NCBI GenBank assembly: GCA_027422505.1
Contig: JAPQWV010001586.1
Location: 17,045-81,044, forward strand
Direction of reading: 5' to 3'
Origin: Craterostigma plantagineum
Lineage: Eukaryota > Streptophyta > Magnoliopsida > Lamiales > Linderniaceae
Length of the DNA stretch: 64,000 nt
A program made the translations under genes and the position numbers. The notes under the pieces were generated by a model that saw nothing but the letters and a program-made list of their open reading frames with translations, was not told the DNA's origin and searched no databases. Shown in pieces: positions 1 through 64,000 of the stretch. The stretch's first letter is position 1. Every line of letters begins with the position of its first letter.

Positions 1-61
1 ACATCCACAAACATTCCACTATCTGAGTGTTGCTTTCATGTATCTGTTTTAATTGATGATG

Positions 62-63
<2 letters not shown>

Positions 64-105
<42 letters not shown>
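64..105. repeat. (AT)n microsatellite
   Basis: An uninterrupted AT dinucleotide run of about 42 bp, read directly from the sequence. No gene is visible next to it. Confidence 0.9.
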
Positions 106-107
<2 letters not shown>

Positions 108-439
108 ACCCGCTTGAAGTTTTTCTACAATTTATTCCTTTATATTCTGTCGTGTTGGTTTGCGTGCAAATCGACTCCTCGTTGACGTAGATGGCGTACC
201 TCTTTCTGCTATTCAAAGGACAGCTCCTATGGTATCGACTATACAGGCGTGCGTCCCTGTAGCGTCCTTTACAACCACGAAGTCGGGCTGTTGTATGGAG
301 GTTTGGAGATAAAGACGATGTCCTTGTCCTCGTCTGGCATCCAATCAGGCAGCGGCGACAACCGTATGAAGGAAACCAACCGACCGATTTAAGAAGAAAA
401 TGATGATCTGTGAAGGAGAGACCATGGTGAGTCTTAATT

Positions 440-1755
440 TTAAGTGAATAACGAAGATAATTTTATTTTGTTTGTCTTTATTGTGGAATGCAAAGTGTGA
501 AGTGTGAATGAAAATTCACCATTTATATAGTCGTGGGATTGGTTAGTCGGTCATCAGGTAAAACTCACTAACAATATAACCATACCCAAATGTGAAACAA
601 AGTTCAGATTGTGCAACAGTTCTAAAACTGTTTCAACTCCTACTTGCCTGTATTAATAATGTGTTGATATAGTCTACACATATTGAATCATATATTGTAT
701 GAAAGTTAAAGTCAACCATGTTCGTTGTTGCATGGTAGATGCACAATAAGCATTTTTATGTTATTATACGCATAGTCAGACTAATATAATTGAATCTGAT
801 GATATCTGTTCACATAAGATACCGAACCGAAATTTCGTAACAAATCGTTAAAGTACCGAACTTGCATTCGATTACCGAATTTGGTTATTCGGTAGAATAA
901 GCATTTTCACTAATAAGTTTAATTATATTTTAATATATATAATGGTAATATTAAATTATATCATTTAAATTCGAATATATACTTTAGTTATAATATGAAT
1001 ATCGGTGCAAACCGAACCGAATTGATTTTTTTTTTAATAAGATACGAAAAATTTTGTTCGGTGTTTTGTACCGAATTGTGTTTTTATTCGGTAACCGTAA
1101 GCACTTTGATATCAAAACAGATTGATGTAAGGACAAAAATGATGAACATATGCAGTGAGAGGAGGCCATGAGTATGTGTTTTAGTGAATAAATAAATTTG
1201 TCTAGTTTGTCGCAAAGTGTGAAGTTTGAATGAATTGTCGATCAATCATGGGGTTCGTGACTCTGCGGCCCGAACCACCACCAAGTAGTGGCCTTATTAT
1301 CTCGTGGGGATTGTTCCGTGTTCTACTGGTGCAAAATGGACAGGGTATGAGGACACGCTACATGATCACACGAACTTTAAGTTTTACTGAAGCAATCCCC
1401 ATCGGGTCAGAGCAACATAATCCAGGATTCGACATACGTGGTCCAAGTTCTACCGATCATCGATTACTTAGGCATGTTGACTGGTGAGTATAGTATTGTA
1501 TTAGAATTCTTCTTGAATTGTGTTGGAGTTCTTTATATACCTGAAATAATATATTGTTGATCTAATCTATATATATTTAATCATCTATCGTATGGAAAGC
1601 TTTAAAGTCAACCATTTGTTCGTTGCAATGCACGGTAAATGCAAATAAGCAATTTTTTAATTTTTCGTTATACTCATAATGTCTAAACTTTAATAATAAT
1701 TGAACTCTACATTGATATCAAAATAAATTGATGTAAGGATAAAAATGATGAACGA
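440..1755. repeat. Old tandem duplication, two diverged units
   Basis: Unit 1 (about 440-1158) and unit 2 (about 1170-1755) share ordered, diverged blocks. These are a 'gcaaagtgtgaag' block (about 490 and 1214), an 'aaagtcaacca' block (about 708 and 1603), an 'ataattgaa' block (786 and 1699) and a 'gatatcaaaa..attgatgtaagga' block (1108 and 1718). Unit 1 is longer mainly because a small hAT-like element sits at 807-1105. I recognise no protein in either unit, and the short ORF at 1230-1487 resembles nothing I know. Confidence 0.55.
807..1105. mobile_element. Small hAT-like non-autonomous element (CCGAACC type)
   Basis: This 299-bp insertion has subterminal 'accgaaccgaa' and 'ttcggtaacc' motifs in inverted orientation. 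It is flanked by atgatatc (799-806) and ttgatatc (1106-1113), a 7/8 match to an 8-bp target duplication. The second unit of the surrounding tandem duplication carries the corresponding site without it, near 1710-1720. There is no coding capacity. The TIRs are weak, so hAT membership rests on the duplication length and on similarity in design to the elements at 31237 and 51239. Confidence 0.55.
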
Positions 1756-2421
1756 TCTGCTGTGGTACGTCATATAACACATTAAGGTACCATATAGAAG
1801 CTGTATGGGGTACCGTATAAACGCGTGACGTGATACACAATACATACATAAAAATGTACGTCAAGACTGAGAAATTGATACAAACAGTAGAAGCGAAACT
1901 TATTTGTAAAAATTTCTGACATATGTATTGATTTGTAACTTTTTATTCAATTAAGTATTTTTTTTTATAAATGTCCCTAGATTCAATTTTGCTTGAGCTA
2001 AGAAACAGGTTTCAGAAAGCAAGATTACTAATTAACTGAATATTCAAAGGATTCCAGCAATAGACATGGTGATGCGGCTTTGTTATCGTTACACGCCGCT
2101 GGGGAACGGCTTCTGAAAAAAATTACGAAAAAATAATAATACGAAATTAACAGTTCAAACCGCAGTTAAACAACCCATAACTGAACCCGTAAAAACTACA
2201 CATTATATATGTGACAACTAGTTGTACTTATTCTTCTTCAAAACTCATAAGAAAACCTCAATGAAGACTGTTGCTATCATGTTATACATGAAAGACCTCA
2301 CTAATGATATTGAGGAGTACTCCCTTATCTCACTGCCAATGCTGAGCACCTTCGAATCGCGCAAAAGTAACCGAGCAGCGATACTTTCATGTACGTATGT
2401 TCTTACCAGTACTCAGTTAGT
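1756..2421. other. Intergenic, nothing recognised
   Basis: AT-rich sequence between the tandem duplication and the 3' end of the UDP-xylose transporter gene. It presumably includes that gene's 3' UTR. No RNA gene, conserved ORF or repeat could be identified. Confidence 0.5.
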
Positions 2422-4520
2422 TCAAGCACGAAGATCCTTGTCTGAATCCCAGACGATGCTCTTGGAGGAAGGATGATCATTTGTTATCGTATTGCCGCTT
2501 TCCACATGCAATAGGAGATCGGTTTCAGACTCCTTCGTCTGAAAAATAATAACCAAGATCTTATAAAGTGTACTGGACCGACTAACGAACTCATCATATC
2601 TGATATGTAAGCACAATTAGCTAGCTATTTTATTTATACAGCACCTGATTTAGCGATGATGCTTCGTCGGCCTTTTTCTTCTCAACAATACAATAATACG
2701 AATATAGGATCATACCAACCAGCGCAATCAGTATCCCGAGTATATTCCTCCAGTTAAAAGGATCATGGAGTAAAGCATACCAAATGCTAGCACCAGACAA
2801 GTTTTGAGGTGCCCAAGAACTTGATAGGTGACTGGAGATGTTTTTTCCTATGACGAGAAATGTGCTAAAATTGACGGAGATTGAGATCAGACAGGATAGA
2901 ACGATAAAAGCCTGCAGCATCAAGTAAGACCTTGCGTCGGATTATATATTTATCAAAATAACGTGATTGAAGAACAGCAAAGTTTGGGACTTACCACAAC
3001 GTCTGTTGTGTAATCGAAGGAGAATACGTTTTGGTTCGTCAAGAGCTTATCCAAGAAAGGACCTGAGATAAGCAAGGTCATTGCCTGGTAAAGGCAAGTT
3101 TGATACAGAAGTTGGGTTGAAGAGATCTTGTACTTCTTCTGTATCGTGTTGGTCATCTGTGAATAGTTGTTAAGGTCTGATGCAAATTTAATAAATGCAA
3201 AAGCAAACCCCACCGTAGTATTTTGGATTGAAGGGTGATCAAGTATCACAGTACCACAACTCAACTAAAAATATGCACCTAAATATGAAAAAAAGGATAC
3301 GATTTGCGCAACACAAGTAGTTATAACCGCAAGGAAAGAGAGAAATGAGCCAAGAACGTTCAGCTGTAGATCGGTAATTGTCGCAATACCAACACCAAGA
3401 AGCAGAATGATGAGAGAAAGCTTCACATTCTGACTGCAACCAGCAAAACAATAAGAATTAGAAAAATAAGCTTCTTCAGGTACTATATTTATATCTCTCC
3501 AGCTAGCATCACACAAGATAGACAAAGCACAATAGAAATGAACACAGCGACAATGCATAGTCACATGCTGACGGAATAAAATTACTTCACACGTTAAAAG
3601 GAGAACGAAACGGGAAAAAAACAATCATCATTTCCAGATAACTAAAGTAAATGGACATAGGGGGTCAACCTGAATTTTTTGCTTAAGAAAAGGGTCTCCA
3701 ACATTACTGTGCATGGGATGATTGCCAACTTTGTCATCTGGTAAAACATATAGATAATAGTCCATAAATGTATAGATGGACAATAAACATAGGAAATTCG
3801 ATTTACCTGATAGAAACCAACTGAATTGAAGCCCAAACTAAGATTTAACAAGCCAATGGAGATTCCATTCAGAATACCAAACCCAAGACGAGTTTGTGAA
3901 TCAATTGGCTTGTGCTCAAAAAACTTCATCGACAACGCCACATGCAGCGAGCAAAAAGTAACCAGTAGATGCCAGCTTGTCAGAGTTGTAGCTGCGAGAA
4001 AGAATCAATACAGTTACAACGCTAACTGATATCAACCTTTGCTATATAAATCGTCACATCTTTAGAAGAGATTTTGTTTTTGGGGATATGGGGGTATCCA
4101 AATAGAGACCTCTTCAATCAACTTGAATAGCTCTTTAGTTACCACTTTGTGATTTTGCATGTTGTTTGGACAACAAAATTGAGCTCTATCCAACTATCCA
4201 CTAGAAGCAACTTGAAATCTGCTATGTAGTATTTAGTCTAATCCTCAGTAATTGACAGCCTAGAATAGTGCTACATATCACATTGCATACGAGCTACAAA
4301 TACAAAATACAGGATCCAACTTAAAAACCATCATCCAAACTCACGGGGTAAGAAACTATCAAAAGTACCGAGAAAGTGAGAGAAAATCAAACTCACCAAA
4401 AATAAAGTGCAATGAGCTCATAAGCGCCTTGTTACAGATCACAATCGAGACCGATGAAACTACGGACAATGTCAGGGCCCCAACGGTCCCCAACTGAAAA
4501 CCCTTGCCCTCACTCATCAT
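2422..4520 (-). CDS. UXT: UDP-xylose transporter (UXT-type nucleotide-sugar transporter)
   Basis: A seven-exon gene: 4397-4520, 3807-3991, 3670-3737, 3301-3433, 2995-3156, 2645-2911, 2422-2538. The junctions join in frame to 351 residues, the usual length of plant UXT proteins. Exon 1 gives the N-terminus beginning MMSEGKGFQLG; exon 2 gives TTLTSWHLLVTF; exon 4 gives LLLGVGIATITDLQLN; the last exon gives the hydrophilic tail ending DSDKDLRA. UXT proteins are multi-pass Golgi/ER antiporters of the triose-phosphate-translocator/NST family; they bring cytosolic UDP-xylose into the lumen for xylan and xyloglucan synthesis. In exon 6, residues about 248-269 are out of register. An extra A in the run at 2841-2846 and a missing base near 2780 replace the normally invariant segment after VIGK, and the frame recovers at ALLHDPF. 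This could be sequence error or a damaged allele. The start is the first ATG of the conserved N-terminus; the second ATG three bases on is equally possible. Confidence 0.9.
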
Positions 4521-5350
4521 CAGCCTACAGATCAAAAACGTAAATCACCGATACCATCCAAAAAAAAATCGAAATCAAACGGACGATGCAATACAGTTAC
4601 AAAAACGCACCTGAGTTGATGAAATTATATGCAGACGAGATCTGTACCTCCGAGGTGGTTGATGCTGATCCTAGATTCGAGAAACCAGATGAAAATCAAT
4701 TAAAATTAGGGCAGATAGTTGCGAGGCCACCATCGTTGGTTCAACAAGCGTTTTGTAGCTTATGCGTGCCTCTCAATACACGTGATTTCGGCTGTAACTG
4801 AAACATTATGTGTGCAAATACATCTGTAACGCAGTATCTTTTAGGTCAGATCGTTGTTATCTTCTGAATGTGTGCGGTAGAAAAAAAAAAACTCACAAAA
4901 GGCGCATCTTCTTCTCCATGGAACGCGGGTGAAGCTGCGTGGGAAATGATGTTTGAAACGACGCCGTAATTGATTTATAATTAGTAATTGCTTGATAATT
5001 CGCTGTCAAAGGAATACATGTGATTCCCCACTGGCCATAGCTGATGTTTTTTCCTTTTTGTACTTCTATAATATTTTAATAATGGGAAGTTAGAATTAAA
5101 TATTTATTTTAAAATATATTCCCTCACAGGCAGTCGTGTGTCGTTGTTTCTTCTTCGTGCTACTGTTGAAAGCAGCCTGACTATTCAATTCGCAGACTGT
5201 CGTTCCTTTCTAAGTTATCATCCCTCTGATTGATTTCCAGCGTTGAAATCGAAGAAAGGTTGGATCTTGTTTTCTCTTGTATCTCTTTTGCCTTCCGATT
5301 GTCCCCTTGATTCTAACTTTTGGTGACTTAATTTTGTCAAATCGCAGCAA
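4521..5350. other. Divergent promoter region between UXT and RTNLB
   Basis: The two genes are transcribed away from this 830-bp interval. A probable 5'-UTR intron of the reticulon gene begins near 5257 (aaag/gttgga) and ends in the cag at about 5346-5348, just before its ATG. The ORF at 4586-4801 has no recognisable similarity and is taken as chance. Confidence 0.45.
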
Positions 5351-6538
5351 ATGTGCGACCCCAATTCCGGCGACGTATGCGGCGTTGATTCGAATTTCGA
5401 AGGCGTAATCGAGAATTCTGCGTCGACGAGCTCATCATCGTACAGGTTGCTGGGTCATCGGTCAACCGTTCATCAGATTATGGGTGGGGGCAAAGGTAAG
5501 CCTGCGTTTGATCAATCAATTAGTCGTTTTTTCCTTGATTTTCTCAGCTCCGACACGTGTAATTGTGCTGATGCACAAAGTTTCTTCTCTACAAATGTCC
5601 AAATCTAATCCATCCTCTCTTTAACCCTCTTTTTTTCTAGCTGCTGATGTCATGCTATGGAGACGACGGCGTGCTTCGATTGGCATAGTTGTTTCTGCTA
5701 CTGCTTCGTGGCTGCTCATCGAATTCTCTGGGATATCGTTTCTTTCCCTTTGTTCTGACTGTTGCTGATTCTAGTTGTGTTGCTGTTTCTACGAGCAAAC
5801 TATGCTTCATTTATGGATAAGTACATATTTTTAGCCTTCGAAGTTCGAGTAGCAAGCTTTTATCTTTTTCCTATCGAATCATTAAGGATGCCTTTTTGTT
5901 ACTTCAGGCAAATCCAGACTCTGCCTGGATTGGTTCTATCCGAAGAAATGGTAAACAACGCTGCTGCCTCGTTTCGTGCCAAAGTCAATTACATGCTGCT
6001 CATGGCTCACACGACATAACTTTTGGCAAGGACTTCAGATTGTTCTTCGTGGTTAGTCGTTTTATTTAACTTTCCTACTTTATCAATCTGTTTGCGTGTT
6101 GAATTCAATCTCCCCCTTTGGTTGCTAAAGAATACCGATAAGGAAAGAACTTTCGCTTGTCTGATGTAAAATCCAGGTTGTGATTGCCCTGTGGCTCCTA
6201 TCAGTGATTGGTAACCTGATATCTTTTGCCACTTTCACGTATATAGGTATGTTGGGTTAGCTAAAATCGAGCAATTTGCTTCTTATTGATGTGCCCTCAG
6301 AAACATTTGACACAGTTCTAGTTCTTTCTCTAACGCTGGTTTCGTATAATTCGATTACTGCAGGAATTATTTTTTCGATTACACTTCCAGCCTTGTACGA
6401 CAGATTCGAAAACCACGTAGATAGGTATGCTGGATGATCCATCAGAAATTTGCTAAGCATTACAAGATTGTCGACGAAAGCCTTCATACAGACTACCTCG
6501 GCCTGCGACTAAAGATAAAGATTCATAGCCTGAAGAAG
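5351..6538 (+). CDS. RTNLB: Reticulon-like protein (RTNLB), with frameshifts
   Basis: Five exons: 5351-5495, 5641-5820, 5908-6051, 6177-6246, 6364-6538. Exon 1 ends in [15 protein letters not shown] and continues with [10 protein letters not shown], the reticulon-domain start. The first hydrophobic hairpin follows ([19 protein letters not shown].. [17 protein letters not shown]), then an amphipathic loop, a second hairpin ([20 protein letters not shown]), and a tail with [21 protein letters not shown] proteins bend and tubulate the ER membrane. As read, the frame breaks four times: a base missing near 5760, an extra 'ac' near 6010, a base missing near 6434 and one near 6490. All splice sites are intact and every exon reads as a reticulon once the frame is followed, so sequence error and a young pseudogene are both possible. 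The gene ends about 470 bp before the Athila element. Confidence 0.8.
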
Positions 6539-7011
6539 GGTAAAACTCCTTCGACTGTTTGACAATTTACAACGAATCGTTTTCCACTCTTATGATGTAT
6601 GCTTTTTGGTTGGAGCAACTCGTTTTTCTTCTTTTTCACCCAGACGTCGTAAATCTACATCATTTGAACCGCAATTGATGTTTAACGTGCTGGTATTATT
6701 GCACTAATTGCCCAACAAATTTTTACAAACCAAGATTCTGGGTAATACCTCAGTGGACCCAAGGTACAACACTTGCGTGCCACTGCCGAGCGAAACGGAG
6801 GTTCTTTTAAAATATGGCCTTTGACCAGAAAAGTTTTTAAAAGTGGCCTCTTTGACGATTTTTTTAGGTCAATAGCCCCCAATTTAGTTAACTGCTAATT
6901 ACTTTTTCATACAATGTTTAGCTTAAAAAAAATAATGAAAATAAATAATTTTCAAAGAAATAGAAAAAAAAAGTAAAATGGCTCTGCTGCTGCATTAACG
7001 CCATGACAGCT
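6539..7011. other. Interval between RTNLB and the 5' LTR
   Basis: It holds the reticulon 3' UTR and then AT-rich sequence. None of the missing PRR 3' exons is found here on the minus strand, although this is where they would lie if the Athila element had simply inserted into the PRR intron. Confidence 0.5.
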
Positions 7012-8544
7012 TGATAAGTTCTGATTTTACATAAATATACACCCGTAAAAGTGTGTTATATGTGGTATTTATCTTTATATCATTCAATATTCTATGTTTA
7101 CATGCATATCTCATGTTTGCAGATATCAATGTGTACCCAACCGAAAAAGAAGAAAATCCCAAGCTAAAAGAATACATCGAAATCAAGAATGCAACTTGCA
7201 ATATTATTAAAGATCACAAGCAATAAAAGAGCCGTCAACATTCTACACTATCACACCCTTTCCTAGGTTGGAGGTTTGACAAATATTATTAAACTTTGGG
7301 GCCCTCTAGAAGAAGTGGAGATCAACTCTTGCTAAAATCGCATGCAAAAGTCTCACGTTGGTTAACATATTCAAAGAGAAGATCATGCATGCAATCTTCA
7401 AACATGCGCATGACCCACCAAATATGACTAAGGGACAAGAAAAAATAGCAACTACAACCATTATTTATACAAGCATCGATCGAGCAAACAAGGGAGGGGA
7501 TAGAGAGTTGGAGCTAAGGCCATTACAAATAAAAAAAAGGCAGCCTAAGTGAGCTTATTTCTCACGCACATCCCACACATAATATCACTCACGCAAGTCA
7601 CTAAGCCACGACGCAGCTACCTCTCCACACTTTACGGGCCAAGAGACGGGAGAAAGGCGTGATTCGTTCGAACGACGGGAGACACCGGCTCGAGCCGACG
7701 CCTTACGACTCGGTTATCGTTAAGGGACGAATTTTGTATTTTTATTTGACGTTGGCAACGATGCTTTCCTTTGATTCGTCGTTGTTGTTATCTTTTAATA
7801 TGCTAGCGTAAAATATTGTGTGATTAAGGCCGTGTTAGGCCGTATTATGACTACGTGATAATGTTATTCATATCATATTTAATCGTATGAGTCAAGTTAT
7901 GTGTTTTATGCTTGAGTTTAAGCTTGCGTATGTCTGATCAACATATGCAACGATATTTGATTGGTTTATTAGACGGACAAAGTGATTAAACCGGTTAGAA
8001 CAATAAATATAAAGCACCACGACGTAAAACCGACCAGAAATGGAATTCGGTTTCGTACGTGTGGTTCCGAGGTCTTAGACGCCGAAAGCGTCTAAACTCG
8101 GGGAATCTCACAAATATTAAATGCATGCGTAGGAACTACAGTCATTAGACATATAGGGATTGGTTCTCTGTCGCATAGGATCGTTATTTCGGGACAACGA
8201 GTAGGCGATTATTTTTAGAAAATTCTACCTGACTGAGCTCGTATTGATTATTTATGATTAATTATGTGAAAACTAGGAATAATGCGTGCCAAGCATGTGC
8301 CTCGATCACCTTGTCGTCATTCGTATATTTGCTTTAGTTGTTTATGATGCGCTTTTATTTGGATTGATTATTTTTAATATCAAAAATCATAAAAATACCT
8401 TATTTAAAAATCGCTCCAGTCTAAATTAAATTTCAGAGTAATATTTAAAATTAATCGAGCTGTCCTCGTGGATCGATACTTGGGATTTGTCCATTTTATA
8501 CTACTTGCACGACCTAGTACACTTGCTAGAACTCGAGCGTGTCA
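7012..8544 (+). repeat. Athila 5' LTR
   Basis: It begins TGATAAGTTCTG and ends GAGCGTGTCA (TG...CA). It is a direct repeat of 16225-17757 and both copies are 1,533 bp. Differences seen by eye are largely one-base indels in runs, such as aaaatccc against aaaatcc, with fewer substitutions. Confidence 0.93.
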
Positions 8545-8551
8545 CAGTTTT

Positions 8552-8569
8552 TGGCGCCGTTGCCGGGGA
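8552..8569 (+). other. Primer binding site, tRNA-Asp
   Basis: TGGCGCCGTTGCCGGGGA begins 8 bases after the 5' LTR. It is the reverse complement of the 3' end of plant tRNA-Asp including CCA, the primer typical of Athila elements. Confidence 0.9.
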
Positions 8570-9048
8570 CAGCGATATCATTAATTTTAAGTTTAATTCC
8601 GAGTTTAATTTAGATATTCTATTTTTATAAATTTTTTAGTATTATTATAATATATATGTTTTTCTTCTAGTAGAAGCTTTATTATTAATAATATTAATAT
8701 TATTTTTATTATAGTACTATTAATATTATTTTTCCGTACGTCACTACCAATTATATATATCTAAAAAAAAATATTATTATTTTTATTATTATCATTATTA
8801 TTATTATTAGTTATTGCAGTAGAACTATTATTTTTTTTCCTATATAAATATTATTATTTTAGTATATTATAATTGGCATTAATATTATTATAATCATCAT
8901 TTATATTTTTTTTACTTATATTTATTGTTATTATTTTTTATCTAAGTCATCACTACTTCATTATTATTATTATTATTTTTATTATTACTTTTATCGGACT
9001 TATTTACGTTGATTTTATATTTTTTTTTGCAGAAATATTATTCGGTGC

Positions 9049-10530
9049 ATGACACGAAACTCATATAAGGGACCATTATTATTCGACGCAGAAATCGAGG
9101 CGACGTGCCGACGCAACAACCGAAATCGTAGACAAAAGATGGAGGATCAAGAACGAGAGGAGACACGAGGAACAACACAATCACGGGATGGTTGCTCTAC
9201 GACCCACTTTGCTAAGCCAAGCACTTCCTGGGCACTTCGATGACAATGATCCAATTGCCATTCCACCAGGACCAAATAACCAATTCGAGATCAAACCTGT
9301 TACTATACAAATGGTGACCGGTTCAACATTCAGCGGCTTGACCAACGAGGATGCAAATGCCCACATTACCAAATTCTCACACAATATGCAAAACTATTAA
9401 ATATCCGGGTGTTTCTCGAGAAGTGATAAAACTGACATTCTTTCCGTTTTCTTTAGCAGGAACGCTTCCGAGTGGTTTTCGTCACTGCCGCATGCATCCA
9501 TACATAGTTGGGATGAACTGGTAGAATGTTTCCTGGGCAAATACTACCCGTTATCAAGAACGAGCGAAATTAGGGCTGAACTCGTAAACTTCAAACAACA
9601 AGGAGGAGAAACACTAAGCGACGCATGGAACAGATACAAGAATCTCCTCAGGCAATGCCCAAATCATAACATCCCATTGATCGTACAAATGCAGTCGTTC
9701 TTTTTAGGATTAAGCACACAAAATAAGCGAATCGTTGATGGAGGGTGTGGGCGAAGTTTCATGGAGTTAGGAGATACTGACGCACTCGCAACCATCGAGA
9801 GGGTTGCGGCCTACCCGGCGAGATACACGGTACAAGATCTAGACCGACGGACAGCTGGCGTGCATGAGATAAATAGTTCAATGGAAGCACAATTTGAGGC
9901 TATTCACCGGAGGCTAGATGCGATGCAAACCAAGGATCCGGAGTCGGCCAACTTCGTCCACAACAAAGCAAAGAACGTATACTCAAACACTTACGATCCG
10001 AGTTGGAGGAATCATCCAAACCTATCGTATGGCAATTCACACTACGAGAAGCCTCCTGGATTCCCAAGCCAACAAGAGCGACCACCTTTTCAGAAGCATC
10101 AAGGACAACAAAATACACAACAACAACCAAAAGCAAGTTGGGAGGAAGCGCTCGACAAATTGGTGGCGATACAAGGCAATGAGAATCGCAAGGCAGAGGA
10201 ACGTTTTCAAAGTCTAGAGACGAGGGTCAACACCAATTTTCAAGATCTACAGGCCACAATCCACAACCTTGCAACAACAGTGGGACAACTTGCGAGCACG
10301 GTATCCGAGCGCAAACAAGGCGCACTTCCGAGCGACACCGAGAAAAATCCTAGAGAGTACGCGAAGGCCATTCAACTACGAAATGGAAAGACGCTCGAGC
10401 CGGCTTCAGAAACCCAAAAGGCAGTGGAAGAGATCGAAACAGAAGATGCCGGCCAGAGTACTTCCACGATCACGAAGACGTTGGACTCTCCACCGCCCGA
10501 AGAGAAGGCCGAGCCACTACCACCGATAAA
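9049..10530 (+). pseudogene. Athila gag (frame-broken)
   Basis: The probable start is the ATG at 9049. The N-terminal part is spread over two frames (9049-9243 and 9188-9400), and the rest continues in the frame of 9677-10894. The capsid-like core shows NNQFEIKPVTIQMV, then a W-rich segment (EWFSSLPHASIHSWDELV), then the LLRQCPNHNIP segment typical of Athila gag, followed by a Q-rich linker and a coiled-coil-like stretch. The breaks make it non-functional as read. Confidence 0.85.
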
Positions 10531-11364
10531 GATTCGACCTCCATTTCCAGCTGCACTACGAAGAGGAAAACCTGATAAGCAATTTGAACGCTTTATTAAT
10601 ATTTTTAAGAAGCTTGAAATTAATATTCCTTTTGTTGAAGCGCTTTTGCAGATACCAAAGTATGCAAAATTCTTGAAGGAGCTACTGTCGAACAGGAATA
10701 AGTTGGAAGAACATGGTACGATAGCGCTCAATGAAGAATGTTCAGCTGTGCTACAAAGGAAGCTACCACCGAAGATCAAAGACAGAGGGAGTTTCTCAAT
10801 CCCTTGTTCTATAGGATCGCTCTCATTTACTAAAGTATTATGCGATTTAGGTGCAAGCATCAATTATTACCTTTTTCGCTTCTTAAGAAATTAGGAGTCG
10901 GTGAGCCAAAGCCCACATCTACGATACTCCAACTAGCAGATAGGTCAATCACTTACCCACGGGGAATCGTTGAGGATGTACTAGTGAAGGTTGGAGAACA
11001 CTACTTTCCAGCAGATTTTGTGGTATTAGACATGGAGGAAGATACCGATATGCCACTGATACTTGGAAGACCATTTCTAAATACGGCAAGAGCACTCATC
11101 GACGTCGGTAATGGTAAACTCATCTTACAAATAGGGGATGAAAAAGTAGTATTTGATGTTTATAAATCAATGAAACACCCCGCTGATGATGATTCATGCT
11201 CGTTTATTGATAGTATTGACTCATGTGCTTTTGAGTATTTTAAGGCTTTCAGGAACAAAGATGAGTTGGAAGCATGTTTAGTTGGAGAAGACATAGAAAA
11301 CAAAGCCGTTGGAATATGTCGTCGCGAGTCTAGAGGCAAATACACCTCACAGAAAGTCATTTAG
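10531..11364 (+). pseudogene. Athila aspartic protease region
   Basis: The gag-protease linker is followed by the retropepsin active-site motif LCDLGASIN near 10835-10860. Immediately after it the frame shifts from the 9677-10894 ORF to the 10840-11364 ORF. The second half shows the conserved MPLILGRPFLNTARALIDV segment. One frame change lies inside the domain. Confidence 0.85.
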
Positions 11365-11499
11365 ATCAAAATTTGAGCAACTCGATCGGACATTGGGACT
11401 GCAACCACGCCATCAATCGAGGATCCTCCAACTCTAGATTTAAAGCCTTTACCTAGCCATCTTAAATATGTTTATCTTGGTGCCTCTGACACTTTACCT

Positions 11500-13294
11500 G
11501 TGATTATTTCTTCTTCATTGACAGGTCTCATGGAAGAAAAGCTATTGAGAGTGCTAAGGGAACACAAGTGGGCATTCGCATGGAAGGTTGCTGACATAAA
11601 AGGAGTAAGCCCGACCATTTGCATGCACAAGATTTTGATGGAGGACTCATACAGACCGATCGTACAACCACAGAGGCGTTTGAATCCAACTATGCAAGAA
11701 GTCGTAAAGAAGGAGGTAATCAAGCTTTTGGACGCAGGTATTATTTATCCTATCTCTGATAGCGCATGGGTTAGTCCGACGCAGGTTGTGCCGAAAAGGG
11801 AGGTATAACTGTGATTAAAAATAACTCAAATGAATTAATTCCCACTAGGAAATTACGGGATGGCGTGTATGCATAGACTACAGAAAATTAAATGATGCAA
11901 CACGTAAAGATCACTTTTCACTTCCCTTTATCGATCAAATGTTAGAGCGATTAGCTGGACATGAATTTTATTGTTTTCTAGATGGCTATTCAGGGTATAA
12001 CCAGATTTCTATAGCACCTGAGGATCAAGAAAAAACTACTTTTACTTGTCCTTACGGTACTTTTGCGTATAGACGTATGCCATTTGGATTATGTAATGCC
12101 CCAGCTACATTTCAAAGATGCATGCTTGCTATTTTCCATGATGTAGTTGAGAAATTTATGGAGATCTTCATGGATGATTTTTCTGTGTTTGGATCTACGT
12201 TCGATACATGTCTCGATAATTTAGATTTTGTTCTTAAACGTTGTGAAGAAACTAACCTTGTTTTAAATTGGGAGAAGTGCCATTTTATGGTACAGGAAGG
12301 CATAGTTCTTGGACACAAGGTATCACACAAGGGCATTGAGGTAGATCGAGCGAAGGTCGACGCAATTGAGCAGCTGCCACCACCCACGTCGGTGAAGGCG
12401 GTTAGGAGCTTTTTGGGACATGCAGGATTCTACCGACGCTTCATAAAAGATTTTTCGAAAATAGCTAAGCCATTATCAAACTTACTTGTCAAAGATGTTG
12501 TGTTTGACTTTACAGACCAGTGTCTACAAGCATTTCGCACTTTAAAGGAGAAACTCACCACAGCGCCAGTGATGGTTGCACCGGATTGGACTTTGCCGTT
12601 TATATTGATGTGCGACGCTAGTGATAGTGCGGTAGGTGCTGTTCTTGGACAACGCAAGGATAAAATATTTCAGGCCATTTACTACGCTAGCAAGACTTTG
12701 GACGATGCACAGAGAAATTACGCTACTACCGAAAAAGAGCTACTAGCTGTGGTATTTGCGGTAGATAAATTTCATTCGTATCTGGTGATGAATAAGGTAA
12801 TAGTATACACTGATCATGCTGCACTTAAATACCTATTTGCTAAAAAAGATGCTAAGCCTAGGTTAATTCGTTGGATTTTATTGCTTCAAGAATTCGACCT
12901 AGAGATACGTGATAAGAAAGGTGTCGAAAATGTGATAGCTGATCATTTATCTAGGCTAGAGAATTCACTTGAGCAGAATAAGGAATTACCTATTGATGAG
13001 CGTTTTCCTGATGAACAATTGTATGCATTACTAGATACGTCTTTACCTTGGTACGCGGATTTTGCAAATTATGCTGCTACAGGTGATATTCCAACAGGGT
13101 TAACTTTTCATCAGAAGAAGAAATTTCTTTCTGATGCAAAGCATTATCTGTGGGACGATCCATTCTTGTACAAAATCTGCTCCGATCAGGTAATTCGACG
13201 ATGTATTCCCGCCGCGAGAGGTAAATTCTGTTTTATCGCATTGTCATTCTGGTTTAACGGGTGGACATCATGGGCCTACAAAGACAGCATTTAA
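11500..13294 (+). pseudogene. Athila reverse transcriptase and RNase H
   Basis: The N-terminal fingers lie at 11500-11808 and the palm/thumb/RNase H at 11939-13294. About 130 bp between them are out of frame. Visible motifs include CIDYRKLND (in the broken stretch), [24 protein letters not shown] and the catalytic MDDFSVFG. The [16 protein letters not shown] connection follows, then RNase H motifs ([35 protein letters not shown]). The polymerase catalytic pair DD is present. Confidence 0.93.
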
Positions 13295-14159
13295 GGTACT
13301 TCAATCAGGTTTATTCTGGCCTACTTTATTTAAGGATGCTCATGCTTATGTGGTTTCTTGTGATCGTTGTCAGCGTACTGGTGGTATTTCTAGAAAGCAT
13401 GAGATGCCTTTAAATATTATGCTAGAAGTTGAGTTATTTGATGTTTGGGGTATTGACTTTATGGGACCATTTCCTACTTCATGCTCTAATAAATATATTC
13501 TTGTTGCAGTAGATTATGTGTCTAAGTGGGTTGAAGCTGAAGCATGTAGAACAAATGATGCACGAGTAGTTATTCGCTTTCTTAAGAAAAATATTTTTAC
13601 TCGTTTTGGTACACCACGTGCAATAATTAGTGATGGGGGTACTCATTTTTGCAATAAGTTATTTGCTAATTTATTGTCGAAGTATGGTGTCAAACATAAA
13701 GTGTCAACCCCGTATCACCCTCAAACCAGTGGCCAGGTAGAAGTTTCCAATAGAGAACTTAAGCAAATTTTAGAAAAGACAGTGAATGCCTCTAGGAAAG
13801 ATTGGTCTTTGAAGCTAGATGATGCATTATGGGCATATCGCACTGCATTTAAAACACCGATAGGAACTTCACCTTTTAAATTAGTTTACGGAAAAGCATG
13901 TCATTTACCTGTTGAGTTAGAACATCGTGCATATTGGGCTGTTAAGAAACTTAACTTTGATTATGTCGAGGCAGGTAAAAACCGGTTACTCCAACTGAAT
14001 GAGATGAAGAATTTCGCCAAAACGCATATGAGAATGCAAAACTGTATAAGGAGCGAACGAAGAAATACCATGATAAGAGAATTGCACAGAGAGAGTTCAA
14101 AGTCGGGGATCGTGTACTACTATTCAACTCGCGGCTGCGCCTATTTCCCGGAAAACTAA
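13210..14159 (+). pseudogene. Athila integrase
   Basis: The HHCC zinc region begins near 13210 and is split by a frame change near 13250; its CDRCQRTGG half opens the 13350-14159 ORF. The core follows with GIDFMGPFP, then [10 protein letters not shown], then the glutamate in [12 protein letters not shown], in the D,D-35-E order. The C-terminal part runs through [18 protein letters not shown] and [18 protein letters not shown] further frame change near 14010 moves the tail into the ORF at 14186-14449. Confidence 0.92.
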
Positions 14160-14459
14160 AGAGTAAATGGACAGGGCCATACGTAGTGGAGCAAGTATTC
14201 CCATCTGGAGCCGTACAGATCCTAATAAACGGGAAGGACTCTTATAAGGTTAATGGACAGCGCCTGAAATTATACGACGACGGGAATCTTGGAAAAGTAA
14301 CTTCAATAATTCTTGAAGAACCCCGTAATACTAATACGACTGCTTTGAGTTGTTCTATGTCTTTCAGGGATACCTTGTCTGGAATAAATACCAGCAAGCT
14401 GAAGGACCTCCACCACACTGAAGCAAGTCCATATACCGATCTACCTTGATCGGTGTGAC

Positions 14460-16205
14460 AGTCGAGCTAACGACTATAAAAGCAGCGCTTCTTGGGAGGC
14501 AACCCAAGTATTATCTATGCGTTACATTTTATTTCGTATTCGAGTCTTATATTTATCATATCGCATCTTATTAAGTGTGTTTTGCTTTTTCACAAAAATT
14601 CATATCACGGTGCCGTCTAGTTTTGTTTCCTCGCAGGCTCATAATCAGTTTGGGGGTGGTGTGTTCGCAAGCTAGCTTGATCTTATGAAGGAACTAAAAT
14701 CTTCTCACGACACATCCCGCATCGATCAACGCATTATTCAGGGCAGTGTCACTTAACTCTCTATCTGCTTTAAATTTTACACACATTGGGGACAATGTGA
14801 TAATTAGTTTGGGGTGGGTGACACATGCTAGATTTTATATGATATCGATCGATTTGGTTTGTTAGTTGATTTAACTGATCAATGTTAGGATTTGAACGTC
14901 ACTTGTGAAAACTCGTGTCGATGATGAAAATTTTTAAAATTTTTCTGGTGTCGAGATAAGATTCAGCTAATTGTGTGTGAAAGTTCTGCATGTTACGTGT
15001 TTTGATTTTAGCATGACTATCTGATCACATTGATTGCTTCAGAAAAAGAGCACGTATCATGAGACACAAAGCCAGAAAATATTGTGAGTTTTGAGCCGAA
15101 AAAAAAATTAGAGCAACATAATACTTGCTCAATGTTTTTTTTTTCTTTTCATGAGGGTCACGCATAGTCTGGTTATTTTGAACTTGCTTTATTATGCATG
15201 TCAATATCACTGTGGATTTTTGTGTACGAAAATGATAAAGGCGCTTAGGATGAGTTACTGGCCTAAATATCTCCGCACCTGACATAGTTAACAACTAGTG
15301 AGCCCCTTTGAGCCTTATTACCTTATTTATTGATATGGAGCCACGATATTTAGCCACGTTATCCCATTATTTTATCCTTCATCCTCGAACCATGTCAGCA
15401 TGTTAGCTTACAAATCGCTTTATAGTATTGGGTCTATTAATTTAGAGGAAAGACGATTAGGACATGTTATATGTGGTTGCGTTATTTTATTTATTTGAAG
15501 AAAAAAATCGAGCAGAAAAAAAAAAAGAGATTGAAAAAAAAAGAAAAAAATAATATCGAGAAAAAAAAAGAGAGAAAAAGAAAAAAAAAATATATATTGT
15601 ATTTGCAAGAAAAAAAGTTACAATAGATTTTTTTTAGAATTATTCTTGAGTTCTTAGTTATATATTTGAATTGTTTTTAAGTAGTATGAGTCTCCAGTGT
15701 TTGAGTCGTATTTTGTACTATAGAGTATAGACGGGAAAGCGATTTAGTAACTAACATGCTTGACCATATTACCTCACTCATCCCATATGTCACACCCTTA
15801 TTGCCCTGAACCCCATTACAACCACTCATAAAGACCTTTTGATTCGTGCATGAGATTTACTAGTGCATTATGACGTGATATATTTGCAAGCATAGAGTAA
15901 TATCATTCTATGTCGTGATTTGAACGTTTTTATACAGATCCCATTAAACACTTCGAGCGAATTGAGCGATCCATGTGAGAGTTGCCACTAGATACGTGTT
16001 ATGATCTGGAAATATTTTTGTGCTATGACATGATTGCGAACTATCATTTCATGTCTCGTGTTTAGCTGGATCATTCATTAGTTGATGACGATTTTCGACC
16101 AATTGTGCTTTTGATTTTCTGAGAATAAACATGAGATTCGTTTAGTGACGTCGTAAAATCCTAACTTGATGTAGTTTATTCTGCTTTTATGATCGAGGAC
16201 GATCA
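14460..16205 (+). other. Athila 3' non-coding region
   Basis: About 1.75 kb with no gene. It contains the 'gggaggcaaccc' motif at 14495-14510, common in this lineage, and two extra polypurine-like tracts (about 14648 and 14806). An A-rich stretch at 15496-15600 makes a long T-rich ORF on the other strand that I do not believe. No env-like ORF is present. Confidence 0.7.
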
Positions 16206-16208
16206 AAG

Positions 16209-16220
16209 CTAGTTTGGGGG
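16209..16220 (+). other. Polypurine tract
   Basis: CTAGTTTGGGGG lies 4 bases upstream of the 3' LTR, the expected priming site for plus-strand synthesis. Confidence 0.75.
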
Positions 16221-16224
16221 TTGT

Positions 16225-17757
16225 TGATAAGTTCTGATTTTACATAAATATACACCCGTAAAAGTGTGTTATATGTGGTATTTATCTTTATATCATTCAA
16301 TATTCTATGTTTACATGCATATCTCATGTTTGCAGATATCAATGTGTAACCAACCGAAAAAGAAGAAAATCCAAGCTAAAAAGAATACATCGAAATCAAG
16401 AATGCAACTTGCAATATTATTAAAGATCACAAGCAATAAAAGAGCCGTCAACATTCTACACTATCACACCCTTTCCTAGGTTGGAGGTTTGACAAATATT
16501 ATTAAACTTTGGGGCCCTCTAGAAGAAGTGGAGATCAACTCTTGCTAAAAATCGCATGCAAAAGTCTCACGTTGGTTAACATATTCAAAGAGAAGATCAT
16601 GCATGCAATCTTCAAACATGCGCATGACCCACCAAATATGACTAAGGGACAAGAAAAATAGCAACTACTACCATTATTTATACAAGCATCGATCGAGCAA
16701 ACAAGGGAGGGGAAGAGAGTTGGAGCTAAGGCCATTACAAATAAAAAAAAAAGGCAGCCTAAGTGAGCTTTATTCTCACGCACATCCCACACATAATATC
16801 ACTCACGCAAGTCACTAAGCCACGACGCAGCTACCTCTCCACACTTTACGGGCCAAGAGGACGGGAGAAAGACGTGATTCGCTCGAAACGACGGAGACAC
16901 CGGCTCGAGCCGACGCATTCCGACTCTCGGTTATCGTAAGGGACGAATTTTGTATTTTTATTTAGACGTTGGCAACGATGCTTTCCTTTGATTCGTCGTT
17001 GTTGTTATCTTTTAATATGCTAGCGTAAAATATTGTGTGATTAAGGCCGTGTTAGGCCGTATTATGACTACGTGATAATGTTATTCATATCATATTTAAT
17101 CGTATGAGTCAAGTTATGTGTTTTATGCTTGAGTTTAATGCTTGCGTATGTCTGATCAACATATGCACGATATTTGATTGGTTTATTAGACGGACAAAGT
17201 GATTAACCGGTTAGAACAATAAATATAAAGCACCACGACGTAAAACCGACCAGAAATGGAATTCGGTTTCGTACGTGTGGTTTCCGAGGTCTTAGACGCC
17301 GAAAGCGTCTAACTCGGGAAATCTCACAAATATTAAATGCATGCGTAGGAACTACAGTCATATAGACATATAGGGATTGGTTCTCTGTCGCATAGGATCG
17401 TTATTGCGGGACAAACGAGTAGCGATTATTTTAGGAAATTCTACCTTGACTGAGCTCGTATTGATTATTTATGATTAATTATGTGAAAACGTAGGAATAA
17501 TGCGTGCCAAGCATGTGCCTCGATCACCTTGTCGTCATTCGTATATTTGCTTTAGTTGTTTATGCGCTTTTATTTGGATTGATTATTTTTAATATCAAAA
17601 ATCATAAAATACCTTATTTAAAAATCGCTCCAGTCTAAATTAAATTTCAGAGTAATATTTAAAATTAATCGAGCTGTCCTCGTGGATCGATACTTGGATT
17701 TGTCCATTTTATACTACTTGCACGACCTAGTACACTTGCTAGAACTCGAGCGTGTCA
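16225..17757 (+). repeat. Athila 3' LTR
   Basis: It begins TGATAAGTTCTG and ends GAGCGTGTCA, and is the partner of 7012-8544. It abuts an intron of the PRR gene: the donor of PRR exon 4 is only 57 bases from the LTR end. Confidence 0.93.
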
Positions 17758-17814
17758 GTTAAAATCGAGGAACTCGCCTTAACGTTGATCAATCTAAACA
17801 AGCAAAAAGAATAC

Positions 17815-19192
17815 CTGGGCATCGCTTCCTTTCTCAATGCATTCCCTATTTCTTTCGACACACGCGATGAAACTGCTCGATTGGTTACTGACTTCGTTAT
17901 TTTCAGCAGTGGCTTCGATTTTTTGCTGAGCAACGCTCTCGTCGGGAGGGCCGGGCCCACCATCAGCAGCAGCAGCACTACTCGACTAAATATTTATCAT
18001 GAATATAACGAATCAAATCTCGACAGTCTATTAATTCGATGAAAAAAAAGAGACGAAAAAAGGACGGGATTTACAGCTTGTTTCCTCCAAACGTGTTGCC
18101 ACAGATTTCTCAGCTCGTTCTTTCTCACGGGCTTGACGAGAAAATCTGCTGCACCTCTAGCATGCATTTATAGACCATGCTCATGGAGTCGTTCGTCGAC
18201 ATCACTGTATTTATTACGAAAACATTAATTCAAGAATTTGTGGTTTCATATAGTTGAAGAACTGAATATGAAGGTTCAACGCACTTATTACGGGGACGTT
18301 CTTGCAGACGTCATGTTCCATGATTAAGGTTAGAAGGGCATAGCCAGAGATTAAGGGCAATTCGACTTCAGTGAGAATTAGGTCTATGCTTCTAGGTCTT
18401 CCTTTTAGAAGCTCCCATGCTTTCAAGCCATCAGCTACTGCAGCAACTGTTATTACATGAAAATGGAGTTAATGAAGTGTAGTTTACAACTAAACGAATT
18501 AATGTACAATAGATAGAACACTTGAAATGGGCATAACAAGGAAGTTTGAAACTCTCATGGACTAAATTAGGCTGAGGTTAGGCAGCATAGAGGCAAGAGG
18601 GCACAGGCCAAGTATTAGGCAAAAACTCACAATTTTTCGAAAGCGAATAGCAAGACACCTTAGTACAGTATGTCTCTGTGAAGAATCGTATTCGAAAAAC
18701 ATATACCTCACTAGTATGTGCCCGAAGATCAACGCAAGTCATTTGGGCTTAACAAGAGACAAATGATTCAAGAAAAAAAATGTGTTCTTTATAACGTAAA
18801 GGACGTGAATGGGTGGAGATATACATTGGACAGCAAAAGCAATCATCTTTCTGACAATCAATGTACATTACCGTCTATAATCATCAAAGGTTACTGAAAA
18901 CTCGCCATACACATCAAATCCCAAGCTAAGGAACCATAAACAGAGAATCCCACAGTAAGAATTATTACAAGCTTTCAAGAAAGAAGGTAAGAAAGAAAAG
19001 AAAGCAAACCTCTGTAGCTGCATTTTCTGAGGAGGGCAGTAATGATCTGCCTAGTCGAATCATCAGCTTCCACCAAAAGCACCCTCACGACCATCTCGGC
19101 AGAAATCTATCCCACCTCACAACAGAAGCAGACACGTCAGCATCACTCTTCTCCTTCTCAGCCGTCTGATGTGCCATGTCAGCAGGACCCAT
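17815..19192 (-). CDS. PRR: Pseudo-response regulator (PRR5/PRR9-type), 5' part only
   Basis: Four exons are readable: 19010-19192, 18285-18446, 18075-18204, 17815-17985. Exon 1 has VRWDRFLPR and then [21 protein letters not shown]. Exon 2 has [18 protein letters not shown], in which the phospho-acceptor Asp of true receivers is replaced by Glu (LTEVELP), the pseudo-receiver hallmark. Exon 3 has [15 protein letters not shown] and [11 protein letters not shown]. Exon 4 has [16 protein letters not shown] and ends [14 protein letters not shown] proteins are nuclear transcriptional repressors of the circadian clock. The receiver sequence fits the PRR5/PRR9 clade better than PRR7. One base is missing near 19094 (RFLPR-MVVR junction). 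The remaining exons, including the C-terminal CCT domain, are absent: the exon 4 donor is followed after 57 bases by the Athila 3' LTR, and nothing PRR-like lies on the far side of the element. Confidence 0.88.
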
Positions 19193-19372
19193 CTTACCTT
19201 CCCAAGAACACAGCCTTTTGAGCTCCCACAAGTTTCTGCCCCCTTCTTCCTTTGTAATATCGTCTGTGGCTCAGTGTTCGCAGTCAATGAATGTACATAT
19301 GGTAGGAAATGGAGCATATATGAGGTTCTTGTCCAATAAGATATATTCATTTGGCCATTTCGAAACTCCTAG

Positions 19373-19381
19373 AAAATATCT
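19373..19381 (+). promoter_or_regulatory. Evening element upstream of PRR
   Basis: An exact AAAATATCT lies about 180 bp upstream of the PRR start codon. Evening elements are bound by CCA1/LHY/RVE MYB factors and are known in promoters of clock PRR genes, so the position is meaningful. A nine-base match can also occur by chance in AT-rich DNA. Confidence 0.5.
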
Positions 19382-19614
19382 AACCCCATTTTTTCTTCTT
19401 CTTTCTTTTGATATTTCGATGCGTTTGGGTTACTTTTTTGGTGAATGGTCAGCTTTGAACCTCCGCTCCACGTCTGATGGCTCTTATATTTGTTCGTTAC
19501 ATCACATTAGGAAGTTCGGAATATGATGTGCCATTTTACAGTTTATGTCCTGAATCTTCTATAATTGCGTTTCACACCCTTGAAAAAGATATGGTTAATG
19601 AAAACACTAGTACG

Positions 19615-20063
19615 TAGGGATGTCAATGGGGCGGGCGGGGATTAGGTCCCATCTCCGTCCCCGTGTCGACGGGAATCCCCATCCCCGCGAACTAAACGGG
19701 GAAAAAATCGTCCCCATCCCGCCGGGTCCCCGCCCCCGCGCGGATTCCCCGTCCCCGCGATTTTTTTTTAAAAAATTTATATTTTCATTATAATATAAAT
19801 TGAATTCATTATTTATATATATATACTAAATGTTATTTATATTAAATTATTAAAAATGTGTAAAAATATATTTTTTTAAACTATGTCTAAAATATTATTT
19901 AGTTATTAACTTATGCTATAAAATATTTTATTTAAATAATATTAATGGCGAGGAACGGGGCGGGGACTATGATCCCCATCCCCGCCTACGGGGACAAAAA
20001 ATTCCCCATCCCCGCCCCGCGGGGATTAAAATTCGGGGATTCCCCGCCCCATTGACAAGTCTA
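19615..20063. mobile_element. hAT-like non-autonomous element (GGGGCGGGGAT type)
   Basis: 449 bp flanked by a perfect 8-bp duplication ctagtacg (19607-19614 and 20064-20071). The left end tagggatgtcaatgggg pairs with the right end ccccattgacaagtcta. Both termini carry repeated cccc/gggg 'ggggcgggga' motifs around an AT-rich centre. It has no ORF. The duplication length and terminal form are those of the hAT superfamily. Confidence 0.88.
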
Positions 20064-20071
20064 CTAGTACG

Positions 20072-21639
20072 TGGTAGTAGTAATAGTGACAAGGTAAATG
20101 TCGATTTGAGAATAAATCAAACAATAAATCTAAGATTATTAAAGAAAAATGTTTTAGTTATAAATATATTTTTTTGTGTGTAATAATACGGTGTGCGCAA
20201 GCTATGCAGTTGTAAGTTGTGGTCTTCACAATAGTCAATGAGTGTCCAAATGAAATACTAGAAGCATCAAGCATCTGAAATTGAGAGGTAAAAGTTAAAG
20301 AGGGGCTAATGAGTGAAAAAGAACATTACATGTGGTGTATTATGAAAATTTTGTTTCTACTGGATATTTTTCAAGAATTACAAAGCCATACGAGAAAACG
20401 AAATATCTCGAATACTATTTATCTGTGTGTGGCCTAAATCGAGTCATTGGATTTCCCTCCTTTTTCCGTTTCCTATTCTTTTTCTCCATGATATTTTAGC
20501 TGGTGGAACAAATTTAATGAAGGCATATGACTTAGGACTCTACCAATGGACAATATTAAATCGTTTCATATCCAAACCAAGAATATCATGTTGTATGATT
20601 CATCGAGATATTTATTGTAAGAAACCACTTTTGCTTGTCGGGGGACACAAAGAAAGATATTTTTCATGTCGATGGATCGGACCTTGACATATGGACATAA
20701 AGAATTTTTTGTAAAAAAAGAATGGCTTGGCTTTGGAGTTGCCAAGCACTATCATTTTGTTTATTTCAAGAATGCAATCTGAAGATTATCATCGGATTCT
20801 CCAAACACGTTTAGCCATTGGTTAAGAAGAATCTCTTTTTGTGGATTTTGGTAAGAACAAATTAAGTAGTGGACGTGGCGCAATTTGATGGAAACTTTGT
20901 AATATGTAACTTTCCGAGATTCCACCGACGACGAACACAACAGTACGGAATTATCGGTCATTGATATAAATTAAAAGAAATATATAAAAATCACTTGTTA
21001 AGATCATTTTTTTATATCGCGTGCTAAGGAGGTACTAACACTGTGTATGCACATTAGAGGTGAATGTTCTATGCTGCTGCCCCATAATTAAATATCTTCT
21101 AAGAAAGTTATATATTCTTTGAATGTCGATGTGGATAAGAATCAAAGATATAGAATGTAAGAAAAACTTATCAAATTGTAAAAAGATATACTAGATTCAC
21201 TGCATGAATGTCGGACGTAATTGTCTTCGGTTGAAGTATAGTTTGATCACTCTCTCAATATGTTGTCATGGCCACTTGACATATTCATTAGTATCAAATG
21301 CAAAATTACGAAGCAATTTAAATATTCAAAAGGAAACTTTGAAGAGGATGGATTTAAAATAATCTTTTAAAAAAAGAAAAACTCAATGCTTATCCATATA
21401 TTAGCTAAATAATGGGCCCCCACCAAATAGCCCACTAAGCAGCCCATATAAGACAATAAAGAATCAGTCGGTGGACCCACGTGTAATGAGCAAACGCAAT
21501 CGGACAAGTGGATAAACCACGATTCATTTCAAACTGCAAGCGAAACGTATGCAGCTCCCAAAGAGAGAGTTCTAGGCAGAAGCAAAAAATCACAATCCCA
21601 TCGTAGATAAGCAGAGAAAATTTGCAGGCCCGTGGAAAA
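20072..21639. other. Intergenic, nothing recognised
   Basis: About 1.57 kb between the hAT-like element and PSRP1. The ORF at 20427-20687 matches no family I know. The last 150 bp contain the PSRP1 promoter, including a G-box. Confidence 0.5.
21478..21483 (+). promoter_or_regulatory. G-box (CACGTG) upstream of PSRP1
   Basis: A palindromic CACGTG lies about 157 bp before the PSRP1 start. G-boxes bind bZIP/bHLH factors and are common in promoters of light-responsive plastid genes. No binding is demonstrated. Confidence 0.4.
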
Positions 21640-22979
21640 ATGATGGCTACCACACTTGCAGCTCCGTGCTTGCGCAGTTCATTCGACCATCGACGCCATG
21701 TTTCTTGCTCTTCTTCGTCGTCTCTCCTTCTTTATTAGCTTCAGACAATCATCGGCGACTGTCTCTTTCTTCAAGGAGCTCGAGTTTTCAGGGCTTGGGC
21801 TTGAAGACCCATGGAACGGTTTCTCTCAATCTACGGAGCAAAAGGGCCTTTGGTGTTACAATGTCGTGGGATGGTCCGCTCTCTTCCGTGAAATTGCTTG
21901 TTCAAGGGAGGAACAACGTTGAGGTGAGGCGCCCTTTTTTCTTTCTAGTGCGTAAAAATGTTGCCTTTTTCCACTTGTTTACAGTCATTTGAAGCTAAAG
22001 AAATATGGTAAAGAAAAAAGAAGACAAATTCTTGATTTTGTGAGGCACTAAGAGCTTTTTCTCTCACTTATGTACAAAGTTGACCCCCGCCGTCAAGAGC
22101 TATGTCGAGGAGAAGCTTGGAAAAGTTGTCCAAAAGCACAGCCATTTAGTGAGGAGGTCGATGTTCGATTGTCAGCTCGTGGGGGAGAGCTCAAAGGCCC
22201 GAAATTTCGAAGATGTGAGGTGTGTGTGCGTTCATGATTCTATCTGATACATGTAATGAATTTAGCTAATTTGCAGTCCCATTAGTTCATAGTTGTCTTG
22301 AATGAGTTCTTGATCTTCTAAAGGTGACCCTTTTCACGAAAAAACACGGAGTGATTCGTGGAGAAGAAGACGCAGAGTCCCTCTACGGAAGCATCGATTT
22401 GGTGTCGTCGATCATCCAAAGAAAGCTGAGGAAAATAAAGGAAAAAGACTCTGATCGAGGAAGACACATGAAGGGCTTCGACAGGCTTAAGGTTAGAGAT
22501 CCGGGCAGTTGTTGGTTGCAGAGGATTTAGAGCCAGTTGCTACTGAAGAAGAAGAAGATGAAGATGATAATGCACAAGTGGACATTGTTAGTGAGGTTTG
22601 TTCTCTTGATCTTTTTAAGTTAACCATGCTTATTACAACCTAGTCACTGTTGAATAATACCTGGAGTGAAAATTGCAGATTGTTCGAACAAAGTACTTTG
22701 AAATGGTGCCTCTAACGGTGGACGAGGCTATCGAGCAGCTGGAAAACGTCAACCACGACTTTTATGGTTTTCGAAATGAGCAAACGGGTAATAAATCATT
22801 CTTTGTTTTCTGGCATTCGTAATTTGCAGTTGAACCTGAACAATATTACAATTAAAATTATTATCTTTGCAGGTGAAATTAACATTGTCTACAAAAGAAA
22901 ATCGGGAGGTTACGGGCTTATTATTCCCAAAGGAAACGGCGAGGCTGAGCAAGTGGTTGTCGACTCTTCGCCGAACTAA
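21640..22979 (+). CDS. PSRP1: Plastid ribosome hibernation factor PSRP1, with frameshifts
   Basis: Five exons: 21640-21923, 22080-22219, 22324-22595, 22679-22787, 22873-22979. The start gives a Ser/Arg-rich transit peptide ([15 protein letters not shown]). [18 protein letters not shown] then opens the S30AE/HPF fold, continued by [36 protein letters not shown] and [15 protein letters not shown]. An acidic linker and the C-terminal domain follow ([40 protein letters not shown]). It is the long-form hibernation-promoting factor of chloroplast 70S ribosomes. As read the frame breaks three times: near 21740 in the transit peptide, at about 22153 (lost base in gaggagg) and at about 22503 (ccggg run). 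All junctions are GT-AG. Confidence 0.9.
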
Positions 22980-23290
22980 ACAACTCTGCTGCAGGAGTTC
23001 AAGAAATTGTTCTATTTTCCCAGATAATTGAACACTTGAAATGAGAATGATCCTTAACTTTTTCTAAGTTAAGATGCCTGTAACTTCAAAATACAAGAAA
23101 TGTTACATAGAGAGGAAGACATTCGGTATGTAATAAAAGTTTTCTTTGCTTCAAAACTCTAAGCCAATCTATCAATTATGCTCCTTTCTACATACACACT
23201 GATGATCTTCATAATCTCCCTCAAACTTAGCTTCATGAATCGGATATAAATCTCCAGGAGATGTACAATTTAGTGAAAGTCCCTAAGTTA

Positions 23291-24993
23291 TTATGTGACT
23301 TCACTTTCGACAGGGATGGTGCTTGCAGATACTTTCCTCTTCTTGCTTTTGGTCGAAAATCTAGCAGCAGATACGCTAAGCAGCTTGTTAATAGACATCC
23401 CTTCGCCTAAAATCTTTCTCTTCACTTCATACCTGTGCTTGATTCGACCATCGAGTTTGTACCCCAAAAACGCAGGAAACGCCAAGAGCTCGCCAACTTC
23501 ACGGCCCATATCGTTAATCAAGTAATCCAATTTCTCCTCTAACGATTCGTGGTTGTACTGCAATACCTGAGGATGTTTCTTGCTCATGTCCAAAATGTCT
23601 TCGCACGTCAAACCGTATCTCAAGTAGACTCCTACAACCTCTTGAAGATTCTTACAGCTGCACCTCGTGACAGCCCCCATGGCAAGAGCAAGCTCCTTCG
23701 TCCTATGTTCGTACCCAATCTTGACAAGGAATACAAGTTTAGACGCAAGGTTTTCCTCGAAGGAAAGGCTTAGAAACAAGGGCGCCTTGATCAAGAACCT
23801 ATACACGTCTAGAGAACTCAATCCACACTCCTTGAGGAAATCGATTCTTGGATGTATTTTTCTCTTTCTGCTGGCGCTGAAGAGGCTGGGATAAACTAGA
23901 ACGATCCTGAAAATCTCCTCGTGGCTCAGCCCAGCGTACGAGTGTAAGAAATCGACGTGGTCTTTCAAGTGATCGACGCTGTACGCCAGAATAAATGGAA
24001 ACTTACGCAGTACAGTCGAAGTGGTAGTTTCGTCCTGCCCGCTGAGGTTTAAGAGGAACCCTATTCTCGGTATCAACTGTGCGTCAAGATCGTAGTTTAG
24101 GATGGCTGGCCTACGCAGGATTAGTTCAGCACCGCCAAAACGTTGCAAGAAAGCAAGCATTCTCTCAATCTCTTCCATAGATTTCAGGCACAAAGCCTTG
24201 GTCAGATTGATGGTATTGAGCACGTGAACTATCTTCTCTTTGGGAATCCCAAATTCGAGCAGTAACGTTACTTTTTTCTCGAATCCCGCCAAGAATCTCG
24301 GCTCGGTCGTGTTGAGAAGCCTCCCAATCTGAGAAGGGTCGATTTTTTCTCTCAACCCTAAGTCACTACCGCCAGCAACGAAACGCAGTAGAGCGTCGAC
24401 TTCTCGAGCTGTTAGAACGTCTGGCCTTTTGGTTATTAACTTAGACAGTGTTATGCCATCCAAGCCGATTGATTGAAACGAGTGAACTCTAGCACGAATT
24501 GATGCAAAAGGCAAGCTTGTAAGGGCCACATTGGCTTCTACTATAGCTTCAGCGTCTTTACCACTGAGCCCCATCTCTTGAAACAGCGGAAATAGCATTA
24601 TACCTAACAGAAGCATGCCTAGAGATGAGAATCAATAGCTATTGTGGACAATTTGAGAATCTTTCTCCTTCAACAAAACGCTAGATAGGAATTTAGAAGT
24701 ACGATAACGAATGCAGAATAACAAACGACACAGCAGAAATAGTTTCGTGAAAATGGCAACAAAGAGATACCTGAATTATCGAAGCTGCTAGTTGGGTGAT
24801 CTCCATCGACAGTAACGGCTCCTCCATATCGGCGACTATGAAACAGATTCTCTCCCGAAATCTTTCTGTGCAGGGTAAAGCAAGAAAATATACCGCGCGT
24901 GGGATGAGTGGATGTGTTAGCTTGGACCTTTGAGTAGAGCGAAGGGATTTTCACTCGATAATTCGCGGGCGGGTATAAGGTATTTACAGCCAT
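23291..24993 (-). CDS. mTERF-family organellar protein
   Basis: Two exons (24771-24993 and 23291-24618) join in frame to 516 residues. Exon 1 encodes an N-terminus rich in Ser, Arg and hydroxylated residues and poor in acidic ones, as expected of a plastid or mitochondrial targeting peptide. Exon 2 carries tandem mTERF helices with recurring motifs such as LITKRPDVL, ILRRPAILNYDL, VLRKFPFILAYSVDHL, IVLVYPSLFSASRKRKI, FLIKAPLFLSLSF and MSKKHPQVLQYNHESL, and a KRKILG region near the C-terminus. mTERF proteins are organelle nucleic-acid binders acting in transcription, splicing or ribosome assembly. I cannot assign the subfamily. The gene is uninterrupted and lies tail-to-tail with PSRP1. Confidence 0.88.
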
Positions 24994-25649
24994 TGATGAG
25001 CTGAGAAAAGCGAAGAGCGTATGCGCTGAAACTTGGAAGAAAAGTTCAGTAGAGATTGATTGGATAAGCTCGACCCGGTTTATTATCCGGTTCTACTGTC
25101 CGAACCGCTCCCTCTATTCTTTTCATTTCATTTTTCGTGTCAATTTTTAAAGTGGAGTTCGGGTTGAAGATATCAAAGAAATAAATTGGAAAGATATTAG
25201 CTTTTACCTCATCTATTTCTTCAATCGATCAAATACAAAAACCAAACCTAGTTAATGTTTTGTTCCCTATCGGTGATGAGCAGAAGGAAAATCACAGCAA
25301 AAATGGTGAGAATTGAGGGTGCAATTCTTGTTGCTTGTAGCCTCAATAGAGAAGCCTTCAGACTTAGACAGATTTAGAAACATTGGAAAGAGACCACTTA
25401 CGAGGATTCAAATAGGTTTTTATTTTCAAGATTGTTTATGAAATTCCATCCATGTTATGATCATCAACGTAGAGGTGATTTCTCAAGGGACGATCTCTTA
25501 GAAGAGTAGAACAAAATTTATTCGATAGAAAAAGATGCAAAACTACGATTCATAAACTCCAGTTCGACACTAAGAATAATAAAAAGGGTTTGTACCCAAA
25601 TAATCAAAAGCTATTTGAACAAAGCAAAATTAAGATTTCCAGAAACAAC
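24994..25649. other. Intergenic interval mTERF-P1
   Basis: It contains the mTERF upstream region and the 3' UTR of the P1 gene. No other feature was recognised. Confidence 0.5.
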
Positions 25650-26627
25650 CTAGTCGAACAAACTAAACATATTTTCCTCTCGTCGCTTTCTTCCTTGGGC
25701 TCTTCCTGGAAAAGGAAAAAAAAAACATCACGTAACAGTTAACTTCAGCTGGGATTGATCTCACATTATCGATGAACAGATGAACGAGCATTTCAAGTAA
25801 CAGAAAACAACAAGAAACTAGAAATAGATATAGTATTATCAAATGTATTTTTTTCTCTTTGTTCTCTTGCTATTGAACAATGGATTAAAGACAGGGAACA
25901 TATCAATTTTGTCTTTGTTTAGCATTATATCAATTTTCAGAAAGCTAAAGAAATGGCCATCTTTTTACTTCTCACGTTTTGCTAACAGGAGTATTGATTT
26001 TACAGGCAATACGTGTACGCAGCACAACTCTAGCCAATTATTGGAAAGACAAACGCAGAACTAAGGGGGAAAACGTACCTTCTTTTCCTCGGCGGGCGGA
26101 GCAGCCGCTGAAGCACCAGAACCAGCTCCGCCGGCCGGAGCAGAAACAGCCGCGGCAGCTCCACCACCGCCAGCGCCGACGTTTAAGAGGAGATCGTCAA
26201 TGTTCTTCTTCTCGCACAGCTTAGAGAATAAACTCGGCCAATAAGACTCCACGCTAACATTCCCAGCCTTCACCAGAGTGGCAATTTTTTCCGCCTAGTT
26301 AAAACGAAAAGCGTACATGAATCAGAAACAAACAAATCGGAAAAAATCAATGTCTTGTCATAAACGATGCCCAACCGTGATGGGGATTCATCGTCAAAGC
26401 GTACATGAATCAGAAACAAACAAATAAAAAAAAACGTCTTATTATAAACGATGCCCAAATTAATTACCGTGATGGGGATTCCATCGTGCGTACATGAATC
26501 AGAAACAAACAAATAAAAAAAACAATGTCTTATTATAAACGATGCCCAAATTAACTACCGTGATGGGGATTCCATCGTCGTGGAGTATCAAAGCAGCGTA
26601 ACTGCAGGCAAGCTCGCCGATCGACAT
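25650..26627 (-). CDS. RPP1: 60S acidic ribosomal protein P1
   Basis: Three exons: 26559-26627, 26079-26294, 25650-25705. Exon 1 reads [20 protein letters not shown]; exon 2 reads [20 protein letters not shown], continues through [16 protein letters not shown], an Ala/Gly-rich hinge and PPAEEKK; exon 3 gives the acidic tail ending MFSLFD. P1 pairs with P2 on the ribosomal stalk, where the conserved tail contacts translation factors. One base is missing near 25680, just before the MFSLFD end, so the frame as read misses it; the corrected length is 113 residues, normal for P1. Intron 1 carries a three-copy tandem repeat that includes the end of exon 1. Confidence 0.92.
26312..26577 (-). repeat. 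Three-copy tandem repeat spanning the exon 1 / intron 1 boundary of P1
   Basis: Units at 26312-26399, 26400-26488 and 26489-26577 are 88-89 bp each and near-identical. Each contains, on the minus strand, the end of exon 1 (GATGGAATCCCCATCACG in the better copies) followed by a GT donor and intron sequence. The outermost unit is the genuine exon end, and the other two leave decoy exon ends and donors inside the intron. Confidence 0.85.
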
Positions 26628-26647
26628 TCTGGTCGTTTGTTTTTCTC

Positions 26648-26754
26648 TAGGGTTTGAGTTGTGATTGTGTAAATATGCTTTGCATGTGATGCCTATATAT
26701 AGCATTGCACAGGATACAATGGCCCACTTTAACGTATTTTGTTTACGGCCCAAT
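26648..26754 (-). promoter_or_regulatory. Telo-box and site II motifs of the P1 promoter
   Basis: On the minus strand there is AAACCCTA (26648-26655) in the 5' leader and two TGGGCC motifs upstream (26721-26726 and 26748-26753). This combination is typical of plant ribosomal-protein and translation genes, where TCP and telo-box binding factors act. Function is inferred from the motifs only. Confidence 0.55.
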
Positions 26755-26876
26755 ACTAACTTTCCACGTCAAATATTCTTCTACAGAATACGTTATTTTC
26801 GGACGGGATTTTGGAGTCGCGTTTTCTACGATTTCCAACCGATTCAGATACTAAACTTCGAAGGTTAATAAATAAG

Positions 26877-27583
26877 CTATGAGCAAAATCGGATATCCGG
26901 AATTTAGGATATCTAAAATTCGGATATCTGATTTCAGATATCGAACATAATATTCGTATTCGGTCCGATTTAATCGGATATTCGAAAATCGGATATCCGC
27001 TTTATCTGGATATTTAAACCATTAAACCGGATATCCGCCATCCGATTATTAAATTTATTTTTCTTATTATGTTTTTTATTTTCTTTTCTAAATATTACTT
27101 TTTTATTTGTTATAAAAATAAAAAAATATTTTTTCATGTAAGAATAGACATAGTAAATTCATAAATATGTGAATTTATAATTCAAAAATTACATAATAAA
27201 TAATAACTACAGTAGCACAAACAAATTCACATTAACTTTCAACTTGCATCTCTATGTTTTTTCGTTTTTTGTTTTTATTTCAATTTCTAACAAAGTTTAT
27301 TGTAAAATAAAATAATATAAATTTAAATATTCTACTTTTTGAAATTTTTTCCTTTTTGATTTTCTTTTTGGGCTATTTTATTTTATTTTATTTTTCAAAT
27401 ATAAATCCGAATACCGGATATTCGAATTTTAGACCAACCATTTTCCGCAACAGATCCATTTTATTTTAAAATAAATGATCGAATATCCGATCCGATTTTT
27501 AAAATCGAATATCCGTTTTTTTGAATTTTGAAAACCAAATATCGGATCGGAATCCGATTTCCAAATTTTTTTGCTCACCCCAA
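26877..27583. mobile_element. Probable hAT-like element (GGATATCCG type)
   Basis: About 0.7 kb with dense 'cggatatccg' palindromic motifs near both ends and an AT-rich middle. The left end tgagcaaaatcgg pairs with the right end tttttttgctcacccca. No clean 8-bp duplication was found; the left end seems to lack the first few bases. It is assigned by design similarity to the elements at 19615 and 51239. Confidence 0.55.
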
Positions 27584-27822
27584 TAGCATGCATGCATGTT
27601 TGCGCTGCTCATTTAAACTTTCGAACAAAGCCAACATAACAGAGACCCCAAAGGTTTGTCCCCAAATCATCAAAAGCAAAGGTTGTCTTAACAAATTCAA
27701 GACTCTGCTCCAAGCAAGACATCATAACAAGTTTTAGAGTTCAGTTCAGACTGATAATAAAAATCCCTGAAATCATGGTTCGGTACGGTTCTCCCCAAAC
27801 ATTAGGAATTTAAGACTCCAAG

Positions 27823-30002
27823 TTAGGCGCTGCCTGACCGAGCCTGCAATAGGGTAAACGTTAGCAAATTTCTAATAGCTTATCCCTGGCCAACTGCGAA
27901 AGACTGCAGAGTGTATGGTAAGTTTGAATAAGCCTTGTGATTTTACCTGGCGAGGGGATGCAGATTTCGACCTTGACTTCGACCTGGATCGACCCCTTTA
28001 ACCAAGAGCAAAAATTTGATGCAACTTTTAGTTTACAATATCGTAAACATATCTAAAAATAATGACAGGGTGTGTGCTTGTCTGAGACTAAATATTCTGT
28101 TTAATTTTTTCATATGACATTTTGAGCTGAAAATACAGTATATAATATAGGCATGTCATGACCTGCAGCGGGCCTTGGCCTAATTCAGTAAACAAATCTA
28201 ACCTGGATGGTTTTGCAGGAGATGGAGAGCGGGATTTAGAGACAGATCTGCCAGCGGATCTGCTGTACAAGGTTATAACTACTCGTCAGTTCCGAGTAGG
28301 TAGTTCGAAACACTCCACGTTCATCATTTTCAATAGGATAACACAAGTAAGACATCATCAATGAGGTACAAATGTACCTTCTGCTCCTCTTCGGGCTTCT
28401 GCTCCTCTTTGGGCTTCTGCTTCTGCTTCGACCCCTACTTCGGCTTCTTGATGGGCTTCGCCTGTACTCCTTCACCTGAGAACCAAAAAACACGTCCCCA
28501 ATCACCATCACTCCTTGTTGCTCAATAAATAATGAACTATCACTTGACTCATTGCTCTACATGGGGAGACGATGAAGTGAGTGCCTTTAGAGATGTAAGG
28601 AAATCAAATACGGGTACGATGTAAGCAAGTATGTGTATGGTGAGACGTCAACTATTTTAATATTAATATGGGAGGACTAACAAATGAAATGATAAATCAG
28701 TCAAGTAACAAACCCGAATGTACGATCTGGTCCACGGATTTTTGAACTCAGTATCATCAAGCTTCCGAATCTGGTGGGAATGATAGATAAGGTCAAAACT
28801 GGAAAGATAATTAGCAGACCATTAGAAAGCTTCAGTAAAATCCCTCATTTACTTACAGCATATTTCATGTCCTCGTAATTAGTGTAATCAACAAGGCCAT
28901 ATGCTCCTGTTAACCATAACACCTCAGGATTAGAGAACAAGAGGCAAGAAGATGCCAAAATACATGAACGACGAAACAAAAGGTGGTGATATTAATTGAA
29001 GTACAAAAATGGCATGAATATGGGCCTAAGAATTATTAACTTCTCGAAATATATGAGACAGGTACGACAAATACCTTCACCATCGCGATAAACTTCAGCG
29101 AAACAAACATCCCCAGCTTTGCGCATATGATCCTGAGAGAATTCCACAAGGACGTTAGTACAATACAGCACAGGGATAAACTCAAGTAACACTATTATTT
29201 TTGCACTTACCTTCAGATCTTGCCAAGAAGCTGAAGAAGGGAGCCCACGAACAATAACTAACATAGGAAGCAACAAGGAATTGTTAGGAAATTGGAAAAT
29301 GCATGCAGCAAGAAGAACACCCTAAAGCTGCTATATGTATATACCTCGATATTCTGAATGGCGAGAAATTCCATTTCGTCCAGCACCGCCGCCCCCAGCA
29401 TAACCACCACCACCACGACGGTCACTCGAAGACGAACCTCTGCCACCATGGGCAAGTTCAACCTAAATTGAGGAGCAGTGAGACGTTAAACGATTTTACA
29501 AGAAAAAAAAAATTGTAAAGTAACATATGCATAATAAAGGCTTGAAATAAACAATTTGTATTTCACCCTCAAACGACATCCAGCAAAGTTATAGCCATCC
29601 CTTCCCCTGATAGCATCTTCTGCATCTCTAGCACTTTCAAACTAAACAGCACAAATAAAGGTTTGAACCATTTTAAGTGAATCTTAAAGTCTCATAAGAG
29701 TCGGGAGATATAAAATATCTATCAGTATCCACATTAAAAGCAGAGGAATATTACCTCAACAAAAGCATAGCATGGAGGACGAGGTGGGACCTTCAACTCG
29801 ATATCCAATATGCGACCATACTGGACGAAAATTTTATGGCCATGTGACAACTTTTGATGCAAAACATTTACCAAACATATCTTAACAAAAATATAAAGAA
29901 AGATGTCCGAGCAAACCTTATAAAATAGGTCCTCGACTTCAGACTCCTTGATATCAAGAGGAAGGTTGCCAACGTAGATCATACGGAAAAACGGCTACTC
30001 AT
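27823..30002 (-). CDS. SR splicing factor, SF2/ASF type (SR30/SR34 group)
   Basis: Twelve coding exons: 29917-30002, 29755-29820, 29567-29641, 29345-29462, 29221-29267, 29075-29132, 28857-28906, 28714-28770, 28378-28475, 28203-28262, 27947-27995, 27823-27843. The product is 261 residues. RRM1 starts [20 protein letters not shown] and includes [21 protein letters not shown] Gly/Arg linker is followed by RRM2 with the invariant SWQDLKDHMR (about residues 126-135) and [19 protein letters not shown]. An RS domain of [12 protein letters not shown] repeats follows and the tail is PRQARSGSA. SR proteins define exons and recruit U1 and U2AF in the nucleus. One base is missing near 29986 (MSSRFS-RMIYV), so an ATG-initiated frame as read stops at once. 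A non-coding first exon at about 31032-31085 and a 1-kb 5'-UTR intron are likely. Confidence 0.9.
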
Positions 30003-30018
30003 CTTGGTTCTTCAACTA

Positions 30019-31085
30019 AAACCCGGGAACTGCCTCAGATGAAAAATTGTTCAAGAATGAGAACCACTTAAAGCAGAAAAGAGAGCCCAGCATAACCCCT
30101 ATCCATCTCCAGTTAGCATCTCAAAAAATCGAGCATAAGATAAAATTCAATATATAACATGTGAAGCAAGCCAACAGAGCAATCCACGTGGTGAGCGGTG
30201 CTCCCATTTGCTCCAAGATACTCCAAAGCTATTTTATATAGAATAAAAACGTCTCCTCATCCTTTAGGAGCGAGCTAGAGCATCCAACTATATAAACATA
30301 TCAAACTTTTCCACAATGATTTCTCCCACTCCCACTCCAATTTACATCCCTATGCAAGATTGCAAAGCTCATATTTGCCAATGCCCTTGACATCTATCAT
30401 CAATAAAGCAATCACGTCATGAAAACAAGCAATGGTTTTTAATCTTACGTATAATCACCTTTATAAGTTTAAGGTCAAAAGTCTTGTTGGATTAAAAAAT
30501 ACAACACAGAGAACATGTGTTTGACCTTTTAATATAATCTGCTAACTGCTAATCATGCTTGTTTGAGTTATTAGTATCACGCGGAACACAAAACGCAAAT
30601 CTCAACCAAAACTTCAGTATTATCAAAAAAAAATATAGAAGACTGATAACAACAACCACCAAACATGTTAACCAGCTGTAACAAAGAAATTCCTTGCAAG
30701 ATCGCCTCAGGAGACTACCAGCATCAAAATCCAAGTGTGTTAGACTCAAATCTAAAATTCGCGAAATCATAATTAAGGGAACAGAACTCTTCCCCCAACT
30801 CCATAAAACTAATAGATCCACACTCTCAAAGCCTGAGACACACCGAGCGCGAAATTCTAAAGTCCCCTTGAGACAGGATTTCCTCAGCCGAAAAAGAAAA
30901 ACGAGAAATTACTCACCGATTCACCTTGCAACCAGCTGTCTGAGCTAAGAAAGAAATCACTATCCTAAATTAATACATATGAACTAAAAATCGAGGATTT
31001 TCACATACGATGGAGGCGTATACCTTTATTTTCGCGTTAAGAGCGAGCACCTCGATTATCTGCTTTCTAGGGTTTCTCTACCAGC
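30019..31085 (-). other. 5' leader exon and 5'-UTR intron of the SR gene
   Basis: On the minus strand a donor (AAAG/GTATAC at about 31031) follows a short leader. The matching acceptor (GGGTTTTAG) lies about 17 bases before the ATG. The leader contains a telo-box, AAACCCTA, at 31068-31075. Long 5' introns are common in plant SR genes. No other feature is present in this kilobase. Confidence 0.5.
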
Positions 31086-31236
31086 GCTCGAAATGTTTCC
31101 CCAATTCTTAATTTTTATTATGTGATTTTTGAACGCGTCTAAATTGTGTCCTTTCATAAATGCTTCGGCCCAGCCCATGAACAGTAGGATATATTTGTAA
31201 ACATACTTAAATTACCAATGTTTTTTTGCCTGGGCC

Positions 31237-32054
31237 TAGGGATGTTCAACTGTCGGTTAACCGACCGAACCAATCGAATCGAAGTTTCGGTTCGTACCGA
31301 ATACCGAACCGAAAATTTTTCGGTTCGGTATTTGATTTTCATTTTGGTAATTGAAAATAATTCGGTTATGTTTTATAACTTCGGTAAACCGAACCGAACC
31401 GAAAACCGAATTTTTTTATTTTTCTATACATATATATTATTATATAAAATATATAAGCATAAATTATTATATGTTATATAATAATATATCCACCATATGT
31501 TATAAAATATAATATTACTTGTATCAAAATTTTATACAAATATATATATATATATATATATATGATAATATATTTTTTATGATTTAAATCATACTAACAG
31601 ATTAAATAAAATATGGAAATATTAGTTATATTAAAATTTTATACTCCCTCCGTCCCAGTAACTTTTGTACATATTACTAAATTGGGCGTCCCACTATCTT
31701 TTGTACATTTCCATATTTAGTAAAAAACTATTACACACAATCAATATAATAATATTAAATATTATTAAAAGACGTGTCGCACCCATACACTTTTCTACCT
31801 CTGTATTATTAAAATATTCAGTTTCTTAAAAACCGTGCCGAAATCCAATTGTACAAAACTTATAGGGACAGAGGTAGTACAATTCTATATATGAAAGTAT
31901 AATTTTATAATATAAATAATTTTTATTTTCATGAAACAGTTTCTCGGTCGGTTAACCGCCCAACCGAACCGAAATATTTCGGTTCGGTTTTCAGTTTATA
32001 TAATCCTCGAAACGATCTTTTCGGTTCGGTTCGCTTATAACAGAATGAACACTA
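31237..32054. mobile_element. hAT-like non-autonomous element (CGGTTAACCG type), with nested MITE
   Basis: 818 bp including a nested 234-bp Stowaway. The left end is tagggatgttcaactgtcgg and the right end is cagaatgaacacta. Flanks cctgggcc and gttgggcc agree at 6 of 8 positions, an aged 8-bp duplication. Subterminal ccgaacc/ggttcgg and ggttaacc motifs are dense. It has no coding capacity. Confidence 0.75.
31644..31877 (+). mobile_element. Stowaway-type MITE, copy 1 (nested)
   Basis: 234 bp with the classic TIR CTCCCTCCGTCCC at the left and an imperfect inverse (gggacagaggtag) at the right. It is flanked by TA on both sides (31642-31643 and 31878-31879). It belongs to the Tc1/mariner Stowaway group. 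It is inserted inside the hAT-like element at 31237-32054, and a near-identical copy lies at 57604-57836. Confidence 0.92.
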
Positions 32055-32245
32055 GTTGGGCCCTAATAGCTCAAAGTAGGGAATTTAAGAAGCATCACAC
32101 ACTGTTTCCCATAACAGAAAAATGGAGTCCACAATTTCAGCAAAAGGAGGAAAACGAAACACTACAACATTCAATAATTGCATCAATGACCAAATAATGC
32201 CTCAAAGCATCATCCATCCCATCTTTTTCTTGGCTATAGAGATCA

Positions 32246-33669
32246 TCAAGCCTCTCTAGTGTAAGCTCGGACCGCAAAGGCCAAACCCAAGATCAAAATG
32301 GGCACGAGGAACTGCAATATCCAGTGGCGGAGCCAGAATTTCCACTCAGTGGGGTCATTTTGGTAATTTTACTAGGAAAATGGAAATTGGACCCCATACC
32401 CACTATTTTTAAGAATTTCCACTGGGGTCCTTTTAATATAATATTTTTCAATTTCAGTCCTAATATAATTTTTTTTACCCAATTTATTAATAAATTTTTT
32501 TTCCCAGTGGGGTCCAGTGACCCCACTGGTTCTCACGTGGCTCCGCCACTGGCAATATCTTGATCACAAACTCAGACGTCTTGTCGTGGTTGTAAGCAGC
32601 TTGCTGAGGGGGAACGTACTCTCGCTTGAGGGGCACCGTGGCCATGTCTATCTCTCCTATCAAGTATTGGCCCATCATTTCCCGGGCAGTATCGCTGTGC
32701 CCCACGTCTTCGAAATCGGCGGTAGCATCTTTACCTACAAAGCAGACATCCTATGGAATTTTACGGCTTAGTTTTTGACTAAGTGGGCGGTCTAATTTAG
32801 AAGGGTTATTTACCAGTAACAGATATGAGAACATCGTCTCCTCCTGGGTGGTCGTCCATGAACGGTGTTACGTCGTAAACCTTAAAAAAAAAAGGGGAAC
32901 GATGTTTTTGCTTCAAACTAGTGCACCATTGATGATGTTTATTCTGGCCTAGTTCTCTTGATCAAAGAAACAATGTACAACTTGTTCCTATGAACGGATA
33001 TAAAACAATCTTCTCAGGTCATATTCAAACTAACAAGAAGCAACTAAGTGCTAGGTGTATCTTAATAGCAAGACAGAAGGTAATTAATTTAACCGATAGA
33101 TCTACACCCATTGCTAGTTATCTACTGCTCAATCAATCATTAACGCTAAACCCATCTTTCAGCTGTGATCAGAACAAGGAAATGCAAGAAAAAGGAACAG
33201 AGTTGGAAGGAATCATTGTACCCAGCTCTTGATTGAGTGGAGTACATTTCCAGTCGAGGAACAACAATCAAGTCAAGAGCAACCACAATTTGTATAAAGT
33301 TCTAACTTTTATGATTCATTCAGATCAAATTCAGGCCAAGCTTAGAGTAACAAAAAAATGAACATATCAGCTCATAGCAAAGATAAATAGATCAACCCCT
33401 AAAATAACCTATTTAACGGAAAAACAGCAAAATATGAAGCATTTAGTAAGATTAATCAGTCAAATACAGTCAACAGAAAGCAGAGCCGACTGCATGATCT
33501 AAATCAAACCCAAAATCTTATCAACAGTTGTATTTCTCACAAGTAAAAACGCATAGATTGAATTATTCTCAAGCAAAACAACCTTTCCATTGATTATGAC
33601 CCAACAATCTTTCGTCTTGTTATGCTTCGAAACCTCCTCGAACGTGTGGACTTTCGGATCGGCAACCAT
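32246..33669 (-). CDS. CYB5: Cytochrome b5, last exon disrupted by a MITE
   Basis: Three exons: 33583-33669, 32814-32880, 32246-32734. The protein starts [20 protein letters not shown] and continues with [20 protein letters not shown]. The heme-ligand His pair is in DDHPGGDD (residue 40) and [10 protein letters not shown] (about residue 64). After [20 protein letters not shown] the reading runs into a 230-bp hAT MITE at 32322-32551, which supplies about 20 foreign residues and a stop. Beyond the MITE the exon resumes exactly with the membrane anchor ([17 protein letters not shown]) and a stop at 32246. Excluding the MITE and one target copy gives 134 residues, the usual plant length. Cytochrome b5 is a tail-anchored ER electron carrier for desaturases and P450s, so the product as read would lack its anchor. 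Confidence 0.92.
32322..32551. mobile_element. hAT MITE inserted in the cytochrome b5 coding exon
   Basis: 230 bp with 13-bp perfect TIRs (CAGTGGCGGAGCC / GGCTCCGCCACTG) and a perfect 8-bp target duplication gcaatatc (32314-32321 and 32552-32559). Length, TIR and duplication are those of non-autonomous hAT elements. Perfect ends suggest a young insertion. Confidence 0.95.
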
Positions 33670-34225
33670 CTCCGAGCTTTTTTCCCCTCCGACGAATCAC
33701 TCGAAGAAATTGTAGCTAAACCGAGGCCACCAAATCGTTCACCAAACCAAACCTAGGGAGCGAATGAGAGCTACCAAGCACGATTTATATAATAATTCCT
33801 AAAAAATGTGGATCGCGATTATCTTTAGATCCCTCGTTTTCTTGTTATTTCAATATGATCCTTGAAGGTTTGTAATTTGCAAACGGAATCAAAGTTCAAC
33901 TCAAACTAAACTACCAATAAAATGGAGCAACATTAATTAACAATATTTGCTTTTGTTTGTTTCATGCCTCACTAAGCGATTCCAGTCGGCCACGAGCCTA
34001 TTTAAATACTGCATAGTCTGCATTGCATGATGCATCATTGTCAAGAGGATAAATTAATAATTTTATTCATCGGAAATTGAAATAAAATATATTTATACTG
34101 ATTGGATTGCACACAGAAAATACGCGATCCACGGATTGCCGTATTAATGCAGTCCACAAGCGTCTGGCATTTAATCATAGTTACCAACTTTTTTTCATTT
34201 AAAATAAATATTTATATCTACATAG
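33670..34225. other. Cytochrome b5 upstream region
   Basis: AT-rich upstream sequence of the cytochrome b5 gene up to the left end of the hAT palindrome. No further feature was recognised. Confidence 0.5.
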
Positions 34226-36567
34226 CAGTGTTTTAAAAAGCGTCGAATAGCGCGCACTGTAGCGCGAGTTTGCGTTTTTCCAAGCCAAAACGCGCTGTAG
34301 CGCAAGTGATTTCGCGTTCTTCCTGAAAAGCTTACGCTTTATGTGACGTGGCACGCTTTATCACTCGTATCTCGCGCGTTTTACGCTATTTTTCAAAATA
34401 CCCACGCTATTCGGACCGTTTGATAATTTACTAAAAATATGGGGTGTAGATCGTAAATAGATAATTTAAAGCACACTTGCATCTAGGTTTCCTTACCCCT
34501 TTCAGTCCGATTTTTTCGTCTGCTGCTTGGAGTCTTCTTAGTCTGCTAGCTTCAACAAATTCGTCACTCAGTAAGTTCAATTAGGTTTTCTATTTTGCTA
34601 ATATTGTTACTTGTATTAGGCTTTATGCGTGGTTTCGTGATTTCGTTGTATTAGCATTTTGATTGGTTGAGGTGCTTGGAAAATGAAACTTAAGATATAT
34701 ATGTTAAAGGTGTGTGGATGTCGTTATATGTTAATATAGTGGGTAGCATTGGGACCTTGTGAACAGCACCTAAGTGAATAACACCTTCTCTAACAGCTAT
34801 CAAAGCGATTGTCTGAGAGAAAATAGCAACTGAAATTTTAAGTATGTTATATTTTTTGCTTGCTCTATAATTAGTTGTTGGGCATGAGAAATCAATTTTA
34901 TGGTTTTTTTGTTCTTTCCATGTTGTTGCTCTTTTGGTTGCATTTGGTTTCACTTCAAAGGTTTTGAACAGTTCACGCTTCTATTAATCTCAGCTTTTTT
35001 ATTTGCAGTTTAAATGTCAACAAATAGCAAGAAGGATATCGGGTGGAAATATGGATTTAAAGTAGACGGGGAGAAAACTATTGAATGCAGATTTTGTCAC
35101 CATAAATCTAATGGGGGCATTTCTCGTCTTAAAGAACATTTAGCTCAATCCCGCAAAGGTGTTGCACCTTGTGAAAAAGTTCCAGATGATGTGAGAAGGG
35201 AAATTAGTGAGAGTCTTCAAACTTACAAGACTCTCAAAAGCAAGAGGAATGAATTGCTCCGCGAGATCGGTGAGGGTCCAAGTGGCAATAGATTTTCTTC
35301 TTCTGATGGGGACGGGGTTTCACAAGGAGGTAGCAATAGCCATTCTAAAGGCGTCAGCACATTGGATAAGTTCGTTAGCTCTGAACCGAGGCAGACAACT
35401 CTTAATTCCACATACAAAAAGGAATTGAAAAAGGATATTGATCGCAAGGTGGCTCGTTTCATGTACTCGGCTGGACTTTCTTTCAATGTCGTCAACGATC
35501 CTCACTGGTTACCAATGGTTGAGGGCATTGCAGAGTATGGTAAAGGATACAAACCTCCTTCTATGCATGAACTACGAACAAGGTTGCTTAAATCGGAGGT
35601 TAGTGACATCAACATTATTTATGAGGAGCACAAAAAAGTTTGGAAAACATATGGTTGTACTGTGATGTCCGATGGGTGGACGGATGGGAATAATAGAGCT
35701 TTGCTAAATTTTCTCATTAATAGTCCTGCTGGCACTTTCTTTCTGAAATCCGTTGACGTTTCCGACTCTATAAAAAATGGTGAATTGATTTTCAACTATC
35801 TTGATGATGTTGTAAATGAGGTAGGGGAGGAAAATGTTATCCAAATCATCACGGATAATGCTAGTAACTGTATAAAGGCTGGGAAGAAGTTGATGGCTAA
35901 ACGAAAGGCTTTATGGTGGACACCTTGTGCGGCGCATTGCATTGATCTCATGTTGGAATCAATTGCCAAACTGAGTTTATTTTCAGATACAATTGAAAAG
36001 GCGAAAAGAGTTGTGAAGTTTATATATGGTCATGGTACTATTCTATCTTTGATGAGGAAGCATACGAATGGGAAAGAAGGCTTGTATGCTTGTATGGACC
36101 GAATGTTGTCGCCCGATGATCGTCTTCTTGCCGATATCCAGCTGGACTTTTATGACAAATCAGAAGGAGAATTTGGAAGTCCAATTGCAAAAAAATCAAG
36201 AATGTTGAGATCACCAGGTATGATGTTTCATGTTCGAGTGTTTTTTTTTATATACATTGCTTTCAACTCTATGTAATTCCGATGTTGTTTATCTTTTTTA
36301 TAGCAAAATGGTGGGAACGATTTGGAAGCAAAACACCGGAGCTTATGAGATTTGCTATACGAGTTCTTAGTCTTACTTGTAGCGCTTCGGGATGCGAAAG
36401 AAATTGGAGCACGTTTGAGTCGGTAATTATTTTTTTCTATCGTGTTGCGTGGGTGTTAAAGTTTATTTGGCAGAATTTTAAGCTTAAGAGATGCTATATA
36501 TTTTTTCTTTCTTTCATTTCATGTCATTGGACAAAAAGTTTGTTTAACAATAAATTGCTTTGGTTAT
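34226..36567 (+). repeat. Left arm of the palindrome
   Basis: It is the inverse of 36612-38954. It starts at the transposon terminus and ends inside the last visible intron of the transposase gene, 6 bases before its acceptor is complete. Confidence 0.95.
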
Positions 36568-36611
36568 TCGTAGATACATACAAAGAAGAGGAATAGGCTT
36601 GAGCATTCAAG
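35014..36611 (+). CDS. hAT transposase, BED-finger type, internally deleted (left copy)
   Basis: Exons 35014-36217, 36304-36422 and 36574-36611 (the last cut by the palindrome centre). An N-terminal BED zinc finger spans about residues 8-50, with C26, C29, H42 and C53 (CRFCHHKS, ISRLKEHLAQ) plausible as ligands. A basic linker follows, then the DUF659 region with the first catalytic Asp in VMSDGWTDGNN and the second in IITDNASNCIKAG, and CAAHCIDLMLE. TNGKE is then followed directly by GLYACMDRM: about 150-200 residues of the usual helical insertion region are missing. The C-terminal hAT dimerisation block follows with KWWERFGSKTPEL and SASGCERNWSTFES, then IHTKKRNRLEHS before truncation. It is probably catalytically dead because of the deletion. 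Confidence 0.88.
36568..36611 (+). other. Asymmetric loop of the palindrome
   Basis: 44 nt present once: the end of an intron (tcgtag) followed by 38 nt of transposase exon 3, encoding IHTKKRNRLEHS. It belongs to the left copy and marks where the inverted copy was joined. Confidence 0.88.
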
Positions 36612-38166
36612 ATAACCAAAGCAATTTATTGTTAAACAAACTTTTTGTCCAATGACATGAAATGAAAGAAAGAAAAAATATATAGCATCTCTTAAGCTTA
36701 AAATTCTGCCAAATAAACTTTAACACCCACGCAACACGATAGAAAAAAATAATTACCGACTCAAACGTGCTCCAATTTCTTTCGCATCCCGAAGCGCTAC
36801 AAGTAAGACTAAGAACTCGTATAGCAAATCTCATAAGCTCCGGTGTTTTGCTTCCAAATCGTTCCCACCATTTTGCTATAAAAAAGATAAACAACATCGG
36901 AATTACATAGAGTTGAAAGCAATGTATATAAAAAAAAAACACTCGAACATGAAACATCATACCTGGTGATCTCAACATTCTTGATTTTTTTGCAATTGGA
37001 CTTCCAAATTCTCCTTCTGATTTGTCATAAAAGTCCAGCTGGATATCGGCAAGAAGACGATCATCGGGCGACAACATTCGGTCCATACAAGCATACAAGC
37101 CTTCTTTCCCATTCGTATGCTTCCTCATCAAAGATAGAATAGTACCATGACCATATATAAACTTCACAACTCTTTTCGCCTTTTCAATTGTATCTGAAAA
37201 TAAACTCAGTTTGGCAATTGATTCCAACATGAGATCAATGCAATGCGCCGCACAAGGTGTCCACCATAAAGCCTTTCGTTTAGCCATCAACTTCTTCCCA
37301 GCCTTTATACAGTTACTAGCATTATCCGTGATGATTTGGATAACATTTTCCTCCCCTACCTCATTTACAACATCATCAAGATAGTTGAAAATCAATTCAC
37401 CATTTTTTATAGAGTCGGAAACGTCAACGGATTTCAGAAAGAAAGTGCCAGCAGGACTATTAATGAGAAAATTTAGCAAAGCTCTATTATTCCCATCCGT
37501 CCACCCATCGGACATCACAGTACAACCATATGTTTTCCAAACTTTTTTGTGCTCCTCATAAATAATGTTGATGTCACTAACCTCCGATTTAAGCAACCTT
37601 GTTCGTAGTTCATGCATAGAAGGAGGTTTGTATCCTTTACCATACTCTGCAATGCCCTCAACCATTGGTAACCAGTGAGGATCGTTGACGACATTGAAAG
37701 AAAGTCCAGCCGAGTACATGAAACGAGCCACCTTGCGATCAATATCCTTTTTCAATTCCTTTTTGTATGTGGAATTAAGAGTTGTCTGCCTCGGTTCAGA
37801 GCTAACGAACTTATCCAATGTGCTGACGCCTTTAGAATGGCTATTGCTACCTCCTTGTGAAACCCCGTCCCCATCAGAAGAAGAAAATCTATTGCCACTT
37901 GGACCCTCACCGATCTCGCGGAGCAATTCATTCCTCTTGCTTTTGAGAGTCTTGTAAGTTTGAAGACTCTCACTAATTTCCCTTCTCACATCATCTGGAA
38001 CTTTTTCACAAGGTGCAACACCTTTGCGGGATTGAGCTAAATGTTCTTTAAGACGAGAAATGCCCCCATTAGATTTATGGTGACAAAATCTGCATTCAAT
38101 AGTTTTCTCCCCGTCTACTTTAAATCCATATTTCCACCCGATATCCTTCTTGCTATTTGTTGACAT
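36607..38166 (-). CDS. hAT transposase, inverted second copy
   Basis: Start at 38166. It is identical to the left copy through the BED finger, DUF659 region and dimerisation block. The homopolymer of 10 instead of 9 keeps the first intron open in frame, so it appears as one 519-residue reading frame, but the same splice sites (CAG/GTATGATG and ATAG/CAAAATGG) are present. It lacks exon 3 and ends within the intron at the palindrome centre. It shares the internal deletion. Confidence 0.85.
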   Translation of the reverse strand: MSTNSKKDIGWKYGFKVDGEKTIECRFCHHKSNGGISRLKEHLAQSRKGVAPCEKVPDDVRREISESLQTYKTLKSKRNELLREIGEGPSGNRFSSSDGDGVSQGGSNSHSKGVSTLDKFVSSEPRQTTLNSTYKKELKKDIDRKVARFMYSAGLSFNVVNDPHWLPMVEGIAEYGKGYKPPSMHELRTRLLKSEVSDINIIYEEHKKVWKTYGCTVMSDGWTDGNNRALLNFLINSPAGTFFLKSVDVSDSIKNGELIFNYLDDVVNEVGEENVIQIITDNASNCIKAGKKLMAKRKALWWTPCAAHCIDLMLESIAKLSLFSDTIEKAKRVVKFIYGHGTILSLMRKHTNGKEGLYACMDRMLSPDDRLLADIQLDFYDKSEGEFGSPIAKKSRMLRSPGMMFHVRVFFFYIHCFQLYVIPMLFIFFIAKWWERFGSKTPELMRFAIRVLSLTCSASGCERNWSTFESVIIFFYRVAWVLKFIWQNFKLKRCYIFFLSFISCHWTKSLFNNKLLWLS

Positions 38167-38954
38167 TTAAACTGCAAATAAAAAAGCTGAGATTAATAGA
38201 AGCGTGAACTGTTCAAAACCTTTGAAGTGAAACCAAATGCAACCAAAAGAGCAACAACATGGAAAGAACAAAAAAACCATAAAATTGATTTCTCATGCCC
38301 AACAACTAATTATAGAGCAAGCAAAAAATATAACATACTTAAAATTTCAGTTGCTATTTTCTCTCAGACAATCGCTTTGATAGCTGTTAGAGAAGGTGTT
38401 ATTCACTTAGGTGCTGTTCACAAGGTCCCAATGCTACCCACTATATTAACATATAACGACATCCACACACCTTTAACATATATATCTTAAGTTTCATTTT
38501 CCAAGCACCTCAACCAATCAAAATGCTAATACAACGAAATCACGAAACCACGCATAAAGCCTAATACAAGTAACAATATTAGCAAAATAGAAAACCTAAT
38601 TGAACTTACTGAGTGACGAATTTGTTGAAGCTAGCAGACTAAGAAGACTCCAAGCAGCAGACGAAAAAATCGGACTGAAAGGGGTAAGGAAACCTAGATG
38701 CAAGTGTGCTTTAAATTATCTATTTACGATCTACACCCCATATTTTTAGTAAATTATCAAACGGTCCGAATAGCGTGGGTATTTTGAAAAATAGCGTAAA
38801 ACGCGCGAGATACGAGTGATAAAGCGTGCCACGTCACATAAAGCGTAAGCTTTTCAGGAAGAACGCGAAATCACTTGCGCTACAGCGCGTTTTGGCTTGG
38901 AAAAACGCAAACTCGCGCTACAGTGCGCGCTATTCGACGCTTTTTAAAACACTG
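36612..38954 (-). repeat. Right arm of the palindrome
   Basis: It is the inverse of 34226-36567, with one homopolymer length difference noted by eye. Confidence 0.95.
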
Positions 38955-40284
38955 ATAGTGATGGGATGTTAAAATAATTCCAAGACATGGCTAAAACCTA
39001 CAAGATGGGCGGCTGTGGAATTCTTTTGCATCCATTATTGACTTATCTAAGTTGATTCATGGCAAATTCGATTTCTTACCGTCCGTCGAGTCATAATTAT
39101 ACAACAAAATATTATTTAAGTCGTCTGAATCTACAAATGTCATGGGCTGTTGTGACAATGAACAACAATAAATTTGACTTTGTGAATTGATGATGTTGAT
39201 AAGCAATAAATGGCCCGACAATTGTAGTTACTACATGGGCTTGAAGAAGATGGTTGTAAATAGAGTGGAGAATTCCAGAAAAGAGATGTTTATCTCAATA
39301 CTCAGAAATAAGTAAAATTAAGATTAAGCAGAAGAAAACATATATGAATATGGAGCGAGAATAATAGAGATATAAACTTAACGTGCGTTTTCTTGGCTAA
39401 TTTGCAGTCAAACATTAAAAGAAAAGAAGAGAAAAAGTTCGAAGCTTGCTGCTTTTTCTTCATTGACTACTTTCTAAACAATGAAGTAAAGATATAGAAT
39501 AAAATCTTGGTCCACAAGAGCACAAGCCCATATTATTAGGCTTGTTACCACAAGAAAGTTTTTAAAAATATGCCCAAAATTAAATCACATATTAGTGATT
39601 GTATGCTTTAAAGACGGTGTAACATTCATCTGAAAATCAATCCACTCGAAAAGGAGGATATCTGAGCAAATAGTTTTATTTGGTCCTGATTTTGTAAGAT
39701 ATATTCGAAAGTGAAAAGAAACATCAAATAAAATAAAGCAACAGTGATTCACTAACTTATCATCGGCGAGAAATAAGTTAAACATATATGCCACCGCACC
39801 GTCCCACGGTGCGCATAATCTTTTTTTTTTGTGATTCACTTACTTTCTTTCACATAAAATAAATAAACCACATATTAAGAATCCACATGCAATATCAAAA
39901 GTAATTCTTGTTTTCCTTGAAGAAAATATATATCTTGTCGTTATGCTCCTTTCAATTAACTACCCAAATGATTAAAGAAGTCAACTTACCGTGCAGAAAA
40001 GGCCAACTATTACTAATTAATTAATCATCTTTTTTCAATGTTAATGTGCATTAGCCCCAAATCGCTCCTAATGTCAAGCCCACACACAATAAAACAGCGA
40101 CACTTACACAAGAAAATCAAACACGCACTTTTAAAAATATTTCATTTTATATTCCATACCAAATAATATTTGACCAATTTTGCCGTGTGCCGGCAGTTTA
40201 TTTCGCAGAAAAAAATTCCACTATGCCCCTATTTAAATAGGAATCCTTGAATTCAATATTTCATTCAAATTGACGCCCCGAGAC

Positions 40285-40336
<52 letters not shown>

Positions 40337-40466
40337 ACTTCGTAGGGCAATGATATCACATTGATTTAAGTTAAATACCGTACTAGTAGCGCGTTTTCAC
40401 TTTTAATTCAATCAACTAATCACTTCAACACTACTGATCCGAATCAACGCCGTCATCATCAACGCC
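38955..40466. other. Intergenic and promoter of the AAA-ATPase gene
   Basis: About 1.5 kb without a recognisable gene. The last 180 bp hold a long CT microsatellite that probably lies in the 5' leader of the AAA-ATPase gene. Confidence 0.5.
40289..40335 (+). repeat. (TC)n microsatellite in the AAA-ATPase leader
   Basis: An uninterrupted TC run of about 47 bp, 130 bp upstream of the start codon. CT tracts are common in plant 5' leaders and core promoters. Confidence 0.9.
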
Positions 40467-41909
40467 ATGATAATTGCAGACCTTTTTCTACTGATTTTCG
40501 CGATATTTTTTGTCTGTTTGATACTCAGATTGTTGCGGAGGACGAGCCTGATTCGTTTCCTGAAGGAATCGTATCGGTGTTTGGAGGAAAAATGCTGCGT
40601 TCATCAGTTCGTCAAGGTGCCCAAATTTAACGATAACATGCAGGAGAGTGAGCTTTATCGGAAGATTCTGGCGTACCTCAATTCCTTGCCGTCCGTCGAA
40701 GACTCTGATTTCGTGAATTTGTTTTCTTCTACTTCTTCTAAATCGACGGAGATCAGTACGGTGATTGGCGGGGACCTGACGATCTCCGACGATTTTTTGG
40801 GGGCTAGGGTTCGCTGGACGATCGTCGACGACGATCGCGGCGGCGGCGGTAAGTCGCTGCTCATGAGGATCCGAAAGCACGAGAGGCGGAGGATTTTGGT
40901 ACCGTACCTCCAGCATATTCACCACACCGCCGACGAGATCGAGCTGAAGCGGAAGGAGACGAAGCTGTACGTCAACGTAGGGAGCGGCGCCGGACAGAAG
41001 GGAAAGGGGCGGTGGAGGTCCTGTAGCTTCACGCATCCTGCGACGCTACAAACGGTGGTCATGGACGCGGATTTGAAATCGAGGATTAAATCCGATTTAG
41101 AGAATTTTTTGAAGTCCAGAAACTACTACAACCGCTTGGGCCGAGTCTGGCGCCGGAGCTACCTCCTGTACGGTCCACCAGGTACCGGAAAGTCCACGTT
41201 CGCGGCGGCGATCGCGAAGCTCATCAACTACGACGTCTACGTCGTCGATCTGAACAACCTCCAAAGCGACGCCGACCTGAAGTACCTCCTCCTACAGACG
41301 ACGAGGAAATCCATCCTGTTGGTGGAAGATCTCGACCGCCACCTCAACAGTAACGGGAAATCGACGCCGCTGAGCTCGGCCGGAATCTTAAACTTCATGG
41401 ACGGAATATTCTCCTTCTTCGGCGAGGAGAGGATCGCCGTCTTCACCATGAACAGCAAAGAAGGCACGGACGCGTGCATCCTACGCCCAGGCAGAATAGA
41501 CGTCCACATCCATTTTCCCCTCTGCGATTTCACGGCCTTCAAGAGCTTCGCCAGCAGCCATTTAGGCCTGAAAGACCACAAACTCTTCCCCCAAGTCGAA
41601 GAGATGATTCTTCAGACGGGCGCCGCCGCCCTGAGCCCAGCCGAGGTTTGCGAGATCATGATATCGAACCGTGGGTCGCCCAGCCGAGCCTTGAAGACCG
41701 TCATCGCAGCCCTTCAGGCGAACCTTACGAGTCAGGATGGGCCGGGCCGGGTTGAGGTGGAAACGGGTGGTAATGGGATTCATCCGATTAAGGAGATCAA
41801 GAACATATACGGGCTACTGAGGGCGAGGAGCTGCAGAAGAGTATCGATGGATAAATTGGACGTGGGCGAAAGAATGCCTGGCAAGTTCGAAGGCACTACT
41901 AACGTGTAA
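40467..41909 (+). CDS. Membrane-anchored AAA-ATPase (AATP1/OM66 family, At2g46620-like)
   Basis: A single uninterrupted exon of 480 residues. An N-terminal hydrophobic anchor (residues 3-21) is followed by the plant-specific AAA-ATP-assoc domain. The AAA core has Walker A GPPGTGKS (236-243), Walker B ILLVEDLD (283-290), a sensor region TMNSKEGTDACILRPGRID and the arginine-finger segment. The Asn-Ser-Lys sensor deviates slightly from the usual T-N-H-K. Relatives sit in mitochondrial outer, ER or other membranes and respond to stress, but the substrate is not known. The intronless structure is typical of the family. GC content is clearly higher than in the surrounding DNA. Confidence 0.92.
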   Translation: MIIADLFLLIFAIFFVCLILRLLRRTSLIRFLKESYRCLEEKCCVHQFVKVPKFNDNMQESELYRKILAYLNSLPSVEDSDFVNLFSSTSSKSTEISTVIGGDLTISDDFLGARVRWTIVDDDRGGGGKSLLMRIRKHERRRILVPYLQHIHHTADEIELKRKETKLYVNVGSGAGQKGKGRWRSCSFTHPATLQTVVMDADLKSRIKSDLENFLKSRNYYNRLGRVWRRSYLLYGPPGTGKSTFAAAIAKLINYDVYVVDLNNLQSDADLKYLLLQTTRKSILLVEDLDRHLNSNGKSTPLSSAGILNFMDGIFSFFGEERIAVFTMNSKEGTDACILRPGRIDVHIHFPLCDFTAFKSFASSHLGLKDHKLFPQVEEMILQTGAAALSPAEVCEIMISNRGSPSRALKTVIAALQANLTSQDGPGRVEVETGGNGIHPIKEIKNIYGLLRARSCRRVSMDKLDVGERMPGKFEGTTNV

Positions 41910-43842
41910 ATTAGAGGCTTTGAGTTCATTTCTTCAATGGATTTGTAAGTTATAGAGAGGAGAGGGTACTCGTGGTTAAAGGTGAGCGTTGGCAAGTTCT
42001 CTCAATGAGTAGTAGATGATTCGATGCTTTATATATGGGTTAGGATTGTGCTATGGTGTGGACGTGTGGTGGTAGCTGTTCTTTACTTTTTATTTAATTT
42101 TTTTATCTGATTGATTTGGAAATTTTTAAACTCAACATACTAGTGAAAAAGTATGCTTGCATGGTGTTATATAATTGTACGCCGGGGACGAGCAGAATGG
42201 AAAAACCAAAATGGATGGCTTTTGGACATGAAGGGCCATAATTTTGGACAGGAAATGCGAAAAATATCTTACATTTTAATATAAACTATCATATGCAATT
42301 TCTATATATATCACCATTTAAGAAAGCTCCTGACAATGATGAACATTAGAAAATGTAATTCTTCTCAATTTATCATGCCTTTAACTTTGCGATCCCTCTC
42401 AATTGATTCCAATTAGGCTTGGCACTAAGAGGGGATTCCCCTCCGCGGTAATCCTCCGAACGGGTGGGGATTCCCCGTTTTTCGTTCCTCCTGGGCAGCG
42501 ACGGGGAACCTTTTCTCCCGGTTCGCGGGATGGGGCGGGCACTCCCCGCCACGCGGGGATCCGTTATATATAATACAATATACTATCTATATTAATATTC
42601 AAAATTGCAATATATCTTATTTTCCTCTCTTACGTCTTACGTTCGATACAATTTTTACAATCATATATCTTAGCTTTTTATTAACTCATTTATTTACACG
42701 AGAATGCCACGAAAGATCTAGTCCAATATTTTCCTCGTTCATCATTGAAAAAAATATAAAATAATGTAATGTCGGGATTCTCCGTGGGAAAAACACCCGA
42801 CAAATCCCCGTGGGGACGTGGAAATTTTTTTCCCCCCGTATGCTTAGGGGGGATGGGGCGGGAATTTCCCCATATGTGTGGATGGGGCGGGAATTTCCCC
42901 GTATTTTTATTTAGTTTTTGGTAATATTATCTTCTTTTTTGAATTTGTTACTCTATTTTTTGAATTTGTATTCCTTTTTTGTATTTTTCCTCATTTTTAA
43001 TGTTTAATTTATCATTTTCTATTTTAAGTTTAGTTTTTATTTTACTTTTATTATTTTTTATTTTTATTATTATTTATTTTTATTTAATTTTTGGTAATAT
43101 TCTCTTTTTTTTTTAATTTTTACTTTATTTTTGAATTTTTTCCTCATTTTTAATATTTTTAATTTATTATTTTTTTTAATTTTCAGTTAGCGACGGAAAT
43201 TCCATCGCTAAAGCCATCGCAAATGCAAATTCCGTCTAAATTGACGGACGAATTGACGGAGGAACCAATTTGGTTCATTTTCGATAACATCGGGGAGTAA
43301 ATTGGTTCACGCGAAACATCGGGGACTAAATTGGTTCATAGGTAAACATCGGGGACCATTTTAGGTTTTATTGATGTGAATATTATTAAACTATTTGTTT
43401 GACCTTACGTGTCAGCTCTCTATGTTTCTCCTCTTTCTGGAAATCTCGTCGATCGTATCTGTAGTTCTTGGTCAGCAGATCAATCAGCTGTCCGATCCTT
43501 TGCCGATCTCCTCCGTTCTTGTCAGCGTGAGTTTAATTTTTCCGATCCGAAGTGATATCAATATAGCGTTTTCTCGACTGCTTAGAATTTAGCTGAAACT
43601 GAAAACACAAATCGATTTCGTAGTAGGACTTCACCTCCTCGAAATTTATAGGTGTATTGTTTATGCTATGCAATGAATCACATGGAATTTGAAGAACATG
43701 CGGTTATCACAGTTTCCGAAGTGGTGAATTCGTTGCACTGACGAATTGTTTTATTCAGCTGCTTTTGGGGCTTCTGTGCTGAAATTGATTTATCGCACAG
43801 AATTGTTGCTTGGGATTCTCGGTATAGCATTTTCGAACAACA
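41910..43842. other. Intergenic: hAT-like remnant, AT-rich tract, VPS26 leader
   Basis: It contains a ggggattcccc-rich hAT-like remnant (42414 to about 42905) and T-rich low-complexity sequence (42910-43185). A short region at 43200-43360 has repeated 'aaattggttca..acatcgggga' phrases. The VPS26 5' leader probably starts after 43395. Confidence 0.5.
42414..42905. mobile_element. hAT-like remnant (GGGGATTCCCC type), right end missing
   Basis: The left end taggcttggcactaagaggg resembles the start of the element at 19615. It is followed by repeated ggggcggg/ttccccg motifs at both sides of an AT-rich centre. The expected inverse end and target duplication were not found. The right part repeats 'ggatggggcgggaatttccc' twice in tandem. 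Confidence 0.5.
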
Positions 43843-46653
43843 ATGGTAATGTTTTACATTTCATGAATGCAATACCGATCTTGTTTTTACTGTTATTCTT
43901 CGAGTTACGGGTCTTGATATTTTTGGGCACTTTTATGTCCAGAATTATATAATGGGAGCTTTTAAGCCGGCTTGCAACGTTCAAGTTGCTTTAACCGATG
44001 GAAAATCTCGAAAGCAGGTTTATTAAATTATAGTTACTAACTTGTCTCTGGATTCTTCTTATGATCATGATCAACTTTTGTGCATCGGCGTCAATTTATC
44101 CAATGTTTCAATTCTACTTCTACATGTGCTAAACTATCATAATCAACTTGTGTCCATTGGTTTATTGATGCTGTAAAGATCCCTTTGAAGAAGGAGAATG
44201 GTCAGACTGCAATGGTCCCTCTCTTTCAAAGCCAAGAAAGTGTAGCTGGAAAGGTATGTGGGTGGTTTAGTTGTAAAACTTAAGAATTGCGATTCCGATT
44301 TCCTTTATATTCAATCTAACTATACTTGGCATAGTCACACATCGTTGTTTCTGAATCATTTCAGATTACAGTTGAACCTGTGTCAGGGAAAAGGTGGAGC
44401 ACAATGGAATTAAGGTCGAACTTCTTGGTCAGATAGGTAGGTAAATATTGGTTCTGGTGTCAGTCATAATTTTCCCGTTGAATCTGCCCCGTAGTGTCCT
44501 ATGCGCCTCCATATGTTTTGTTGCCATCTTTATATAAACATAAAAAAAAAAAAATAATCTAGGAACAAGAGTTATAATTAAGAAGTGTTGAGTTTAAATT
44601 TATTAGTTGTTATTTGATTATTTTTGAAAGCTCTCTCAAGGATAACTTCTGTCTGCAGAGATGTACTTCGACAGAGGCAACTTTTATGACTTCACTTCTT
44701 TGGGTAATGGAGATAATGGGATATACATTTGTATATCTTTTTTTTTTTCTATTCTACTTCTTGACCTGACCATCATGTGTTAATTGCTCAGCATATTGGA
44801 AGTTGATATCTTCTTAACTGAAGTACCCATGTTGTAACCTTACAAATCTGTAAACTTCCTACTTCAACGTTTCTGTTATTGTACCTTTAGTTCGCGAACT
44901 AGATGTTCCTGGAGAAATATATGAAAGGAAAACATATCCCTTCGAATTCTCGACTGTTGAGATGCCGTACGAGACATACAATGGAGTCAATGTGCGGCTA
45001 AGGTTAGCTTCTTGTTGCGTCTTGCGTGACTAACCTTGTGATTCTCCTCTTTTTTTTTTCCATAACTGCCCTTGCTAATGGGGAAGATTTTAATGCCTCG
45101 ATAAATTTGTTGATATTTTGACTGATAGACATTAAGCATCTGTTTGCGGAAACTGGCCTATATGTTGCCATTTGGGTGTTGAAGTTGATTAAGAGATGTT
45201 TTGCATAAACAGCCAATGTGACTATTTTGTTTCTCGGAGAAAGTTTTTGCCAGCGTCATGCTTAAATGATATGGAGTACTGTGGAAAGATTGTCTCTTTG
45301 ATATCTCATATTCAAAAGAGCCAAATTAATATCCATAAAAGCCAAATATCTTCATATAAAGATTTGTGTTTGTTGCAGGTATGTCCTTAAAGTGACTATA
45401 AGTCGAGGTTATGGTGGTAGCATCGTGCACTATCAAGACTTTATGGTAAAGTATTGTGATTATCATCTTCAATTTCCTAATTCACAATCTCGAATGGCAT
45501 TACTTGTATTTGGAAAAGGACATATAAATTGTGAGGATGGAATTATATTGGCGACTGAGTTCACCTAGAAATTTGCTAAGTGAATTGTTCGATTACACTA
45601 AACTTGGATATTATAATCTACCTATACTGCGACTTAGATAAATTCATTCAGATTTTGAACTGCTCTGTCTCATAATTATTGTTCTATTGGATTTTTTTTA
45701 TGCATTTTCTAAACTGTTTTGAGTATATTTTAGATATTGTTATCTAGTCCTTGCGATTGCATTAAGATCGATCCTTTTGTGTATCAGGTACGGAATTTCA
45801 GTCCTCCTCCATCACTTAATAACAGCATCAAGGTTCGACCTTTTCCCCTTTCGTTCGCTTTCTAATTTCTTTTCGCATATGTGTTATGTAGCTGATTTAA
45901 CTTCATGCAACTGGCAAAAAATTAAACAAATTCATGCTCATTTATTTTAGATGGAAGTTGGAATTGAGGACTGCCTTCACATTGAGTTTGAGTACAATAA
46001 GAGCAAGTAAGTTGATTTTCTTGTACTTTCACCTCAATATTCATTCATTTTCAAGCTTGTGCTTGGGCCATCTTAGTACTACTACGGATAAAACCAAGGA
46101 ATAATATATCACGATTCGCCGCTTAAATCAAATCCAGAATCTAAAGGCTTTTCGTTTCCGTGCTGTCAACAAGCTAAATACTAATATTGATGTACAGGTA
46201 CCATCTGAAGGATGTTATTATTGGAAAAATATACTTCCTTCTCGTCAGAATCAAGATAAAGAACATGGATCTTGAGATTAGAAGGAGAGAATCAACTGGC
46301 TCTGGCTCAAACACTCACGTGGAGACAGAAACACTTGCAAAATACGAACTAATGGACGGTGCACCAGTCCGAGGTAATGCTTTTTACCATTGATTTAAAT
46401 AAGTAGTTGCACGCCGTTTTCTTTATCTGTTTAAAATATATTCCCATTTTTTACTACTTTAGTCTGTGTGACAGGCGAATCGATTCCACTGAGGTTGTTC
46501 CTAAGCCCGTATGAGCTGACTCCTACGTATCGCAACATAAACAACAAATTCAGCGTGAAGTACTACTTGAACCTTGTGCTGATCGACGAAGAGGACCGTC
46601 GATACTTCAAGCAACAAGAGATCACAATCTACCGTTTAGGAGAAACGTCGTGA
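43843..46653 (+). CDS. VPS26: VPS26 retromer subunit
   Basis: Eleven coding exons: 43843-43845, 43943-44017, 44179-44253, 44365-44436, 44659-44703, 44891-45002, 45379-45445, 45788-45832, 45951-46006, 46198-46373, 46475-46653. Corrected for one base it gives 301 residues. Hallmarks are NYIMGAFKPACNVQVALTDG, EMYFDRGNFYDFTSLVRELD, FEFSTVEMPYETYNGVNVRL, KYHLKDVIIGKIYFLLVRIK and the C-terminal ESIPLRLFLSPYELTPTYRN with FSVKYYLNLVLIDEEDRRYF. It has the arrestin-like fold of retromer core subunit VPS26 and recycles vacuolar sorting receptors with VPS29 and VPS35. The start is placed as an ATG that is the whole coding part of exon 1 (ATG/GTAATG); initiation at the internal MGAFKP is the alternative. 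One base is missing near 44393 (SGKR-VEHNG). Confidence 0.92.
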
Positions 46654-47564
46654 TTATTCCCTCTACACCATTCCGTCTTTTTTATGGTCTGTCCCCTCCC
46701 ATCTTTGTTTGACATGAAAGTAGTATGTAGTACGAGCAGTTGAATGAATTGATGATCTTTGCATGTGGGCTGTTTTAAAAAAGAATTTCTTGAGTGATGG
46801 CGATTTGTACCTTTTTTCTTTCTTTCTGGGACGATTTTTATGCCTTATTTTGATACCCCGAAGTGTTTGAAGTTTCGTGTTTTGATGAAGTTTGATTCCT
46901 AGTTTCTGCATCATCTATTTCCGTACGAAGTTATTACCATTTCTTCTCTTACCCGACAATTGTTCGTTGAATCGCATTAGTTTAGCAGAAATTCAGATTA
47001 ATTTTGAAGGTAGATCTGATGAACATCTTTAGAAGTCGTGACAGAAATGTTTGTCGAATGATAACCACAATAAATATCAGCTCCTCTCTCTCTAGAGTTC
47101 ACCGACAGAAATTATTGCAGACTTAGAAAGTTGTGCTTTATCTATTTATTAATCACGATCGTCCCTAGTAATTGAATTACTACCGAGACGAAAATATTAA
47201 GACAATAGGTTAAGATGGTTTCTACTCGTTATGATCTCTCTGTCCCATCGAAGCATTAAATGCCGAAAATTAACGTAAGACGTAAAATGGTAAATGACAA
47301 AGTGTCTATGATTGTAAATAGACATGGGCAGCCCAGTTTCACAAGGTCGACCGTTGACCACGACCTTTTACCAGAAACCGTGAAATGCCGGTTTAGATTT
47401 ACGGTAGAGAAAGGGCGTTTTTAACCGGGAACCGACCCGTTTGTCCATGTATTCGTCACCATCGATATAAATACATCAATCTGTACTCAGAATATTAGAT
47501 CACTTGGCTAATACTCCCTTAGATTCGTCACAGGTAGGGAAAAAAACTACAAAAAGTAAGGAAA
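46654..47564. other. Intergenic interval VPS26-MFSD5
   Basis: It holds the VPS26 3' UTR and the upstream region of the transporter gene. A weak 133-bp inverted structure lies at 47319-47451. No gene was recognised. Confidence 0.5.
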
Positions 47565-49879
47565 ATGGAGCTGTTCTACTACATGGTGTTTGGATCTTTA
47601 GCTGCCATTGTGGCAGCTATGGAGTTTAGCAAGACAAACAAAGATCGGATCAACACATCTTCAGCTTTCAATTCTTTCAAGAACAATTACTTGCTCGTTT
47701 ACTCCCTCATGATGGGTCTGTTGTCTATGCATAAACAAATTATTCTCGGATCTGGTTTTTTTTTTTTTGCTGTTTGATTCCCTCATTGTGCTTGCGATTT
47801 TTGAATTTGTTTGTTTCTGAGATTCCGATTTTCTATTCATATCCATTGAGGCGTAATGCAATTCATGCTGGGATTGAATTGAAAGTAGAATTGTAGATCT
47901 CACATGCGTCGGAATGTTAATCTAATCACGTCAGCATAGATCTGCCTTCAACTTCTTACACAGAAAATTGATTATACATCATCTTTACATGTGAGGAACA
48001 GCTGGTGATTGGCTACAAGGTCCATACGTTTACTATCTTTACACCACCTATGGCTTCAGCAAAGGAGAAATAGGGCAGCTTTTCATTGCAGGATTTGGTT
48101 CTTCCATGTTGTTTGGTACCATCGTAGGATCTCTAGCTGATAAACAGTGAGCTATCCCTCATCAAATTTGAGTAAAAAAGATCTACATTATCTTAGGAAA
48201 ATCCATCCTTGTTATCTTGACATTTCATTCTTCCATTTTCAGGGGGCGAAAGAGAGCATGCGTCACCTATTGCATCACTTACATACTCAGCTGCATCACC
48301 AAACATTCTCCTCAGTACAGAGTTCTCATGGTCGGGCGCGTGTTGGGAGGTATTGCAACGTCCCTATTGTTCTCTGCATTTGAGTCATGGCTTGTGGCCG
48401 AACACTTCAAGGTAGAGTTTTCTTACATAGTGTACATACGCTGGTTTTTGAGTCGTAGCTGATGCCATGGATGCTTCTTTTTTCTTACAGAGGGGTTTCG
48501 ATCAGCAGTGGCTGTCATTGACTTTCTCCAAGGCAATTTTTCTCGGGAATGGCCTTGTCGCTATCTTGGCTGGACTATTCGGGAATTTCCTTGTTGACAC
48601 GATGAACCTTGGACCCGTTTCTCCTTTCGATGCTGCTTCGATTTTACTAGCTATAGGAATGGCCGTGATTCTATCATCGTGGACTGAGAATTACGGTGAT
48701 CCTTCTGATAACAAGGACTTGCTTACGCAATTTAGGGGTGCAGCTGTGGCGATCGCTTCAGGTCAACTCAGTGATGTTCTTGATAATCTTACTGTCCTGT
48801 GTAATGAAACTAATAGTACATCCTTGTAACAATCAGATGAGAAGATTGCTTTACTTGGGGCGATACAATCATTGTTCGAAGGTTCGATGTACACGTTTGT
48901 CTTCCTCTGGACGCCAGCTCTTAGCCCGAACGACGAAGATATTCCTCATGGTTTTATTTTTGCTACTTTCATGCTTGCTTCTATGCTTGGAAGTTCTATT
49001 GCTTCTAGGTTATTAGCTCGTAACTCGGTCAGAGTTGAGGGTTATATGCAGCTCGTGTTTCTTGTTTCTTCTGCCTCTCTTTTGCTCCCCATCATAACAA
49101 GCGTACGTAACCACCAGTTTTCTGTTTTTCTTAATCAGTTAGACCATTTGAACTGCGTGTGCATAAAATGAAACTGCTACAGTTGACTAATCATTTTACT
49201 GAAATCATTTCATTACTGGTTATTGTAGTTCTTGGTGGCTCCATCAGATGTGAAGGGCGGTGGAATTTCATTTTCGGGTTGTCTTCAGCTTCTTGGATTC
49301 TGTACTTTCGAAGCTTGTGTGGGTATTTTCTGGCCATCGATCATGAAGATGAGATCGCAGTATATTCCCGAGGAGGCTCGTAGCACCATCATGAACTTCT
49401 TCAGGATCCCATTAAACATCTTCGTCTGCATAGTGCTGTACAACGTGTGTAACTTCAAAATCTTTTCCCCCTATTAACATATCAGAATCACAATATTGGG
49501 ATTTAATATTTCTTTGATTTAATATTCTAGGTGAATGCATTCCCCATCACTGTGATGTTCGGAATGTGTTCGATCTTCCTCTTTATAGCCTCAGTGTTGC
49601 AGAGGCGACTTCACGCAATTGGAGAGAAACCAAGTGAGTGATATGTTTTTCCCTCCCGCGATTGCACTGTGATGTATAGTGCCATTAAGCTCAAATTTCC
49701 ATCTAAATCTTATTACATCTTCTATCTCATATTTTGTTTTTGGGTCTCACTGTAAGCCATTAATACACATCATACACTCATTCTATCATGCAATTCTCCT
49801 TTAATGCCTTTCAGAGACAGAGGAATGGACCAGTCTGAAGGAGAAAAATCCCGAGGACGAAGAATTAGATGCTGCTTGA
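47565..49879 (+). CDS. MFS transporter, MFSD5/molybdate-anion transporter family
   Basis: Eight exons: 47565-47715, 48002-48146, 48243-48411, 48491-48761, 48837-49102, 49229-49444, 49531-49633, 49815-49879. They join in frame to 461 residues with no break. About twelve hydrophobic segments are visible, with family signatures AGDWLQGPYVYYLYTTYGF, GSLADKQGRKRACVTYC, GRVLGGIATSLLFSAFESW, SLFEGSMYTFVFLWTPALSP, EACVGIFWPSIMKMRSQY and PEEARSTIMNFFRIPLN. The tail is acidic. The algal and animal relatives are reported to carry molybdate; the plant substrate is unproven. The location is a cell membrane, not resolvable here. Confidence 0.92.
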
Positions 49880-50438
49880 TAGTTATATTTCAATCAAAGT
49901 ATGTGTTCTTTTTTTTCTTTGTTTGTCCACTTACTATTACACCACACATGTTTGGCAGAAAAGATCACAGAGCCATTTTTCTATCGCTTCTGCTGCAAGG
50001 ATAGTTCTGTTCTGTCTGTACTATTTAGATTCGTGCTGATCATGTTAGTAGACTTCGTTGGTCTTTCTAAATTATATAATGTAATGTTTTCTTTAAATGT
50101 AATGATTTATTTTGTAATAATTACCACAAGCATTATATGGATCCATTATTCGGAAAGAAACCCTTGCTAGTCAAGGAAAAGACCAACCATTGTATTTCTT
50201 TCCAAGTCAACCACGCCTTCAATCTATAACCAGTCCTTTTATACAAGCGAGGTTATCTTCTCTTCTTTGAGATCAGCAGCCATAGGCAGAAGAATCCATC
50301 ACCAAACTGGTAAACCTTCTTCTTCTTCATCATCTTCTTCTCTTAGATGTTAGTCCTATCTCTGACAATACTATGTTATCTTTTCTTCAATTTCTCGGCT
50401 GAGTTTGTTTAGTATTATGTATATCTTCATCAGTTGAA
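49880..50438. other. 3' UTR of MFSD5 gene and leader of Yippee-like gene
   Basis: About 560 bp. A 5' leader intron for the Yippee-like gene is plausible (a cttctt-rich stretch at 50310-50340), but I cannot fix its ends. Confidence 0.45.
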
Positions 50439-50823
50439 ATGGTTGAGATAAAGGGGCATCCACTCTACAGCTGCAGAAGGTGCAGGAATCCCATTGCACT
50501 CCGTGATGATCTTATTTCCAAGAAGTTCGTGGTAATAAAATACATATATTTATGCCATTTTATGTAGTAGAAGGTACGTTTATTTTCTTTTATCATAGGC
50601 AAAGAGTGGCCAAGCTTATCTATTTAGCCATGCGATGAACGTCGTTTTGGGAGCAAAAGAAGAGAAGCAGCTCATGACGGGCTATTTCACGGTGGCCGAG
50701 ACATTCTGCGGCAGATGTGGCGAGGAAATGGGATGGACTTACTTGAGAGCTTTCGAACCAAGACAGAAGTACAAGGAAGGGAAGTATGTCTTTGAGCTTG
50801 CTAAGCTCTTGAAAGAATATTAG
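50439..50823 (+). CDS. Yippee-like zinc-binding protein
   Basis: Two exons (50439-50531 and 50599-50823) give 105 residues. The Yippee fold is shown by the two cysteine pairs CRRC (near residue 14) and CGRC (near residue 69), and by [40 protein letters not shown] and [10 protein letters not shown]. Four cysteines coordinate one zinc ion. The cellular role of plant Yippee proteins is poorly defined. The length is normal and the frame intact. Confidence 0.92.
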
Positions 50824-50950
50824 AGATCAATAACTTTCAACCTCATTTCAAGATCGATCCATGTACTTAATATCTTGAATTTGTATGTTGTGTGTTGTGT
50901 GTGTGTTTTCTGCATCTGTTCTTCTCGGACAACCATTTAGTTGGCTCAAG

Positions 50951-50951
<1 letters not shown>

Positions 50952-50984
<33 letters not shown>
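50952..50984 (+). repeat. (GAT)n microsatellite
   Basis: A run of about eleven GAT units in the 3' flank of the Yippee-like gene, followed by imperfect repeats to 51010. Confidence 0.85.
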
Positions 50985-51238
50985 GATGAATGCTGATGAT
51001 GAATGATGATATATCTGTTATTATGAATCTCACGTACTTAGTAGTGTACACAACAGCTACACACTTGCCCTAACATTTCATGTGATCGTAATTAATAAGA
51101 AGGGATCATGTTTGTCCCACATCTCCGATAAACTCCAATTGAAAACTATAAATTAACAACTTCGAATTAGATTAACCCCATCGGTGTAAGTGAGATTAAA
51201 GCCTCCTCTGTTCGCAACGCTTACGATATAATCCTAAT

Positions 51239-51912
51239 TAGGGGTGGTTCGGTACGGTATACCGTACTAAAACTGTGATACCGTATACCGTACCGAAATT
51301 TCGATATCCAAAAATATCATACCAATACCATACCAAAATTTCGGTATACCTTAAATTTCGATACGGTATCATACCGAAGTTTCGGTATGGTATCGGTATC
51401 ATACCTTCTATACCGTTCACATGGAGGGTTTTTTACCATGCATGTCTCGTAACTCGTTAATTCGTTGTTTTGGTTGGAATTTTTAATCAATTCAAACTCC
51501 TTAGGCCCCAATAAGATAGATTATTAATACCAAAATTTTCAAAATAAAAAGATTTTTTAACCTTAAATAATTTACATGTTTTAGCCAGTCTCCTTAGTAA
51601 GACAAAAAACTTTACATAACGACAAAATACAACTTTATATACAGATTAAGTAGAACGAAGCGGCTATATTTAAAAATTTAGTGAAGATTAACAAAAAGTA
51701 ATTGCATTGCACCTTCATGCTTTCAAAAATCCTGAAAAAAAAAACATTAAAAATGCAAAAATAAACGTTACTTTGAGTTACATAAGTAAAATATGGTGGA
51801 CCTAATCTTAGAAAGTTGTGTATAAGTTAATAATTTATGGTCTAAAATAAGTTTATGAAGATCCTTAATTTTTCATTTTATATTTTTGAAATAATATAAT
51901 ATATGTAGGTGC

Positions 51913-51946
<34 letters not shown>

Positions 51947-52140
51947 TTAAAAATTTTGTGTTTCAGTATTCGGTATAATCGGTATACCTAATTTTAAAAA
52001 ACTTTCATACCATTACCGTACCGAAAATTTTCGGTACGGTATCATACCTTACCAAAAACTTCGGTATACCAAAATTTTCGATATTTTCGATACGATTCGA
52101 TACGATAAGGACGGTATTTCGGTACTTTTTCCCAACCCTA
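51239..52140. mobile_element. hAT-like non-autonomous element (GGTACGGTATACC type)
   Basis: 902 bp bounded by a perfect 8-bp duplication atcctaat (51231-51238 and 52141-52148). It starts taggggtggttcggtacgg and ends aaagtaccgaaata in inverse reading, closing with cccaaccc ta. Both ends are packed with ggtataccgtacc and tttcggtat repeats over about 180 bp, around an AT-rich middle. Short ORFs inside are just these repeats translated. No transposase is present. Confidence 0.88.
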
Positions 52141-52308
52141 ATCCTAATCGGAGAAGAAACAACTTTATTAATATCAAGTATGTACATAGGGAAACTTGGA
52201 AATCACACCAGTGGTACTAAGGAAGTACAAAACCATATTACATATTCATAGCAAACAGAAAAGAAAAAAAAATCACATCTTTTCATAACCCATTCCTTCC
52301 TTCTTCAC

Positions 52309-53301
52309 CTACGCTCTCCGAGCCACGGCATGCTTGAAGCTCGCATAAATACCACCCTGTAATAAATATAATAGCAAAAAATATATATATAAAACAAAAA
52401 AATAGAAATCTTGAAAAAAAAAAATAGACACACACCAGACTAACCTTAATATTAAAAAAAAAAAGAAGAGGATAATAGTTAAAGCTCACCAACAACTTAG
52501 AGTTCTTGGTAGACAAACTACCAAAGAATCCCCTCCTTTTCCTAACCCTCGTCACCTTAACAACGTAGCGATCTTCGCTCCTCATCATATCTCCGAGCGT
52601 CGTGCGCGAAATCTCCGAAGGACCCCTCCCAGCCTTGTGTGCATAAAATACGATACATTTTCGTCAATCTTAATCTTTTTAGGTAAAACGATCAATGCAT
52701 AAGCAAAATTAAAACTCAAGTTGTAACACTCTACGAATTCGTACAATACCTTCCCATAATTATAATCAAGATCTCCCTTGAAACCCTCCCACCTCCCCGA
52801 CCAAACCTCACCAAACCCTTATAAATGGCGAGCCCATTTTCGTCATTGTCCCCTACGAAGGCGAACGTCGTGCCCTTCCTAAAGGAACAAGTGCAAGCCA
52901 TCGACATGGAACGGCCCACGTAGGGCCCGTCTAGGACAGTCGTGGGCGAGGGAATTTTACTCGTTTTTTCCGCTCCCATTTTCCTCTTGCATCATCGCCG
53001 AGGTTGTCATCGTTAGCCTTGGAGGGAGTTCCAAGGATCTTATTACACTGCTCTTCGCCGGAGTATTTCCGCCGGCAGGTGGGGCCCGCGGTTTTCCGGG
53101 AACCTCCTCCCACCGGAAAGGGACTGAGACGGGCGGCCTTAGGGGAGGAGTTAGCATGGTGGTTATGGCGGATAAAGGTCGCTCTTTGGTGGCTTTATGT
53201 GGTCGGAATTTGAATAGAGAAAGCTTAGGAGTTGATGAGTTTGGGTGGTAATTATTATTATGATCATAGTTAACAAGACCATCGCTCGATGAAAGAACCA
53301 T
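52309..53301 (-). CDS. DUF688 family protein
   Basis: Three exons: 52750-53301, 52490-52633, 52309-52356. The N-terminus carries the family hallmarks PKLSLFKFR and LTPPLRPPVSVPFRWEEVPG followed by SLELPPRL. The middle has a conserved Met/Cys-rich segment (GRSMSMACTCSF). Exon 2 has RYVVKVTRVRKRRGFFGS and exon 3 ends YASFKHAVARRA. The function of DUF688 proteins is unknown. The poly-T run at 52964-52969 has one base too many and breaks the frame at residue about 110. The exon 1-2 junction as I place it is also one base out of register, so either the donor is different or there is a second indel. The expected length is near 247 residues. Confidence 0.75.
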
Positions 53302-54718
53302 GTTTGTTGAAAAGGGTGTGATTTGTTTGTTATAGGGGCGAGCTTTATACTATATATAATGTCAATATTTACACACACATAGTTTGCATGGAAGTAATTA
53401 TGTGTGTGTGTGTGTGAGTGGGGTTGGGAATTAATTGATGGTTGAGAAGTATGTAGGCTCCTCGGTTCAAATTCTTTCTTATTTTCACGGGTCAAGAAAA
53501 AAAAATGTGTAGTAACGGATAGTTTTAAGTGTTGTATGTAAGTAGTGAATACCTTAATTTTTACGGTCAATATTTGAGTAAATTTTAAGGTTTAACTTCT
53601 CATTAACGATTGAGAGAAGGCAGGTGGTATGGAACTTTATTGGATTTATGAATTAACTGAAAGTTAACGTATATGAGTTTTAATTTTTTTTGTTCGTTGT
53701 TTAAAGAGACGAAAAGTCGTGCATGGTTAGGTTATTTTAGAAGTTGAATAGATATGGGACGTTACTATAGTGCAATGAATAAATTATAACGGCATCATGC
53801 TTTTGAACACGATTTAACACATATGTAGTCGACATTGGTACGCATATAGAAGTAAGTTTGCTATAAAGACGAGTAGTTCTTATAACAGATGAGAAGAGAC
53901 TATTAGGTTTCAAAATGAAACTGTATTCATGAAACTCGAGTAAAAAAAATGTCGTGTGATATTAATAGAAATTCTCAATAATACTATCATGGTGCGAGAC
54001 AAAAATGGATTGAAAAAAAACGAACTAGCTCCTTATTGCATAAAACTCAATCAATCTTAAACTGTCGTATTCTCCTCTTTTAATGCATGATCCAATCAAT
54101 GAGCTTCACTTGTTTTCATCTCATGTAAACACTTAAACTAGTGGACATAAACAATGCTCTTGGAATACATCTCACTAAACATTCAACGCACTGATGAAGA
54201 TTGCATCATTAGGAAAAAGGGAACACACAGAGGAACTGACTGAAAACATTTCAATCCCATTTAATTGAAGCTCAATGGATAATAATTGTAAGATGTGCCA
54301 AACAGAATATATCTCTTGTCATGCATTTATAGTTTCTTACACCAAACAGTGTAACTGACGCCTACGTCTCATAAGGTTATGACAGACTTGTGGTTGTGGA
54401 TGCAATGCACTGTATGGTCCCAAACCAAACAATGTAATGGGATCCTACTTTTAATCATGTTGAGAAATTTCATTCTTTAATTAATTGGCTCTGACATAAA
54501 AATATTGTTTATCCATATATTGAGAAATCAATGAATGTAGCTAGGGTTTCATGGGCGTCCAATGCTTCACACGCTGTGTCATGTTGGCTTTGAAGTTTTC
54601 CCAATACGTATATAAATTCATGAGAAGGTTCTTGATTCTTATATCAATAGCTATTGATAAATTCCAGCGGGTTTTTATTCTTTTCACATATTAATTAGTG
54701 TACTCGAAAAAAAAAAGC
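53302..54718. other. Intergenic, nothing recognised
   Basis: About 1.4 kb upstream of the DUF688 gene. It contains a short TG repeat near 53400-53420. No coding signal was found. Confidence 0.5.
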
Positions 54719-54726
54719 CTTTTGTT

Positions 54727-55329
54727 TAGGGGTGGCAAAATTCCCACGGTGAACCATACCCGTCAGGACCCTAGGCTATTGGGATGGGGAATCCCCGGTC
54801 AAAACGGGGATGGGGAGTTGACGGTGATTCCCCGTCGGTGAAAGAGCGGGGACGGGATGGGGATGGTAATCATGTTTTTAACCCATCCCCGCCCCGAACC
54901 CGGCCCCGTTTGAGTCAAGCGGTGATTCACCGTTGCCCGATTAGATTTATTATTAAATAACATAAAAATATTTGAATAAATGATTTTTAAAAGATCATCC
55001 TTTTAGATTACATATTATAGAAAAAACTACTCTCAATATGTATTCTTCACAGCACACTCATATTTCAATCACATATTATACTAATTTTTTATACTTCAAT
55101 ATCATATTTTAAATGTCAATTTGTCTATATTACTTAGTTTTTTTTTAATATACATGAATATGGGAAACCCGAATTTCCCACGGGGAACCCGGTCCCCGAA
55201 TGGTGATTAACCATCCCCGAACCAACTCATGATAAGTGGTGAATTTGTGGGGATGGTATTAAGTACAAGAATTTGGTATGGGGACGGTATGTCCAATACC
55301 AGACCCGAACCCGCCCATTGCCATCCTTA
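54727..55329. mobile_element. hAT-like non-autonomous element (GGGGATGGGG type)
   Basis: 603 bp with a perfect 8-bp duplication cttttgtt (54719-54726 and 55330-55337). Ends are taggggtggcaaaattccca and ccgcccattgccatcctta. Motifs such as ggggatgggg and ccccgaaccc are concentrated at both ends. It has no ORF. It is closely related in design to the element at 19615. Confidence 0.88.
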
Positions 55330-55337
55330 CTTTTGTT

Positions 55338-55946
55338 GGTGGGGCGCATATGTATGTAGGTATATGCATTGGCTCTCGAAAATGCGATATGTGGTTTAAT
55401 TCACCTATCGAATAAATATGTAGGGACGGATACTATCGATTGATTGATTCATCCGTACTATTTTGCTTAGTAACCAAATTCCATTATCTTCATTCGAAGT
55501 CTTTTTCAAGCCCTTGTTCCACTTTCATCCCAACTTCAATAATTGAGGATTATATTAGATGCTGCAGTTCTTATGGTTCCGACACGTAACGTAATCGAAC
55601 AAAAGAAACGAAACAATTATAAATGAATTATTAAACTGTAATTGTAGGGAGGGGCCTTACCCTAATTGAGAGAGACCTTCCTTCCTGTTAAATTAAATAG
55701 CTATCTTTGATGATTCACAAAAACGAATTAGACAATCTCTACCCTTCAAATTATATATATATCACCGTCAATCACATTAATCTTCCGTAGTATTCATCAA
55801 AGTGTATTATTGTCATTATTCTCACATGTAAAAATGTACACTTCGACAAAACATACACAAATGAACAACATCATGCATGCAATGAAAGCACGAAACATAA
55901 GAAAAACAAAAAAAGAAACACCAACACTCCAACCCGCCACGTGTCC
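55338..55946. other. 3' flank of the pectin methylesterase gene
   Basis: About 600 bp of AT-rich sequence including the likely 3' UTR of the PME gene. No other feature was recognised. Confidence 0.5.
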
Positions 55947-58900
55947 TCAACTCGAAAGCCCGGCGACGAACGCCACGCCAGTCGCCGGCAACCACGACGA
56001 GCCGTAAATAAACCTAGCAACCGTAAACCTCTCCGCCTCTTCCTTCGACGTAATAACCCTAAAACCCCTCCACTTGACCCGCCCGCCCACCCCGGCCCCG
56101 GGCCCATTATTCATATACTCCCCGTAATACAGAGTATCGAGCGCGAAATTCCCGTTCCACTCCAACCACCCCCGTCGGTCCACGTGGTCGCCCAGGTAGG
56201 TCAACATGTACACCACCCTCGAGTACGTCTTCCAGGGCCGGCCCAAGAACGTCGGGTATTGGGCCCTGACGGGCTCGAGCTCGGGCTCGGCCACGAGCCT
56301 GCAGTCGTGGATTATAATCCCGGTGTTCTGATTGGGGTCCTTGCGGTTTTGGGCCGTGACCGTGTTCTTCTGCTGGGCCATGGGCTTTCGGGCGTGCAGT
56401 GTGCAGGACTGGAAGACCACCGCTGCGTTTCCGAAGATGAAGTCCACGGTTCCGTAGACGTCGCACTCGCGATAGAATTGGCGGTTCGAGTGGACGTAGA
56501 GCGTGTCCTGGTAGCCCGCGATGCTGCACCGGTAGATGACCGCGTGGTCCGACCCGACCCGAAGGGCCACCGCCTGGTGGTTGGACGGGCCTGCCGTGTT
56601 CTCGAAGGTGATGTCGCGGGCCACGAAGCCCGACCCGGTCGAGGCTGCATTTTTCAATTAATTTCTAATCCATCAATTTTTTTTGCAACTATTTTATTAA
56701 CATAGTGGAGAAACTTGTAGCAATTTGTCACGTGTCAATGGTTCACGAGCATTTTCTTTGGGGATCTAATTAGTTTTTTATTTTTGTTGATAGTGATTTG
56801 TGGAGAAATAAGAACCAACGAACGCAATAGTGTGTCCTAATCCCTTTAGAGTCAGCACGATGTTTAATCGAAGGGGAAAGTGGAAAATTACTGAAAATGA
56901 AAGGGGAGAAAAAGCGTTAGAGATAACCAAAGGAATTCATTCTCACCAAAGGAAGCCGTGCGGAATGTCGTTACTTTATTCTGAACGCTTTTTGAACCCG
57001 TTATGATGGTTTTGCCCTTTCCGTCTCCTATGAGCATTATGTTGGTCTTCTTCCTTCCCACCTTCAAGTCATCCTCCTCGTACCTAAAACAATGTCCAAA
57101 ACAACACAAGGTATATCAGAAAATAAAAAAAAATCAACTAAATAAATGCATATTCGATAATCACATGTTCTTAGTATGCAACCATATATGTTGCTTTCTT
57201 CACAACCACATGTATGTGATTGAAATAATCTACGTGGACATTCCATACATGTTAGATGTTTTTGTTTCAACTAGTTAGATCATGACATGTATGATCCAAA
57301 ATTGACAAAAAACGTTCACAATTCATGTCATTAAGCAAGCATCATGATTCGATTGAATTCAACTAACCCATTATGCGTTTAATGGGAAAAAGAGAAAAAT
57401 TAGGTGAGGTCTAATTACGCTAACACAACATGGACGGTATAGTCAATAGAGAATATATGCAAAAGAGAAACTAAAATTATATTATTACATATTCCATCGA
57501 CAGACTAATGTTACACTAAACGCCGTTGAATGACGTCATAATCTCAAGTTCAACACACGGCACAAATAGTCGTGAATGTGACGATTTCGATATGATGATT
57601 CTATCCTCCGTCCCAGTAACTTTTGTACATATTACTAAATCGGACGTCCCACTATCTTTTGTACATTTCCATATTTAGTAAAAAACTATCACACACAATC
57701 AATATAATAATATTAAATATTCTTAAAAGACGTGTCACACCACACACCTTTCTACCTCTATATTATTAAAATATTCAGTTTCTTAAAACCCGTGCCGGAA
57801 TACAAATGTACATATCTTATAGGGACGGAGGGAGTATATAACTTTCATATCGATATAAAAGTTTCATATGAGAACATAGAAATAGCAGGGAATCATTAAA
57901 AAAGGCAGTGATTTATGGAAAAGGCCACAAAAGGGAATTATATTCTAAGATTCTTTATTCGATAAACCTTTCCCAAAATTAAAAAAGCAGGTAAATTTAC
58001 CTTCCTGCCCTCACGTAGATGACGAACCTTCTATTTCCATTATCCGGCGCCTTCTTAATCGCCTCTTGAATCGTCTTCAACGCGCCGCCCTTACCGTCGC
58101 CGGAGACCACCACGTCGGCGCTGATCTCCGATGCAGGCGCGTCCACCAACGCCCGATCTCTCCTCGACAGCCACGCCGGGAATCCGTCTTCTGCCCCGCC
58201 GCCGCCGGCGGCCGACATCAGACGGCGGCGATTCTCCACCGACGCGTCGCTGGACAGTTCGTCCATGGCCGTGTAGATTGCGAGGCTGTTGCTGACGTGC
58301 TCGGCGAGGTCGCTGAGCTTTTCCGACATGTGGTTTTTCACTTCACCGTCGTCGATTTCTCCGAACCCTTCTGCGCACGTGTCTTGGTTGGTTAGGGCGG
58401 AGCTCAGCCATGTCCGTACGTCGCTTGAGGTGGCTCCGCCGTCAACGACGGAGGAGAGAGAGCGCGACAGTAGGTCTATGGAGTCGCCGAGGAGATCGAT
58501 GCAGTCCTCGTATGCTGACCTGTCATTACATTAAAAACATATATATACTATTTATATACATCCCATCAAAACAATATACATTCACTAACAATTAATATTC
58601 AGTCGTATCACATCCTTGTGAAAAATTAAATAAGTGCAGTACTTTTCTAAATTAATCTCATAAAGCCTACTAAATTTTCACCTTCGTTTCAGCCACACAT
58701 TAATTGGATTGAAATGTAATAATCACGAGAAGACTAAATAATACCCTATTGACAAATAAAAACAAAATGACTAACAAGTCAAGTAATCTACTTCGAAAAC
58801 TGTGTGGCCCTTTCAATTTCCACGACTTCGCACGTACTATATAATTAAAATATACTGCCTATGAAGTCAAGTCACAACAAACGTCGTCGTTCGTCGCAAG

Positions 58901-59373
58901 AAACACAAGAAAGAAAAAGAAACAGAAGTAAAAACGTTAACTAAAAACCGACCTTGCAAGAGAATCCATCTCAAGATTATTAATCTCAGACACAGAATAA
59001 AAAGCCCTTCCTACGTTTCGCAGCGTAACATTCACGGAGATATGAACGAGCTCGTCCTCCGACGCCACGTCAGCGCCCGGGAAATCCAAGAGAGAGTCGA
59101 GGCAAAGGGTTTGGTACAGCGTGTGATTGCACGCGCGAGACATGGCCTGAGACGGTCGCCGGTGCCGCGCGTGATCGCCGCCTCTTTCGGCTCTGATCAC
59201 CACCACCGCGACGACGGCCAGGGCGGCGCACGCCGCCACTGTTACGGCTGTTATTACCAGTAAAAACTTGAGTTTGGACTTCTTCTTCGCCTGAGGGGTA
59301 GGGCTGATCGTGGTGGGTCGGGTCGGATTGTGTTCGGGTTTAGGGTCGGGGTTTCGAGCTTGTCGTAGCCCAT
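55947..59373 (-). CDS. PME: Type II pectin methylesterase with PMEI pro-domain
   Basis: Four exons: 58953-59373, 58001-58519, 56947-57083, 55947-56644. Corrected for one base it gives 591 residues. The N-terminus is cytosolic, then a membrane anchor (LLVITAVTVAACAALAVVAV). The inhibitor-like pro-domain carries CNHTLYQTLCLDSLL, AYEDCIDLLGDSIDLL and DTCAEGF, and ends in the subtilase-type processing motif RRRLM (about residue 237). The catalytic domain has GKGGALKTIQEAIKKAPDN, ITFENTAGPSNHQAVALRVG, GYQDTLYVHSNRQFYREC, DVYGTVDFIFGNAAVVFQ and LGRPWKTYSRVVYM, so the catalytic Asp pair, Gln and Arg/Trp are present. It removes methyl esters from cell-wall homogalacturonan after export. One base is missing near 59312, between the cytosolic leader and the anchor. 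Intron 2 holds a Stowaway MITE. Confidence 0.92.
57604..57836 (+). mobile_element. Stowaway-type MITE, copy 2 (in PME intron 2)
   Basis: 233 bp, near-identical to 31644-31877. The left TIR is slightly damaged (tcctccgtccc) and the right one is perfect (gggacggagggag), with TA on each side (57602-57603 and 57837-57838). It lies within an intron, so it need not disturb the PME protein. Confidence 0.92.
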
Positions 59374-60931
59374 TTCGGATCTGACTGAGGAGAGTGAGCT
59401 GAGTTTGGTCTGATATGATTGTTAGGGTTTCTTAGTATGTATGGTAGCTTTGATTGAGTCGGCTATTATATAGAAGAATTGGATCATTAGATTATTTGGA
59501 TTATGTAATAAGTATAATTATGATAAAACTATCTTCTTGACGTGTATATGAATATGAAATAAAGGGAAAAGTGTAGTCCTACGTGTATGATAGAGTTATT
59601 GCTAGTGAAGAAAGTTGTAAAATTGAAAGGGTCGATAGAGATTTATTTTAGATGCTTTAGTATTACCGTAACGTTCCAAACAATTTATGATGGCAAAGTT
59701 GACTCTAGAAGCACAAATCAAACATATTTTACATTAATTAATTATTTCCCACTGTTTATTTCCTTTTGTTAATTAGCTCTTGTGCAGTTAGTTACGTTCG
59801 AATAAGCTTCGACTAGAATATACTTTGGCCAATTTATGTTATTATATATATATATATTTGTATTAAATCAAGTTATTTACACCTTATGGGCTTTCTCCGA
59901 CCACAATAAATAGTGCATTTTCCATATAAAAGGGAAATTAATTATATTATCAAGTGTCCAATTATGAGCTCATTAGACAACGACTTAACGTCGTGGAGCT
60001 GTGGTGGGTGTGAAGTCGATGTCTGTCTAATTGGAGGATTAGCTGCCTTCTACTAGAGTTTCGAAGTGTGTTATTTCCTATTGTTTTTTCTTTTATTTCT
60101 GCATATTTATTTTTTCATTAAATGAAGAAATAGTTTCTTCGATTAAATTTCAAGAATCGTACAACTCCCCACATTCGAGAAAAAAAAATTATTACGCGAC
60201 ATAAAGCGACTTGTGGATTTAATTTATGTAGGCGATTCTTTCCACCTTCATGTGTCCATTGCCTTTGGTTGAGAAGTCATACTCTTAGAAAACCATTCGC
60301 CAATGAGGAAAGAACATGAAATCAAAGAAAAATGAGAAATTCTAAAGCCCCTATATTATAATAAATATATTGGGTCGACTCCATGTAGTGTAGGTAGCTA
60401 CGAAGTCTTGGATAGAGATGAAGTTGATGTTATTCAGCTATATATTTCTCATGGCATTTCACTTGAAATGAAATACTAAGTTTTTGTGTTCTTAAGAGTA
60501 AGATATCAACATAGATCGATCCGTAATTCCTTCTTTGAAGTGCTTTTTTGTTCGTTTTTGTGTCAATATTTCTTACAACTCGTTCTCTAACGGCCAATGT
60601 AGGGTGTGCCAGAAATACTAGTTGAGAGAAATCATAGAAAAAATAAACTCCTTATACAACTTTCAGCAAAGCAAAGAGATAAAAAAAATACTAATGTCCA
60701 GTCGAAAAACTTCAGGTCAAAACAATTAGCATGTACGTATCATGAGATCCCTAAAGACGACGATCGACCTTTCTGACTAATGTTTTCCGAGCTAATTAGT
60801 CAGTCGCTCGCCGATAATTAACGACGTTACAAAACAAATGCATAAAGCGCCCATTTTTCGTTCTCGCATGGCCAACTATATATGATGCTGTACAAAGATA
60901 TTAACATCATTTGATGGCGAAAAAAAGTAAC
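59374..60931. other. Intergenic interval PME-FTSH11
   Basis: About 1.56 kb with the PME promoter and the FTSH11 3' UTR. No gene or repeat was recognised apart from a short TA run near 59846-59859. Confidence 0.5.
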
Positions 60932-63957
<3,026 letters not shown>

Positions 63958-64000
63958 CTAAATTGGAAAAAAGTGTTTGCATATCTTTGCCAATCTAAGT

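Follow-up and report, generated by a model that had tools for sequence, protein, structure and literature searches.

Inverted duplications of transposon sequence can be long enough to yield hairpin RNA, and the one found in a 64-kb stretch of Craterostigma plantagineum DNA (hereafter, the window) raises the question whether a hAT element has folded back on itself to give a locus that could silence its own family. A well-known example of a transposon spawning its own silencer is Mu killer, reportedly described in maize by Slotkin et al. in 2005 as an inverted duplication of part of MuDR. In the open-licence literature, a scope outside which most subscription papers fall, we came across no Mu killer counterpart among hAT elements.

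Architecture of the palindrome

The near-perfect 4.7-kb palindrome of the original prediction was confirmed to the base level at positions 34226-38954, with the arms and the loop as claimed. Its parts are as follows.

34226-36567: left arm, 2342 nt, reverse complement of the right arm
36612-38954: right arm, 2343 nt, reverse complement of the left arm
34226..36611, + strand: left copy, a hAT element of the BED/DUF659 type with an internal deletion, represented by its 5' 2386 nt and unbroken through the loop
36612..38954, - strand: right copy, reverse complement of the first 2342 nt of the left copy with 0 substitutions and one 1-nt indel
36568..36611, + strand: loop, 44 nt, comprising the last 6 nt of intron 2 (TCGTAG), an exon coding IHTKKRNRLEHS and 2 bases of the following codon
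34226..34242, + strand: 5' terminus at the left outer end, CAGTGTTTTAAAAAGCG
38938..38954, - strand: 5' terminus of the second copy at the right outer end, identical to the left outer terminus CAGTGTTTTAAAAAGCG

The two arms differ by no substitution and by a single 1-nt indel in a T9/T10 run at about 36250, and they are separated by a spacer of 44 nt (36568-36611). A chance inverted repeat is ruled out by 2.3 kb with no substitution. At each outer edge the match between the arms ends with the element terminus, and the two flanking sequences bear no relation to each other. Among the six inverted pairs of at least 45 nt listed for the whole window, two belong to the palindrome, three are AT runs and one is a short dispersed repeat. 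No further copies of the arm were detected within the window at E 1e-3, and a scan of 33000-40500 yielded no Rfam family at its gathering score. At 31819 there is a 17-mer that resembles the terminus, with 3 mismatches. We read the palindrome as an apparently young natural hairpin locus; mutation rates of 7e-9 and 1.3e-8 per site per year serve for age estimates of such mirror arms, where gene conversion between the arms would give a younger apparent age.

Two hAT copies had been expected around the loop, and both are there, with their termini outward, but they are 5' parts only, not whole elements. The loop is not a neutral spacer but the left copy's own continuing sequence, collinear with that copy and carrying its intron-2 acceptor and next exon. 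Because the loop continues the left copy in this manner, the left copy appears to be the parent and the right copy the fold-back, which ends exactly at the terminus. The native 3' end of the gene is absent from both copies. The 5' end of the element is found at both outer edges and the native 3' repeat is missing, so that there is no 5'/3' terminal inverted repeat pair to compare.

An internally deleted transposase gene of the BED/DUF659 type

The left copy encodes the domains expected of a BED-type hAT transposase, in agreement with the predicted identity: DUF659 (PF04937, Pfam E-value 1.1e-60), zf-BED (PF02892, 0.00027; at 21.3 bits, just above the cut-off of 20.6) and a partial hAT C-terminal dimerisation domain (PF05699, 3.7e-8). 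BED and DUF659 domains are present in each arm. The three domains were the only ones in the scanned copies, and no Mutator transposase was found there. From this domain content, the parent element appears to belong to the hAT superfamily, BED/DUF659 type. The gene parts are listed below.

35014..36217, + strand: transposase exon of the left copy, with BED finger, DUF659 and the internal deletion junction after ...HTNGKE
36218..36303, + strand: intron 1, 86 nt, GT-AG, predicted by alignment to P0001
36304..36422, + strand: transposase exon with the partial hAT C-terminal dimerisation domain
36423..36573, + strand: intron 2, 151 nt, GT-AG, predicted by alignment, with its acceptor inside the loop
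36610..38166, - strand: transposase open reading frame of the right copy, 519 residues, with the unspliced introns read through

The reference for the deletion and intron calls was P0001, a transposase of Striga hermonthica with 81% identity. Alignment to this protein bears out the claim of an internally deleted transposase, with residues 356-512 of P0001 (157 residues) missing, and, because the arms are identical, the deletion junction is present in both copies. The deletion edges correspond to Lys-Glu and Lys-Asp in P0001 and to Lys-Glu at both places in P0004, so that a deletion between short repeats would fit. The final stretch of 101 residues, encoded across both introns and the loop, is 91% identical to P0001 (92/101). 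Among the protein matches, no intact family member from the same species was found, the nearest coming from another species at 81% identity, which counts against a silencer.

Flanking sequences and neighboring genes

No intact 8-bp target site duplication surrounds the palindrome: the 8-mers on its two sides, CTACATAG and ATAGTGAT, have only a four-base overlap, ATAG.

34218..34225, no strand: left flanking 8-mer, CTACATAG, its final 4 bases equal to the first 4 of the right flank (ATAG)
38955..38962, no strand: right flanking 8-mer, ATAGTGAT, equal to the left 8-mer at 3/8 positions
32490..33669, - strand: cytochrome b5 gene, neighbor outside the palindrome, three coding pieces, ATG at 33669, 556 bp away, transcribed outward
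40467..41909, + strand: AAA-ATPase (At2g46620-like) gene, neighbor outside the palindrome, first ATG of the frame at 40467, about 1.5 kb away, transcribed outward

The chance of a suffix-prefix overlap of 4-8 nt is 0.7%, and that of any 4-mer shared by both 8-mers is 9.4%. We classify the unit as a hAT-derived rearranged derivative, not a regular hAT insertion. The suggestion that a hairpin transcript could come from flanking genes found no support, given that, unrecognized transcripts aside, the nearest recognized genes to the left and right both begin beyond the palindrome and are transcribed outward.

Hairpin potential and transcription signals

Long inverted repeats, once transcribed, are strong sources of double-stranded RNA. 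In a fold computation, a 644-nt central piece reached -527.6 kcal/mol with 95.7% of its bases paired, and with both sense introns spliced, 1992 + 119 nt of the sense arm would still be able to pair. Given that the 5' regions of both arms yield identical sense sequence, only an RNA that crosses the center could fold into the hairpin. The sequence suggests that such transcription would more likely be driven by the inward-facing 5' regions of the arms themselves than by the flanking genes. The only promoter-like signal noted is one TATA-like string, at 34696, and this scarcity counts against a silencer. AATAAA occurs on the + strand at 36549 and 36712 and is mirrored on the - strand, so that RNA might end before the center or about 100 nt past it.

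Origin and possible activity of the locus

We consider it possible, at a little short of an even chance, that the locus originated by fold-back and is transcribed into a Dicer-cut hairpin able to silence its family in trans. Under this scenario, a hAT element would have lost 157 transposase codons, after which copying would have turned back on itself about 2.39 kb from the 5' end, with a 44-nt turn and loss of the 3' part. This would leave a single unit bounded by a 5' terminus at either end, in which both transposase 5' regions face inward and lack a native 3' end. RNA begun at either 5' region could cross the center and form up to 2.3 kb of near-perfect double-stranded RNA, which Dicer-like enzymes would cut to 21-24-nt siRNA, and these might act in trans to silence family members of matching sequence, as has been proposed for Mu killer in maize. 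The exact inverted duplication that stops at the terminus and the inward 5' regions devoid of native 3' ends speak for this route.

The birth of the locus could also be explained by two opposite insertions of one deletion derivative near each other, followed by loss of the stretch between their interiors, such that each flank keeps its own target site; this rather unlikely alternative concerns the origin only and does not compete with readings of function. hAT elements often transpose to nearby sites, and such a history directly accounts for the missing 8-bp duplication, but it requires two independent breakpoints that coincide to within 44 nt along the element, a chance of about 3.7% for uniform breaks, which those at a hairpin center may not be, and it makes the ATAG overlap a coincidence (0.7%; 9.4% for any common 4-mer). 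An assembly or library artefact, that is, a mirror copy from a fold-back read or a mis-join, would fit a single assembly in which the arms differ by one homopolymer base alone. Fold-back artefacts are expected to mirror the flank as well, whereas here the mirror ends exactly at the transposon terminus, with unlike, gene-bearing flanks beyond. Repeats elsewhere in the window were not merged, an LTR-like pair, whose 1549 aligned columns show 11 mismatches and 26 gap openings, being kept separate (gaps that numerous may include assembly indel errors), and we regard an artefact as very improbable. The same holds for a mobile fold-back unit, a non-autonomous palindrome with two 5' ends served by transposase in trans: both outer termini are there and identical, but hAT elements usually require unlike 5' and 3' ends, the intact 8-bp duplication is lacking, and no second copy is present in the window. 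Nested elements of the double Ds type, in which one element sits inside another, were rejected, because the right copy's inner edge is element interior, not a 3' terminus, and no arm sequence lies beyond its outer end. Simple sister-chromatid fusion was rejected as well, as it would presumably mirror the flank too.

With respect to function, the palindrome might be a real and recent but inert relic, methylated and silent, or giving few transcripts that end near the center, with no family-wide effect. Plant transposon copies are mostly silent, AATAAA lies near the center on either strand, and neither of the nearest recognized genes reads into the palindrome; set against this are the presence of the 5' region twice without a native 3' end and the large amount of double-stranded RNA that long inverted repeats make if transcribed, as known in general and from maize hairpin loci (PMC11390486, in the portion drawn on here). 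We take inertness as a serious candidate, although we stop somewhat short of calling it probable.

Comparison with Mu killer and other systems

The likeness to Mu killer (Muk) holds for the architecture, that is, outward transposase-side termini, inverted partial genes and loss of the other end. Within the sections of Skibbe et al. 2012 (PMC3440606) used here, Mu killer, like the hAT palindrome, lies between two genes, shows the element's transposase-side terminus at each outer edge, joins two incomplete transposase genes as an inverted duplication, and lacks the middle and opposite end of the element. Structurally, the palindrome belongs with natural inverted duplications of a transposon's 5' part, of which Mu killer is one. 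The two differ in superfamily, Mutator (MuDR) for Mu killer versus hAT, and in size, mudrA contributing about 1.3 kb on each side of Mu killer while the arms of the palindrome measure 2.34 kb. According to the same sections (PMC3440606), the center of Muk was unsequenced as of 2012, whereas that of the palindrome has been read; Muk silences its family in crosses, whereas the palindrome is known here from sequence alone; and amy4 transcripts read into Muk, whereas the nearest recognized genes of the palindrome both point away.

The read-through from a neighboring gene belongs to an older model of Mu killer that is disputed in these sections of PMC3440606, where silencing is tied mainly to short antisense transcripts starting inside Mu killer and a longer hairpin RNA is left as a possible contributor. 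Plants with Mu killer silencing had mainly such short antisense transcripts, unable to form a long hairpin, which counts against a hairpin route for the hAT palindrome. An independent hAT counterpart of Mu killer in the strong sense, self-driven by two inward 5' regions, making long double-stranded RNA and silencing the whole family in trans, we consider unlikely.

Long inverted repeats also act as natural siRNA precursors at maize hairpin loci, including Tpd1 of Teosinte Pollen Drive. In the portion of PMC11390486 drawn on here, a 4,480-bp hairpin precursor is mentioned among the maize loci, and endogenous hairpin precursors give rise to 54.6% of pollen-specific 22-nt siRNA species; the word hAT does not occur in the main text. 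The maize loci give measured 22-nt siRNA, and Tpd1 targets a host gene, whereas the hAT palindrome is described from its sequence. Ac/Ds alternative transposition (PMC3744419, excerpts) resembles the present case in that hAT elements yield duplicated and rearranged DNA. The Ac/Ds junctions reported in these excerpts are accompanied by 8-bp target duplications, and it is flanking DNA that has been doubled; in the palindrome, by contrast, the duplication involves the 5' part of the element itself and spares the flank, and there is no intact 8-bp target duplication.

Implications

If the fold-back and silencing scenario is true, the palindrome would be a second case of its kind, from another superfamily and with the center and both junctions readable, and would suggest that silencing arises repeatedly by this route. 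The birth of such a locus, by fold-back of a deletion derivative, could then be followed at single-base resolution, and the sequenced center would show how a Mu killer-like locus arises. Because fold-back removes both native 3' ends, such loci may carry their own trigger, an idea that is testable with existing kinds of data.

Structure and setting of the palindrome

The palindrome (34226-38954) comprises two copies of a deleted hAT element facing opposite ways, and the arms show no substitutions; their single difference, of one base, lies in a T9/T10 run close to 36250. The arms, which are separated by 44 nt, and the neighbouring genes are as follows.

34226-36567, + strand: left arm, 2342 nt
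36612-38954, - strand: right arm, 2343 nt
Start 33669, - strand, running leftwards: cytochrome b5 gene, 556 bp from the palindrome, matched by Pfam in two pieces
First ATG 40467, + strand, running rightwards: AAA-ATPase frame, about 1.5 kb from the palindrome

Identity between the arms starts at CAGTGTTTTAAAAAGCG on either side, and the DNA beyond is unrelated. No additional copy of the arm was detected elsewhere in the window at E 1e-3. The window has six inverted pairs of at least 45 nt; the palindrome accounts for two of them, AT runs for three, and a short dispersed repeat for the remaining one. The inverted duplication is located exactly where the original prediction placed it, and it is a natural transposon inverted duplication, a class assigned by structure and not by function. 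Two copies of a dispersed repeat (31647-31879 and 57605-57836; 93% alike across 233 columns) carry CTCCCTCCGTCCC, the motif of Stowaway-type MITEs.

The window also encompasses a retrotransposon (7011-17757) with 1.5-kb terminal direct repeats that are 97.4% identical, gag and reverse transcriptase/RNase H domains, and several + strand frames, one of which (13194-14159) appears integrase-like by eye. In comparison with the palindrome arms, its long direct repeats, at 7011-8544 and at 16224-17757, align over 1549 columns with 11 mismatches and 26 gap openings, which indicates that the assembly keeps repeats apart; part of these gap openings may be assembly errors.

The segment of the cytochrome b5 gene that contains HPGG (around 32850) lies between the two Pfam-matched pieces. 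The AAA-ATPase is most similar to a protein of Paulownia fortunei (68%), and the other named matches include Sesamum, Erythranthe, and Phlomoides, all genera that, like the rest of those named, belong to Lamiales; the source is thus probably a member of Lamiales without close representation among these matches. Small open frames are present between the palindrome and these genes; the only one scanned, 39588-39839, matched no Pfam family. Elsewhere, a 91-bp unit is repeated 2.2 times in tandem (26374-26578), some 80 nt away from an exon of a 60S acidic ribosomal protein gene, and a pectinesterase coding piece (domain match 5.3e-112) occupies 55947-56657 on the - strand.

Transposase and internal deletion

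The left arm encodes a BED/DUF659-type hAT transposase, with Pfam matches to DUF659 (1.1e-60), part of the hAT dimerisation domain (3.7e-8), and BED (0.00027, barely over the cut-off). A protein database search yielded 672 matches at E <= 0.001, the best 120 of which were considered; the top match, from Striga hermonthica, shows 81% identity across 85% of the query. Aligned to the Striga transposase P0001, the left copy lacks residues 356-512 as well as everything past residue 611 of 718. The internally deleted BED-type transposase that had been proposed is therefore borne out. The same deletion junction is found in both arms, so that the deletion most likely preceded the duplication. The edges of the deleted segment are Lys-Glu and Lys-Asp in P0001 and Lys-Glu at either place in the database match P0004, which would fit deletion between short repeats.

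Compared across 85-87% of its length, the transposase at 35014-36276 is, among the matches listed, closer to Zingiber officinale P0003 (70%) than to Orobanche proteins (P0004, P0005, P0009, and P0019; 57-67%), although shorter Orobanche hederae pieces among them (P0045 and P0065) reach 73-75%. This patchy similarity might reflect horizontal transfer or old paralogues.

Probable origin as a fold-back

In the alignment to P0001, the first six nucleotides of the loop (TCGTAG) are the end of predicted intron 2, and the remainder, read in the frame of the left copy, codes for IHTKKRNRLEHS, residues also present in the Striga protein, and extends two bases into the following codon. The loop, as judged from this alignment, is the left copy's own sequence and not a spacer. 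Hence the left copy runs unbroken to 36611, after which the sequence doubles back at position 36567 of that copy, which gives the structure a direction, with the left copy as the parent and the right copy as the fold-back. An overlap of a base or two at most is expected at the turn. Alternatively, two nearby copies could have been joined by interstitial loss; for two uniformly placed breakpoints, a separation of no more than 44 nt would arise in about 3.7% of cases. The 2342 sites carry no substitution, which sets an upper limit of about 50,000-90,000 years on the age of the duplication (95% Poisson limit at plant mutation rates, with gene conversion left aside).

The same 5' terminus is found at both outer ends of the palindrome. 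The flanking 8-mers, CTACATAG and ATAGTGAT, are equal at three of eight positions, so that no intact 8-bp target duplication surrounds the palindrome. The final four bases of the left 8-mer are the initial four of the right one; when 200,000 pairs of window positions were drawn at random, 0.74% showed a suffix-prefix overlap of 4-8 nt, and 9.4% had some 4-mer common to both 8-mers. This overlap hints at what may be a remnant of a trimmed duplication, in which case the unit arose at its present site. A 17-mer with three mismatches to the hAT terminus is located at 31819-31835, possibly by chance.

Potential for hairpin RNA

The two transposase 5' regions point toward each other and would yield the same sense RNA, so that only RNA crossing the centre could pair with itself. 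Both native 3' ends were lost in the fold-back, so that RNA would probably run across the centre were the promoters to fire; the one candidate promoter signal is a TATA-like string at 34696. Entry of RNA from flanking genes, the other route originally envisaged, is not supported because the cytochrome b5 and AAA-ATPase genes both run outward, so that their transcripts would miss it.

RNA that ran across the centre could fold into as much as 2342 bp of duplex, interrupted by a single bulged base; for a 644-nt central piece, the predicted folding energy is -527.6 kcal/mol, and 95.7% of its bases are paired. Were both sense introns spliced, 1992 + 119 nt of the sense arm could still pair. However, the + strand has AATAAA at 36549 and 36712, and the - strand has it at the mirror positions, which counts against a long hairpin: a transcript ending at these sites would have either no stem or one of about 100 bp. 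Plant Dicer-like enzymes process long hairpins into 21-24-nt siRNA, and they would be expected to cut the crossing RNA likewise. In maize, hairpin precursors are the source of 54.6% of pollen-specific 22-nt siRNA species, according to PMC11390486.

Mu killer, the maize inverted duplication of part of MuDR that had been put forward as the precedent, holds in plan: according to PMC3440606, it has two mudrA-side termini and two partial copies of the transposase gene mudrA ending in an inverted duplication, with the middle absent, and PCR across its centre was tried and failed. The precedent does not extend to superfamily, arm length, or gene neighbourhood, in which the two differ. The same paper disputes the read-through antisense hairpin model, so that the working of Mu killer itself is not settled; in silencing plants, it reports short antisense transcripts initiating within Mu killer, with a longer hairpin RNA as a possible contributor. 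By analogy, it is a fair hypothesis that the palindrome works like Mu killer, and it is a plausible candidate for a hairpin silencer.
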